Source: Planctomycetaceae bacterium
GTDB taxonomy: Bacteria > Planctomycetota > Planctomycetia > Planctomycetales > Planctomycetaceae
Length of the DNA: 46,829 nucleotides
Direction of reading: 5' to 3'
NCBI GenBank assembly: GCA_023260695.1
Contig: JALQUR010000588.1
Location: 1-46,829, forward strand
Both the position numbers and the translations under genes were made by a program. The stretch's first letter is position 1; the number at the start of each line of letters is the position of its first letter. Of this stretch, positions 1 to 46,829 are shown one piece after another. The notes beneath the pieces were generated by a model. The model did no database searches. It was not told the DNA's origin and saw only the letters and a program-made list of their open reading frames with translations.

Positions 1-626
1 AGCAAATTTTCCGCGATGTCAGGTCCGTGATGGGGGGCTCCGAGCGGTTGCAGGTGGTGTGCTTCGGCGTAGAGACGACCGCCGGGGAGCGTCAGTTGCG
101 TGTCGCAGATCTGGCAGCGGTATTCGTGCAGTTCTTTCACAAGACGAGCCAGCGTGGAATCGCGGATGAGACGGGTGACCATCGTTGTTGTACGTCCCGG
201 TGGCGACGCGACATCGGCGACGATTGGCAGGGACGCTATCGTGGGACTGGCAGTCACCCAGCCAAGTTGTTCGAGTGCAGTGGCGACTTCCTCGTGCATT
301 TCCCAGTGAAAGCCGGTGGGCAGTGAATATCCGACGGACCAGACCGACCACCAGCGGTGCGTATCATCGGGGCGCAGATCCGGCTGGAATCCTGTCACAT
401 CGCAGAAGAGGTGGCCGAGGCGACCGTACTGTGCATTCACCGCGGGTCGTCCGCCGGGGACCTTCGCCAGTTCCGCAAGCTGGGGTGAAGTGACCATGCG
501 ATACGGTGCCGCATACTGCGCCGCCAGCAACCGCCGCTGCAAATCCGTCACACGAGTCCCCAGTGCCGTGAGACCAGCGACGTAGTCCTCAGGTTGTGGA
601 ACGGCGTGAAGGCGATAGATTTGCAT
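1..626 (-). CDS. HNH endonuclease, 3' end cut by window edge
   Basis: The frame opens at an ATG (624-626) preceded by TAAGGAG at 634-640 and stays open to the left edge, so about 208 codons are visible and the C-terminus is missing. The first ~150 residues form a domain I associate with a group of bacterial HNH proteins (pattern TDLQRRLLAAQYAAP, then NAQYGRLGHLFCD). The nuclease core follows: CQIC with Cys171 and Cys174, then the AEAHHLQPLG segment with the HH pair, then an ENL segment holding the expected Asn. HNH nucleases of this kind cut double-stranded DNA with a single metal ion. It lies on the same strand downstream of the DISARM-like operon, separated by 150 bp from the zinc-ribbon gene. 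It could be an effector of that operon or an independent gene; the sequence does not decide. Confidence 0.8.
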   Translation of the reverse strand, partial: MQIYRLHAVPQPEDYVAGLTALGTRVTDLQRRLLAAQYAAPYRMVTSPQLAELAKVPGGRPAVNAQYGRLGHLFCDVTGFQPDLRPDDTHRWWSVWSVGYSLPTGFHWEMHEEVATALEQLGWVTASPTIASLPIVADVASPPGRTTTMVTRLIRDSTLARLVKELHEYRCQICDTQLTLPGGRLYAEAHHLQPLGAPHHGPDIAENL

Positions 627-776
627 GACAATTCTCCTTACTCATCGCCATCGCCGTGGATGAGATCGTTCCTGGATTCTGGTAGACCGAAGCGCTACTC
701 GCACAACGCAAACAGCAGAACGCTGTTGTCACAGTTCAGCAAACTGCAAACGAGGATGCCGGTGTTTTGTGTACAT

Positions 777-1130
777 CTACCTGCTGCTTTTTTTTCTACT
801 TGCCGCGCATTCCACACTGCAGAATATCTGATTTGCCGTTGACTGTGAGAAATCAGCGCCACACGTCCGACACTGGCTCGCCGGCCGTCTCCACATCGGA
901 GTACACCGTGCAATTCGACTGCAACGCTTCGTGCAGAACTCCGCTGTATGCTCTCCTGAATCGAATTCCTTCCCGCAGACGCTACATTTCTTTGCTACGA
1001 AACCAGCCTCACGATTCGCTTCCACCTGGCAAAATCGGGAGCAATACCTCGTATCACGGCGATGCACGGGAATGACACCCAGACATATCTCACAAAGATT
1101 TGCAGCGTCCGTAGACGACAACTCAGACAT
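777..1130 (-). CDS. Small protein with three Cys4 zinc-ribbon repeats
   Basis: A 117-aa reading frame with twelve cysteines arranged as three similar units: CEIC...YCSRFC, CSVC...FCTKRC and CRTC...FCSVEC. Each unit is a CxxC followed about 15-20 residues later by CxxxC, as expected for a treble-clef or zinc-ribbon fold. The regular spacing across the whole frame is hard to explain by chance, so I take it as real although no family name is certain. Such proteins usually bind nucleic acid or act as small adaptors. Only a weak GAGGG lies upstream of the ATG. It starts 184 bp after the RelE-UvrD helicase on the same strand and may be the last or an accessory member of that operon. Confidence 0.6.
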   Translation of the reverse strand: MSELSSTDAANLCEICLGVIPVHRRDTRYCSRFCQVEANREAGFVAKKCSVCGKEFDSGEHTAEFCTKRCSRIARCTPMWRRPASQCRTCGADFSQSTANQIFCSVECAASRKKSSR

Positions 1131-1314
1131 TCACGTCGTCCCTCAAAGCTGATCCGCGACTTATCAGAGTCTGGAGTACCCGAGAGTTTACAGACACCTC
1201 GGAGACAGAGCGACATCGTCAATAATGTTCGCGAACAAAGATCGTTGGGACGATCAGGGCAGGCTCATAACAACAACCTCGCCGTCGTTGAGTTCGCCGC
1301 TGACTCCGCCGACG

Positions 1315-3387
1315 CTACTTCGCGACCGTTACCAGCAACTGTTCTCTTGCCCGAGTGGCGGCGACGTAGCGTTCACAACGGTCCTTCAGTGGTGAGTCCT
1401 CAAGCTGATTCATCGCATCTTCTGCGTCTGCACAGGCGATCGCCACGGCACGAAATTCAAGGCCTTTAATTCTTTTCATCGTGCCCACTCGAATCCCGGA
1501 TTCGCTGGCGCCAGGGTCCTCTTCGCGTGCCCGCAGTTCATAGACGCCGATCCCCGCGGCAGTGAGTGCCGTGACAACCTCGGGTTTCCATGGCGTCACG
1601 CAGATCTCATGTGTCGCCAGTCCTCGGTCCTGAAGTTCCTGAACCCATTGAACGATCGCCTGTGACTCTTCTTTACCATCAGCACAAGGTACCACCGCCG
1701 GTTCAGGACCGGAGAACACAGAATGATCGCCCACGGTCGACGCTACACCTTCGTCCAGGTCGTCAATCTCTACTCCCCTGAGAATGCCCTGCGCAAACTG
1801 CCGGATCTGCTCACTGGTGCGGTAGTTGACTTTTAGACGGCTGGAACGCCCCCTGATGTCAATTCCCGCTCGACTCATCGGAATCCTTGTCCTGTAAATT
1901 CGTTGATGGCCGTCCCCGACCGTGCACAATGGATCACGGGCATCTTCATCCGCAGGACTGAGTGCACGAATCAGGCGTAATGCCTCCAGACTGAAGTCCT
2001 GCACCTCGTCCACCAGCACATGCGCAAACTCGCGGGTACTCTTCTGCTCCACAGACAATCGAGCTTCGTGGACGGCACCTTCAAAGGTGAGCAGGTTTCG
2101 CTTCTTCAGCCCGCGCTGAAATGCTCGGAACACAGGCCAGGCAGTACGACGTTGCTGGCGACTGATCCTTGGGCGACCGGAGCGAACGGCAACCAGATAC
2201 GAGTCTTCCTCGGTAATCCCATTCGGATCAATGACCAGGTCGTACTCCGCCTGCATTTCTTCACGTGACATCGGCAATTCGTCGGAACATGTGACCCAGA
2301 CATCCTCCCAGATTTGTGCCAATTCAGAATCTTCTGCAATCCGCCCACGCCATCCCGCACGCAGACACAACGTTCGTGCCAGATAATGCAGATTGGTCAC
2401 CTCAAAACGATCGGCGACATCCGGGGCTAGTCGTTGTAAATGATGCTTGATCGTGATGGACAGGTTCGTTGTAAACGTTGTCACCAGTACCTTGCAGGCC
2501 GGGTCTTCCAGCCTTCGAGCCAGATGTGCGGCGCGATGCATCAACGCGACGGTCTTCCCTGTTCCTGCGGCTCCGGTGATATTCATGGCTCCGAAGGTCT
2601 GCCGAGTAACCAGCTTGCGCTGCGCCGGATGCAGGAAGATTCGCCATTCCTCCAGACTTCCTGCGAGGATCTGCTTCAACGCATCCTGTCCATCAACCAG
2701 CACCAGGTCGCGACCCGATGTCTCCGCAATCCGTGAGAAGTCACCCGGATCCAGTGGCTCATTCAGAACTGGACGCTCATCCTGAGCAAACATATCCACG
2801 ATGGCTTCGTCCAGTGGCATTCCCGCAGCCAGACCGTACAGCACATCGCGACAGTCGGGTGGCAAATAGTCAATCAACGCAGTCAACGCCTCATCTGACT
2901 GGATCGAACGCACTGCTGGAATCAGTGGCCTTGGCACCCCGGCTGCAAATAATTCGTCATCCGAAAATGCTGCCAGCGGGTATTGGGCTTTCAACTTCGC
3001 CTTTGACCTTGCTTCAGGCACTTTTCCCTTTGTTGCAGACTCCACCTCGACCGTGTCAAACACTTGAAATACACCAGTACCCGCATGCACCTCAAAACGC
3101 TTATTGCGGGCCCAGTCGTAGGCCCTGTCATGCGCATCAATGTGCACAAGCAGATATGTGTCACCCTTTTCAGGGGCAATGACGATTGCCCGGTACCCGT
3201 CAGGAAACTTGCGAACCCCCCGCACCTTGGCATCAAGCATGTCACCGGTCAGCGCATGCAACCCAATTGCCGGCGAATGCGGATCCGCCTGAAACTCATC
3301 AATCAGGCTGTAGACTCGTTTTTGCACCTTGCTCGGGAGTCGATTGAAATTCTTCAGGATGTCTCTGTGGATGAATAGTTTTGCCAT
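1315..3387 (-). CDS. UvrD/Rep-type SF1 helicase with N-terminal RelE/ParE-like domain
   Basis: Protein of 690 aa. Residues 1-100 look like a RelE/ParE-superfamily domain (KVRGVRKFPDGYRAIV near 54-69, then VHIDAHDRAYDWA near 81-93). The rest is an SF1 helicase: Walker A GAAGTGKT at 272-279, Walker B VLVDEVQDFS near 455, GDGHQRIY, and motif VI VAATRARE close to the C-terminus. SF1 helicases of this class move 3' to 5' on DNA; RelE-like domains cleave mRNA or bind ribosomes, but some fused copies have lost activity. The frame is open further upstream. I chose the ATG at 3387 because GGGAGGGAAG lies just before it and it sits 2 nt after the stop of the DUF1998 helicase, implying translational coupling. 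The role is inferred to be antiphage, by operon context. Confidence 0.85.
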   Translation of the reverse strand: MAKLFIHRDILKNFNRLPSKVQKRVYSLIDEFQADPHSPAIGLHALTGDMLDAKVRGVRKFPDGYRAIVIAPEKGDTYLLVHIDAHDRAYDWARNKRFEVHAGTGVFQVFDTVEVESATKGKVPEARSKAKLKAQYPLAAFSDDELFAAGVPRPLIPAVRSIQSDEALTALIDYLPPDCRDVLYGLAAGMPLDEAIVDMFAQDERPVLNEPLDPGDFSRIAETSGRDLVLVDGQDALKQILAGSLEEWRIFLHPAQRKLVTRQTFGAMNITGAAGTGKTVALMHRAAHLARRLEDPACKVLVTTFTTNLSITIKHHLQRLAPDVADRFEVTNLHYLARTLCLRAGWRGRIAEDSELAQIWEDVWVTCSDELPMSREEMQAEYDLVIDPNGITEEDSYLVAVRSGRPRISRQQRRTAWPVFRAFQRGLKKRNLLTFEGAVHEARLSVEQKSTREFAHVLVDEVQDFSLEALRLIRALSPADEDARDPLCTVGDGHQRIYRTRIPMSRAGIDIRGRSSRLKVNYRTSEQIRQFAQGILRGVEIDDLDEGVASTVGDHSVFSGPEPAVVPCADGKEESQAIVQWVQELQDRGLATHEICVTPWKPEVVTALTAAGIGVYELRAREEDPGASESGIRVGTMKRIKGLEFRAVAIACADAEDAMNQLEDSPLKDRCERYVAATRAREQLLVTVAK

Positions 3388-3389
3388 CT

Positions 3390-6300
3390 TCACTTCCCTC
3401 CCACGCCGCTGCGGATCAGATCCGCCAGGTACTCTGTCCCGCGGGCCTGTACATCGTCGGGTATCACAACCTTCCAGCCCAGATTCTGCCACGAGCGGGC
3501 AAATCCCGTCTGATCTCCTGCCAGCAGTGCCACCGGCGGTGCACACTCCGGCCACGCCAGCTCAGCAAAGGCATCGTCATCAATCTGTTCATTAAAATAC
3601 TCCACCTGTGGTACAGGCAGGTCCAGCCGTGAAAGTTGTTCTGCGCAGGATCGCAGGCCACTCAGCACATTCACCAGCACTTCGGCCCATTCATCGTTGA
3701 CCTGCACATTGGCTTCCAACGGAATTTCAGGCGCTGTGACGCCACATTCCCTGGACGTCCAGAAGCGGAAATTCTCGAGAAACTGATACAGGTTCAGACA
3801 CGACAGGAATCGTCGCCATCGTTCAGGAAAATCGCTGCCGGTGATCTCGTCATCCCGGTCACCGAGTCTCGCCACCACTATTCCCTGACTGAGTCGATTG
3901 CTGACCGCGTCGGAGATCTTCATATAGCTGATGACGTCCTGAGTCAGACTTGCTCGATCATTGTGCACCCAGTCTCCGTCATCGTCAGCAGTCACAGCCG
4001 GCATTGCGGCCCCTGTGCGCCACACATCCAGCGCTGCCCGTAACGCATGCCCGGATTCCATCCGCTTGCTGGCCAGTGACTGCAACGTAAAGAACGCCGC
4101 AAAACTGGACAACTGTGTCCAGCCGGCTGCGTGCGGCACAGTCAGGAAGGCCTTGAGTTGCGTCAGACCATTTCCCACCAGCATCTTCGCTTCCGGGACC
4201 AGTTCACCACCTGCACGTTTGGCGGCCGCAAAACGCTGCAACATCTGCAGAACAATCTGGTCACACACCATGACGTGCTCAGCCGTCTCTGTAGTCAGAT
4301 CATCCCACGTCACACTCCAGACGTAGTACTTGCCGCTGTCCAGAATTGCGCGGCGTTTGTTAAAGTCATCCGCAAGCCGATTATTCGGATGGCAGTGGTA
4401 CTGAAAGCCGTCGGTAAAAATCGCAATCGAACGAATCTTCTCATCGTCTGTTCGCAGAATGAAATCCGGCTGGCTTTTCACTGAAACGCCCTGCGCCGTT
4501 CCCAGGGTGGGCTGCAATTCCAGTTCCCAGAGCCGTTCAGCCCCGGGCAATTGAAACCGGAAACCATGATTGCCGCGAATTACGGTCTGTTCCCATGTTC
4601 CTTTCCTGCCGGTAACAAATGACTCCAGCACATCGACGAACTTCTTTTCCAGCATGCTGCCAAACAGAGAATTGGGCTTGATCGTGGCCAGCTCCCGCGA
4701 CGCCACTCGCTTTTCTCCCGATGCGATGAGCTTGTTCAGCAACAGGATGCCTCGTTCGCGGCTGATGGTGTCACTCTTGTATTGCAGGTGATACGTGCGG
4801 ATGCAGCGGTAGCAACCATCCGTCTCAGACCGATCCGGGTCCTGATGCAGCTTCCGGCACACGCATGATTCCAGTGCATTGCGAGCCAGACGCAATACCT
4901 CCATCACCCCCTCACCATCGCGTCCCTGTCCATCCCGTTCCTGGAACAGGGTCTTCAGATAGCCCGTTCCACCGGGGACAGCATCCATGAGCACAACGTA
5001 ATAGCGATTCATGCCTGTTGCCGGATCAGGCATAATCTGTGGTGATACAGCCAGGTGAGCCGGGTTGCCCTCAAACCGCAATCGCAGACCCAGATGAATA
5101 CTGGCTGTCAGCGTGTCAATGTCCTCGTCATCGGCCAGTGGCAGCAGCAGGCGAATTGCCTCGGACTTGAGCTCACGGTACAGATAGACGGGCTCCCAGC
5201 GATACGGCTGCTCATTGCGTTTTTCTGCGCGGCGCTTTTCATTAGCCCGGCGGCGGCTGCAGCTGCGGCGATGCCGCACATCGTCCGGTGACGTCGATGG
5301 TGGGCAGACCACACCGCAGTCTCGGCAGACACGAAAGCCCTCTTCCGGAGCTTCCTGATCCACGCCGAAGGCCACAACGCCCTTTTCACCCTGATAACCG
5401 ACGTTGACCTCACGCATCACCACCGACGCGAAGTACTCGATCCCGAACGGCAATGTCTCATCAACAACAGCACCGGAGGGAGCTTCCTGAGTCAGATCAA
5501 AACTGCGCACCGTCTGGTAGTGCTGTCGATCGCGCTCATCACTGCGGTCCCCCGACAAACTCTCGTAATGCTCCATATAGGAAAGGGACTGCGACCGGGA
5601 AAACTCCACGAACCGTCGTTGCTGCCCGCGATCCAGCTGTGAACGCGAATCCCCATCATGGCCACACTGCGGACAGGCCGGCTGAGATTCCGGAAGTTCC
5701 AGTTCTTCCTTTCTCCGCATATGCCCGCAGGCACCGCAGATTGCCCACGTAAAGATCAGTGGGTCCTGAGGGTTTCCAATCGCGATCTGCTGAATATCAA
5801 AGATGCGGCTGTGCGTATAGAAGTGATTGGCAGGTGCCAGCTCTTTCAGGGCCACACCCGCGGGCCTCGTCAGCTCAATCGGTTTATGCTCCTGATCAGC
5901 CCGGCGATGCTTGTTGTAGATGGCCCCGTAAAAACGAACACCCCGCTCCGGAAATGCGTAATTCGGCAGCAGCCCATTATCAGTCAGAATCTCCAGCGCG
6001 GTCGTCCTGGCCAGACTCTGTAGTCGTCCCCCCAGAATCCGCAATTCCTGTTCAATCTCTGCCCGCGTCTCCTTTTCCTCGTCGTCCAGTTTCGACAGCT
6101 GACTCCGCAGTCGATTTCGCGAGTTTTCCAGATCCCGCAACATGCGTGAATACTCGTTCGTTGCCTGATGGATTCGCTGAACCAGCAATTCGGCCGCTGT
6201 CTCTGACAGGAATCGATCGCGTGTATCTGCAGCAACATCCCGCTGGAAACGGCGTAAGAATCGCGTCCGAAGTTCTGCCTCTTCCTTAGTCATCCATTCC

Positions 6301-9300
6301 AGAAAGCGAGGAATGTTGCCCTCGGGACGAGACAGATCGTCCGCCAGCTGCCGTCCGGACGCCGGTAGCTCCTGCAGGTTCCCGCTGCTGGTGGCCGTAT
6401 CAAACCCGTAGGCCAGGTATTGCCGCACCAATACCGCCGAAGCATCCAGCCAGCATCCCGGTGGATCCACCCTTCCACGCAGCATCTCCGCCGGGCGACC
6501 GAAAAAGAACAGGTCGTGCGGACGCTGATTTACCACGGAGACAATCAGCGCCGTGCCGGTTGACCGGCCAGCACGACCGATTCGCTGCAGGTAACTGGCC
6601 GTATTGGGCGGAATTGAGCACAGCATGGTACTGGACAGATCACCGATATCGATCCCCATCTCCAGCGTGCTGGTACAGGTCAGTACGTTGGCTGAGTCGG
6701 CGTGCTCATTCCGTGAGAATTCCTGCTCCAGCCGCTCACGGTCTTCCGTTGCCAGCAGCCCGGTATGCTCGCTGGCCACCACGCGGCGCAAAGCTCCCTT
6801 CCGATAGCGATTCTGGTAATACAGCTGCCGAGCAGAATAATCTCCGGGGGAATAGGTCCCTGCACTGGAATAATATTCCCAGCTGCAGCCGCCCACCCAG
6901 TACTCTGCTTCGGCACTGGGACGAACAATCGACTTCCCCGTATCACTACAGACCAGATTCACGCGGTCTGACGTCAGGAATGCGGCGGCAGCGGAAATTG
7001 CATAATACGTCTTCGGTCCATCCTGACGCATGCGTACGAACAGCCCCGACTCCGTCCCGCAGACCAGCAGAGCCGCGATCAGGTCCAGCAGACTCTGCTC
7101 TTCGATATTGCGGACTTCCAGTGCGCGCCGCGACCAGACCAGATGCCACGGCACGCGACCGCCACGCGTGACTGCCAGCACATGGTCATGCTGACCTGTG
7201 GACTGAGTCACCATCAGATGCGGCTTGTAGCGACCGCCGCCCGGATACGTTTCTCGTCCCGGAAGCGTGCGACCAAAGGGATACTTCCCCCAAAATCCAT
7301 TGCTGGCATAACTGTCCAGATACGGATGTGCGACCGCACCACGCAGCCGTCCGCGGTGCAGAAATCCATACAGCCACAACCGCAGCTGCCGCTCTGTCAG
7401 ATCAGCAAACGTCGGGTCAATGCCCGGAATACGATCACGGAGGCGTTTGAGCGTGGCTGCGATCCGGCCTTCATCCCATGCCACACAGGAACTGCCGGCC
7501 GGCTCCATTGTACGACCATGAGTCTGCATCAGCCCGAACTCACTGATCGCTTCCCACGTCAGCCGTTGCACAATCTCGGCTCGCAACTGCTTCGGCGGCT
7601 GCTGAACCGAAGCATCATTGCGATACCTCACGAAGTCAGAGTACTCATGCAGGTCCGGTGGCATCAGCGATGCAATCGCTTCACGCACCGCACCACGCCA
7701 GCCGGGACGCGGCTCTGACCACCAGCTCAGCAGCGCATCGCCTGCGTCACTCAGACGAATTCCCGCTTCACCGGCATCATCAATCACATGCTGCAATGCC
7801 GTGCGAAATGTGAACTGGTAGGTGCGGGATGAAAAGAACCCGGCACGATGCGACGCATCCTGAACACTGTCCGTGAATGCCAGCAGCTTGGGGTCGTTGT
7901 TCAGGACCGACCCGAACAGTTCGTCTATCGCCACACTGGACAAAGTCGCTGACTGACTTCCGATAAAAAACACGCCTTCCCGCGACTGACAGTTGGGACA
8001 TCCCTGGTGCCCCACTTCATTCTGTCGCTCATCCGTGCGTGTCTCCTGATTTACCTTGACGCGAAAACGCTTCGGATCATTACTGACCGGGCACGGTCCA
8101 TCTTCCTGCCGCAGTACCAGTTGCTTCGGGCACAGGTACCAGTCGGTAAAGCCCATGGTCTGCTGCTGGTCCCCGCCCGTTCCACGGGTGCCCGCAACCA
8201 CCCCGTCGCCGACAGTCGATAAAGCCCCCGCAGCATCTGCATCGGACCAAGGGGAAAACACCACCAGATGAGGACTGCGTTGCCCCTTGTAGCCGAACCA
8301 GGCACGATAAACCTGACTCGGGTCATCCACCAGCTGGAATCCATTGACTCCCTTCGCCTGAATGAGTGTTTCGGTTGATGGATCCGCCAGACCAACCCAG
8401 CCACTCTCACCGCATTCACTGCAATGAAATACCGGCAGGCTGGGGAACTCCTGATGCGGTTCATCAAGCCACGTGAACACCGGTTGTTCCAGCACGGTTC
8501 GCCCCAGACGTCGCAACTCGCGAATCCAGAGCTGGACCTGAGTTGGGACAAGCGGAAAAGCGTACTCGCTGCGAATCTCCTTCGCCTGAGCCACCAGTGC
8601 GAACAATGAAGCGACCACGACAGAGCGATCATCGAATCGAGCAATCTCTTTCAGTGCGGGGTCATCACGCACCAGTTGCTCCACCAGTCCCTGCCAGGTC
8701 AACGGGCCACCATGACCGGAATCGGCTCGATCAAAAATGGTGAGCAGAAACCGAAACAGCTCCTGTTGTTTCAGCCAGTTGCCAAGCGCAACGGACCACT
8801 CCTGAATTGCTGCATCGAGATCTTCCGATTCGTCCGCATCGTCTGCTGACAATTCCTGCTGAAAGACTGGCCCGCCCCATGCAGCAGACTGGCGAATTGC
8901 ATATTGCAGCGCGTCTTCGTCCCCCAGCGGATGACACACAGCCGGATCCGGCAATGGCGTCTCCTGCGGATCCGGTGCGATCATTTCCTCAACGGTCAGC
9001 CGGTCTTCGCCAATGACCGCCTCAGAGAGAATCTGCTCTTCAAACAGCGTACTGGCGAAGCGTGCCAGTCGATCGGATCCGGTTTCAGCGGCATCCAGTC
9101 GTTCATCACCCCCGGCAGTGCGATCACGTGCCGGTTCGCGGTCATCCAGCGTGGCACTGGTACCGACCATACACAGGTTTCCGGGGGCAATCTGCAGACG
9201 TTCCTTCAGCCGCCGGATCAGGCAGGCCACATCCGCCCCCTGAGCGCCGTCGTAGGTATGCAGTTCGTCCAGCACCAGATACCTGAGCGGCTGCGTGAAA

Positions 9301-10016
9301 TCCGTCTGCCCAGGAAAGGGCGAATTGAATCGCCAGAGCGGCTGATCCTGCGGTCGCAGCAGCAGGTAGTCCAGCATTTTGTAGTTGGTGAGCAGGATGT
9401 CGGGGGGCTGTTCCTGCTGCACAGCATGATTGCTGATGCCATGGGTTTCGCCCATGGCTTTTGTGCCACTGTCCGCAGAAGCACCGGGATCAGACGGATC
9501 ATAGCGGCCTGTGTAGTTGCCGACACGGATTCCCGCCTGACGCAGTTCGGGGGTGCGGAAGATGGTTTTGGCAAAGCGTTTTTCCTGATCGGCGGCAAGG
9601 GCATTCATGGGATACAGGATGATTGCCTTGATGCCATCCTGTCCCTGTTTGCGTGCACGCAGAACATGATCCAGGATCGGGAACAGGAAGCATTCTGTTT
9701 TTCCGCTGCCAGTCCCGGTGGTCACGATCGTGGGACGCGGCTGCTGGCCCTGGCTGGTGAGTCTTCGCCACGACCTGTTCTGGTGTTTGAACGGGTGGAA
9801 AGAGACATCGAACTCGAACGGAACGGTTTCATCTTTGGAGGCAGGGCGGAACGGACGCCGCAGTTGCACCCACGGCCCCTTGAACAGACCGTTTTCCGGG
9901 TCCGTCAGAAACCGTTCAAACGCCGCCTCCACAGACTTCTCACGGAAATCGAACGTGGACTGAAGGTAGAACAGCACCTGAGTGCGGATGTTGTCGGCAA
10001 GGTGAGCTGGAAGCAT
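3390..10016 (-). CDS. Giant SF2 helicase with DUF1998 region and degenerate VSR-like nuclease tail
   Basis: Protein of 2208 aa. The N-terminal half is an SF2 DExH helicase: Walker A TGTGSGKTE at 100-108, DELH at 250-253, SAT at 287-289, and motif VI QRIGRAGR near 1143-1150. A coiled stretch and Cys4 clusters (CGAC...CPQC and CRDC) follow, then a DUF1998-type region ending in a cysteine set (CVC...CYRC near 1713-1736). Residues ~1800-1885 resemble a DUF559/VSR endonuclease fold (PDF near 1849, IAIFTDGFQYH near 1864), but the usual glutamate is a phenylalanine. The chain combines what DISARM splits into DrmA (helicase) and DrmB (DUF1998); DruE has a similar plan. No Shine-Dalgarno sequence is visible before its ATG, unlike the duplicated copy at 15757. 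It is translationally coupled to the UvrD gene downstream. Confidence 0.85.
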   Translation of the reverse strand: MLPAHLADNIRTQVLFYLQSTFDFREKSVEAAFERFLTDPENGLFKGPWVQLRRPFRPASKDETVPFEFDVSFHPFKHQNRSWRRLTSQGQQPRPTIVTTGTGSGKTECFLFPILDHVLRARKQGQDGIKAIILYPMNALAADQEKRFAKTIFRTPELRQAGIRVGNYTGRYDPSDPGASADSGTKAMGETHGISNHAVQQEQPPDILLTNYKMLDYLLLRPQDQPLWRFNSPFPGQTDFTQPLRYLVLDELHTYDGAQGADVACLIRRLKERLQIAPGNLCMVGTSATLDDREPARDRTAGGDERLDAAETGSDRLARFASTLFEEQILSEAVIGEDRLTVEEMIAPDPQETPLPDPAVCHPLGDEDALQYAIRQSAAWGGPVFQQELSADDADESEDLDAAIQEWSVALGNWLKQQELFRFLLTIFDRADSGHGGPLTWQGLVEQLVRDDPALKEIARFDDRSVVVASLFALVAQAKEIRSEYAFPLVPTQVQLWIRELRRLGRTVLEQPVFTWLDEPHQEFPSLPVFHCSECGESGWVGLADPSTETLIQAKGVNGFQLVDDPSQVYRAWFGYKGQRSPHLVVFSPWSDADAAGALSTVGDGVVAGTRGTGGDQQQTMGFTDWYLCPKQLVLRQEDGPCPVSNDPKRFRVKVNQETRTDERQNEVGHQGCPNCQSREGVFFIGSQSATLSSVAIDELFGSVLNNDPKLLAFTDSVQDASHRAGFFSSRTYQFTFRTALQHVIDDAGEAGIRLSDAGDALLSWWSEPRPGWRGAVREAIASLMPPDLHEYSDFVRYRNDASVQQPPKQLRAEIVQRLTWEAISEFGLMQTHGRTMEPAGSSCVAWDEGRIAATLKRLRDRIPGIDPTFADLTERQLRLWLYGFLHRGRLRGAVAHPYLDSYASNGFWGKYPFGRTLPGRETYPGGGRYKPHLMVTQSTGQHDHVLAVTRGGRVPWHLVWSRRALEVRNIEEQSLLDLIAALLVCGTESGLFVRMRQDGPKTYYAISAAAAFLTSDRVNLVCSDTGKSIVRPSAEAEYWVGGCSWEYYSSAGTYSPGDYSARQLYYQNRYRKGALRRVVASEHTGLLATEDRERLEQEFSRNEHADSANVLTCTSTLEMGIDIGDLSSTMLCSIPPNTASYLQRIGRAGRSTGTALIVSVVNQRPHDLFFFGRPAEMLRGRVDPPGCWLDASAVLVRQYLAYGFDTATSSGNLQELPASGRQLADDLSRPEGNIPRFLEWMTKEEAELRTRFLRRFQRDVAADTRDRFLSETAAELLVQRIHQATNEYSRMLRDLENSRNRLRSQLSKLDDEEKETRAEIEQELRILGGRLQSLARTTALEILTDNGLLPNYAFPERGVRFYGAIYNKHRRADQEHKPIELTRPAGVALKELAPANHFYTHSRIFDIQQIAIGNPQDPLIFTWAICGACGHMRRKEELELPESQPACPQCGHDGDSRSQLDRGQQRRFVEFSRSQSLSYMEHYESLSGDRSDERDRQHYQTVRSFDLTQEAPSGAVVDETLPFGIEYFASVVMREVNVGYQGEKGVVAFGVDQEAPEEGFRVCRDCGVVCPPSTSPDDVRHRRSCSRRRANEKRRAEKRNEQPYRWEPVYLYRELKSEAIRLLLPLADDEDIDTLTASIHLGLRLRFEGNPAHLAVSPQIMPDPATGMNRYYVVLMDAVPGGTGYLKTLFQERDGQGRDGEGVMEVLRLARNALESCVCRKLHQDPDRSETDGCYRCIRTYHLQYKSDTISRERGILLLNKLIASGEKRVASRELATIKPNSLFGSMLEKKFVDVLESFVTGRKGTWEQTVIRGNHGFRFQLPGAERLWELELQPTLGTAQGVSVKSQPDFILRTDDEKIRSIAIFTDGFQYHCHPNNRLADDFNKRRAILDSGKYYVWSVTWDDLTTETAEHVMVCDQIVLQMLQRFAAAKRAGGELVPEAKMLVGNGLTQLKAFLTVPHAAGWTQLSSFAAFFTLQSLASKRMESGHALRAALDVWRTGAAMPAVTADDDGDWVHNDRASLTQDVISYMKISDAVSNRLSQGIVVARLGDRDDEITGSDFPERWRRFLSCLNLYQFLENFRFWTSRECGVTAPEIPLEANVQVNDEWAEVLVNVLSGLRSCAEQLSRLDLPVPQVEYFNEQIDDDAFAELAWPECAPPVALLAGDQTGFARSWQNLGWKVVIPDDVQARGTEYLADLIRSGVGGK
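9844..10016. repeat. 173-bp direct repeat, inner copy (start of intact helicase gene)
   Basis: Matches 15585-15757 in the same orientation over 173 bp with five differences. Both copies end exactly at the helicase ATG. All five differences fall on third codon positions and are synonymous (codons 3, 6, 10, 18 and 23). The seven bases just outside the repeat at 9837-9843 are GGAGGCA. Confidence 0.97.
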
Positions 10017-10127
10017 TGGGAAAACAGAAGAGGATTCAGGAAACGTGGAGCCACGACGTGGTCACTGCACTTTATCAAAGCTCCCGAGACACGGAAATCT
10101 ACAGTTATCCTGCCATGCTTCTATCGC

Positions 10128-10156
10128 TTACCTTCTGCTGCCCAAAACCCTGTCAA
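10128..10156 (-). promoter_or_regulatory. Possible minus-strand promoter for the DUF1998 helicase
   Basis: A perfect TTGACA (minus strand, 10151-10156) lies about 140 bp upstream of the helicase ATG, just downstream of an A/T-rich tract that could act as an UP element. The -10 is poor: the best candidates 17 to 20 bp downstream are AGGTAA or TAAGCG. Low confidence. Confidence 0.3.
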
Positions 10157-10349
10157 GTAAAAAAAGCTCTTTTATAGAATTTTTTTGTTTTCCGTAACGG
10201 CGATGACGAACGCAATTGCTGATCCGAAAACTGCAACATACCTTAGGTGAATGCCACGAATAAAAATTCATAAACTGAATGAACTGCAGAAGTGGCTCAA
10301 GACTGACTGTCTTTCATTCAGCGATCAGTCAAATTCACTCGAATGCAAT

Positions 10350-10390
10350 CAGCACTGCTCACTTTCATTCGCTGGAAAGTGACAGTGCTG
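10350..10390. promoter_or_regulatory. Long inverted repeat, candidate operator or attenuator
   Basis: Left arm 10350-10366 (CAGCACTGCTCACTTTC) pairs with right arm 10375-10390 (GAAAGTGACAGTGCTG) with a single bulged base and an 8-nt spacer. No T-run follows on either strand, so it is not a standard terminator. It lies about 140 bp upstream of the 10532 start. Its two-fold symmetry and position suggest an operator for the HTH-PAS regulator encoded just downstream, or an RNA hairpin in the leader. Confidence 0.5.
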
Positions 10391-10531
10391 ACTTCACAGT
10401 TCATAAAAGAACAAGGAGGCCGTAACAACTCACTAAGCCCGCCAAAGCGGCGACTGATTACCCTCCAGCCGCCTACCGTCCTGCCGACGAATGTATTCCA
10501 CTGAGATCCCACCTTCGAGGAGAAAAAGCCG

Positions 10532-10867
10532 ATGTCACCCACCGAAGTACTCTCAGCTATCTTCGACTATGTCTCAACACACATTCAGCCCTCATCGATC
10601 GTCTTCGCCGCCGGCACATCCATCTGGCGATCGATCTTTCGTCCAATACCAATCACTCTACTCTGGAAGGACAGCACTCCTGCGAGCGAATGCACGGTCG
10701 TTATCGGCGGAGCGTCATTCGCCGTGAACGACAATGGCAATGTGAATGTCCCACGTCGGTACCTTGGGATGTCCGCTTCGGTGAGATATCACGAGATGCG
10801 TGAGGTCCACGTGTTCACGGTACCATCAGAAGGCAAGACTTTTCGCATGAAAAAGGAGCAAGACTAA
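10532..10867 (+). CDS. Small protein of unknown function, coupled to the PAS regulator
   Basis: A 111-aa protein whose ATG follows GAGGAG at about -15. Its stop codon overlaps the start of the next gene (TAATG at 10865-10869), so the two are almost certainly co-translated. The first ~40 residues are mildly hydrophobic but do not form a clear membrane segment. The remainder looks like a beta-rich small domain (VVIGGASFAVNDNGNV, then VRYHEMREVHVFTVP). I do not recognise a family. Translational coupling suggests a partner of the downstream regulator, for example a ligand-binding or inhibitory subunit; that is inference only. Confidence 0.65.
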   Translation: MSPTEVLSAIFDYVSTHIQPSSIVFAAGTSIWRSIFRPIPITLLWKDSTPASECTVVIGGASFAVNDNGNVNVPRRYLGMSASVRYHEMREVHVFTVPSEGKTFRMKKEQD

Positions 10868-12792
10868 TGCGAAAGCGGAAGAGTGATGTGGCGCTGCGAT
10901 CGGAAGTGTTGCAGCTGCTGGACCGTTCGCCCGACCTGACCCAGTCTGAAATCGCGCGCGAACTTGGGCTGTCTCAGTCCAAGGTTTCGCGTCTGATGAA
11001 AATGAGATCGGCCGCCCCGCTGCAATTATTGCTTGACCCAGTCTTCGAGCAAGTGCCGATCCCGCTTTATCTATCTGATCTGGAATCAGATCGTTTCCTG
11101 TATACGAATCTTGCATTCAGACGCTTGCTGCATCGAACATCAGACGAACTTGAAGCAGATTCGTTCCGTGTCTCATCACTTTACATCGACCCACTCGAGC
11201 GCGGCCATTGGGTATACGAGTTAAAGCATCCCAGCAAGCCAAATACGCCCATCGCACGCCTGTCTCGGATCCTCCGTCCTCGCAGGGACGTTCCGGAAAC
11301 ACGTGGAGGCGACAGGTTCGAAGAATTTCATCTGATGGATTCAGCGGTTCTGATTCCGGACAATCGTCAGCTGCTTGCGATCGGAACAATCGCGATTCCG
11401 CCTCAGGCCGGCCGTTGGCTGCAGATGGAAGAGCGGAATCGTGCACTGATGAACCTGATCGATAAACTACCTGTTGGCGTTCATGAACTGGATGTGAATG
11501 GCGACATCGTCTTCATGAATAGTTTTGAAAGAAATCTGCTGCAGGCAGATCCGCAGTGGGTTGAAAAAAAACCCCATGTCTCAGAACTATCACCCGTCGA
11601 TGGTGCGATTATCAGGAATCGGGTGGACCGCAAACTAAAGCACAACCGCGAACTTGCTGATAATGACCCTCGGGTATTTCGCATGCGTCCGCATGAGAAG
11701 AAACTTGGCCAGGCGGATGATTTCCCTGCCGGCGCACGTCCTCGCAATGAGCTCATTGGTGTCAGCATTACGGACTTTCCCATTCAGGAATCCAATCCTG
11801 ACACCGCCGTACTGCGAGATAATAATGGCATGTTGACGATGGTCACCCACCCTCGCGTACCGTATGAGCTGAAGAGGTACTTCGAGGAATTCGGACCGAA
11901 AAATCCGGCACTCGAGGAGGTCGGCATCTCAACGATGATCGTTGTGCTTCCAAAATTCCTGGCGGATAGTGAATACAGTGACATCGAGGCCAACGAAAGC
12001 GATGAACCGTGTTTCGTGTACGTCAATTCATCGTTTGAGAATGACGTACGAAAGATATTTGAATCGAAGGGCCACGCGGTCAAATGTAAAGAAGATCTGC
12101 TGGGGCATTCACAGTACAGGCTTTGGTCGATTCCGGACGAATCAAGCGAACACAGAACGAAGAACCTTGGAACGGCATATGCAGCTGTTGATCGAACAGT
12201 CATTGAAACAGGGCAGCCCGATGAGCGTATCGAGTCACACCTTTCCGCCACGGGAAAAACGACATGGGTGCAGGTCATCAAATTCCCGCACTACTCTGTA
12301 GTCAGAGAAGACAGCCGAACGAAGAAACCGGCCGCGCCCAGGATCATTGGCGTCGAGGCATATTTCTGGGAGGTCGGTAGAGACTCATCTTCAGGAGAAG
12401 AACTTTTCAAGCGACTCTCTCCGCATCGCCCACACACAATCCTGCACAACGCTCCTGTACCGATCTGGGCAAAGGACACGCAACTTCGATTCACGTATGT
12501 AAATCAGGCGTTTATCGATGCATTCCGATCGGACAGGACATTCGAAAATGAAACTCCCTCCAGCACATACGACGCGCGATGGTTCATTGGCAAACGCGAA
12601 GACGACTTGTTCGAGTCTCCGAAAGCTCAAGAATACGAGCAAATCGACCGCGAGATAATCACAGGAAAAGCTCAGGATAAACCATACACCGTCAAAATCG
12701 GCGACAAACAATATGAAGTGCTGAAGTCGCCAATCACAGACAAACGGATGATCATTGGAGTGCAGGGTGTTGCTTACCCCAAAGCACAGTAA
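10867..12792 (+). CDS. HTH regulator with several PAS-like sensor domains
   Basis: Protein of 641 aa. Residues ~8-48 form a helix-turn-helix (TQSEIARELGLSQSKVSRLM, about 25-44) of the kind that recognises DNA in MarR- and sigma-like factors. The rest is built of PAS-like units: ~57-178 (VPIPLYLSD...YTNLAFRRLL), from ~190 (LPVGVHELDVNGDIVFMN), ~375-515 (CFVYVNSSFENDV...) and ~530-641 (APVPIWAKDTQLRFTYVNQAF). There is no histidine kinase, GGDEF or other output domain, so the HTH is the likely output. PAS domains bind small ligands, haem or flavin, or mediate dimerisation. It overlaps the preceding small gene and converges on two membrane-protein genes. I infer that it controls the cassette in response to a cellular signal. 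Confidence 0.75.
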   Translation: MRKRKSDVALRSEVLQLLDRSPDLTQSEIARELGLSQSKVSRLMKMRSAAPLQLLLDPVFEQVPIPLYLSDLESDRFLYTNLAFRRLLHRTSDELEADSFRVSSLYIDPLERGHWVYELKHPSKPNTPIARLSRILRPRRDVPETRGGDRFEEFHLMDSAVLIPDNRQLLAIGTIAIPPQAGRWLQMEERNRALMNLIDKLPVGVHELDVNGDIVFMNSFERNLLQADPQWVEKKPHVSELSPVDGAIIRNRVDRKLKHNRELADNDPRVFRMRPHEKKLGQADDFPAGARPRNELIGVSITDFPIQESNPDTAVLRDNNGMLTMVTHPRVPYELKRYFEEFGPKNPALEEVGISTMIVVLPKFLADSEYSDIEANESDEPCFVYVNSSFENDVRKIFESKGHAVKCKEDLLGHSQYRLWSIPDESSEHRTKNLGTAYAAVDRTVIETGQPDERIESHLSATGKTTWVQVIKFPHYSVVREDSRTKKPAAPRIIGVEAYFWEVGRDSSSGEELFKRLSPHRPHTILHNAPVPIWAKDTQLRFTYVNQAFIDAFRSDRTFENETPSSTYDARWFIGKREDDLFESPKAQEYEQIDREIITGKAQDKPYTVKIGDKQYEVLKSPITDKRMIIGVQGVAYPKAQ

Positions 12793-12886
12793 CCCAGGAT
12801 TTGTCCGTGATCGATCGCACCACAATAGAATCCAGAAAGGTAATCTCTGACCACCGCCGTCGTCCGCGGCTTACCCAACTCTGGGC

Positions 12887-14044
12887 TCATGGCGTCAGTG
12901 ACCAGAACCGAAACTGCGATTTTCCGAGGTCAACAGAAACCAACGATTCGGGAGGATGTTGGCTCATCGATACACTGTCAGACGACGGAACCGCTTCGCG
13001 CGTCAGGCGATGCGGTCTTTTAGCACTTGAGTTACCGCCATTGTTACCTGAGAGCCAGAGGTGAGCCCCAAGCCCGGGGAACCGTGGGCGCATCCGAAGG
13101 TGCGTAAAATCGCCAACATTGAGCGCGCCACCCTCAATTGCCCGCAGCACATAAACACTTCCCTGTTCGACGCCGCCGGAAAACAAATGCGAATACAAAC
13201 GCCATTCGTAGGGCACGGATTTGTCAATGAGCCCACGAGAACAAAACGCATCAAAGTTCCGGAGCAACTCTTTATATTGCTCTGCGGAGATCAGGTTCTC
13301 ATTTTCCCAAACCTGCCAGCGGTCCGCGGACTTAACGACGTTTAATCGCCACTTAAGCAACAGATACCTGTAAGCGGCGGCGAGAAATCCCGTTGCGATG
13401 AATAGCCGCCAGGATGTAAAAATGAAAGACACCCATAGATAGGGCACCTCCGGCACTGACGCCAAGTGAGCAACGACAGGAATTGATACGGCGCATCCCC
13501 AAATTGGCACCGCTAACCCCCATACAGAAGTGAACACGAACATGGAATCCTTGACCAGCGAATCGAACGTTTGGTCATAAATCTGATCCGTGTAAAAACT
13601 TCTCTTCCCTCCGAATCCGGACGAAACCCAGCGCCAACACCATGCGACGCACCAAGCGCAGACAACCCCCACCATTCTGAACACCGAATGCGAATAGAGA
13701 ACGCCAACGTATGCGTTCAGGGAGTCCTCAACCCGTCGCCACCTTCTTTTCAGCGCTTCCTTTTCCAGTTGCTTCTTTTCCTTCTTTAGCTGCTTCTTCC
13801 CCTTCTTTGAGCCATCATTCAGGCGGGGCGTTGCTGGTGCCTGGGGGCGATTCAAGTTCGCGTTTCGCCGGAGTTGAGTGGCGAAGGTGATCAACCACAA
13901 GATGGGCTGAAGACAAACCAACAGCATCGCCAGCAGAAGACTTCCAAGCCAGGGCTCAACGTTCGGAAGCCCAATGTTCCAATGCCTCAGGGCCGGGAAC
14001 GCGATGCTTAGCAAAACAACAGAAAAACGATTCGCTTCATTCAT
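12887..14044 (-). CDS. Predicted multi-pass membrane protein of unknown function
   Basis: About 385 aa from the ATG at 14044; an in-frame TTG at 14059 would add five residues. Counting from the TTG, hydrophobic segments fall at ~11-27, 36-62, 126-145, 173-199 and 207-233. Between the second and third is a strongly basic, Lys/Glu-rich stretch (~83-106) that probably lies in the cytoplasm. The last ~150 residues are soluble, with several Trp and charged residues. No family recognised. It lies 61 bp downstream of another membrane protein gene on the same strand, so the two probably form an operon. A membrane effector or transport role is possible by context with the neighbouring PAS regulator, but nothing in the sequence proves it. 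Confidence 0.65.
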   Translation of the reverse strand: MNEANRFSVVLLSIAFPALRHWNIGLPNVEPWLGSLLLAMLLVCLQPILWLITFATQLRRNANLNRPQAPATPRLNDGSKKGKKQLKKEKKQLEKEALKRRWRRVEDSLNAYVGVLYSHSVFRMVGVVCAWCVAWCWRWVSSGFGGKRSFYTDQIYDQTFDSLVKDSMFVFTSVWGLAVPIWGCAVSIPVVAHLASVPEVPYLWVSFIFTSWRLFIATGFLAAAYRYLLLKWRLNVVKSADRWQVWENENLISAEQYKELLRNFDAFCSRGLIDKSVPYEWRLYSHLFSGGVEQGSVYVLRAIEGGALNVGDFTHLRMRPRFPGLGAHLWLSGNNGGNSSAKRPHRLTREAVPSSDSVSMSQHPPESLVSVDLGKSQFRFWSLTP

Positions 14045-14105
14045 GAAAAACTCTGGCAAGCCTCGCGGCCAGCCGCGGTTGACATCCGTAATCAGTCCAT
14101 ACCGT

Positions 14106-15002
14106 TCAACTTCTTTGTGGATCCATCCACTTTACAAATCCCCAAGCGGAAAGAGTAAGCAACGGGACAAGAAGTGTAAAGTCTCGGCCTGCAATCGCAC
14201 TAGCGACGGAAATTGAGAAGCCCGATAGAATCGCAATGGTCAACAGAAATTGTGATTCAACCCCGCGAATTGCAGTGGCGAAACGCTCGGCAAACGATCC
14301 AAACAGCACCAAATCGCGAGCAAACAGCCGAGAGACAGAGTCACTGAAGAAAGCAACTTCGCTTTCGTCCCTGTTGACGCCCAGTGACGAGAAAAACAGT
14401 TGCAGATCCCGGCTTCTCCGATCTAATCGGTAATTGGGAATACCGCTGCAGTTTCCATCCTGTTCCAAGGCAGAATCAAGTTTACACCACCATTCGTACG
14501 CAGTCTGAGGAAATTCAGTGTCGCGGTCGCGAGCTGCGAAGATCTTGCGAACTTCCTCCACAATTTTCGCCCAGAGCTTTACGAAGAAGACACGCAGTTG
14601 ACCAAAACCCCTCGCGTTTACGGATTCAGATGCATCTGTAGCATGATACGACGATTTCAGTACGTAACGCATAATGCTGCGCAAAGTTTCTGAGTCCGCT
14701 GCCTTTGTGTTACTGCACACGCTGTGTGCATCGCTCAGAAGACGTATCGCCCTGCACAAACTCGAAACAACGTCTGGTGGAACGTTCAGATTCACCTTAT
14801 CTGACGTCCATTGCCTCTCAAGATCACGAAACGCCGTTCCCACGCTGCGGCTGGGATCTGCAAGGCAACGACGGAACTGATTAAAGAGCGTAAGGTCCCT
14901 GTCTACGTCCTTTAAGATCATCCCGGTAAACGCCGCACCCGCAGCAAAGACTGCACGTCCCGGTAATTGCGTTAGCAGGTACTCTCCCGGAGCTAGTTGC
15001 AT
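14106..15002 (-). CDS. Protein with C-terminal two-helix membrane anchor, unknown function
   Basis: A 298-aa protein from an ATG preceded by the purine-rich AGAGAAGA. The first ~250 residues are soluble and mostly helical, with no motif I recognise. The C-terminus carries two hydrophobic helices (~252-271 and ~275-294) separated by a tight GRDF turn, ending in a short polar tail. A hairpin anchor of this type is common in membrane-acting effector proteins, in which a cytoplasmic sensor or trigger domain is tethered to the membrane; that comparison is inference. It is the first gene of a two-gene minus-strand unit that converges with the regulator operon. Confidence 0.6.
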   Translation of the reverse strand: MQLAPGEYLLTQLPGRAVFAAGAAFTGMILKDVDRDLTLFNQFRRCLADPSRSVGTAFRDLERQWTSDKVNLNVPPDVVSSLCRAIRLLSDAHSVCSNTKAADSETLRSIMRYVLKSSYHATDASESVNARGFGQLRVFFVKLWAKIVEEVRKIFAARDRDTEFPQTAYEWWCKLDSALEQDGNCSGIPNYRLDRRSRDLQLFFSSLGVNRDESEVAFFSDSVSRLFARDLVLFGSFAERFATAIRGVESQFLLTIAILSGFSISVASAIAGRDFTLLVPLLTLSAWGFVKWMDPQRS

Positions 15003-15584
15003 TCTTCTCTGTCCTGTATCGCCATGAATTGCAACCTCAAGTTTGCTTCAACCCGTGAACTGTGAAGCCTCGTAGCATACGGCCAATTCCCAGATGATGG
15101 AAGTTTTCTCGATTTGAAACTGCTTCGCTCTCCAGTTTCTCAAAAAACGTGGTTTTCCAGCGTTTCCGTAGCTTCTCCACGGCTGAAACCTGCGACCACG
15201 AAATCGTCACACAAGTCAATTCGTGACTTGCTGCTGCGATCAGCCAACGTTGCATTGCCTGCAAAGTACCGAGTAATAACTGACTTTTCGGCCATCATGG
15301 GTAATCATTGCGCCAGATAAATGTGTACCTGCAGGGGTGCGACCGCCAATGGATGCAGATCTCTGCATTTCCCTGTCATTGCGACGCAAGTGCGGCAATT
15401 CCCGCCGAAACACCACCGCATGGTCCCCATGTTCCAAACGTTTACAGTGCTGCTTCGGAACGGAGTGTGAAACCGTTCAGCCCCAGAATCACGTGTTGAA
15501 TCGACATTATCCGGACCGAAGGAATCTCTGTGGTTTTGAATGACACACTCGTTACTCAAACGGTGTGGATGGATCTCTGCCTCC
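15003..15584. other. 582-bp region between cassette and helicase stump, no clear gene
   Basis: No gene I can support. It contains a 52-codon minus-strand frame at 15140-15298 (MAEKSVITRYFAGNATLADR start) with natural-looking composition but no ribosome binding site, overlapped by another minus-strand frame at 15037-15255, and a frame that reads out of the truncated helicase start (15305-15584). It must hold the promoter of the 15002 gene and the right-hand breakpoint of the inserted block. Confidence 0.5.
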
Positions 15585-15757
15585 GGGCGGAACGGACGCC
15601 GCAGTTGCACCCACGGCCCCTTGAACAGACCGTTTTCCGGGTCCGTCAGAAACCGTTCAAACGCCGCCTCCACAGACTTCTCACGGAAATCAAACGTGGA
15701 CTGCAGGTAGAACAGCACCTGAGTGCGAATGTTGTCGGCTAGGTGAGCAGGAAGCAT
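15305..15757 (-). pseudogene. Truncated duplicate 5' end of the DUF1998 helicase gene
   Basis: The first 57-58 codons are the same protein start as the intact helicase at 10016 (MLPAHLADNIRTQVLFYLQS and onward). After the arginine-proline at codon 57-58 the sequence changes abruptly into unrelated codons that stay open to a TGA at 15305. The frame therefore would encode a 150-aa chimera with a nonsense tail. Its ATG directly follows the TAG of the DUF429 gene and has GGAGGG at a good distance, so this was most likely the original start of the operon's helicase. It now lacks every helicase motif. Confidence 0.85.
15585..15757. repeat. 173-bp direct repeat, outer copy (helicase stump)
   Basis: Pairs with 9844-10016; 168 of 173 positions identical. 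The seven bases just outside at 15578-15584 are TGCCTCC, the exact reverse complement of the heptamer outside the other copy. Distance between equivalent points of the copies is 5741 bp. Confidence 0.97.
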
Positions 15758-17029
15758 CTACGACTGCCCTCCATTCTCCGGAACAACCGCCCACAGTAAT
15801 GCTGTCTGTCCGGCACCAAATCCGCGCGCCCATTCACCCTGCTGGTTCACAAAGAACAGATCTCTATCAATTTCCGCAGATTCATCAATTCGCAACCAAC
15901 GGCGGCATTCGGCAAGTGGCCAGGGGGTTTCGGAATCGGCAGGATATGGAACGGGACTATCGTCCTGGCGGCATTCAGTGACATTCAAAGCCACACGCAA
16001 ACTTGTCCCCCAGGAAAGAAATAACCGGCCTCCTACTAAATGCAGGTTTCTGCACAATTGAGGCATGGCGTTGCTGCCACAGGGAATCCAAATTTCATCC
16101 AAATCAACGGAAGAAAGGATCGTGTCAATGGTGTCGAGTTGACTGAGTACTCTGGTGTGACCGAGACGCAAGATGACAGCGTTGGCAGGCGTGGGAACTC
16201 CATCAAGTGGGCGCACCGGCACGGTGAGTCGAGTTGGGCCTCCCCCGGCGTCACGTCTTCGTGCATCATGCGCGGTGACAGTCAACGGCGTACCGGGCAA
16301 CCGCAGGTAGATGGCTCCTTCCAAAGGATCGCCGGGCGATTCTAACTGAGCATGGCCAGATTGCTGCCAATACGACATGAACGCGCAGACAGCGGCGTCC
16401 ACCCAATCAATGCGCTGGTTCCATTTCTGCAACAGGCTGTCGCAAATCTCCAGCCCAAGCTCGTTGCATAAGGTGGTTAGCAATTCAATCCGCTGCTGGC
16501 GACCTTCCCATGAGTGCTTACTTCGCAGTGCTGATTGCGGATCAAGCCGCAGTCGTTGGATCCCGTCGACCTCATTGCGATTGCATCCCAACAGTGCCTT
16601 AAACGCGTAGGTTGGGTGAGTCTCGATCAGCTGGCCATTGCCTCCACCGCGGTTGATAGACCAATCAAATTCCGTGGAGAGAAGCTGGAACAAATCGAAT
16701 GCACTCTGCATCCAGAAATTGGTGGATCCTTGTTGCGGTGGGGCTAAACGCGTGGAGTAGCAGCCGCCGATTCCGATCTGAAACTCGGTGAGCCGTCGAT
16801 CAGTGTTATGGACCGTGTTGACCGGCAAGTGAACCGCGAGCCTTCCCTTGTTGGGATTGGGCGGTCCATCGATGCAACCGCCTTGCAGTTGATCGAATTG
16901 ACGAAGCCATCTGACTGATTCCTGTAACTCCATCCGGTCGTCGGGGTAATGAAACGCAAGTGCCTTGGTATCGAGCACGCAGCTATAGGTGTGACATTGA
17001 CCGATGTCGATGCCCGCAAACTGAGTCAT
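15758..17029 (-). CDS. DUF429-family protein, predicted RNase H-fold nuclease
   Basis: Protein of 423 aa. The first ~225 residues carry the DUF429 pattern: GIDIG with Asp8, CIDGPPNPNKGR with Asp54, IETHPTYAFKALLG with Glu136 and His138, and DWVDAAVCAF with Asp208 and Asp211. These acidic residues sit where RNase H-fold enzymes bind their metals, and the family is predicted to be nucleases; no activity is established that I know of. The C-terminal ~200 residues are beta-rich and unassigned. The ATG overlaps the methylase stop (ATGA at 17026-17029) and follows GGAGG, and its TAG directly precedes the old helicase start. It is therefore an integral operon member, not a passenger. DUF429 is not a canonical DISARM component, which makes its fixed place here notable. 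Confidence 0.8.
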   Translation of the reverse strand: MTQFAGIDIGQCHTYSCVLDTKALAFHYPDDRMELQESVRWLRQFDQLQGGCIDGPPNPNKGRLAVHLPVNTVHNTDRRLTEFQIGIGGCYSTRLAPPQQGSTNFWMQSAFDLFQLLSTEFDWSINRGGGNGQLIETHPTYAFKALLGCNRNEVDGIQRLRLDPQSALRSKHSWEGRQQRIELLTTLCNELGLEICDSLLQKWNQRIDWVDAAVCAFMSYWQQSGHAQLESPGDPLEGAIYLRLPGTPLTVTAHDARRRDAGGGPTRLTVPVRPLDGVPTPANAVILRLGHTRVLSQLDTIDTILSSVDLDEIWIPCGSNAMPQLCRNLHLVGGRLFLSWGTSLRVALNVTECRQDDSPVPYPADSETPWPLAECRRWLRIDESAEIDRDLFFVNQQGEWARGFGAGQTALLWAVVPENGGQS

Positions 17030-20000
17030 TCGTTTCCTCCTTTCCCGTACCGTTCCTCGAACACTTCCCAGGCTCGGGCGTAGTCGGCTTCGCGGTCGAC
17101 TTTGGTGAAGGGCGGATAGAAGGTCTTCGTGACAGTTTGCAGACCGTCGTCGATCTCCCAGCTGACGTCCAGCATGAGGGGAACGCGGTCGGGGCCGTAG
17201 ACGGATTCCAGTTGCCGGATTCGCCAGGGGGTGAATTCGCAGTCGGGCTGACCGTCGTCGGTATTATCCGGTTGACTGATTTCCAGATCGGGATTCTCTT
17301 CCAGGGCCTGCCGCAGCTGATCGCGTGCGACAACATAACGGCCGATCGACGCGAATTGCGTCAGATTCCACAACTCCGCTGCTCGTTCCAGTGTAATGGA
17401 CGTTTGTTCCGCAAATGGCCATTCAGGGTCCAAGGCATCCTCCGCAGCCCGGGTCACGTACGCCTCGGGAAAAAAATTGGATGCTGTTTGGAGCGCCGCG
17501 CGGAATTCGGTGCCGCCCTGGTTTTTGCGGGTGGTGTTGGGGATGTGGCGTCCTCGGGCGTCGTACTGGTCGACCAGTTCGTACTGCCGCATGACGGGAA
17601 ACTGGACTCGGTAAATGGTGAGTAGTTCGTCGAGTGTGAGTCCCAGGGCCAGGGCGACCAGCACGTCGATCTCGACCAATGCCTGCCGGCGGGCAAAATC
17701 CGTCCGCAGCGGCGTCTTCCAGGTCCAGCGGTCCGGATCGAGCTGACTCCACGGCAGCTCATACGGATACCCCATCTCGTCGGGATCGGAGGGAGTTGTC
17801 AGTTTCCGGTTTCCAGTTTCCAGAGGTGTTGCAGATACCTGTGATTCACTGGAAACTGGAAACTGCCCACTGGAAACTCCTCCAAGCCGCGGATCGTCGC
17901 TCGTCCATGCCTCGTCACGGATCGACGCATCGGCCACCTCCGTCCACAACTCCTCGTACGCTCGCGTCAGGCAGTTCAGACGAAGGGCGCGAGCGATCAT
18001 CGGTGGGTCAAACTGAGACGTGATTAGGGGAAGTCCGCGAAGGTCATCGTCGTGGATGTTGGAGCGCCCCTTGATCTTGATGTAGAAATCGAAAGGAACA
18101 GAAACTGTGCATGCTGAGAAAAGTAAGAGGGTGACTGGCTGAGAGAACATTACGACTCTCACGCCGTTGATCGCCGAACAGCCTCTTGGCAGGAGACTGC
18201 CGACGAGCGTCCTTTCGTTCGCAGGTTGTCCCATCGCGCGAATGCCGACTTTCGGCCAATCGGAAAGCGGTCGCGCTTTCAGGTTTGGAGGAGCCCAATC
18301 GACGTTGATCTTGTCAAATGCTGCCAGATTCCCTTTCGCATTGCCGAGACGGTAGACGGATCGTGGCAAGTATTTCGACGAAATCTCACGAAGATCGATG
18401 TCGTCGTATGCTCTCTGTGTCGTGCACGCTTCCCGAGCGGTTTTATTCAGAGGGATGCCTACATATATGTGGGGTCCAGACACGACCCATTCGTTCGCAA
18501 GGCACGGCTGAAAGCTGGGATTATCCTCACGAGTGATTGCGCCGTCTTTCTGACCAATGGTCTCGTTGATGAGTGTGGTAGAAGTATAGGACCGCCCAAG
18601 CGACCCAACAGTTGCGGGATAATCGGCGAACCGCAGGAGGACTTTCATCATCCCCTTACTGTGAATTTGCGGAAGGCGTGATTCGTTGGGAGCCGTCTCG
18701 GAGTCTTCAAACACGGTCTTGAAAAGCGCGAGAATACTTGAATCTACGTCGACGATCCTGTTGACGTGCCCGCGGAAGTCCCAATGCCCGTCGTCTCGTT
18801 TTATCGCGGGGGTTGGCTCAGCTATATCCGTGTGCGTGTGACAGCGACTGATGGTTGTTGCTGAAAACACATTCGCAATAAGCTGAAACTGTGGTTCACG
18901 CGGTTCCGATCGGAACACGTTGATGCTAAACGCCATTCGGTTTCCGACATCGGGAAACAAAAGCAATTCGTTCTTAAACTGATAGTGAGAGATCAGACGT
19001 GCGTAGTACGAAGCTCGGAACTCTCCACCATTGGGATCGTCGAATAGGCCTTCCGGATGAAGCAGTGCGCCTGTGCCTGAATTGGAAAGAATCGTCCACG
19101 AGCGAGTAAGAAAATTCTTGTAGAGGTTTGTCCGTCCCGATTGCAGCTCCGGGTAGATCCGGATTGATGCCAAGTTTGCGCTAGTGCCGGAGAAGCGTTG
19201 GAACTCTTGCCCGAATGTCGCCTTTGATGCAGTATCGCAAATCACAAGTGGTCGCGCTGCGGTGTATCCCGCACTGCTCAACTCTTTGACGCCCAACGCT
19301 CCATCAAATTCACTCAGTACCGCGCCTTCTGGCCAGTCGACTTGTATCCACGGCGGGTTTCCAACAACCAAATCAAACCCATCCCGCTCAGCGTGGGGGC
19401 CGAGGACTTCTGGGAAGACCAGTTCCCAGTGATGAAAGTTTTGCTCGTCACTCAGAGTGCGTGCCAGGTCGTACCACGGAACGGCGTCGGAAAGCATCTG
19501 TGTATCGGGCACCTGGCCTTCGGCCGCCGCCAGCAGCACGTCCACTTGAAAGCCGAGCTGATCGCTCATCATCTGAATCGTCAGCGGATCGGTGGGTGCC
19601 TGAGAATTCAACAGAAACCTGGCACTGGCAAGAAACGCGTCCCGCGACGGCAGGTCGGTCACTCCCTCAAGTGGCCAGAACCACAACGCACACCACGCGT
19701 CCATCACCAGCTTGAGCCGCTGAAAACTGCCGCTTGTGCTTTCCAGCTCAGCTTTCTCCCGCTCCTGGTCCGCGAGCGACGGACCGGCATCGACCGCCTC
19801 GGGCAGGTGCCCTGGAACTGGCCACACCGTGGCCGTACACGCAGTCCGCTGCAGAGCTGCGTGCCGTTGCGTGCCGTAGTTGTCCCACCGCTGGTCGATC
19901 AGATCGCAGATCTTTCGGGCTTCGTTGATCTGCTCCTTCGACCATTTCGGTTTGGCTTCCTTCGTGATCCACTTTTTCGCATGGCCGCACGCCTCCGACC

Positions 20001-22581
20001 AGAACTCTCTCATCAGCTTGTCACTGTGAGTCGGCACCATATCGGGATCGAAGACCAGGAAGTGATAGATCTCATCCTCGCGACGTTCTTCGCCCGGACG
20101 CAGTAAACGAGGAACACCTGGAGTGATCTCACGAGGGCGATCTTTGGGAAAAAGGGTTTCCGCGTGATGCTCTGCGTTTTCGACTGGCGCTGCGAATCTG
20201 TGTGATTCACCCGCAAACTCCTTCGCCTTTGCGGCTGTCCACGCATGTTCGCCGCGTTTCAGCTGGTCGACTGTCCAGACTGCTCGCCGGGCACCGATCA
20301 GGCTGTTCCCACAGCGCAGCCGCAGACCGAACCACGGAGTGGCTCCGGACTGATAAACATCTCGGCCGCCGTTCCGACCAGGCTCAAGCAGCAGACGGTG
20401 AATACACCCCAGCCAGAGCGACAGCTGCCCCAGCTCTACCGCCGTTGCGTTCAGGTCCACGCCGTAAATATTGTTCGTCGCGATGTAGTGCTTGACGCGG
20501 CGGAGTTCGTCACCAAACCGCGCCGGCTCAATGCTGGCCGAAATAGTGCCGTGGCCTGATTCAAGATTCAGATCGGCCAGAGGAACCACGCCTTCAGCGT
20601 ACCTTTGCTGCAGCTGCTTCTGTTTCAATTCCAGATAGCGCAATGCCAACTGCTCCGCGGCTTCGTTCAAAAACGCACCACTGCCCATGGCCGGTTCGCA
20701 GATCTTTAATTCCAGAATCTTGTCGGCGTCGTCCGGTGTGTAATCCTTCAGCAGCTCTCGCAGCGCTTCTTCAACCAGGCATTTGGTGAGCACTTCCGGC
20801 GTGTAGTACGACGCCGACTGTTCGCGGTCGATCCCGTTCAGGTGCAGGATGAATTCGCCTTTGCGGTAGATCCGCGGTTTGCCATCGGCCAGCCGTTCTA
20901 CCGTGTCCACGGGCTGCTGATTGCCTTTGGAATTGGTCTCGTAGGCGAACTCTTCCAGTCGCTCCAGCGGCACAAACCATGTGGGTGTCTTCTTGTCGCC
21001 AAAACTCTTGCTGGCCGGTTTTACGTGAATCAGATCCCGATCGGCAATCATTCCCCGGTACGACAATAAGCCTTCGTACACCGCCCCCAGCTGGTTGATG
21101 CCCAGTTCCGCGTAATTGACTCGGCCCACCGTACGCGTGTTCTTGTCAGTGCTTAATGACAGCTTGCGAATCACCTGCTGCAGACACTGATTGGACAGAC
21201 GCGCTCGATTCAGCAGTGGCGTGGCGTGCGGGGCAAACAGCGTGGCCGTCAAGGGCCGCACTTCGAAGGCTCGCACGGAATTTGACAGGCCCGCCAATGG
21301 CCGCGCCGCCTGCGTCCCCGCCGCGTCGTGCGGATGAAAGCCCTGATGGATCATCTGGAACAGCTGCTTCAGATGCTGATGAAAGTAGGTGCCCGCTGCC
21401 GTGGCTTCGGTCAGCGGAACCAGTTCCAGATCCCGCAAGGCTTCCAGACTGTACCCCAGTCGATACATGTCGTCGTCGACGGGCAGGATCTCCAGCTCTC
21501 CACCACGAGCTTCCGCGTAAAAGCAGAACAGCAGACGGTACACAAAGGTCAACGCTTCCCGCCGCAGATGCTCCGCGGTGATCGCCGGCAGCTCCACGGC
21601 CTGCGGTTCCCCAGCAGCACCTGTCCGGCTTTCATTGGCCAGGCTGCCGGCATCGCGAAGTTCGTCCGGTGTCAGCCGCAGCAGCGGCTTCCGCTGGCGT
21701 TCCACGCGATCCTGCGCCCATTCATTCACCAGCAGTTCAATGGCTTCCCGGACTGCAAACTGCAGGCTTTCAGTCACGCCGTGGGCGAATTTGTGACTTT
21801 GCTCTTCCAGTCGATCCAGCAGCACATCGTCCGATTCGCCGCCCGGGCAGAGCGCTTCGGCAGAAAGGAACGCAGACACATGGTTGAAGGTCTCCTTTTC
21901 CCGGCGACCGAAAGCATCATCCAGATCAAATGCCAGGTAACGCCCCTGTGACCACGTCTTGCGATCCAGCAACAGCAACTGCGTTCCGGCCAGAAACAGA
22001 ATCCAGCGTGGTGCTGCTTCGTCGGTGAAGATACGGCCGATACATCGGGTCCAGTCGCCGGCACACAGTTTGGCCGGTTTGCTGCCGTCGCCAGTTGCCG
22101 CGTCCGCCGTTGTCCCCGACGCACTGTCGCGCAGCACAGGCAACAGGCTTAACGGATCTTCGCTGGGCTGGCCTTCCTTCAGACTGCCGTCGGGCAGGCA
22201 GAAATGCGTTTCACAGACCAGCAGCCACGGCTGATTGTAACGATGGACCCGACCGAGCGTCGGTACGACACTGTCGCCGCCTTCCACCGAAAACTGCAGC
22301 GGCTGCAGGTCTGAGTAGCCCAGAGCATGCAGCAGTTGCGTGTGCCATGCCCGAATTTCGTCTCCCGCGGATTGCCGTTCTTCCGGCAACAGCTGATCCA
22401 GTGCCTGCGTCTTGGCACGAAAAAACAGCTGCCCCAAAGCCTGCAGTCTGCGGGGAATGGAACTGGAACCCTGTTCGTTCCAGCGGGACACCAGTTCCTT
22501 CACGTCCTTACTGAAGGTACTGTCCAGGTAGTGCGAGGAATAGTATTCGCCGACATTGGTGATGCAGGTGTCGAGGGGCAT
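17026..22581 (-). CDS. drmMI: Large N6-adenine DNA methylase, PglX/DrmMI-like
   Basis: Protein of 1851 aa. A long N-terminal region (1-600) precedes the methylase core: motif I KICEPAMGSGAFLNEAAEQ near 622-641 (SAM binding) and motif IV NPPW near 1073 (target adenine). The ~445 residues between them hold extra helical material. The C-terminal third (~1100-1850) resembles the target-recognition part of Eco57I/PglX-type enzymes. Such enzymes mark host DNA as self in BREX and DISARM. The ATG overlaps the stop of the preceding small gene (TAATG) and the stop overlaps the DUF429 start. An in-frame repeat element at codons ~1567-1595 adds about 28 residues. The drmMI label rests on the neighbouring DrmD-like gene and should be read as DrmMI-like; PglX of BREX is close, but no BREX partners (PglZ, BrxC, BrxL) are present. 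Confidence 0.8.
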   Translation of the reverse strand: MPLDTCITNVGEYYSSHYLDSTFSKDVKELVSRWNEQGSSSIPRRLQALGQLFFRAKTQALDQLLPEERQSAGDEIRAWHTQLLHALGYSDLQPLQFSVEGGDSVVPTLGRVHRYNQPWLLVCETHFCLPDGSLKEGQPSEDPLSLLPVLRDSASGTTADAATGDGSKPAKLCAGDWTRCIGRIFTDEAAPRWILFLAGTQLLLLDRKTWSQGRYLAFDLDDAFGRREKETFNHVSAFLSAEALCPGGESDDVLLDRLEEQSHKFAHGVTESLQFAVREAIELLVNEWAQDRVERQRKPLLRLTPDELRDAGSLANESRTGAAGEPQAVELPAITAEHLRREALTFVYRLLFCFYAEARGGELEILPVDDDMYRLGYSLEALRDLELVPLTEATAAGTYFHQHLKQLFQMIHQGFHPHDAAGTQAARPLAGLSNSVRAFEVRPLTATLFAPHATPLLNRARLSNQCLQQVIRKLSLSTDKNTRTVGRVNYAELGINQLGAVYEGLLSYRGMIADRDLIHVKPASKSFGDKKTPTWFVPLERLEEFAYETNSKGNQQPVDTVERLADGKPRIYRKGEFILHLNGIDREQSASYYTPEVLTKCLVEEALRELLKDYTPDDADKILELKICEPAMGSGAFLNEAAEQLALRYLELKQKQLQQRYAEGVVPLADLNLESGHGTISASIEPARFGDELRRVKHYIATNNIYGVDLNATAVELGQLSLWLGCIHRLLLEPGRNGGRDVYQSGATPWFGLRLRCGNSLIGARRAVWTVDQLKRGEHAWTAAKAKEFAGESHRFAAPVENAEHHAETLFPKDRPREITPGVPRLLRPGEERREDEIYHFLVFDPDMVPTHSDKLMREFWSEACGHAKKWITKEAKPKWSKEQINEARKICDLIDQRWDNYGTQRHAALQRTACTATVWPVPGHLPEAVDAGPSLADQEREKAELESTSGSFQRLKLVMDAWCALWFWPLEGVTDLPSRDAFLASARFLLNSQAPTDPLTIQMMSDQLGFQVDVLLAAAEGQVPDTQMLSDAVPWYDLARTLSDEQNFHHWELVFPEVLGPHAERDGFDLVVGNPPWIQVDWPEGAVLSEFDGALGVKELSSAGYTAARPLVICDTASKATFGQEFQRFSGTSANLASIRIYPELQSGRTNLYKNFLTRSWTILSNSGTGALLHPEGLFDDPNGGEFRASYYARLISHYQFKNELLLFPDVGNRMAFSINVFRSEPREPQFQLIANVFSATTISRCHTHTDIAEPTPAIKRDDGHWDFRGHVNRIVDVDSSILALFKTVFEDSETAPNESRLPQIHSKGMMKVLLRFADYPATVGSLGRSYTSTTLINETIGQKDGAITREDNPSFQPCLANEWVVSGPHIYVGIPLNKTAREACTTQRAYDDIDLREISSKYLPRSVYRLGNAKGNLAAFDKINVDWAPPNLKARPLSDWPKVGIRAMGQPANERTLVGSLLPRGCSAINGVRVVMFSQPVTLLLFSACTVSVPFDFYIKIKGRSNIHDDDLRGLPLITSQFDPPMIARALRLNCLTRAYEELWTEVADASIRDEAWTSDDPRLGGVSSGQFPVSSESQVSATPLETGNRKLTTPSDPDEMGYPYELPWSQLDPDRWTWKTPLRTDFARRQALVEIDVLVALALGLTLDELLTIYRVQFPVMRQYELVDQYDARGRHIPNTTRKNQGGTEFRAALQTASNFFPEAYVTRAAEDALDPEWPFAEQTSITLERAAELWNLTQFASIGRYVVARDQLRQALEENPDLEISQPDNTDDGQPDCEFTPWRIRQLESVYGPDRVPLMLDVSWEIDDGLQTVTKTFYPPFTKVDREADYARAWEVFEERYGKGGNE
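17799..17880. repeat. Palindromic TTTCCAG repeat element inside the methylase gene
   Basis: Left block at ~17799-17823 contains three tandem TTTCC(A/G)G units. Right block at ~17848-17877 contains the complementary CTGGAAA units. GGTTTCCAGTTTCCAG can pair with CTGGAAACTGGAAACT, forming a long hairpin. The element stays in frame and encodes a Ser/Thr-rich insert (FPVSSESQ, LETGNRKL). A related block lies at 22584-22603, at the end of the small gene just upstream of the methylase. This type of dispersed palindrome is normally intergenic. Confidence 0.75.
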
Positions 22582-23024
22582 TAGTTTCCAGTCTCCACTT
22601 TCCGGCCCACAGAAGACGGGGTGTGGTGGTTTGTTGACAGTGAGCGAATCCGGCCATTGCGGCCCCGAGAGACTTTCGGGGAGTGTTGCGGCAGCTGGCC
22701 GGTGACTGTGGTGTTCAGGTCATCACGGGTGTGCCGGTCATCAAGTGTGTTCAGCTCAACAAGGTCGGCGGCCCGTGCAACCGTGGTCTTCCGCTTCACC
22801 GGGGAATGTCGCGTGCTTCCACTGCACAGACGGGATTCCCCAGTTGTCAGTCGACCGAGGGCCTCCGCAATGCGGTCGGGGACCGCAACGGCCGCGGCAT
22901 GCACTGGGGCGGGCAAGCCAGACCGCTGATCCGCAGGAAGCGCACTTCTGCGGCCGCATATTGCTCTGGCTGACGGCATCGCCCGCTGCCAGACAATCAG
23001 CTGCTGGTACCGCTGCGGATCCAT
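22581..23024 (-). pseudogene. Four-helix-bundle (S23/IVP-like) protein, eroded or highly divergent
   Basis: From the ATG at 23024 (GAGAAG upstream) the 147-aa frame begins RYQQLIVWQRAM, the signature start of the four-helix-bundle proteins also found in 23S rRNA intervening sequences. It continues with LPADQRSGL and AAVAVPDRIAEALGRLTTGE, the second family hallmark. Positions normally occupied by helix-forming residues are replaced by Arg, Pro and Ser, and the last ~60 residues fit the family poorly, so I call it a decayed or fast-evolving copy. Yet the frame is unbroken, a GTG at 23069 overlaps the DrmD stop, and its TAA overlaps the methylase ATG, so translation through it may still couple the two genes. 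The 3' end runs into a TTTCCAG-type repeat like that in the methylase gene. Confidence 0.6.
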
Positions 23025-23065
23025 CGTCTTCTCATTCTGCCTGCTGAAAGCCGTCCACTGCACGC

Positions 23066-26059
23066 TCACTGCACTCCTTCAATCACCAGCACCAGCTGTG
23101 TGCTGGGCTGGGCCGACGCATTGATCCAGGTATCCTGCCAGTTGTCGTGGCGATCGGCGATGTACGCATCAATCTCATCCAGTTCTCGTTGACACGCGTG
23201 AGCTTTGGGATGGTTGGGAGGCAAGGTTTCCAGGCGTGTCTGCAGCAGCTCTCGCCGCCGCTGGCTCCAGTTGCGCAGCCGTCGGTTTTCCCGCCGCAGG
23301 AATGGGGTCAGGTCGTTCACCTTGTCTCGTCCCAGCTGCCGCATGTAGTCCAGGCTGTAATCCACGGCAGATTCCAGCAGGGCCGCTGCGCCCAGTTCCA
23401 GATTGCTGGTGTTGCCGTCGTTCACCAGCTGATCAAACCCGGCCGCATCCAGCGCTTCCCGCAGCGGTCGCTGCTCAAATCCGCCATTGGGACGGAACGA
23501 AATGGCGTGCGCATCCACCGCCAGGGGTGCGCCCGCCTGAGTACTCACCTGTCCAATGAAGCAGAAGCACAGTTCCCGAGGTTGCAGGCGTCGTGATGTG
23601 ATATGCGGGCATTGTCCCCGCTTCATCAGCATCAGCAGACGTTCGGTGATCCACTGCAGAATGGGCTGCTGGTCGGTGGCCAGCAGTTCGCGGGACCAGT
23701 GTCCTGAGGTATTGCGAGCAGCCAGGATCGCCAGTTCCACTCGATCCGGATCATTGGTCAGTCGGAACTGATTATCATCCGGCCATGCTTCAGCCGGAAT
23801 TGCCGTGGCACCGAATACAACATCGGCGGTGTTCCCGGGCGCCCCCAGCCGCCGCCGCAGATCAGCCGGTGCATTCAGCAGCATCAGTGGGCCGGATTCC
23901 TGCAGCGGGGTGTAGTCGGTGCCCAGTTCTGACAGCAGCCGATAACCGTCCATCAGAAACTGGCGGTCGCTGTACAGCCGCAATCGTGATTCGGTTGCAT
24001 TCGATGACGTCGCGTCGGCAGTGATTTCCAGCCCGGGTGCTGCGTCAGTTTCCCCCAGCAGATACCGCAGATAATCCTCACCAACTTCCGGGACGGCAGC
24101 TGCCAGCAATTGTTCCAGAGACTCAGTTTCCGGATCGGCGGTGGTCGCTGCCTGTTCCAGAACCGCGGTGTTACCGGACAGAATCCCGTGTTCAGCGATA
24201 TAGCGTTCTTCCGCTTCAGCGTCGTACAGTTTCAGGTGAGATTCGCCCTGCCGTGTGGAATGGTTGATCTCTTCCACCTTCTCCACCAGTCGCTGGAATA
24301 TGGTTTCATCACCCTGCAGCAGCCCTGCTTCCGTCCGCACACGCAGGTACCGCAGGATCGGGTTCTGCTTCTGGCCGAAGCGATCAATACGACCGTTGCG
24401 CTGAATCAGTGTGATGATCGACCATGGCAGATCGTAGTGGATGATGTGATGACACTGGTGGTGCAGGTTCACGCCTTCCGAAGCTACGTCGGTGGCCAGC
24501 ATCATCCGCATCTCGGATGCGCCGGTGCCAAATGCTTCCACAGTTTTCATCAGGTGCACGTCAGGGCAGGATCCGTTGATGGTGGCGAGGACCTGGTTCG
24601 GCTGCTGTTCAAATCTTGCGGAATACTTGAGCTTGAAGTCAGCAGCAATTGCGGCAGCCAGGGCATCCTGCGTTTCGCGGTATTCCGTAAACACCAGCAC
24701 CCGCGGGCAGCCAGCAGAACCATCCCAGCCGATGTCCCGCAGCTGAGCAAGCAGCATTTTGTAGCGTGATGATTCGCGAATGGTCAGGGCAGACAGCAGG
24801 ACCTCGATGCGTTCCAAAAACGGCAGTTCCGGGCTGTCGGGATCCTCTGCCCGGACGGTGGCAAGACGTTTTCTGAGCGTCTTCAGGCAGGATTCGGGGC
24901 TGGACAGAAACTGTTTGTAGATGCCGTACTGCACCAGCTGATTATTCTTCCAGCCGTCCTCGCCACGGTTGCGGGCAGCTTCGGCTCGGAGTTCCGACAG
25001 AATGGCGTAGATTTGTTCTTCCGACGGGGTCGCATTGACGGTTGTCTGTTCAATGGGCACCAGTTGTCGGTCCGTCAGGTTTTCGCCAGCGTCTTCGCGG
25101 ACGTCTTCCTTGAACCGCATCAGGAAGAACCCGCGAATGTCGTCGGCCGTGTATTCCCTGAAGTCCGGATCCGGGATGGCCGAAGGGTCCAGCAATGAGA
25201 TCAATCGGCCGAAGGTTTCGCGTTTGCCGTTGTGCGGCGTGGCGGTGGTCAGCAGCATCGAATCGGTGCGGCGGGACAACAACCGTGCCAGACGATAAGC
25301 CAGGTGTCGTTCCGGCACGCTGGCACCGGCAACGTTGTGCGCTTCATCAATGACCACGCAGTCCCAGCGTGTGTTTTCGAGGAAATGCCGGTAGCTGCCG
25401 ACATTCTTCAGCGTATCGATGCTGATGATGACGCGATGGTAAACTTCAAATGGATTCTTGTTGGCCGGGATTCGCAATCGCAGTCTGGCGATGCCGGCGG
25501 AATCCAGCCGCACCAGCGGAATCCCGAAACGATTCCAGAGCTCAGACTGAAACTGGGTAAGCATCGACTTTTTTGCCAGCACCAGAATTCGGTTGGCTCG
25601 CCCCCGCCGCATCAGTTCGGACAGGATCATGCCCACCTGGATCGTCTTCCCCAGCCCCACCGCGTCAGCCAGCAGCAGCCGCGGACGCAGCTGGCCCAGT
25701 GCCAGACGAACCGCCTCTACCTGGAAGGGCATCGGTTTGAATGCGCCCATGGCTTCCGGATCGGGATTGAGCCCGGTGGCGGGCATCTGTCGAAGTTGTG
25801 CTTCCAGAAACAGGCGGGCATTTCGGAAGCCATTGGAGGTATCCGGGATGAGCTTTGTCTTGCGGGGATCGATTGGTTCGATGATATCCAGCTGCGTCAG
25901 GAAAACGGCCTGATGACCGCGGACCAGATCATCGGTTCCCACACAGTGAACGGCGTAATGCGTATGGCTGTGATCGGCAGGATCCACTCGAGTGACCAGC
26001 CATTCTGCATCTCGACAAAGCACTCGCATCCCCGGGGCGGGAGCGGAGACACTAGACAT
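23066..26059 (-). CDS. drmD: SNF2-family helicase, DrmD-like
   Basis: Protein of 997 aa. SF2/SNF2 motor: LLADAVGLGKTIQ near 128-140 (Walker A), VVIDEAHN near 233, TTATPHNG, and the C-terminal lobe with ATDVASEGVNL and QRNGRIDRFGQ near 555-565. The last ~350 residues are helical and charged, without a motif I can name. Length and layout match DrmD of class 1 DISARM and the related DpdE; with the adjacent methylase, DrmD is the better fit. I chose the ATG at 26059, which has GAGG about 9 nt upstream and overlaps the preceding stop by 8 bp, rather than the in-frame start at 26077. In DISARM the SNF2 protein is needed for restriction of incoming DNA, although its exact step is unsettled. Confidence 0.82.
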   Translation of the reverse strand: MSSVSAPAPGMRVLCRDAEWLVTRVDPADHSHTHYAVHCVGTDDLVRGHQAVFLTQLDIIEPIDPRKTKLIPDTSNGFRNARLFLEAQLRQMPATGLNPDPEAMGAFKPMPFQVEAVRLALGQLRPRLLLADAVGLGKTIQVGMILSELMRRGRANRILVLAKKSMLTQFQSELWNRFGIPLVRLDSAGIARLRLRIPANKNPFEVYHRVIISIDTLKNVGSYRHFLENTRWDCVVIDEAHNVAGASVPERHLAYRLARLLSRRTDSMLLTTATPHNGKRETFGRLISLLDPSAIPDPDFREYTADDIRGFFLMRFKEDVREDAGENLTDRQLVPIEQTTVNATPSEEQIYAILSELRAEAARNRGEDGWKNNQLVQYGIYKQFLSSPESCLKTLRKRLATVRAEDPDSPELPFLERIEVLLSALTIRESSRYKMLLAQLRDIGWDGSAGCPRVLVFTEYRETQDALAAAIAADFKLKYSARFEQQPNQVLATINGSCPDVHLMKTVEAFGTGASEMRMMLATDVASEGVNLHHQCHHIIHYDLPWSIITLIQRNGRIDRFGQKQNPILRYLRVRTEAGLLQGDETIFQRLVEKVEEINHSTRQGESHLKLYDAEAEERYIAEHGILSGNTAVLEQAATTADPETESLEQLLAAAVPEVGEDYLRYLLGETDAAPGLEITADATSSNATESRLRLYSDRQFLMDGYRLLSELGTDYTPLQESGPLMLLNAPADLRRRLGAPGNTADVVFGATAIPAEAWPDDNQFRLTNDPDRVELAILAARNTSGHWSRELLATDQQPILQWITERLLMLMKRGQCPHITSRRLQPRELCFCFIGQVSTQAGAPLAVDAHAISFRPNGGFEQRPLREALDAAGFDQLVNDGNTSNLELGAAALLESAVDYSLDYMRQLGRDKVNDLTPFLRRENRRLRNWSQRRRELLQTRLETLPPNHPKAHACQRELDEIDAYIADRHDNWQDTWINASAQPSTQLVLVIEGVQ

Positions 26060-26471
26060 CGTCGTAATCCTCAACATTCAAACACAGGTGCGACCTGCCG
26101 ATGCAACGCAGGCAGGCGTTCAGCACTTCCGCATCGTCTTCAAAGCCCAGCGGCGAACTGAAATCCGGTTCTTCATCGGCATCACGGCAGAAATAGAACG
26201 CAGCAGCAGCGATCCAGTACTGCGCGTCGGCGGTCAAAGTAGCCCAGTCCTGCAGCGTCTGCAGAAGTGGACCGGCGATGCCTTCCGCCAGACGCAGATT
26301 GACCAGTGGGGAGTTCTGGTGTGCTTCGCGGGTGAGTTGCAGGTGATCGGCAACCGACTGCAGCAGACTGCCGGGAGTGACCTGCTGCGCAAGCTGTGCA
26401 CATTCGTGCAGTCGGTCCGCAACGGCCGCATTGAGGCCCACAGGCTGCGAATCAGGGACTGTCATAAGCAT
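26052..26471 (-). CDS. Small acidic protein heading the DISARM-like operon
   Basis: A 139-aa protein; ATG codons at 26471 and 26465 are both possible and neither has a strong ribosome binding site. The sequence is helical with a hydrophobic middle (DAQYWIAAAAFYF) and an acidic C-terminus containing DFSSPLGFEDDAEVLNACL and ending VEDYDDV. The GFEDDAEVLN segment is loosely reminiscent of the YkvA/DUF1232 pattern, but I would not assign it. Its stop overlaps the DrmD start by 8 bp, so it is part of the same transcript and probably a small partner of the SNF2 protein. It is the first gene after the terminators at 26602-26791, so the operon promoter should lie in 26472-26600; I see no clear -35/-10 pair there. 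Confidence 0.7.
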   Translation of the reverse strand: MLMTVPDSQPVGLNAAVADRLHECAQLAQQVTPGSLLQSVADHLQLTREAHQNSPLVNLRLAEGIAGPLLQTLQDWATLTADAQYWIAAAAFYFCRDADEEPDFSSPLGFEDDAEVLNACLRCIGRSHLCLNVEDYDDV

Positions 26472-26601
26472 CGGCCGTGTTGAAAACTGCAGGAATCCTT
26501 CTGTACTGTGTACCTCCCCAGGGGCAGGTCACAGCAGCACCTGATTCTGTCGTCTGGCTCAATGTTTGTTGACCGACTCGGGAGAGATTTCTGGCCGGAA
26601 T

Positions 26602-26646
26602 AAAAAAATCCCCGCGTGACGGACAACGGGTTGTCAGGAGGCGGGG
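26602..26646 (-). terminator. Rho-independent terminator (minus strand)
   Basis: On the minus strand CCCCGC (26641-26646) pairs with GCGGGG (26610-26615), with an inner perfect GACAAC/GTTGTC stem, followed by ATTTTTTTA (26601-26609). It lies between the small gene at 26794 and the DISARM-like operon and should isolate the latter from transcription coming from the Druantia side. Confidence 0.75.
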
Positions 26647-26775
26647 CGGTGTGCGCAGGCTACACGGCCTGGATGTGCGTAATTTTCGGGGCGTCTTTGG
26701 CGTTCTCTGGCTGCTGCGAGACAGGCGGACAGTGGCGACGATTGCCTTCATCGCCACACCGTTCCTGATGACAAA

Positions 26776-26791
26776 GCCCGTTGGGACGGGC
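26776..26791 (-). terminator. Short hairpin just after the 109-aa gene
   Basis: GCCCGT/ACGGGC perfect 6-bp stem with a 4-nt loop, beginning 3 bp past the stop codon of the 26794 gene and followed on the minus strand by TTTGT. It could act as a weak intrinsic terminator ahead of the stronger one at 26602-26646. The rest of 26472-26793 shows nothing I can support as a gene. Confidence 0.45.
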
Positions 26792-26793
26792 GA

Positions 26794-27123
26794 TTAATCT
26801 TCTGCAGGAAAGCCGAAGTAGTCGCTGAGCAACTCACAGAATTCGTCCATTGTCATGGACGCATCGATCATCCGTGGTTCAGACCCGATGTCGTGAACAA
26901 GCACAGCGATACAGTTCTCTGGAACCGGCTTGTCGTAATTGGCAGAAAACCACTCCGGCGTCGCCAGCTTTGGGCCATCTTCCATCACTTCGTCGTACAA
27001 CCGCTCGATGCTCTGATGAGCAAATTTCCCTTCCAGATCTTCCTTGCGACCCGAGCGGGCCCAGGCAGCCTGATGAGCATAGGCCGTCTCGAGGAATACG
27101 GCTCGAGCTTCGAGGTAGTTCAT
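26794..27123 (-). CDS. Small acidic protein of unknown function
   Basis: A 109-aa protein from an ATG preceded by GAAGGGA. It begins MNYLEARAVFLETAYAHQAA and ends DYFGFPAED, and is rich in acidic and aromatic residues with a likely helical N-terminus. No family recognised. It lies 102 bp downstream of the DUF559-helicase gene on the same strand and is followed by two terminator-like hairpins, so it is probably the last gene of that transcription unit. A role as small partner or regulator of the helicase is possible but unsupported. Confidence 0.6.
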   Translation of the reverse strand: MNYLEARAVFLETAYAHQAAWARSGRKEDLEGKFAHQSIERLYDEVMEDGPKLATPEWFSANYDKPVPENCIAVLVHDIGSEPRMIDASMTMDEFCELLSDYFGFPAED

Positions 27124-27225
27124 CGTTCATTCCCTTCCAGTGCAAGGTGATCGACAGCCGGACTGCAAGTACTCGTGATCGTTTCGCAGCAAACGCACGG
27201 CGAATGGCTTCGGTAACTCATTCGC

Positions 27226-29505
27226 CTAATAGTTTTCATAAATGTCCCGCAGATCCCTTATCAGCTCCGCAAGCGGTCCGTAGAGCATCAGGACCTTTCG
27301 GTAGAAGTACGAATCCGAGTAATAGTCGATCTCTTCACCGAAAAGAACTTCAAGAGACGGCAGCAGTTCCTCTATGGCGCATCCTACTCGCGAGGTATCT
27401 CGAAAGGATGTTGCCAGTTCGAGATTCTGGACCGCATTCCCGTCAACTTTTGGGGGTACGTTAAGCCGACTGAAATCATGCTGGAATGACAACACGAACG
27501 ATATCGACAGCAGATGTTCTTGCAAGGCGACGCCGCTCTTTGCAGCAACCCCCACAGCTTCGATGACTTGCTTCGCTTTCGTATTTGTCTTATCGGTGTG
27601 TTGAGGCCCAGACACAATCAGACACAGTGCTTCAAACAGAGTCCGTGACAGCTCCATGCTCTCCTGAACAGCAGTCTGAAACAGTCCACGATCGAGGTCG
27701 ATCACTTCGCAAGCTTCCAGCATCGTGAGTTTCCCGAGGGTACCGGGTAACAGCATCTCGGAGATCTCCCAGTACTCTGCGAACCGCTGCAGTCGCTCAA
27801 TCAGGCCATCCCACGTTTCGTACGTGCGATAAATATCACTGATTTGCAGGTTTGGCATCGCGGCGACATCACAAAACGTCGGGAGTCGTTCCTTCCTCCC
27901 GGCCCAGTCGAAGATTGCCTGGACAATATCGATATCGCGTTCAACTCTGATTCCGACAGTATTGATCGCCTCAATCGCTTCCGCAGTGAACTCCACGGAG
28001 CAGCCGTTGTCAAAAAAGAGGATCGGCTTCTGTCCCGTGTCAGCGAACTCCACCTCTCCACCAAAGTCCCTGAAGTACGAATGCACACGGTCTGCGCCAC
28101 GGTAGTTTCCGATAAAGTCGAGCACTGCGACTTCTGACTTACCGGCGCATAATCGCAGTCCACGCCCCAATTGCTGCTGAAAGACAAGTCGAGATTCTGT
28201 CGGCCGCAGAAACATCACTGCTTCGATATCAGGGAAGTCAACACCCTCGTTGAAGATGTCGCGTACAAAGAGCACCTGCAGTTCATTGCGGCGAAACTTC
28301 GCAATCCGTTCAGCCCGGTCGCTCGAACGCAGATTGGAGTGCACAGCCTCGGCCTGAACGCCATGGTCCCTGAAGTAATTTGCGATGCGGACGGAGTGTT
28401 CGATACTGACACAAAACCCAATCGCTTTCCGGGTGCCGTCCTGCACATAGCGACCGAGTATGGCTTCATCCCGGCGTTCAATAATCAACGCTTTATTCAG
28501 ATCCTGTACGTCGTAGCGAAAACCGTTGTGTCGAATATTCGAATAGTCGACATTATCTCGGTACGCCACATAGCGGAATGGCGACAGAAAACCACGTGCA
28601 ATCGCCTGCCCGACATCCAGTTGGTAAATCAGATTGTCGTCCAGCAATCGATACACATCCTGTTGATCAGTTCTGACAGGTGTTGCTGTCAGACCAAGCG
28701 TGAATTTTGGCTTAAAAAACGTCAGGATCGCCTGGTATGACGGTGCTGCAGCGTGGTGAAACTCGTCAATAATCACGTAATCGAACGAACCGGACTGAAA
28801 GTATGTGCGAAGATTGCTGCTACCCAGCGAGTGGACATTTCCGCACACCACGTCCGCGTCGGCAATCTTTTCAAAGCCGTTAAACAGCCCCACGGACCTT
28901 TCAGGCATAACGGCCATCAGCGAATCTCGCGCCTGTTGAAGTATTTCATTGTTGTGAACGATGAACAGTATCCGCCCCGGGAACTTCCTTGCATCAAATG
29001 CGGCGAGGTATGTCTTACCAAGCCCCGTGGGCAGCACGACCAGCCCTTTATTACGCCCGCTCGCTCTCGCATTCTCGATCGAATCAAGGGCTTCCTCCTG
29101 AACAAGATGTGGGGCCAGTTTCCGGCTCGCGAGAATTGGGTGGAGCGATTCATCTCCCACGAGCGATCGCCGGATCTGATCAATGCAGTAACTCGGGCGC
29201 TCAACCACATCCTGCCAGGAAAAACGGAGTACCGTCCAGCCGTCCTGAACCAGTTCATTTTGCCGCTCAAGGTGATCTGAAAACTCGCTCTGAGTCACCT
29301 GACCTTCCGCGTGATATGTAAATCCATCAAGTTCCAATGCAATTTTTTTGCGTTGACCAATTATCGCGAAGTCAACACGTCTGGAACGGCCGTTCTGCCT
29401 CACATCGTACTGATGAGAGACGCTTTCCAACGCTGTCGGTGCGACGGCCTTTGCAATGACGTTGTCAAAGAAAACTCGCTCTGGATAATGTTGAATTTCA
29501 GGCAC
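27226..29505 (-). CDS. SF2 helicase with N-terminal DUF559/VSR-like endonuclease
   Basis: Protein of 759 aa starting at GTG (29505); the ribosome binding site is weak. Residues 1-105 form a DUF559 domain of the VSR/PD-(D/E)XK class: RRVDFAI with Asp45, KIALELDGFTYH with Glu58, Asp60 and His65, then ERQNELVQDGW and FSWQDV. All expected catalytic positions are present. The helicase follows: LPTGLGKT at 159-166, DEFHH near 250, TATP, and motif VI QQLGRGLR near 440. The C-terminal ~280 residues are unassigned. Nuclease-helicase fusions of this type resemble restriction enzymes that translocate and cut. It lies downstream of the Druantia pair with a 434-bp gap and may be an independent single-gene defence, or an accessory of its neighbours. 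Confidence 0.82.
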   Translation of the reverse strand: MPEIQHYPERVFFDNVIAKAVAPTALESVSHQYDVRQNGRSRRVDFAIIGQRKKIALELDGFTYHAEGQVTQSEFSDHLERQNELVQDGWTVLRFSWQDVVERPSYCIDQIRRSLVGDESLHPILASRKLAPHLVQEEALDSIENARASGRNKGLVVLPTGLGKTYLAAFDARKFPGRILFIVHNNEILQQARDSLMAVMPERSVGLFNGFEKIADADVVCGNVHSLGSSNLRTYFQSGSFDYVIIDEFHHAAAPSYQAILTFFKPKFTLGLTATPVRTDQQDVYRLLDDNLIYQLDVGQAIARGFLSPFRYVAYRDNVDYSNIRHNGFRYDVQDLNKALIIERRDEAILGRYVQDGTRKAIGFCVSIEHSVRIANYFRDHGVQAEAVHSNLRSSDRAERIAKFRRNELQVLFVRDIFNEGVDFPDIEAVMFLRPTESRLVFQQQLGRGLRLCAGKSEVAVLDFIGNYRGADRVHSYFRDFGGEVEFADTGQKPILFFDNGCSVEFTAEAIEAINTVGIRVERDIDIVQAIFDWAGRKERLPTFCDVAAMPNLQISDIYRTYETWDGLIERLQRFAEYWEISEMLLPGTLGKLTMLEACEVIDLDRGLFQTAVQESMELSRTLFEALCLIVSGPQHTDKTNTKAKQVIEAVGVAAKSGVALQEHLLSISFVLSFQHDFSRLNVPPKVDGNAVQNLELATSFRDTSRVGCAIEELLPSLEVLFGEEIDYYSDSYFYRKVLMLYGPLAELIRDLRDIYENY

Positions 29506-29939
29506 CGCTGGCGACTTGCTTTGGAAAAGGGCACAGAAAGCTTTGCGACGATTTTGGGCACAGTTTTGTAATGCTGAATCATGTGGCGGACTGAGTCAAT
29601 CCAGGCACGATTGTACAACGTGCAATCTTCTGCTGCCTCCCACCTCACACCCGGCCCGGGGTCGTGGCCGATGATGGATTGCACCCAGTCGCGGATCACG
29701 GCGGGTTGACTGATGCCGCTGCGTAATCGTTCCCGAATCCGCTTCCGGGTCACCCCCGTGCGGCGTGATCATTCGCAAATCGTCATTTGCGTCAACTGCT
29801 GCATCGTCTCAGCAAAGACACCCCCGCATGGGCCGCAGGAATCGTCGGTCAACTGCAGGTATGTCACCAGCTAATGCTCCAACTGCCGGTGTTGCAGGGC
29901 CTCTGGTAAGTGGGTTGGAAATCAGGAAGTCCGTGGCCA
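29506..29939. other. 434-bp gap with a possible gene remnant
   Basis: Between druE and the DUF559-helicase. A minus-strand frame at 29400-29753, out of frame with the helicase, reads TRKRIRERLRSGISQPAVIR and continues with plausible protein-like composition (VRWEAAEDCTLYNRAW) before running 106 bp into the helicase start. I cannot name it. It may be a leftover 5' fragment of another gene or a frameshifted leader. Nothing else is evident. Confidence 0.35.
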
Positions 29940-32900
29940 CTAGTCCTCGTGATTCTCAACGTAGAACAATGTGCGTGAATTTGCATGCTGGAATACTTCA
30001 AAGTCCTCAGTTAACTGCTGAACCTGTTCGTCCGGAGATTTACCAAATGAAAAATTCACAGACCCTGCGGCGTTCAGGAAGCCAACGCCATGATCAAGTA
30101 TCAAGAAGACTGTCCGGCGCCCCCGCGACCACTTCAGCGTCATTGTGCGTGCATGCTGCAGAGTTCGGTAATCGACAATATCCACTGAGGGGCGACCGCA
30201 CACATCGGCGAGCACTCGCTTCAACACTCCCTTTTGCACACGCAACTGGGTCCAGTCATGACCGATCAAATGCGGTACACGATTCTCGTTAGAACATGTT
30301 GTACGCACTTCAATCTGCCGAATCTGACCGTTCGGACATCTCGTCCGCAGCCCGACAAGCAACTGCTGCAGAATCTTGACCTGCAACGGAGAACGCAGAT
30401 AACGGTCTTCGTAACAGATATAGTCCGGCATTGCCTCCCGTAGCCATTCATCCAGCCAGTCCACAGCGCCGCACACATGCTGCCAGAACTTGAGGCCCAC
30501 TTCATTGCTGGAGCCATTCAGTTCATGATTCACTTCAAGTTTCTTGCATGTCTGAGGCTGAGCGGCCAGGACATCGCCCATCGAGACCTTTTTTGCGGCC
30601 CGGTCATCAATTACAGCAGACGGAGCAGTTGCGCAGACCACAATGTTCCCGTCTCCGCACGCGCCCCAGTCGGCCCCAGCTTCAAGGGATTCCTCGTCAA
30701 ATACTGCGTAGGTACGGACTGATTCATCCCGATATGCTTCCAGCAACAAATTGCCATTCTCGGCTCGGCCTCGCTCGTCGGGCACCGCCAGCAGGTTTAC
30801 TCCCAGTGCCTCACAACGAGCGGCCAGTGCATGCAGCGTGCGCCAAGGCAATCGTTTCTTCACACTGGCCGGCACACACAACTCACACAGCACAGACTGC
30901 TGGAATCTGCCGCTGCGGCCGAAGTACAGCAACGTCTCAAATCGGGCCGGATCCCAACGGTCCGGGTTACCACCCAGCCAAATTCGAATTCGTCTGAGCG
31001 TCGGATCGCTGATTTCTGTCAAGATAACTTCTTTGACCCGGCGGGCTTCGTATCGTGTGTCCGGACCAAAGCACTTGAATTGCTCCGGCAAAGATAACTG
31101 CTGTTGGATCCCACCATCCAGCCATTCGACCAGAGCATTGCGATTCAGATACTCGGCGACATGCTGTGAATCAAAATCCAGCAGACAGGAATGACAATAC
31201 GCATCACACTCACATTCCCGCAGACGGCCTGCCAACTTTTGAAATATTTCCGGAATGGCCCCCGGAAGTCCCGTTACATAGCCAGCGCCACCTGCCGCAG
31301 AATCAAAGAGAAAAATGTCTCGAAAACTCAACTCGTCTTCCCGCGAATCCTGCACCGCCCAGCCAATTTCACGGCGGTCAATTCCCAGATGCTCAGCTGC
31401 AGCATTGCGCAGACTCACTGCCAGGGTCCTTGCCAGCACATCACTCAGCACGCCGTTACTGGTATGCGGATCTCGCAACCTCAGTTGCAGAATATCAGTA
31501 CTGACCTCACCGCCCAGCAATAGATTTCTCTTGATGCTGAAACCCATCTCACTGCCCGGACAGGCGTCTATTCTTCGCTGCCCACGAAGTTCTTTTTTGC
31601 CACTTCGCAATGGAACATGCAAACCCCTGGTGTCGAACGGAGCTTTCGAATATCTGCTAGCAGGCCCCTTTTCAGACTCTGCCCGGCCACACTGCAGACA
31701 TAACGCGTATCCAAATCCAGATCTTCCGTCACTGCGATGAAAAATCATTCCCTCGCTGCTTACACGTATCCGACCCAATGAGGGATTCAATAACGACGTC
31801 CACTCACCTTTCTTGCAGGACAGAATTGGGTCTCGTGAGGGAATGTAATTCACTTGCTCAGTTGCCGCTTCAGGCTCACCGTTCCAAAAATCCACGGCGA
31901 ATCCGGCCGGTCGGATAAACTCGTCAATCTTAAGTTGATTGGCCGCACCGCACCGATCACACGCATCAGGAGGACTTTCTGTGATATCAAAAGCCCCACA
32001 ATTCGTGCACCGCCAAATATGCCGAATCTCCTGCGTCTCGCGGAGTGGCTCGTCCGCAGGCGGAATTTTCCAGTGAAGTGAAAGCCCGGCAGACTTATAA
32101 GACAACCCATCAATGACTATCGAATTCCCCGGTGCATACTCGCGAATAGCGATCGGTAGTTCGCGAGATGGAAAACTGCGAAACGTACTGAATCCGTCCT
32201 CCCGCCCATCGTCACCGGGATGACTCCCTGCTGCGTTTCTTTCCGCTCCGATGGATTCCTCACTTGTCGTCACAAATGGCAGCACATGCATTGGAAAACC
32301 GTGCCGTGGAAGAAATCCTGAGGTTGCCAGATCCGTCAACAGAAAGTCTTCCCTTTGTCGCTGCAGGCGATGCCCTGCCGCCCTGGCGGCTGCACTGTCT
32401 TCGTTGCCCGTACGTTCCACTACAAGGTCATACTCACGCTGCAGCAATTCCGTCTGGATCTGCCAGTCTCGATACCCGTCCTGCAACTGCTCGATACATT
32501 CTCTGATCTGCAGCCGACGGTCCTCCGCGTGCAGGATCGTTTTTGCACGCACTGTATCAAGGCCCCCCATCAATGCGTCATCCTGCTCCGCGGAACTCTC
32601 CAGCCAGGACAGAAACTGAGCACATCGGGAATCACAACCATCCTCTGCAGAATAGAACCACTCACACTGCAGCTTGATCACATTGTCTGTCTGTTTCATC
32701 AAGAAATGACTAAGCAGAAACGCATTGATATGCCGCTGCACAATTCGCCGACTATTCAGTGCAACAACCGGCACATTGACCGGAGTGATAAAAGGCCACG
32801 CTGTCCTGCGAAAAACCGCACGTTCATGCGGCTGATCCTGGCAGACTGTCAACGTGCTCGCCTGGCTGATATCGCGGCGACCTGCTCGTCCTGCACGCTG

Positions 32901-35900
32901 CAGCCAATTTGCCGAACTGGGTGGAGCGTTGCTCATCGCCACCGCACTCAGACCACCGATGTCAATCCCCATCTCCATTGTTGTGGAACAACTCAGAATG
33001 TTCGTCTTATGCTGTCGAAAACGGTCCTCCAGTACCCGAAGTCTCTCCTTGGATAACTGCCCGGAGTGCTCTGCTACTTCGGCGTAATTTGCATAGAGTG
33101 CGATCCGATCATTGAATTCATTCCAACCAAGTGCCTCGCGAAGCTGCTGGACCACGGAGTCGTTCTCCAGCCAATGAAAAATCTGCGAGTCAGTGGCAAT
33201 CTCTCCGTCGCGAGTATGCCGCATCGCAAAAGGGAATTCCGGAACACGATACGGTGGACAACGCTCAAATGCAGAAAATGACTTCGCTCTGTGATACGGA
33301 CTGATGCCTCGAAGTACATTATCCAGCGGACGCTGCGTGACTGAACACATCCATAGGCGATCAGGCAACTGTATACTTGCGTGGTCCAGTCTCAGCATCC
33401 AACCTTCAGTTGATTCATCGAACAGATTGAGCTGCATCAGCGATTTCCAGGCATCTCGCAAAACCTGATCCGCCCATTCGGCGTCGTCGGAGGTATGCAT
33501 GTTGAGCCCGGCTGCCAATTGCAGAACCGTGATAAGTCGATTCTCCCTGTGATCTGCCGAAATCGACGGCCAGCGAACTTGTGCCTCACTCATCTGTGCT
33601 GCCCCCATCCGCTGCGAACGGATGGCAGTTCCTGACCAACGGCGAAAATCACGGTTCAGGACAACGCAATTGCGTTCACGAAATCCAAAGTCGAGGCAGA
33701 TTTTCAGGTATGCATGCCAATCCTCAATGCCCAATCCGCGTCGCTCCCACGCAGCCGGAGCCTCTGTCGTTTGTACCTGAGGAAAAACCAGACTTGCAAT
33801 TCCCAGGGACTCTACAGAGATGATGTTTCTACCACGCTTCATGAACTCGCGAGTGAGCAGCCTGCTCGCCATCTTCACGCTGTCCCCAGAGGACTGCAGG
33901 TATCGCAGCGAACTTGCGTCACGAAGGAATTCTGTTACCTCGACCTTATCCGCCAGCCAATTCACCACAGTTTGCCATGGGAAACTCCGTGATGCGTTCC
34001 CTGTCAGCAGAGCGAGTTCCTTCCGTTTGCCGTCGAGCATGCGTCGAATGACAGGATTGCCAGAGGCAACCGACTCCAGCGCGTTGATGTCACCCTCAAT
34101 TTTCTCTCGCTCGTCAGTCGCTGGTTGCCGTTGCTCACTCCAGAGTTTGTGGTACAGGAAACTGCGGACAAAACTTGACTCAAAATCCTGCTGAGCTCTT
34201 GCTGCGAAACGCGCGGTCCCCGGCCGTGAATCCGTAAACGTCAACAACTGTCTTCCACACGATGGCAGTGAATTCTTTGTCTCCACAGGTGGGACAGATT
34301 CCAGCAGGGCTGGCACCGCTGACCGCATCACCGCAGGCGTGCGTGTCACCATTGGGCGAAAACGCTGCGTAAGCGTCTTCAGATCTCCGCCCTGCCGACA
34401 GCGCAGGCAACTCGTCTCTTCCGCCGTAACACTGGCAAGCTGAGTGGCCACGCGGTGCTCCGATTCCTGGCTGCCAGGCAACTCAACGCCATTGCGTACA
34501 TCGTGAAACACCTGCTCAGCACCATCCAGTTCACTCAGCAGAATCAGCCGACGACTGCTCAAATCGGAGCTCTCCTTTTCCCATTCTTCGCTTCCGGTTG
34601 CTGCTTCGCTCCCTGAATCATCCAGCTGAAACTGCATTTCGTCGCTTGAACGCTGAGTGTTCCAGAAACAGGGTTGCAGCACATGGTGACCATCGACGCA
34701 AGCATCCTTCGCTGCCATATACGGCTCTCCACAATCTCTGCAAAGCACAATCTCAAATACCGGCGAACCGCAATGACACTGGCGGCGATACTCCGTATAG
34801 ACCGCTCCGGCGTACCAGTCTTCGCTTTCCAGATGTCCGGATCGTTCTGAGCAGTTGCGGTTCCAGCACGCCCAGATTCCCGGTTGAGTTCGCAAAAAGA
34901 AATTCCCTCGCAGTGGAAGCAATGCCTGCAGTGACACTCCGACGGACGGTTTCTCGGAACACGCATCGAGCAGTTCCACGACGTCACGCTCGCTCATGGT
35001 CCCACCCAGCGACTGTCCCACTTCCTGCAACGTCATCGGATTCTTGCTGAGTTTCTCGCGAAGACCGCGAATCTCTGGCACTCGCTCAAGGCCGTCACGC
35101 CGCTCGCCCGCAGACGGTCGGCGAAGAATCTGCGGCAACTCTGACATTGGCAGATCTGCCCCTGCAGGATCTAACCTGGGCATAATCCGAGTGCCGGTCA
35201 CCACATGCACCTGCCGGGCGCTCACGCCTGCAAGGTCCGCCAGAAACTTCTTCAGTCGCTGACGGGAATCTTCAGAATCATCTCCAATCGTTGCCGAAGT
35301 CGCGACAAAACGAACCGTGGCTGGGTCGACCTGAAACGCAAACATTACACGTCGTAACAACAATGCAATCTCGGCCGCCTTGGAGCCAAGATACGTATGA
35401 GCTTCATCCAGAACGATCCACCGTAATTTGCCCTGCGAAGTGGCCGTAATCGGTTCATCCACCTTCCGCAGCAGCATGTATTCCAGCATGGTGACATTGG
35501 TGACCAGAATTGGAGGAGGGCTGCGACGCAATTCAACCCGAGTCCGTACCTCCTCAGGCGTCCCTTCTGACTTGTGTGCCGGTTCAGTATTGGGTGTAGC
35601 GCCGTTGTACAAACAGAAACGCACACCCTCGCCCATACCGGACGTCCACGCAGCAAGGCGTTCCTTCTGCGAATTGATCAATGCGTTCAGGGGATACAGA
35701 AACAACGCCCGCACACCCTCAAGCTTTCTACGCCCACCTTCTTCGTACTCCCGAATCAGATCGTTCAGAATTGGCACCAGAAAACACTCGGTCTTACCGC
35801 TGGCAGTTCCAGTGCTCACCACAACAGATTGAGGCTGGGCCTGATTCAGCAGTTCCCAGGCCGTCAGTTGGTGCAGATACGGCCGGCGATCGCGCGGAAA

Positions 35901-36191
35901 CCGGCGCTCCCGATGGTTTTGTGGTGGATTGTCCAGCGTTTGTACTGTTGTTGGATGCAGGAACGAACAATCTGCAACCGTGCATTCTCCAGCTTCATAT
36001 TCGAATAATGCTTCAAAAACCGGATCGCCCTGCAGCGAACGGGGGTCTTCCCCGGGCAACCGTTCCAGAATCTCCTGCAACGAATTCCGCAGTGCACGAT
36101 TGCGTATGCGTTGCTGGCTGAGCGATGCCCGCGCACTTCGCTCTGAAAATGCCCGGTAAAGTGAGCCAAAGTACGCTGCTGGTTTATCCAT
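29940..36191 (-). CDS. druE: Druantia helicase DruE (DUF1998 family)
   Basis: Protein of 2083 aa from the ATG at 36191, chosen because TGAGG sits at the right distance and the codon follows the druH stop by 1 nt; an ATG at 36203 would add four residues and overlap druH by 11 nt. Motor: TGTASGKTE near 127-135, VLDEAHTY near 260, ATSATIG, then MEMGIDIGGLSA and QRAGRAGR near 1095-1115. Cys pairs (CTNC...CDRC) and a DUF1998 region with CDAYCHSC near 1660 follow. The C-terminal ~350 residues include CYEDRYLRSPLQ and HARTMTLKW...LDHGVGFL, which look like a PLD/MIT-C-type fold. DruE is the shared, essential helicase of Druantia systems; paired with DruH it defines type III. Its biochemical mechanism is little known. 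Confidence 0.85.
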   Translation of the reverse strand: MDKPAAYFGSLYRAFSERSARASLSQQRIRNRALRNSLQEILERLPGEDPRSLQGDPVFEALFEYEAGECTVADCSFLHPTTVQTLDNPPQNHRERRFPRDRRPYLHQLTAWELLNQAQPQSVVVSTGTASGKTECFLVPILNDLIREYEEGGRRKLEGVRALFLYPLNALINSQKERLAAWTSGMGEGVRFCLYNGATPNTEPAHKSEGTPEEVRTRVELRRSPPPILVTNVTMLEYMLLRKVDEPITATSQGKLRWIVLDEAHTYLGSKAAEIALLLRRVMFAFQVDPATVRFVATSATIGDDSEDSRQRLKKFLADLAGVSARQVHVVTGTRIMPRLDPAGADLPMSELPQILRRPSAGERRDGLERVPEIRGLREKLSKNPMTLQEVGQSLGGTMSERDVVELLDACSEKPSVGVSLQALLPLRGNFFLRTQPGIWACWNRNCSERSGHLESEDWYAGAVYTEYRRQCHCGSPVFEIVLCRDCGEPYMAAKDACVDGHHVLQPCFWNTQRSSDEMQFQLDDSGSEAATGSEEWEKESSDLSSRRLILLSELDGAEQVFHDVRNGVELPGSQESEHRVATQLASVTAEETSCLRCRQGGDLKTLTQRFRPMVTRTPAVMRSAVPALLESVPPVETKNSLPSCGRQLLTFTDSRPGTARFAARAQQDFESSFVRSFLYHKLWSEQRQPATDEREKIEGDINALESVASGNPVIRRMLDGKRKELALLTGNASRSFPWQTVVNWLADKVEVTEFLRDASSLRYLQSSGDSVKMASRLLTREFMKRGRNIISVESLGIASLVFPQVQTTEAPAAWERRGLGIEDWHAYLKICLDFGFRERNCVVLNRDFRRWSGTAIRSQRMGAAQMSEAQVRWPSISADHRENRLITVLQLAAGLNMHTSDDAEWADQVLRDAWKSLMQLNLFDESTEGWMLRLDHASIQLPDRLWMCSVTQRPLDNVLRGISPYHRAKSFSAFERCPPYRVPEFPFAMRHTRDGEIATDSQIFHWLENDSVVQQLREALGWNEFNDRIALYANYAEVAEHSGQLSKERLRVLEDRFRQHKTNILSCSTTMEMGIDIGGLSAVAMSNAPPSSANWLQRAGRAGRRDISQASTLTVCQDQPHERAVFRRTAWPFITPVNVPVVALNSRRIVQRHINAFLLSHFLMKQTDNVIKLQCEWFYSAEDGCDSRCAQFLSWLESSAEQDDALMGGLDTVRAKTILHAEDRRLQIRECIEQLQDGYRDWQIQTELLQREYDLVVERTGNEDSAAARAAGHRLQRQREDFLLTDLATSGFLPRHGFPMHVLPFVTTSEESIGAERNAAGSHPGDDGREDGFSTFRSFPSRELPIAIREYAPGNSIVIDGLSYKSAGLSLHWKIPPADEPLRETQEIRHIWRCTNCGAFDITESPPDACDRCGAANQLKIDEFIRPAGFAVDFWNGEPEAATEQVNYIPSRDPILSCKKGEWTSLLNPSLGRIRVSSEGMIFHRSDGRSGFGYALCLQCGRAESEKGPASRYSKAPFDTRGLHVPLRSGKKELRGQRRIDACPGSEMGFSIKRNLLLGGEVSTDILQLRLRDPHTSNGVLSDVLARTLAVSLRNAAAEHLGIDRREIGWAVQDSREDELSFRDIFLFDSAAGGAGYVTGLPGAIPEIFQKLAGRLRECECDAYCHSCLLDFDSQHVAEYLNRNALVEWLDGGIQQQLSLPEQFKCFGPDTRYEARRVKEVILTEISDPTLRRIRIWLGGNPDRWDPARFETLLYFGRSGRFQQSVLCELCVPASVKKRLPWRTLHALAARCEALGVNLLAVPDERGRAENGNLLLEAYRDESVRTYAVFDEESLEAGADWGACGDGNIVVCATAPSAVIDDRAAKKVSMGDVLAAQPQTCKKLEVNHELNGSSNEVGLKFWQHVCGAVDWLDEWLREAMPDYICYEDRYLRSPLQVKILQQLLVGLRTRCPNGQIRQIEVRTTCSNENRVPHLIGHDWTQLRVQKGVLKRVLADVCGRPSVDIVDYRTLQHARTMTLKWSRGRRTVFLILDHGVGFLNAAGSVNFSFGKSPDEQVQQLTEDFEVFQHANSRTLFYVENHED

Positions 36192-36192
36192 T

Positions 36193-39100
36193 TCAGGCCT
36201 CATTACTCTGAAAGAACCGTGGATCCTGCGCTAATTGTTGTCCCGCCAATAAGAAACAGGCGCTCGAGAAACTGCTATCGAACCAACAATCATCAATGCC
36301 TCGAATCACCTGAAAAGGGGCACGATTCTCGGCCGGTACGTCAACTGCACAGACACTACAATAAGCCGCGACCAGCGGAGCATTCAGAACAGAAACCTGA
36401 TTCGAAAAATACTCCGGCTCCGCAGCCCAGACACTCCGATATCTCGCGAACTGCTTTCTTGCGAGGTCCCAGGCGAACAGCCGGGGGCGCGGCCAGAAAT
36501 CGCGGGAACCGTGCTCATCCAGCAGATTAAAGCGAGTAATCAACGCCTGTCGTGCATCTGAAATGGTCTGACAGTGTTTCTCCTGACTGTTCGGCAACAA
36601 CTCGGCCAGACGATCGCTTTCAACGACGTTTCCCAGCTTCTGTTGCAGGATGAATTCCACGATCAATCCGGCGCAATTCAATGACTCAGGTTTGCGGGAA
36701 TCTATGCCGAGCCAACGACGCAATTCGCCACGCAAAGAGTTCTGCAGCAGCTCGTGGCCAAGTTCATCAGGAAACAGGGAACACATTGCGTCGTACCATT
36801 TTTCGGCCGTTAAAACCCAGTCCCGAATGGGGATCAGCGACCACAAAAACGGCAGATGCTGCATTCGTTCCCAGAATCTTGCCCCTTGACCGGCATAAAT
36901 CGACAGAACTGTCGCGGCGCGGGTGTTAGCGGCCAACCGGGCAATTACATCAAACGTTGCCATGGGCTTGACGTAACATGCCTCCAGCAGTGGCTTCACT
37001 TCCTCAACCCAGACGCCGCTCAACGGCTGCTCCTGCATGCGTTTCAGAAAAGAGTCAATGGCAGCAATACGATCCGAGCGGTCGACAATCTGGACCACTT
37101 GAGCGAGATCCGGTTCCTCCGGCAATTCGGCCAACGTCAGCGAATCATCACGCCGTGCATTCAACAGCACAGGGCGCAGGCATTTGAACCCGTTGTCGAT
37201 AAAGACGGTGGCCAGATACGGCCCCTGCGGCAACTTCCCAGTGGCAACACGCCAAACACCGAACTCTATTTCAGTGACATGCTCCGGCAGCGTTTCCAGC
37301 GGGCGTCCCATGGGACAGAGTTCAAGCCTTAACTCATGATGTTTCAGGTCCAGTTCCTCAGCCAGTTTCGCGGGTATCTCAACATCTGCGAACGCATCCT
37401 GGCCAAGTTCGTCCGCGGAGTAGGTCGGTTTTGCTGCTGAATAGTATTGCTGAATCGTGACGCTCAAAAGTGGTTTGCCAAAAGCTCCCTGCATCACCTG
37501 CAATTGCAGCGTATCGTCCAGGTTTCCACGGCTGGCCAGAATCGCTCGAATGCGGGACTCCAGAACCGACAAAGGCAATTCGAACGTTGTTTCACCGCCT
37601 TTGGCTGGCCGCATGCGTGCCAGCAGTTCGCGATCCTGCTGCCGCAACTCAACGGTCGGAATTGATCTGCTTGCCGAAGTGACTCGCAGGCTCATCTGGT
37701 GAAATTGTTCGACAGCCAGTTGCGCCCCAACCTGATCACCCAGAACATTGACAACCTGCGCACAGACCGTGGGATTTCCAACACGCACAGACAGGTCATC
37801 GCCGTTGTCGAACAGCAACAAAAGCAGCACAGAATCCGGTCGTTCCGCACCACTCAGACTCACCCATATTTCGAAGCGTCCACTGAGGCGTTCGACGGAC
37901 GTCTGGAATAGCCCGGACGCCTGGACATGCACTTCACGTAGTCTGGAAGACTGCAGAACAATCCTGCCACCGCGTGCGTCCGGGCGGATTTGACAACGAA
38001 AGTCTGCCGGAACAACCACCCCCCGAATCTGGGATACAAGTTCGTCGTTCTCTCGGATTCGGTACACCAGCTTCCCACAGGAACGATCATCCCCAGCAAT
38101 CTGCAGCGCAGCCCCCCGTTGCTGATACTGAACCTCGATTGAGCGACGTTCAAGACGCCGGCAAAACCCCATCTCGTCCATCGCAATGATCTCTGGCATT
38201 CCGCAGAACACCGTATCGCCGCCAAACCCAAGCTGCTGCCGTCGGCCTTGCAACTGCAGTCGAAACGAATCGTCCACTGCCTGCCCACACTGCACACTGA
38301 ATCGCTCGCCGTTGGAAAGCACCTCGCAACTGTCAGAAACCTCAAAGACATCGCGTTCACCTATGGTGATTCCCAGATGCTTCGGCTCCCCAGCTGCATC
38401 GATCAGTCGCAAACTGGCTTCCCTCGGAAGACAGACACGCACGCAAGTTCTGCGAGTCCGGACACGACCAACACCAAGTAGCTCACCCGGATTTTCCGCG
38501 GCAAACACCCACGGCAGGTCATGATCAAGTGCTTCGCCACCAGCTACGGCTGCCTCCAGTCTTGTGGGAGATCCCGTATCCAGCTCCAGCCAGATCGCAT
38601 CAATCGCCTTGTCGTCCCGTACACCACCGCGATCACAGATCAATCTCCACGGCTTTTCAGCACGTGTTCGCAGCAGCCTGGCGACAACTTCTTCATGCCG
38701 GTCGGTCATCAGCACAACTCGCATCTGACCAGCAAGCAGAGAAGCATCGCATTGGTTCGCAAGACGAACCAATGCATCTTCGCTAAGCTCTGCAGGCCCG
38801 GCAAGATGGCGGAAGAGAGAAAACTCGCCGTTCTGCTTCCACTGCAACTCCGTCTGAATTTCCGGAAGTCGAACACCAGCATCTGCAGTCTCCGTTTCCA
38901 GCAAACCTAACAGCAGTGCCTCGGCGTCGCGATCCCCAATTCGTAATGGAATCTGATTTCGCCAGCGCGGATATCGCAGGTCCAGACCACGCACGCGTGC
39001 GGGGCCGTCAGTCTCACTCTCGCTGCCAGCAGCTCGCAGTTGCACCACTGCACTCAGCAATTTATGGGACAGGTCGTAAACCACGTCATTCTGCAACGAC

Positions 39101-39642
39101 TGTGGCAGCAACTCTTCTTTTTCCTCGATCAGCTCACCCATCGAACGCGTCGGAAAACGCTCCTGCTGTCGCAGCACGGATGTCAGGAAGCGATTTAAAG
39201 CCGAACCATGCATCCGCAGAGTTCGCAAAGGCAGTCCGCCCTGGCAGACCACAGACGCAAGAAACCGGCGTGAACCTTCCAGTTCAACCAATGGCGTTTT
39301 CCACCACAGCAGACCGCGCTGAGCCATTTGAGTGCGATTGTTGTTCTGCAACGCCCACTGTAAAACGTCTCCGTCCAGCTGCAGGCCATCAGCAAAGATT
39401 CGCTCCCATTTCCAGCGTCCTTCTGTGTGATTGCGGCAGAACCATTCAGCCGCGAATAAACAAAACGCTCCGCACACCGCCCGCGACGTATACTGCGTTC
39501 GGTTCTGTAACTCGCTCTGTAAAGCCTGCCCCAACTGCTGTGTTTCTTCGTCAGTTAAACGATACGCATACAATGCACGACCATCGGGCTCTTTCAGATC
39601 GTGGCGATCCAGTATTCCACGGACAATCTCGACGCTCTGCAT
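36193..39642 (-). CDS. druH: Druantia type III protein DruH (STY4851/ECs_5259-like)
   Basis: Protein of 1149 aa from an ATG with AAGGTGG upstream. The N-terminus carries the pattern I know from the STY4851/ECs_5259 family: PDGRALYAYRLTDEE, then CLFAAEWFCRNH, then WWKTPLVELEGSRRFLAS. No enzymatic motif is visible; the chain alternates helical N- and C-terminal parts with a long beta-rich centre (~300-800). In type III Druantia, DruH and DruE are the only two components and both are needed for protection against phage. The stop codon lies 1 nt from the preferred druE start, so they are translated together. Family recognition is from memory of sequence pattern, without a profile search. Confidence 0.75.
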   Translation of the reverse strand: MQSVEIVRGILDRHDLKEPDGRALYAYRLTDEETQQLGQALQSELQNRTQYTSRAVCGAFCLFAAEWFCRNHTEGRWKWERIFADGLQLDGDVLQWALQNNNRTQMAQRGLLWWKTPLVELEGSRRFLASVVCQGGLPLRTLRMHGSALNRFLTSVLRQQERFPTRSMGELIEEKEELLPQSLQNDVVYDLSHKLLSAVVQLRAAGSESETDGPARVRGLDLRYPRWRNQIPLRIGDRDAEALLLGLLETETADAGVRLPEIQTELQWKQNGEFSLFRHLAGPAELSEDALVRLANQCDASLLAGQMRVVLMTDRHEEVVARLLRTRAEKPWRLICDRGGVRDDKAIDAIWLELDTGSPTRLEAAVAGGEALDHDLPWVFAAENPGELLGVGRVRTRRTCVRVCLPREASLRLIDAAGEPKHLGITIGERDVFEVSDSCEVLSNGERFSVQCGQAVDDSFRLQLQGRRQQLGFGGDTVFCGMPEIIAMDEMGFCRRLERRSIEVQYQQRGAALQIAGDDRSCGKLVYRIRENDELVSQIRGVVVPADFRCQIRPDARGGRIVLQSSRLREVHVQASGLFQTSVERLSGRFEIWVSLSGAERPDSVLLLLLFDNGDDLSVRVGNPTVCAQVVNVLGDQVGAQLAVEQFHQMSLRVTSASRSIPTVELRQQDRELLARMRPAKGGETTFELPLSVLESRIRAILASRGNLDDTLQLQVMQGAFGKPLLSVTIQQYYSAAKPTYSADELGQDAFADVEIPAKLAEELDLKHHELRLELCPMGRPLETLPEHVTEIEFGVWRVATGKLPQGPYLATVFIDNGFKCLRPVLLNARRDDSLTLAELPEEPDLAQVVQIVDRSDRIAAIDSFLKRMQEQPLSGVWVEEVKPLLEACYVKPMATFDVIARLAANTRAATVLSIYAGQGARFWERMQHLPFLWSLIPIRDWVLTAEKWYDAMCSLFPDELGHELLQNSLRGELRRWLGIDSRKPESLNCAGLIVEFILQQKLGNVVESDRLAELLPNSQEKHCQTISDARQALITRFNLLDEHGSRDFWPRPRLFAWDLARKQFARYRSVWAAEPEYFSNQVSVLNAPLVAAYCSVCAVDVPAENRAPFQVIRGIDDCWFDSSFSSACFLLAGQQLAQDPRFFQSNEA

Positions 39643-39791
39643 CTGCCAGATCCACCTTCACGTGATGTCAACGCAACAGTCCATTATGCAAACTCAATCC
39701 TTTTGACTTCCCATTCGATCTCGGCTGCATTTCGTCGGTGCAACAGCTCTCCAACCGCGGCGACAGCGACGGCGAAGCGAAAGAATCGGCA

Positions 39792-41408
39792 TCAAGAGCG
39801 AGGGTAAAGTTCCTGAAACCCATCATCGAAGAATCCATCCGGCCAGTCATCAATGAATTCGCCGTCTTCGTCCAGCCGCAGTTGCTGCACGTAGCTCCCA
39901 TTCTCATCTCGGTCGACGTACAGCACTGAGATATCCTGATGACTCAGTTTGCGCTCACGAATACGTCGCTGCAGTCGCATGATCAACAGTTCGCTGTGGG
40001 TCTCCACAATCCACTGAGCGGCGCGATCATCACTACTCAGTGACCCTGCTCGCAGCTCTTCGCTCTTCTGTGCGATGTCCTGTGGCTTCATAACCCCTGC
40101 GGTACACGCCAAATAATCGGCCAACTGTGCCTGCAGCCGTGGATGCAGATGGAGTTCGGGTTGCTCGACGCAGACAGCGCTGCAGGGGTCTGCAAAAACG
40201 GACACCATAATCGGAAGCAGTTGGCTTAGACCGAATCCAGCATCCGCCAGTGTCACTTTCACATCGCCCTGATCAACTAATGAAGCCGTGTAGATTGCCC
40301 CAGAGACTTCACTTCCGATCTCGTCGATGGAAATCTTGTATCCAAGCTTAAACTCTTTAAACCACTCGTTGATCACCCTCTTGGCATAACTCGCCTGATG
40401 CACAAGGGGACGGAACCAATTGGTACCATCGGAGCGAATTCGCCAATTCGGATCGTTCTCACCTTGATAGACCCGCAGCGGACGACTGCGAAGTGGTCCA
40501 ACATATTGCAGACCGGCAAGGAACTGCTTTGGTGGTTTGGCAAGATCTTGCAAGAAGAACTCGAGTTCCTGCAAGAAGTTCTCCCATTCATTATACTTGT
40601 AATCCGAAGACGGCCCGTCAATTCCATTCCACTCTAACTCTTCGGGGAAAAGACGGCCTTTGCACTCCGACTCCACCTCCTGCAAGAAATCAAGAATGCC
40701 GCTCCGGATCTGCTCATCCGTTAAGGAACCCGTACCTTCCGCACTGGAGAGAAACTCTTCTTGCCTTTTTTGAATTTCCGGAAGAACAGCGTCAGCAAGA
40801 GAGTGACACCCATTTTCAGTCAAACGAAACACGGCCTTCCGGTCAATGCCCCATGCTTCAGAAAATATTTCCTGCGAAAACGACGTCTCAAACGACGTCT
40901 CAAACGGAAGCTGTAGATCGACTCCACTGTCCTTTCGAATAGAAAACGCGATACGGCGGCGCATTCCCCCCGACGATTTGATATCTGGCTCGATCGACTT
41001 AAAGGAAAGTTCAAGGTCAAGGCTGCCGACACGCCAATTAGCAGCGTTATCTTTTAGCCATTTATTAAGAGACACCCTGCCTTCATCTTTTTTCCACTGG
41101 TCCAATAAACTGCCTTTTGGCTCCCCGGCGGGTCTGAATCGCAGCCCTACGTCAAGACTGCGTGTGCTGTCATGCTTGTGAATGAGTGAAGCAAAACTTC
41201 CAAGATCAATGTGCTCGCCCTGCGGCTGCAGCATCCCATCGCCGCGAGCAACGGTCTGCTTCATTAGCAGTAACGACTGAATGATTGAGCTCTTACCGGC
41301 GGAATTCGGGCCGTAGATCAGGGTCACAGGTGCTAACGGAATCTCAATCTTCTGACCGTACGGCTTGAAATTTGTCAGTCGCAATGACTGCAGTGCGGGT
41401 CTACTCAA
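39792..41408 (-). CDS. AAA ATPase with DUF3696-like C-terminus
   Basis: Protein of 538 aa. The start is TTG at 41408, supported by AGGAG at a 7-nt spacing; no nearby ATG has this. Walker A YGPNSAGKSS at 32-41, an ABC-like signature around FGLSQLLPIM, Walker B CVEQPELHLHP near 418, and IVETHSELLI near 463 define an SMC-like/OLD-type ATPase. The tail GEFIDDWPDGFFDD matches the DUF3696 ending. Related ATPases often work with a nuclease in defence, but no Toprim domain is present. It is 149 bp upstream of druH on the same strand and could share its transcript. A 12-bp tandem duplication at 40878-40906 adds a FETS repeat in the middle of the protein. Confidence 0.82.
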   Translation of the reverse strand: MSRPALQSLRLTNFKPYGQKIEIPLAPVTLIYGPNSAGKSSIIQSLLLMKQTVARGDGMLQPQGEHIDLGSFASLIHKHDSTRSLDVGLRFRPAGEPKGSLLDQWKKDEGRVSLNKWLKDNAANWRVGSLDLELSFKSIEPDIKSSGGMRRRIAFSIRKDSGVDLQLPFETSFETSFSQEIFSEAWGIDRKAVFRLTENGCHSLADAVLPEIQKRQEEFLSSAEGTGSLTDEQIRSGILDFLQEVESECKGRLFPEELEWNGIDGPSSDYKYNEWENFLQELEFFLQDLAKPPKQFLAGLQYVGPLRSRPLRVYQGENDPNWRIRSDGTNWFRPLVHQASYAKRVINEWFKEFKLGYKISIDEIGSEVSGAIYTASLVDQGDVKVTLADAGFGLSQLLPIMVSVFADPCSAVCVEQPELHLHPRLQAQLADYLACTAGVMKPQDIAQKSEELRAGSLSSDDRAAQWIVETHSELLIMRLQRRIRERKLSHQDISVLYVDRDENGSYVQQLRLDEDGEFIDDWPDGFFDDGFQELYPRS

Positions 41409-41500
41409 GGTTACACTCCTGATTCAAATCACTTTCTGGAATCAGAGCAACCGGCTGCATCGGGGCTCTGGTTTTTGGAAGTTCTTCACATTCGTCAGGC

Positions 41501-41770
41501 TTACACCGCGCTGCTCGGCATATGGCGACATTGGGCATTTTGCCCGGACTGCGAATTGAGGCTGGCCTCACCCTGCAGGTTCAGTTCCTGCTGCCGAGCT
41601 TTCTTTTTTCCCGGCGACTTTGGCTTCCGAATCCGTGTCAGAAACTCTGCTCTTCGCTGAGGTTCGACGATCTTTGTTGTGGGCTGGCCGGAATTATCCA
41701 GCTCCCAGTGGCGCCCCGGATAGTCGTACGGAGAATTCAGAATTGGTTCCGCGAAAAACTCGAACGACAT
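41501..41770 (-). pseudogene. 5' stump of a type III-like restriction helicase gene (BPTD_3080-like)
   Basis: From the ATG at 41770 the frame reads EPILNSPYDYPGRHWELD, then GQPTTKIVEPQRRAEFLTRI and a basic KPKSPGKKKARQQEL stretch. This is the characteristic first ~60 residues of the large BPTD_3080-family restriction helicases, which are normally ~1000 aa. The similarity ends after about 65 residues and the frame stops at 41501. The rest of the gene is absent: the next sequence is the start of the AAA ATPase on the same strand. It is the remnant of an older defence gene, replaced or deleted when the neighbouring ATPase/Druantia block arrived. The remaining parts of 41409-41980 show nothing else I can support. 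Confidence 0.75.
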
Positions 41771-41980
41771 CTCGGTCAACCTGTCAGAATGGCCATGTGT
41801 AAATGAGACAGGGATTCTCACTTACCCAGGGAAGCTGGGTGAGTTACCATTAACGCCGGCAGTATAGCGTTGCATTGCCTCCGCGAACAACCAGACCGCG
41901 CCTGTTTCGCCGCCGCGGACAACCAACTGATCATCGCCAGGAAACTCCCCTGCCCTCTGTTTTGAAATTGAGACCTGAAT

Positions 41981-44900
41981 ATGGGCCGTCGTAAGCAAAG
42001 CCGCCGTTCCGGATATCGCTCGAACAAGAAAAGCAGCCAGAAGGATTCCACGCGCGGCAGGTCGGCGAATTCGGGCAGTTCGAGTATTCCCCTCAAGGCC
42101 GAGCGTCGCAAAAGGGTCGCGGGGATTCTTCAGCTGACAGAGTCTGATCGCACAGGAATTGACTGGTACGATCTGGGACGTTTCCAGGTTTATGACGGTT
42201 TTCTGGATGATTCTGAAGAGCTGCGAAATCTGGGGATTGAGGCTCTTCAGCGTGCGTGTGATTTTCCGGAAGTGGAAGGTCTGGCCTGCATTGAACTGGT
42301 GCCAGCACTCAGTGGTTCCGGAGTACCCGCGATGGCCCAACGGTTTGCACAGCGGGCAACCGAATTGCTGCCTGACTCGGCAGTTTCCTGGCGTTTTTTG
42401 GCGAACACGCAGATGCAGCGAAAACAGCTTGATCAGGCCATCAGCTGCCTGCAGAAAGCGGTGACTCTCCCCGATACCACAGCCTACGACTCCGATACGC
42501 TGACCGCCTTGCAGTCTGATGATGCACCGGAAGGCGGCCCGCGCCCAATTCAGCTGCCACCCCCACCGCCATGGACAGAAACTGCGTCCGTGGAAGTGCA
42601 GCAGGAACATGCTCGCTACCAGCTTTTTTTCATGCGGCAGATGCTGAAATTGGATCCTGACGATGTGCGGCTACTGCAATTGATCAGTCAACTACATTAT
42701 TCACTTGGGGACTACAGTGCCACCCGCCGCACTATCGGCCAGGTGCATGCACTGGATCCCGCCAACGCCGAAGGACACTTGCTGCTGGGCCTGATTGCCG
42801 GAAAGGAACGTAACTCTCGGGCAGCAATCACACACTATGAAAAAGTACTCCAATCAGAGCCGGATCACGAACTGGCTCTCTGCAACCTGGCGGCATCCTA
42901 CATGAGCGTTGGATGTGTACTTTATGCCCGCATACCACTCAGACATCTGTTGCAGCTGAACCCGGAACATGGCAATGCCGCCCATCTGTGGGCAAATACA
43001 ATTCCGCACGCAGAGAAAGACCATGAAGAAGAACTACGCTGGCACCATCGCGCAATCAACCTCGGATACCAGACTCCGGCGTCAATTCTGTCGATGATCA
43101 CTGGTACATCGCAGGCTGGCCTGCGGTACGATCTATTGCGGGAATGGAAAACATGGAAACCCTACATCGAAGAGGCCATCGCCAACGGAGAACTACCCGA
43201 TGGCTGCAGCGAGGGTATCGAATTAATCCTTGCAGTGTTGAACGACGACAACATGACGTCGGATGAGATCGTACGATTCTTGTTGCAGGCGGATGACTCA
43301 CCGCTTGCAGAATATCTGACCCCACGATTCGTTCAGACGCTACTGAACCGGGCGTGGAAAAACCGCCGCAGATTCAAGGGGACTGCCAAGCACAAGTATT
43401 CCGACTTATTGTGCCAGATTGGGATTGTCGCCGAGGATCACCAGTGCTTTGAACTTGCTGTGACAGCATTTCTCGAGTCGATCGCCATTGAACCAACTGA
43501 CCTCGCAGCCGGCGGTTCTCTTCTTCCCTTGCTGCTCGATCTGGATCGCGTCGTCGAAGCCCGGGAGGTTTTCCACGCGATCAAGCTCTCAGCGACACAG
43601 ATGGCCGCATTCGAAATGATGCTTCTTGCCAGTGAACAGCGATTTTCCGAAGTGGATCAGCTGCTGGCAGCGTGGCTGGCGAACGACAAGGTGAAAGAAA
43701 CAGACGTTGAGATCATAGCTTCCATCGTCGTACTTTACGGCCGCAAAGCTCAATTTGACCGTCTGGCTGCGCACGCCGAATCGACAGGGATCCCGCAAAA
43801 GCAGCAGCAGCTATGGACGCTGAAGTGGTTGGCAAACAACGGTTTTCCCAGCGAGGCAGCAGAACTGCTGCGTGAGAAACTGGCGAAGGCCGACAATGCC
43901 CAGGGTGAAATACGACCGCAGAAAGCGATGGCAGCCACTGACGCAATCACCTCGGAAGAATCTGAAGAAACGTTGATGCTTGAGCTCGGACGATGTCTGC
44001 TCGCTTCAGCTCAAGCGACTGCATTCGAGTCAATCTTCACATCACTATCAAATCAGCACAAACTGTCCCCTGACTGGTTCGTCCTGATGTCAATGCGTCA
44101 CCTTGCAAGCGGAGAGCACGCCGAAGCGAACGGTGACATTGCCTGGCTTCCAGATTTCCCCCATGTGCTGGCATCCAGGGCGCTAATCAGCAGCCACTTC
44201 GAGGCTCCAGAGCTGACGCATCTGATCGTTGATGAGTTACTCAAGCGACCACTGAGACCGGGGTATGTCCATCCCTGGGGGAATACTCACGCATTGGGAT
44301 TTGTCGCCCGCAGCTATGCGTTGAACCAGGAAGAGCTCTCAGAACAAGCAATGGCTGCAGTGAACCAGGCTCTCCATCTTGACAACAGGTGCCACCTTGC
44401 GTGGAGGCAAAAGCTGAATCTGTATGTTGCTGCTGGCGATCTGAGAATGGCCTCAGAGATCGCGGAAGCTGGGCTCCGTTGGGTTCCCGGAGATCCACAA
44501 CTCGTTACGTGGAAAACCGAATACCTGCTTAACCTCGGTGATCACGACGCGGCAGACACGTTGCTGTCCCGGGAACGTCGCAGTCTGAACAGTCGTGGCA
44601 ATTCAGAACTAGCTGCCCACCTCGGTGAGCGAATTGCCCGAGCACGACTGTCTCAACAGCCGCAGGTGACTGAGACTGAGGCATCGCTTCCGTGGGCCGA
44701 GAACCTGTCATCCGAATCGCGGGACTGGCTGGAATCGGCATGTCTGGCGGAAAAACAAAGTGAAAAACTGGCGTTGGCGGTGACGCTCTACTATTGCAAG
44801 ATTGTCGAGCGGGAATACGCGATGCGTCTCGTTGGTCAATTCATGCAGAGCATGCCGCAGAATACGATTCGCACAGGAGAGCGTGACCTGCGAGATTTTG

Positions 44901-45238
44901 TTCGTTGCGCAGAGCAGGGGCACCTGCCAGCACTTGGCAGCATTGCTCGCGCGTTAACAAAAGCTGCCATGCGAGCTGACTCACGGGAGTCCGAACTTCT
45001 GACCGAATGGCGGCGATTCCTGAAGCGACTTCCGGAACCGCTGTGCACGCAGCTAAGGCGACGGAATGTTCTGGACGCATTGCATCGCTGTGCCAACATC
45101 AGAAACCAAATTGCACATATCAACTCAGCAACAGCCGACGACTACGAATTCGTACAACAGGCGGTTCTGATCAAAACAACGCCGGGGCCACTCCTGCAGG
45201 CGATCGGTATTGACGGTGTGGAAAACGACAAGACGTAG
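41981..45238 (+). CDS. Large TPR-repeat protein with possible C-terminal HEPN motif
   Basis: Protein of 1085 aa. The first ~45 residues are Lys/Arg/Ser-rich and probably disordered. Tetratricopeptide units follow from ~120 (SWRFLANTQMQRKQLDQAIS), again at ~225-320 (AEGHLLLGLIAGKERNSRAA) and at ~780-860. The last ~170 residues are helical and contain NIRNQIAH at 1040-1046, an Rx4H arrangement (Arg1041, His1046) of the type used by HEPN ribonucleases and minimal nucleotidyltransferase partners. That motif is short, so the HEPN call is tentative. It is one of only three plus-strand coding regions with a recognisable product. It diverges from the truncated restriction gene. TPR proteins often sense or scaffold; with a HEPN tail it could be a defence effector, or simply housekeeping. 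Confidence 0.75.
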   Translation: MGRRKQSRRSGYRSNKKSSQKDSTRGRSANSGSSSIPLKAERRKRVAGILQLTESDRTGIDWYDLGRFQVYDGFLDDSEELRNLGIEALQRACDFPEVEGLACIELVPALSGSGVPAMAQRFAQRATELLPDSAVSWRFLANTQMQRKQLDQAISCLQKAVTLPDTTAYDSDTLTALQSDDAPEGGPRPIQLPPPPPWTETASVEVQQEHARYQLFFMRQMLKLDPDDVRLLQLISQLHYSLGDYSATRRTIGQVHALDPANAEGHLLLGLIAGKERNSRAAITHYEKVLQSEPDHELALCNLAASYMSVGCVLYARIPLRHLLQLNPEHGNAAHLWANTIPHAEKDHEEELRWHHRAINLGYQTPASILSMITGTSQAGLRYDLLREWKTWKPYIEEAIANGELPDGCSEGIELILAVLNDDNMTSDEIVRFLLQADDSPLAEYLTPRFVQTLLNRAWKNRRRFKGTAKHKYSDLLCQIGIVAEDHQCFELAVTAFLESIAIEPTDLAAGGSLLPLLLDLDRVVEAREVFHAIKLSATQMAAFEMMLLASEQRFSEVDQLLAAWLANDKVKETDVEIIASIVVLYGRKAQFDRLAAHAESTGIPQKQQQLWTLKWLANNGFPSEAAELLREKLAKADNAQGEIRPQKAMAATDAITSEESEETLMLELGRCLLASAQATAFESIFTSLSNQHKLSPDWFVLMSMRHLASGEHAEANGDIAWLPDFPHVLASRALISSHFEAPELTHLIVDELLKRPLRPGYVHPWGNTHALGFVARSYALNQEELSEQAMAAVNQALHLDNRCHLAWRQKLNLYVAAGDLRMASEIAEAGLRWVPGDPQLVTWKTEYLLNLGDHDAADTLLSRERRSLNSRGNSELAAHLGERIARARLSQQPQVTETEASLPWAENLSSESRDWLESACLAEKQSEKLALAVTLYYCKIVEREYAMRLVGQFMQSMPQNTIRTGERDLRDFVRCAEQGHLPALGSIARALTKAAMRADSRESELLTEWRRFLKRLPEPLCTQLRRRNVLDALHRCANIRNQIAHINSATADDYEFVQQAVLIKTTPGPLLQAIGIDGVENDKT

Positions 45239-45343
45239 AAACATGCCTCCTCCAGAGTACCATCGAGACGCGAGCCGGCTCAAACTGCGTGTCCAGATGG
45301 GATAAGAGCAATGACAAAACTGCTGTCCCACCCGCCGTCAGCA

Positions 45344-45355
45344 CCTGCATGCAGG
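45344..45355. repeat. Perfect 12-bp palindrome in convergent intergenic region
   Basis: CCTGCATGCAGG lies in the 198-bp gap between the converging TPR gene and the 45437 gene. No T-run follows. It could be a protein-binding site or chance; the rest of the gap shows nothing. Confidence 0.25.
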
Positions 45356-45436
45356 AGTTGCAACCCCAATGAAAGAAGTGGTAGCACGGGGATCATCGTC
45401 AAGCTCCCGCAGAGCGAACTCGGAGAAGGCGATGTT

Positions 45437-46459
45437 TTAGCTCGGCCATTTGGCGTAGCCAATGACTTCTTCATATTCCCTGCATTTGCTGCTCAGGACC
45501 CGCTGGATGTTCCTATGAATGCGTTGAAGTTCAACAAGAGTGAACTGCGTATTTCGTTGGATCTTTTCGTGTTCAAACAGTTCCAAGCCAGTATCAATCT
45601 GCAACACCCGATCGTCAAAACGTATGAAACGACCATGCGACCCGCCGTTCGCACCTTCGCTATAACCCTGCCAGAGAAAATCCGGTGATACAAAAACCTC
45701 AAGGCTCTTAACTCCGCCACGATGCGAGGAAAACTGTGAGCAAATCTTGTCCGCTATCGGCTGACCAGAGTTCTTTTGTTTGTTGTCCCCAACAAGCAAA
45801 GTGACTCTGACTTGACTTCCACACCGGTCTAGTTGGTTCAGAAACCAATCCCGTTTCTGACTGGCGATCCTGTTATTCTCGGCTAAGTCTGAAGCGCCAT
45901 ATCGATCAGCAACGACGACCTTCCGACAATATTTAGCAAGAGTTTCAAATCGCTGATTCCAGATTTGCGATAACCTTTCCCCTTTTTCAATACTCTGCTG
46001 CGATATGGTTTTAGCCGCTACAACTGCCTCTGCCAAGTCGAAAGATTTTAACGGGACCACCTCAGGCATGTCAGGATCGGTCAAACTGATTTCATCATCA
46101 GCCAAACCAAGGACACATGCGCGAGTCTCATCTACACATGCGACTTCAGCGATGTTCTTGTATGCCCGCAATTGCTCCCGCGTCTCGACCGTCTCAAGAC
46201 CAACAATGTCGGCAGTCACTCGAAAGCTTGTCAAGTAATTGTGTTTCAGGTGCTCCCGGTAGAGCATCATGATTTTCTGAGGGAGTTGCCGAATCAGATC
46301 GGAAATCTCAGGTGCCGTAGGCCCTATCGCTCGCACACCGAAACTTCTCCACTGGGCCAGAATCCGCCGATGCATACCAAGTTCATGAGGCCCGGCCCCA
46401 TAGATATCGGGGTCCAGCACAAACCTCACAATCATGCTCTTGTCTGTGGAATTGGCCAT
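45437..46459 (-). CDS. Two-domain protein of unknown function, possible PLD/MIT-C-like fold
   Basis: A 340-aa protein from an ATG with GGAG about 11 nt upstream. The N-terminal ~110 residues begin with MIVRFVLDPDIYGAGPHEL, a hydrophobic strand followed by acidic residues that loosely recalls PIN-like domains. The C-terminal half has KVVVADRYGASDL, RDWFLNQLDRCG, VRVTLLVGD and finally HGRFIRFDDRVLQIDTGLEL. The order of an acidic strand, a central strand and a late H-x-R strand followed by a DxG strand resembles phospholipase-D-like/MITD1-C-type domains. The DruE C-terminus has a comparable ending. I do not recognise a named family. It stands alone, convergent with the TPR gene and divergent from the transposase. 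Confidence 0.65.
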   Translation of the reverse strand: MANSTDKSMIVRFVLDPDIYGAGPHELGMHRRILAQWRSFGVRAIGPTAPEISDLIRQLPQKIMMLYREHLKHNYLTSFRVTADIVGLETVETREQLRAYKNIAEVACVDETRACVLGLADDEISLTDPDMPEVVPLKSFDLAEAVVAAKTISQQSIEKGERLSQIWNQRFETLAKYCRKVVVADRYGASDLAENNRIASQKRDWFLNQLDRCGSQVRVTLLVGDNKQKNSGQPIADKICSQFSSHRGGVKSLEVFVSPDFLWQGYSEGANGGSHGRFIRFDDRVLQIDTGLELFEHEKIQRNTQFTLVELQRIHRNIQRVLSSKCREYEEVIGYAKWPS

Positions 46460-46616
46460 ACTCTCGCACTCCGCAGGATGATCGCGACTGTAACGAAATC
46501 CAATCAGCAGCAGCGAAATCGCGAGGGCTGCACATGTCCGGGATGATAGCAGTTTTCGTCTGACTCTTCACCCGAAATTGAATGGCATGAAAGGTGGTTA
46601 ATGGGGCCATCCATTG

Positions 46617-46647
46617 TTGACAACCCAGTCTGAGGATAACAAGATAT
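46617..46647 (+). promoter_or_regulatory. Possible promoter upstream of the transposase
   Basis: TTGACA at 46617-46622 with AAGATA or AGATAT 18-19 bp downstream, about 45 bp before the transposase ATG. The -35 is perfect and the -10 is poor. The rest of 46460-46689 shows nothing clear. Confidence 0.35.
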
Positions 46648-46689
46648 TCGGCAAGTCGATTCTGGGACTGGATTTCGGGGAGTTCTGTG

Positions 46690-46829
46690 ATGGCACGAGT
46701 CAATCGACGGGAAGTTCTGGCAGACGATGAAATTCAGGTGGTGCACTGCGTCAATCGCTGCGTCCGCCGAGCCTTTCTGTGCGGAATTGATCCGCTTACC
46801 GGCATGTCCTACGAACATCGAAGGGAATG
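46690..46829 (+). CDS. REP-associated (IS200-like) tyrosine transposase, 5' part
   Basis: The ATG is preceded by GGGGAG at 8 nt and the frame is open to the right edge, giving 46 residues. The sequence MARVNRREVLADDEIQVVHC, then CVRRAFLCG and SYEHRRE, is the N-terminal signature I associate with the Y1-type RAYT transposases that are abundant in planctomycete genomes; the catalytic HUH and tyrosine lie beyond the window. RAYTs move or maintain REP palindromes in their own genome. Its presence fits with the palindromic repeat elements seen in the methylase gene, although no link between them is shown. Confidence 0.75.
   Translation, partial: MARVNRREVLADDEIQVVHCVNRCVRRAFLCGIDPLTGMSYEHRRE

Follow-up and report, generated by a model that had tools for sequence, protein, structure and literature searches.

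Introduction

ARMADA type II has been described in Escherichia coli ATCC 8739 (PMC12458937). For this system, Bell et al. (2025) reported a strict gene order and a RelE-like domain at the N-terminus of ArmD (PMC12458937). The main text of that paper contains neither the word 'accessory' nor the word 'duplication'. Downstream of the type VI secretion clusters of Vibrio cholerae, orphan immunity genes have built up in arrays (PMC5361080). In Streptococcus pneumoniae, natural transformation gives merodiploids whose tandem duplications, formed at repeats, span about 100 to 900 kb (PMC3784515).

In this study, the window is the whole stretch of planctomycete DNA that was analysed (46,829 bases), which is an entire contig (C402) of an assembly of 734 contigs that is 90% complete. 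Its operon corresponds to ARMADA type II in gene set and order (SNF2/BrxHII-like, PglX-like, YprA-like and UvrD/GajB-like), and Druantia III adjoins it, as it does in the E. coli islands of the same paper (PMC12458937). Unlike in the ARMADA type II described there, the gap between armB and armC holds an accessory gene, a 5.6-kb block and a severed armC head. The window also differs from the V. cholerae immunity-gene arrays (PMC5361080) in that two accessory cargos flank the severed head of a core defence gene, and a putative crossover is visible in the repeat. With the S. pneumoniae merodiploids (PMC3784515) it would share partial duplication through recombination with partly homologous donor DNA; unlike them, it duplicates a 173-nt head and gains new genes.

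Results

Gene content of the operon

The features of the locus are collected in Table 1. Judged by its gene set, armA-armB-armC-armD, the operon can be classed as ARMADA type II and is a predicted defence system. The four core genes showed 34, 35, 30 and 36% identity, over most of their length, to those of an operon on an E. coli plasmid. At the armB/armC junction, this plasmid operon and E. coli ATCC 8739 share 97.2% identity. The E. coli junction matched at 529 places, 11 of which were second places in a genome. The alignment of ArmD with E. coli ArmD starts at E. coli residue 3 (window residue 55), and Pfam showed no RelE domain in it. The window keeps the A-B-C-D order, with accessory genes in the A-B and B-C gaps. 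Of the planctomycete loci examined, 7 of 10 had the armB-armC gap filled, with extra genes that differed between loci; among loci from other phyla, 1 of 8 had a filled gap. In planctomycetes, the gap thus appears to serve as a slot for accessory genes.

Table 1. Positions of the operon genes, the repeat copies and the block in the window
Feature	Position	Strand	Description
armD	1315..3555	-	UvrD/GajB-like helicase, 746 aa
armC	3390..10016	-	YprA-like helicase, 2208 aa
Inner armC head copy	9844..10016	-	First 173 nt of the intact helicase gene
Inner head, nt 67-173	9844..9950	-	Identical to 15585-15691; putative crossover within
Inner head, nt 1-66	9951..10016	-	All 5 differences from 15692-15757; putative donor sequence
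Inserted block	10017..15584		5568 nt
Hairpin	10348..10392		18 bp, within the 515 nt that separate armC from the regulator-like genes
Block ORF	10532..10867	+	111 aa, no known family
Block ORF	10867..12792	+	641 aa, regulator-like, HTH and PAS domain, transcribed away from armC
Block ORF	12887..14059	-	390 aa, membrane-like segments, no known family
Block ORF	14106..15002	-	298 aa, one membrane-like segment, no known family
Block left edge	15552..15584	-	10-codon frame GGRDPSTPFE-stop, possible donor armB tail
Outer armC head copy	15585..15757	-	Stump, cut at nt 173 (codon 58)
Ancestral armB/armC junction context	15758..15774	-	ATGGAGGGCAGTCGTAG, stop followed by ATG, preserved at the outer copy
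DUF429 gene	15758..17029	-	Resident accessory gene of the slot
armB	17026..22581	-	PglX-like DNA methyltransferase, 1851 aa
Accessory ORF	22581..23069	-	162 aa, between armA and armB (411-aa ORF in the same place in L024)
armA	23066..26077	-	SNF2/BrxHII-like helicase, 1003 aa

The 173-nt repeat

Self-comparison of the window yielded two direct copies of 173 nt, the starts of which are 5741 bp apart (97.1% identity, E=1.5e-79), and no other repeat at E<=1e-5. Both copies start at the helicase ATG. The inner copy is the 5' end of the complete 2208-aa helicase. The frame of the outer copy continues past the stump to 150 aa, and this extension has no recognisable homology. These results confirm that the repeat is real at the sequence level, and bear out the sequence-only reading, which had described two such copies at this spacing, one leading into the full helicase and the other a stump.

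The copies differ at nt 9, 18, 30, 54 and 66, and all five differences are synonymous, as had been stated. Random changes in nt 4-66 would be synonymous in about 25-27% of cases, so that five of five corresponds to a p of about 0.001-0.0015. Because all five are synonymous, the differing parts of the heads appear to have diverged within working genes. The earlier claim that the copies evolved in working genes before they met is thus supported for these parts. The remaining nt 67-173 (107 nt) are identical between the two copies. This confinement of the differences to nt 1-66 was absent from the sequence-only reading.

The outer copy is preceded by GGAGGGCAGTC-stop-ATG, which matches the uninterrupted operon of Aporhodopirellula aestuarii (L024). 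The junction in L024 reads ATGGAGGGCAGTCATAA, and the armB end of a second relative (L023) has the same letters as far as the stop. An operon without the block had been expected in relatives, with the DUF429 stop running straight into one helicase start. In A. aestuarii, an upstream stop does run straight into a single helicase ATG, but the upstream gene is armB and the DUF429 gene is absent. The DNA upstream of the inner copy is unrelated to that upstream of the outer copy. By this comparison of junctions, the outer copy is the one that occupies the ancestral armB/armC junction, and the inner copy lacks that context. A simple tandem duplication of the gene start was rejected because the upstream sequences of the two copies are unrelated.

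The sequence-only reading had also proposed that the closest relative of each copy be compared. The inner copy was identical to L024 at 54/66 positions and to L023 at 53/66; the corresponding values for the outer copy were 53/66 and 52/66. An assignment of the copies to different relatives was therefore rejected, as both are equally distant from L023 and L024, and identity cannot tell which copy is foreign.

Position of the probable crossover

The break in similarity falls inside the repeat, as for a homologous crossover on one side, with 5/66 differences in nt 1-66 followed by 0/107 in nt 67-173 (Fisher p=0.007). Between L023 and L024, the same segments showed 5/66 and 23/107 differences, and the contrast with the window was significant (p=0.001). 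From synonymous sites, 8.2 differences were expected in nt 67-173 and none was observed (Poisson P=3e-4). A milder test, on all five differences falling in the first part, gave p=0.008. The limitation of the differences to nt 1-66 is the pattern expected from a crossover inside the repeat together with a non-homologous joint at nt 173.

Beyond nt 173, the outer tail showed no similarity to the rest of armC in free local alignment. Anchored to the inner sequence, it showed a faint fit, slightly better than that of random places (3 to 5 of 400 for lengths of 30-100, 75/400 at length 20 and 37/400 at length 200), which counts against the recombination of operon versions.

We consider it probable that two operon versions with different extra genes recombined, with a homology anchor in armC and a non-homologous joint on the other side. 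The sequence-only reading had named recombination between two related operons as an alternative, and it is this alternative that fits best. The resident operon version would have carried the DUF429 gene in the armB-armC slot. The donor DNA would have been another version of the operon, with the block in the slot and a slightly different armC head. On the armC side, homologous exchange would have occurred with the crossover within nt 67-173, which would have preserved an intact armC. At its opposite end, the donor DNA would have been attached to nt 173 of the resident armC by a non-homologous joint. Both cargos would be present in the resulting operon, separated by a severed armC head. The donor operon and the sequence of events are inferred, as is the route, which would be homology-facilitated illegitimate recombination. 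No donor operon was found in the collections searched, which speaks against this reading, as does the left edge of the block, where a possible donor armB tail scored 11, no better than the shuffle mean of 11.4.

The 7 nt that follow one copy are the reverse complement of those that follow the other. This relation was spotted post hoc and is found in about 1 of 20,000 random pairs. These 7 nt count against the recombination of operon versions because that model does not predict them.

The inserted block

Pfam searches of the four larger ORFs of the block identified HTH and PAS domains in one and gave no match for the other three, for which PHROGs and NCBIfam also returned nothing. Relatives of the 641-aa protein were found in 8 other genomes of 294, each matching part of the protein only. 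The 298-aa protein had a single weak match in the phylum sample (E 8e-4, residues 3-88), within a 904-aa ORF of G114, and the 390-aa protein had no relative in the 293 other genomes of that sample. Neither of these two proteins had a relative among viral contigs, and none of the three had one among plasmids. Single-sequence folds were unusable (mean pLDDT 37.9 and 47.5). The sole Rfam match scored below its gathering score. A promoter scan gave 2 sites against a shuffle mean of 3.9, none of them between the regulator-like genes and armC. At a guess, the hairpin in that region might be an operator or attenuator.

Some integrative elements insert at the 5' end of a gene and provide it with a new start; SXT, which targets prfC, is an example. 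The sequence-only reading had likened the block to an element of this kind, which would have entered the start of armC with a replacement 5' end, its recombinase lying elsewhere or being unrecognised. As with SXT in prfC, the target gene in the window is whole through the carried 5' end, and recombination between the repeats would yield a 5741-bp circle and an empty operon. The 298- and 390-aa proteins, being of no known family, could include an unrecognised recombinase. However, Pfam, PHROGs and NCBIfam revealed no recognisable integrase or transposase among the ORFs of the block, in agreement with the earlier statement that none was visible. Nor does the block recur as a fixed arrangement in relatives: in a search of 18 genomes of the genus, the window's own among them, none of the other 17 had it. 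Unlike SXT, the window has no fixed joint. The comparable scar in a second genome, G018, breaks armC at about codon 77, not codon 58, has an armB tail at its joint and carries unrelated cargo. The two cases, the second of which is perhaps another kind of event, thus share no attachment site, and their differing joint codons argue against one fixed integration site. Together with the 107-nt identical stretch, these findings do not sustain the proposed likeness, and we regard such an element as very improbable.

A comparable scar in a second genome

Scars were uncommon, being present in 2 of the 21 genomes having armC heads, a rarity that counts against the recombination of operon versions. The second, in G018, belongs to an independent genome in a single 7.3-Mb contig. 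The order there is armC head (165 bp), in-frame armB tail (87 nt), KAP-type extra gene and intact armC. ArmA, ArmB and ArmC of G018 match the E. coli system in pieces only, not over their full length, and armC is not followed by a visible armD on the stretch examined. From these matches, the G018 operon may be called ARMADA-like, with no type given. The comparable scar suggests that such operons can gather extra genes by recombining with their own variants.

In another genome (G474, locus L104), armC residues 16-118 are followed by about 310 nt without recognisable sequence up to the contig end, and no intact armC is in view; this possible third stump was not counted as a scar, nor were several other candidates. 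In L096 (G449), a 287-aa ORF has 100 nt close to its 3' end repeated, and the two copies flank a different ORF. In L156 (G571), the head of an armC-like ORF runs into its own tail region, which is an internal deletion. In G095, the head lies in a separate 290-aa frame, which was interpreted as a split gene. L051 and L056 gave further weak matches (E 8e-5 to 0.013) that occurred all over the locus and on both strands; these were set aside as chance hits.

The assembly that contains the window is fragmented and metagenome-like. Strains with DUF429-armC and block-armC could have been joined in it at the shared 107-nt stretch, so that no cell has both. Long assembly words are of about the length of this stretch. 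Joining there alone, however, does not account for the junction of nt 173 with the block. None of the other contigs among the 734 contains the 173-mer, and the arrangement in G018 lies on one contig. An assembly chimera is therefore quite unlikely.

A deletion would give the same order of parts in the window and in G018. A second operon version or a tandem copy would have come to lie beside the first, and a large deletion would have followed, with one end at nt 173 of the first armC and the other at the block's left edge in the second. What remained of the first armC would be the stump, and later gene conversion would have made nt 67-173 identical. Paired YprA helicase genes do occur within one locus (L099, which has two whole genes and was not counted as a scar). 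Two or three events are required, however, and both scars keep short ends (173 nt in the window; about 195 nt of head and the 87-nt armB tail in G018). In genes of 4-6.6 kb, most deletion ends would be expected to fall farther in. We hold this course of events to be unlikely.

Both stumps lie in an open frame (150 aa in the window, 95 aa in G018), and the stop of the G018 stump overlaps the ATG of the next gene. A stump could accordingly be retained for a function, for instance by coupling the translation of accessory genes as a leader, or by yielding a short protein made of the head domain. Against this, the overlap in G018 comes with the armB tail. The G018 stump also differs from the intact copy by 12 synonymous and 13 nonsynonymous codons, compared with 15 and 4 between the intact armC copies of G018 and G545 (a G553 row, one base out of register, was left out). 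This high nonsynonymous share looks like loss of constraint, and a retained function seems highly unlikely.

Discussion

On the preferred reading, recombination between operon versions, the operon of the window would now be split, with armC-armD behind an intergenic region shared with the divergent HTH-PAS gene. Recombination between the repeats could excise the block again. More speculatively, and with considerable doubt, the armB-armC slot of planctomycete ARMADA-like operons might be a growing cargo array, in which armC heads act as landing pads that stack operon versions. The repeat would make the newest cargo removable by homologous recombination, which would restore the coupled operon. 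Through the HTH-PAS regulator and the operator-like hairpin, gain or loss of a block might then switch armC-armD heritably between operon-coupled and separately regulated expression.

The acquisition of extra genes between the core genes of multi-gene defence systems is mostly inferred from presence and absence. In this locus, a probable route can be read in the DNA itself: the severed head marks the joint, and the ancestral junction is kept beside it and in a relative. The comparable scar of the second genome carries an attached armB tail. With readable scars, recombination between operon versions, anchored in a core gene, becomes testable through scar counts and block loss. If the cargo-array reading is true, gain and loss of a block would be a heritable switch of the armC-armD expression mode.

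Duplication of the armC start

Self-comparison of the window gave a single repeat, a direct pair of 173 nt (97.1% identity, spacing 5741 bp), bearing out the duplication of the helicase start claimed in the sequence-only reading. Each copy starts with the ATG of armC, the helicase gene. As also claimed, all five differences between the copies are synonymous; roughly one in four random changes to the differing stretch would be synonymous, and the chance of five out of five is about 0.001. The open reading frames agreed with the description of the inner copy as the head of the full helicase gene and of the outer copy, directly 3' of the DUF429 stop codon, as a stump. The 173-mer was absent from all other contigs of the source assembly (734 contigs; the window is the whole of contig C402).

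Features of the window around the repeat
Feature	Coordinates	Details
armC, YprA/DruE-like helicase	3390-10016	2208 aa
Inner copy of the armC head	9844-10016	minus strand
Block	10017-15584	5568 nt
Outer copy (stump)	15585-15757	minus strand
DUF429 protein gene	15758-17029	
armB, PglX-like methyltransferase	17026-22581	
Inverted repeat inside the armB frame	17792-17880	imperfect; 32 nt, 25 nt between arms
162-aa protein gene	22581-23069	weak 23S_rRNA_IVP match, below curated cut-off
armA, SNF2 helicase	23066-26077	
ResIII-type helicase gene	27226-29505	
Druantia III	29940-39642	DruE 29940-36203, DruH 36193-39642; PADLOC: DruE3 2022 bits, DruH3 214 bits

The genes around the repeat are ordered SNF2 helicase, 162-aa protein, PglX-like methyltransferase, DUF429, stump, block, YprA/DruE-like helicase and UvrD helicase (armD). 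These are the genes of an ARMADA type II system as described in PMC12458937. The four core proteins align along most of their length with their counterparts from an E. coli plasmid operon, and the armB/armC junction of that operon is 97.2% identical to the junction of E. coli ATCC 8739, whose ARMADA type II is described in that paper. A complete Druantia III pair adjoins the ARMADA operon in this planctomycete-related genome; the paper reports this pairing for E. coli islands, where Druantia III likewise stands beside ARMADA type II.

The helicase encoded between armA and Druantia III has an N-terminal MTES_1575/DUF559-like nuclease region and matches type IV restriction enzymes (PADLOC). Accessory genes have another slot between armA and armB, which holds the 162-aa protein gene in the window versus an unrelated-looking 411-aa ORF in Aporhodopirellula aestuarii. 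The window's own assembly has a third YprA-type helicase gene (contig C481, L105:1-4982).

The armB-armC slot

Comparison with relatives, proposed as a way to tell the copies apart, left them undifferentiated: over nt 1-66, the outer copy shares 53 of 66 positions with A. aestuarii and the inner copy 54. Sequence identity does not tell resident from foreign copy. Directly before the outer copy stands ATGGAGGGCAGTCGTAG, and directly before armC of A. aestuarii ATGGAGGGCAGTCATAA; in L023, a locus of another planctomycete, the armB end reads identically as far as its stop. Since this context agrees and the inner copy is preceded by unrelated DNA, the outer copy occupies the ancestral junction, to which that unrelated DNA is foreign. 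In A. aestuarii, the armC ATG follows immediately after the armB stop, and the helicase is 73-74% identical to that of the window. The expected operon without the block, in which the DUF429 stop runs straight into one helicase start, was therefore found in part: the junction is uninterrupted, but the upstream gene is armB.

The slot was surveyed in ten retrieved planctomycete loci with a readable armB end upstream of the armC start, excluding loci whose gene order is reversed or in which no armB was recognised. The armB-armC gap was 9037 nt in G009, 7009 nt in the window, 5521 nt in G231, 3977 nt in G018, 2628 nt in G545, 1857 nt in G418, about 1014 nt in G520, 914 nt in L023 (a serine/threonine kinase gene), about 564 nt in G553 and 0 nt in A. 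aestuarii. Seven of the ten gaps contain at least one ORF of at least 190 aa, each different, in a set where type II is shown for only part of the operons. Among eight non-planctomycete plasmid records, taken from 30 listed among 176 with a match, one gap had an annotated gene (Nostoc). In E. coli, a single place covered at least 80% of the 1101-nt junction query in 514 of 518 matching genomes; in the one examined among the remaining four, the annotation gives armB as broken, and near the armC start lies an IS3 element. This search also gave 11 second places.

A second armC-head scar

A scan of other YprA-helicase loci, each against its own helicase start, gave a second case in G018, a genome of the same family and another genus on a single 7.3-Mb contig. 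Here a 165-nt stretch starting at the armC ATG has another copy 2941 nt upstream (83% identity). The stump has a 36-nt internal deletion and then an in-frame copy of its own operon's armB end (77 nt, 82%), giving a 95-aa ORF with a stop codon that overlaps the ATG start codon of a gene for a KAP-type NTPase; intact armC comes next. The order (armB, 194-aa gene, armC head fused to armB tail, KAP gene, armC) looks like two slot versions, one behind the other. Because stump and intact head differ by 12 synonymous and 13 nonsynonymous changes in 55 codons, versus 15 and 4 differing codons between the intact heads of G018 and G545, this stump is probably decaying and the event older.

A profile built from 13 armC heads, including those of the window and intact G018, matched 26 times, in 21 of the 327 genomes, and recovered both stumps. 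Two of these 21, the window and G018, have both a short-frame head and another head within one contig. In eight loci of other phyla, neither the armC head nor the armB tail had a further copy at E 0.01. Separated direct repeats of at least 60 nt occurred at five distinct loci of 52 (0.79 Mb, G018 counted twice), beginning at a start codon in the window and G018 only.

In G449 (L096:4120-6320), 100 nt lying close to the 3' end of a 287-aa ORF are repeated beyond an inserted 297-aa ORF, apparently another gene-end scar at a defence-type locus. G571 (L156:1012-2272) has an armC-like ORF with an internal deletion, the head residues running directly into the tail region.

Mosaic repeat and mechanism

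The copies differ at nt 9, 18, 30, 54 and 66, and the following 107 nt are identical (Fisher p 0.007 for the clustering). L023 and A. aestuarii differ at 5/66 and 23/107 positions in these segments (contrast p=0.001), and therefore the second segment is normally the faster. The window and A. aestuarii differ at 13 and 26 positions (contrast with the repeat p=0.008). From synonymous sites, 8.2 differences were expected in the second segment, against none observed (P=3e-4; a milder test gave p=0.008). This mosaic is the pattern that a crossover inside nt 67-173 would predict: beyond it both copies would be resident sequence, and before it the inner copy would be donor sequence.

The arrangement had been likened to an integrative element carrying a replacement gene end. 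No recombinase was recognised in the block, consistent with the earlier remark that no integrase is visible, and one fixed integration site is unlikely since the armC joint lies at codon 58 in the window and about codon 77 in G018; both points speak against that proposal. Its alternative, recombination between two related operons, fitted better, given the resident context at the outer copy and the mosaic repeat. We favour homology-facilitated illegitimate recombination between two operon versions as the best fit, with moderate confidence, because the donor operon was not found in the collections searched and the contig is known from the assembly alone. The same order of parts would also result from a deletion that cut back a second copy of the operon, a possible alternative.

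Against operon-by-operon recombination, the left edge of the block has no demonstrable armB tail; a frame there, GGRDPSTPFE-stop, starts like the RYGG tails of relatives, a likeness of few letters. Anchored after nt 173, the outer tail fits the inner sequence slightly above chance (3-5 of 400 random places at lengths 30-100; 75 of 400 at length 20 and 37 of 400 at length 200), and free local alignment of this tail with the rest of armC gave nothing. The 7 nt after the outer (15578-15584, GGAGGCA) and inner (9837-9843, TGCCTCC) copies are exact reverse complements, as in about 1 of 20,000 random pairs, a match spotted post hoc. The faint fit and the 7 nt count against the operon-recombination reading.

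The favoured recombination between operon versions has its closest analogy in the immunity arrays of the Vibrio cholerae T6SS. Common to both is the proposed route: PMC5361080 proposes homology-facilitated illegitimate recombination, which its authors call quite rare in experiments. Natural transformation can create partial duplications (PMC3784515). No description of an armC-head scar was found in the open-access literature searched. Within that literature the scar appears new, built from known ingredients; illegitimate recombination, embedded accessory genes and ARMADA are already known separately.

Consequences for the operon

The 298- and 390-aa proteins of the block have membrane-like segments and almost no relatives, and the 641-aa protein has HTH and PAS domains, its transcription directed away from armC. 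The regulator-like genes are separated from armC by 515 nt containing an 18-bp hairpin (z=-3.65 for a 191-nt stretch); a promoter scan gave no sigma-70-like site in this region. From this layout, we infer that armC-armD is now under separate control. Recombining the two repeats is predicted to delete the block, which would restore the coupling of DUF429 and armC.
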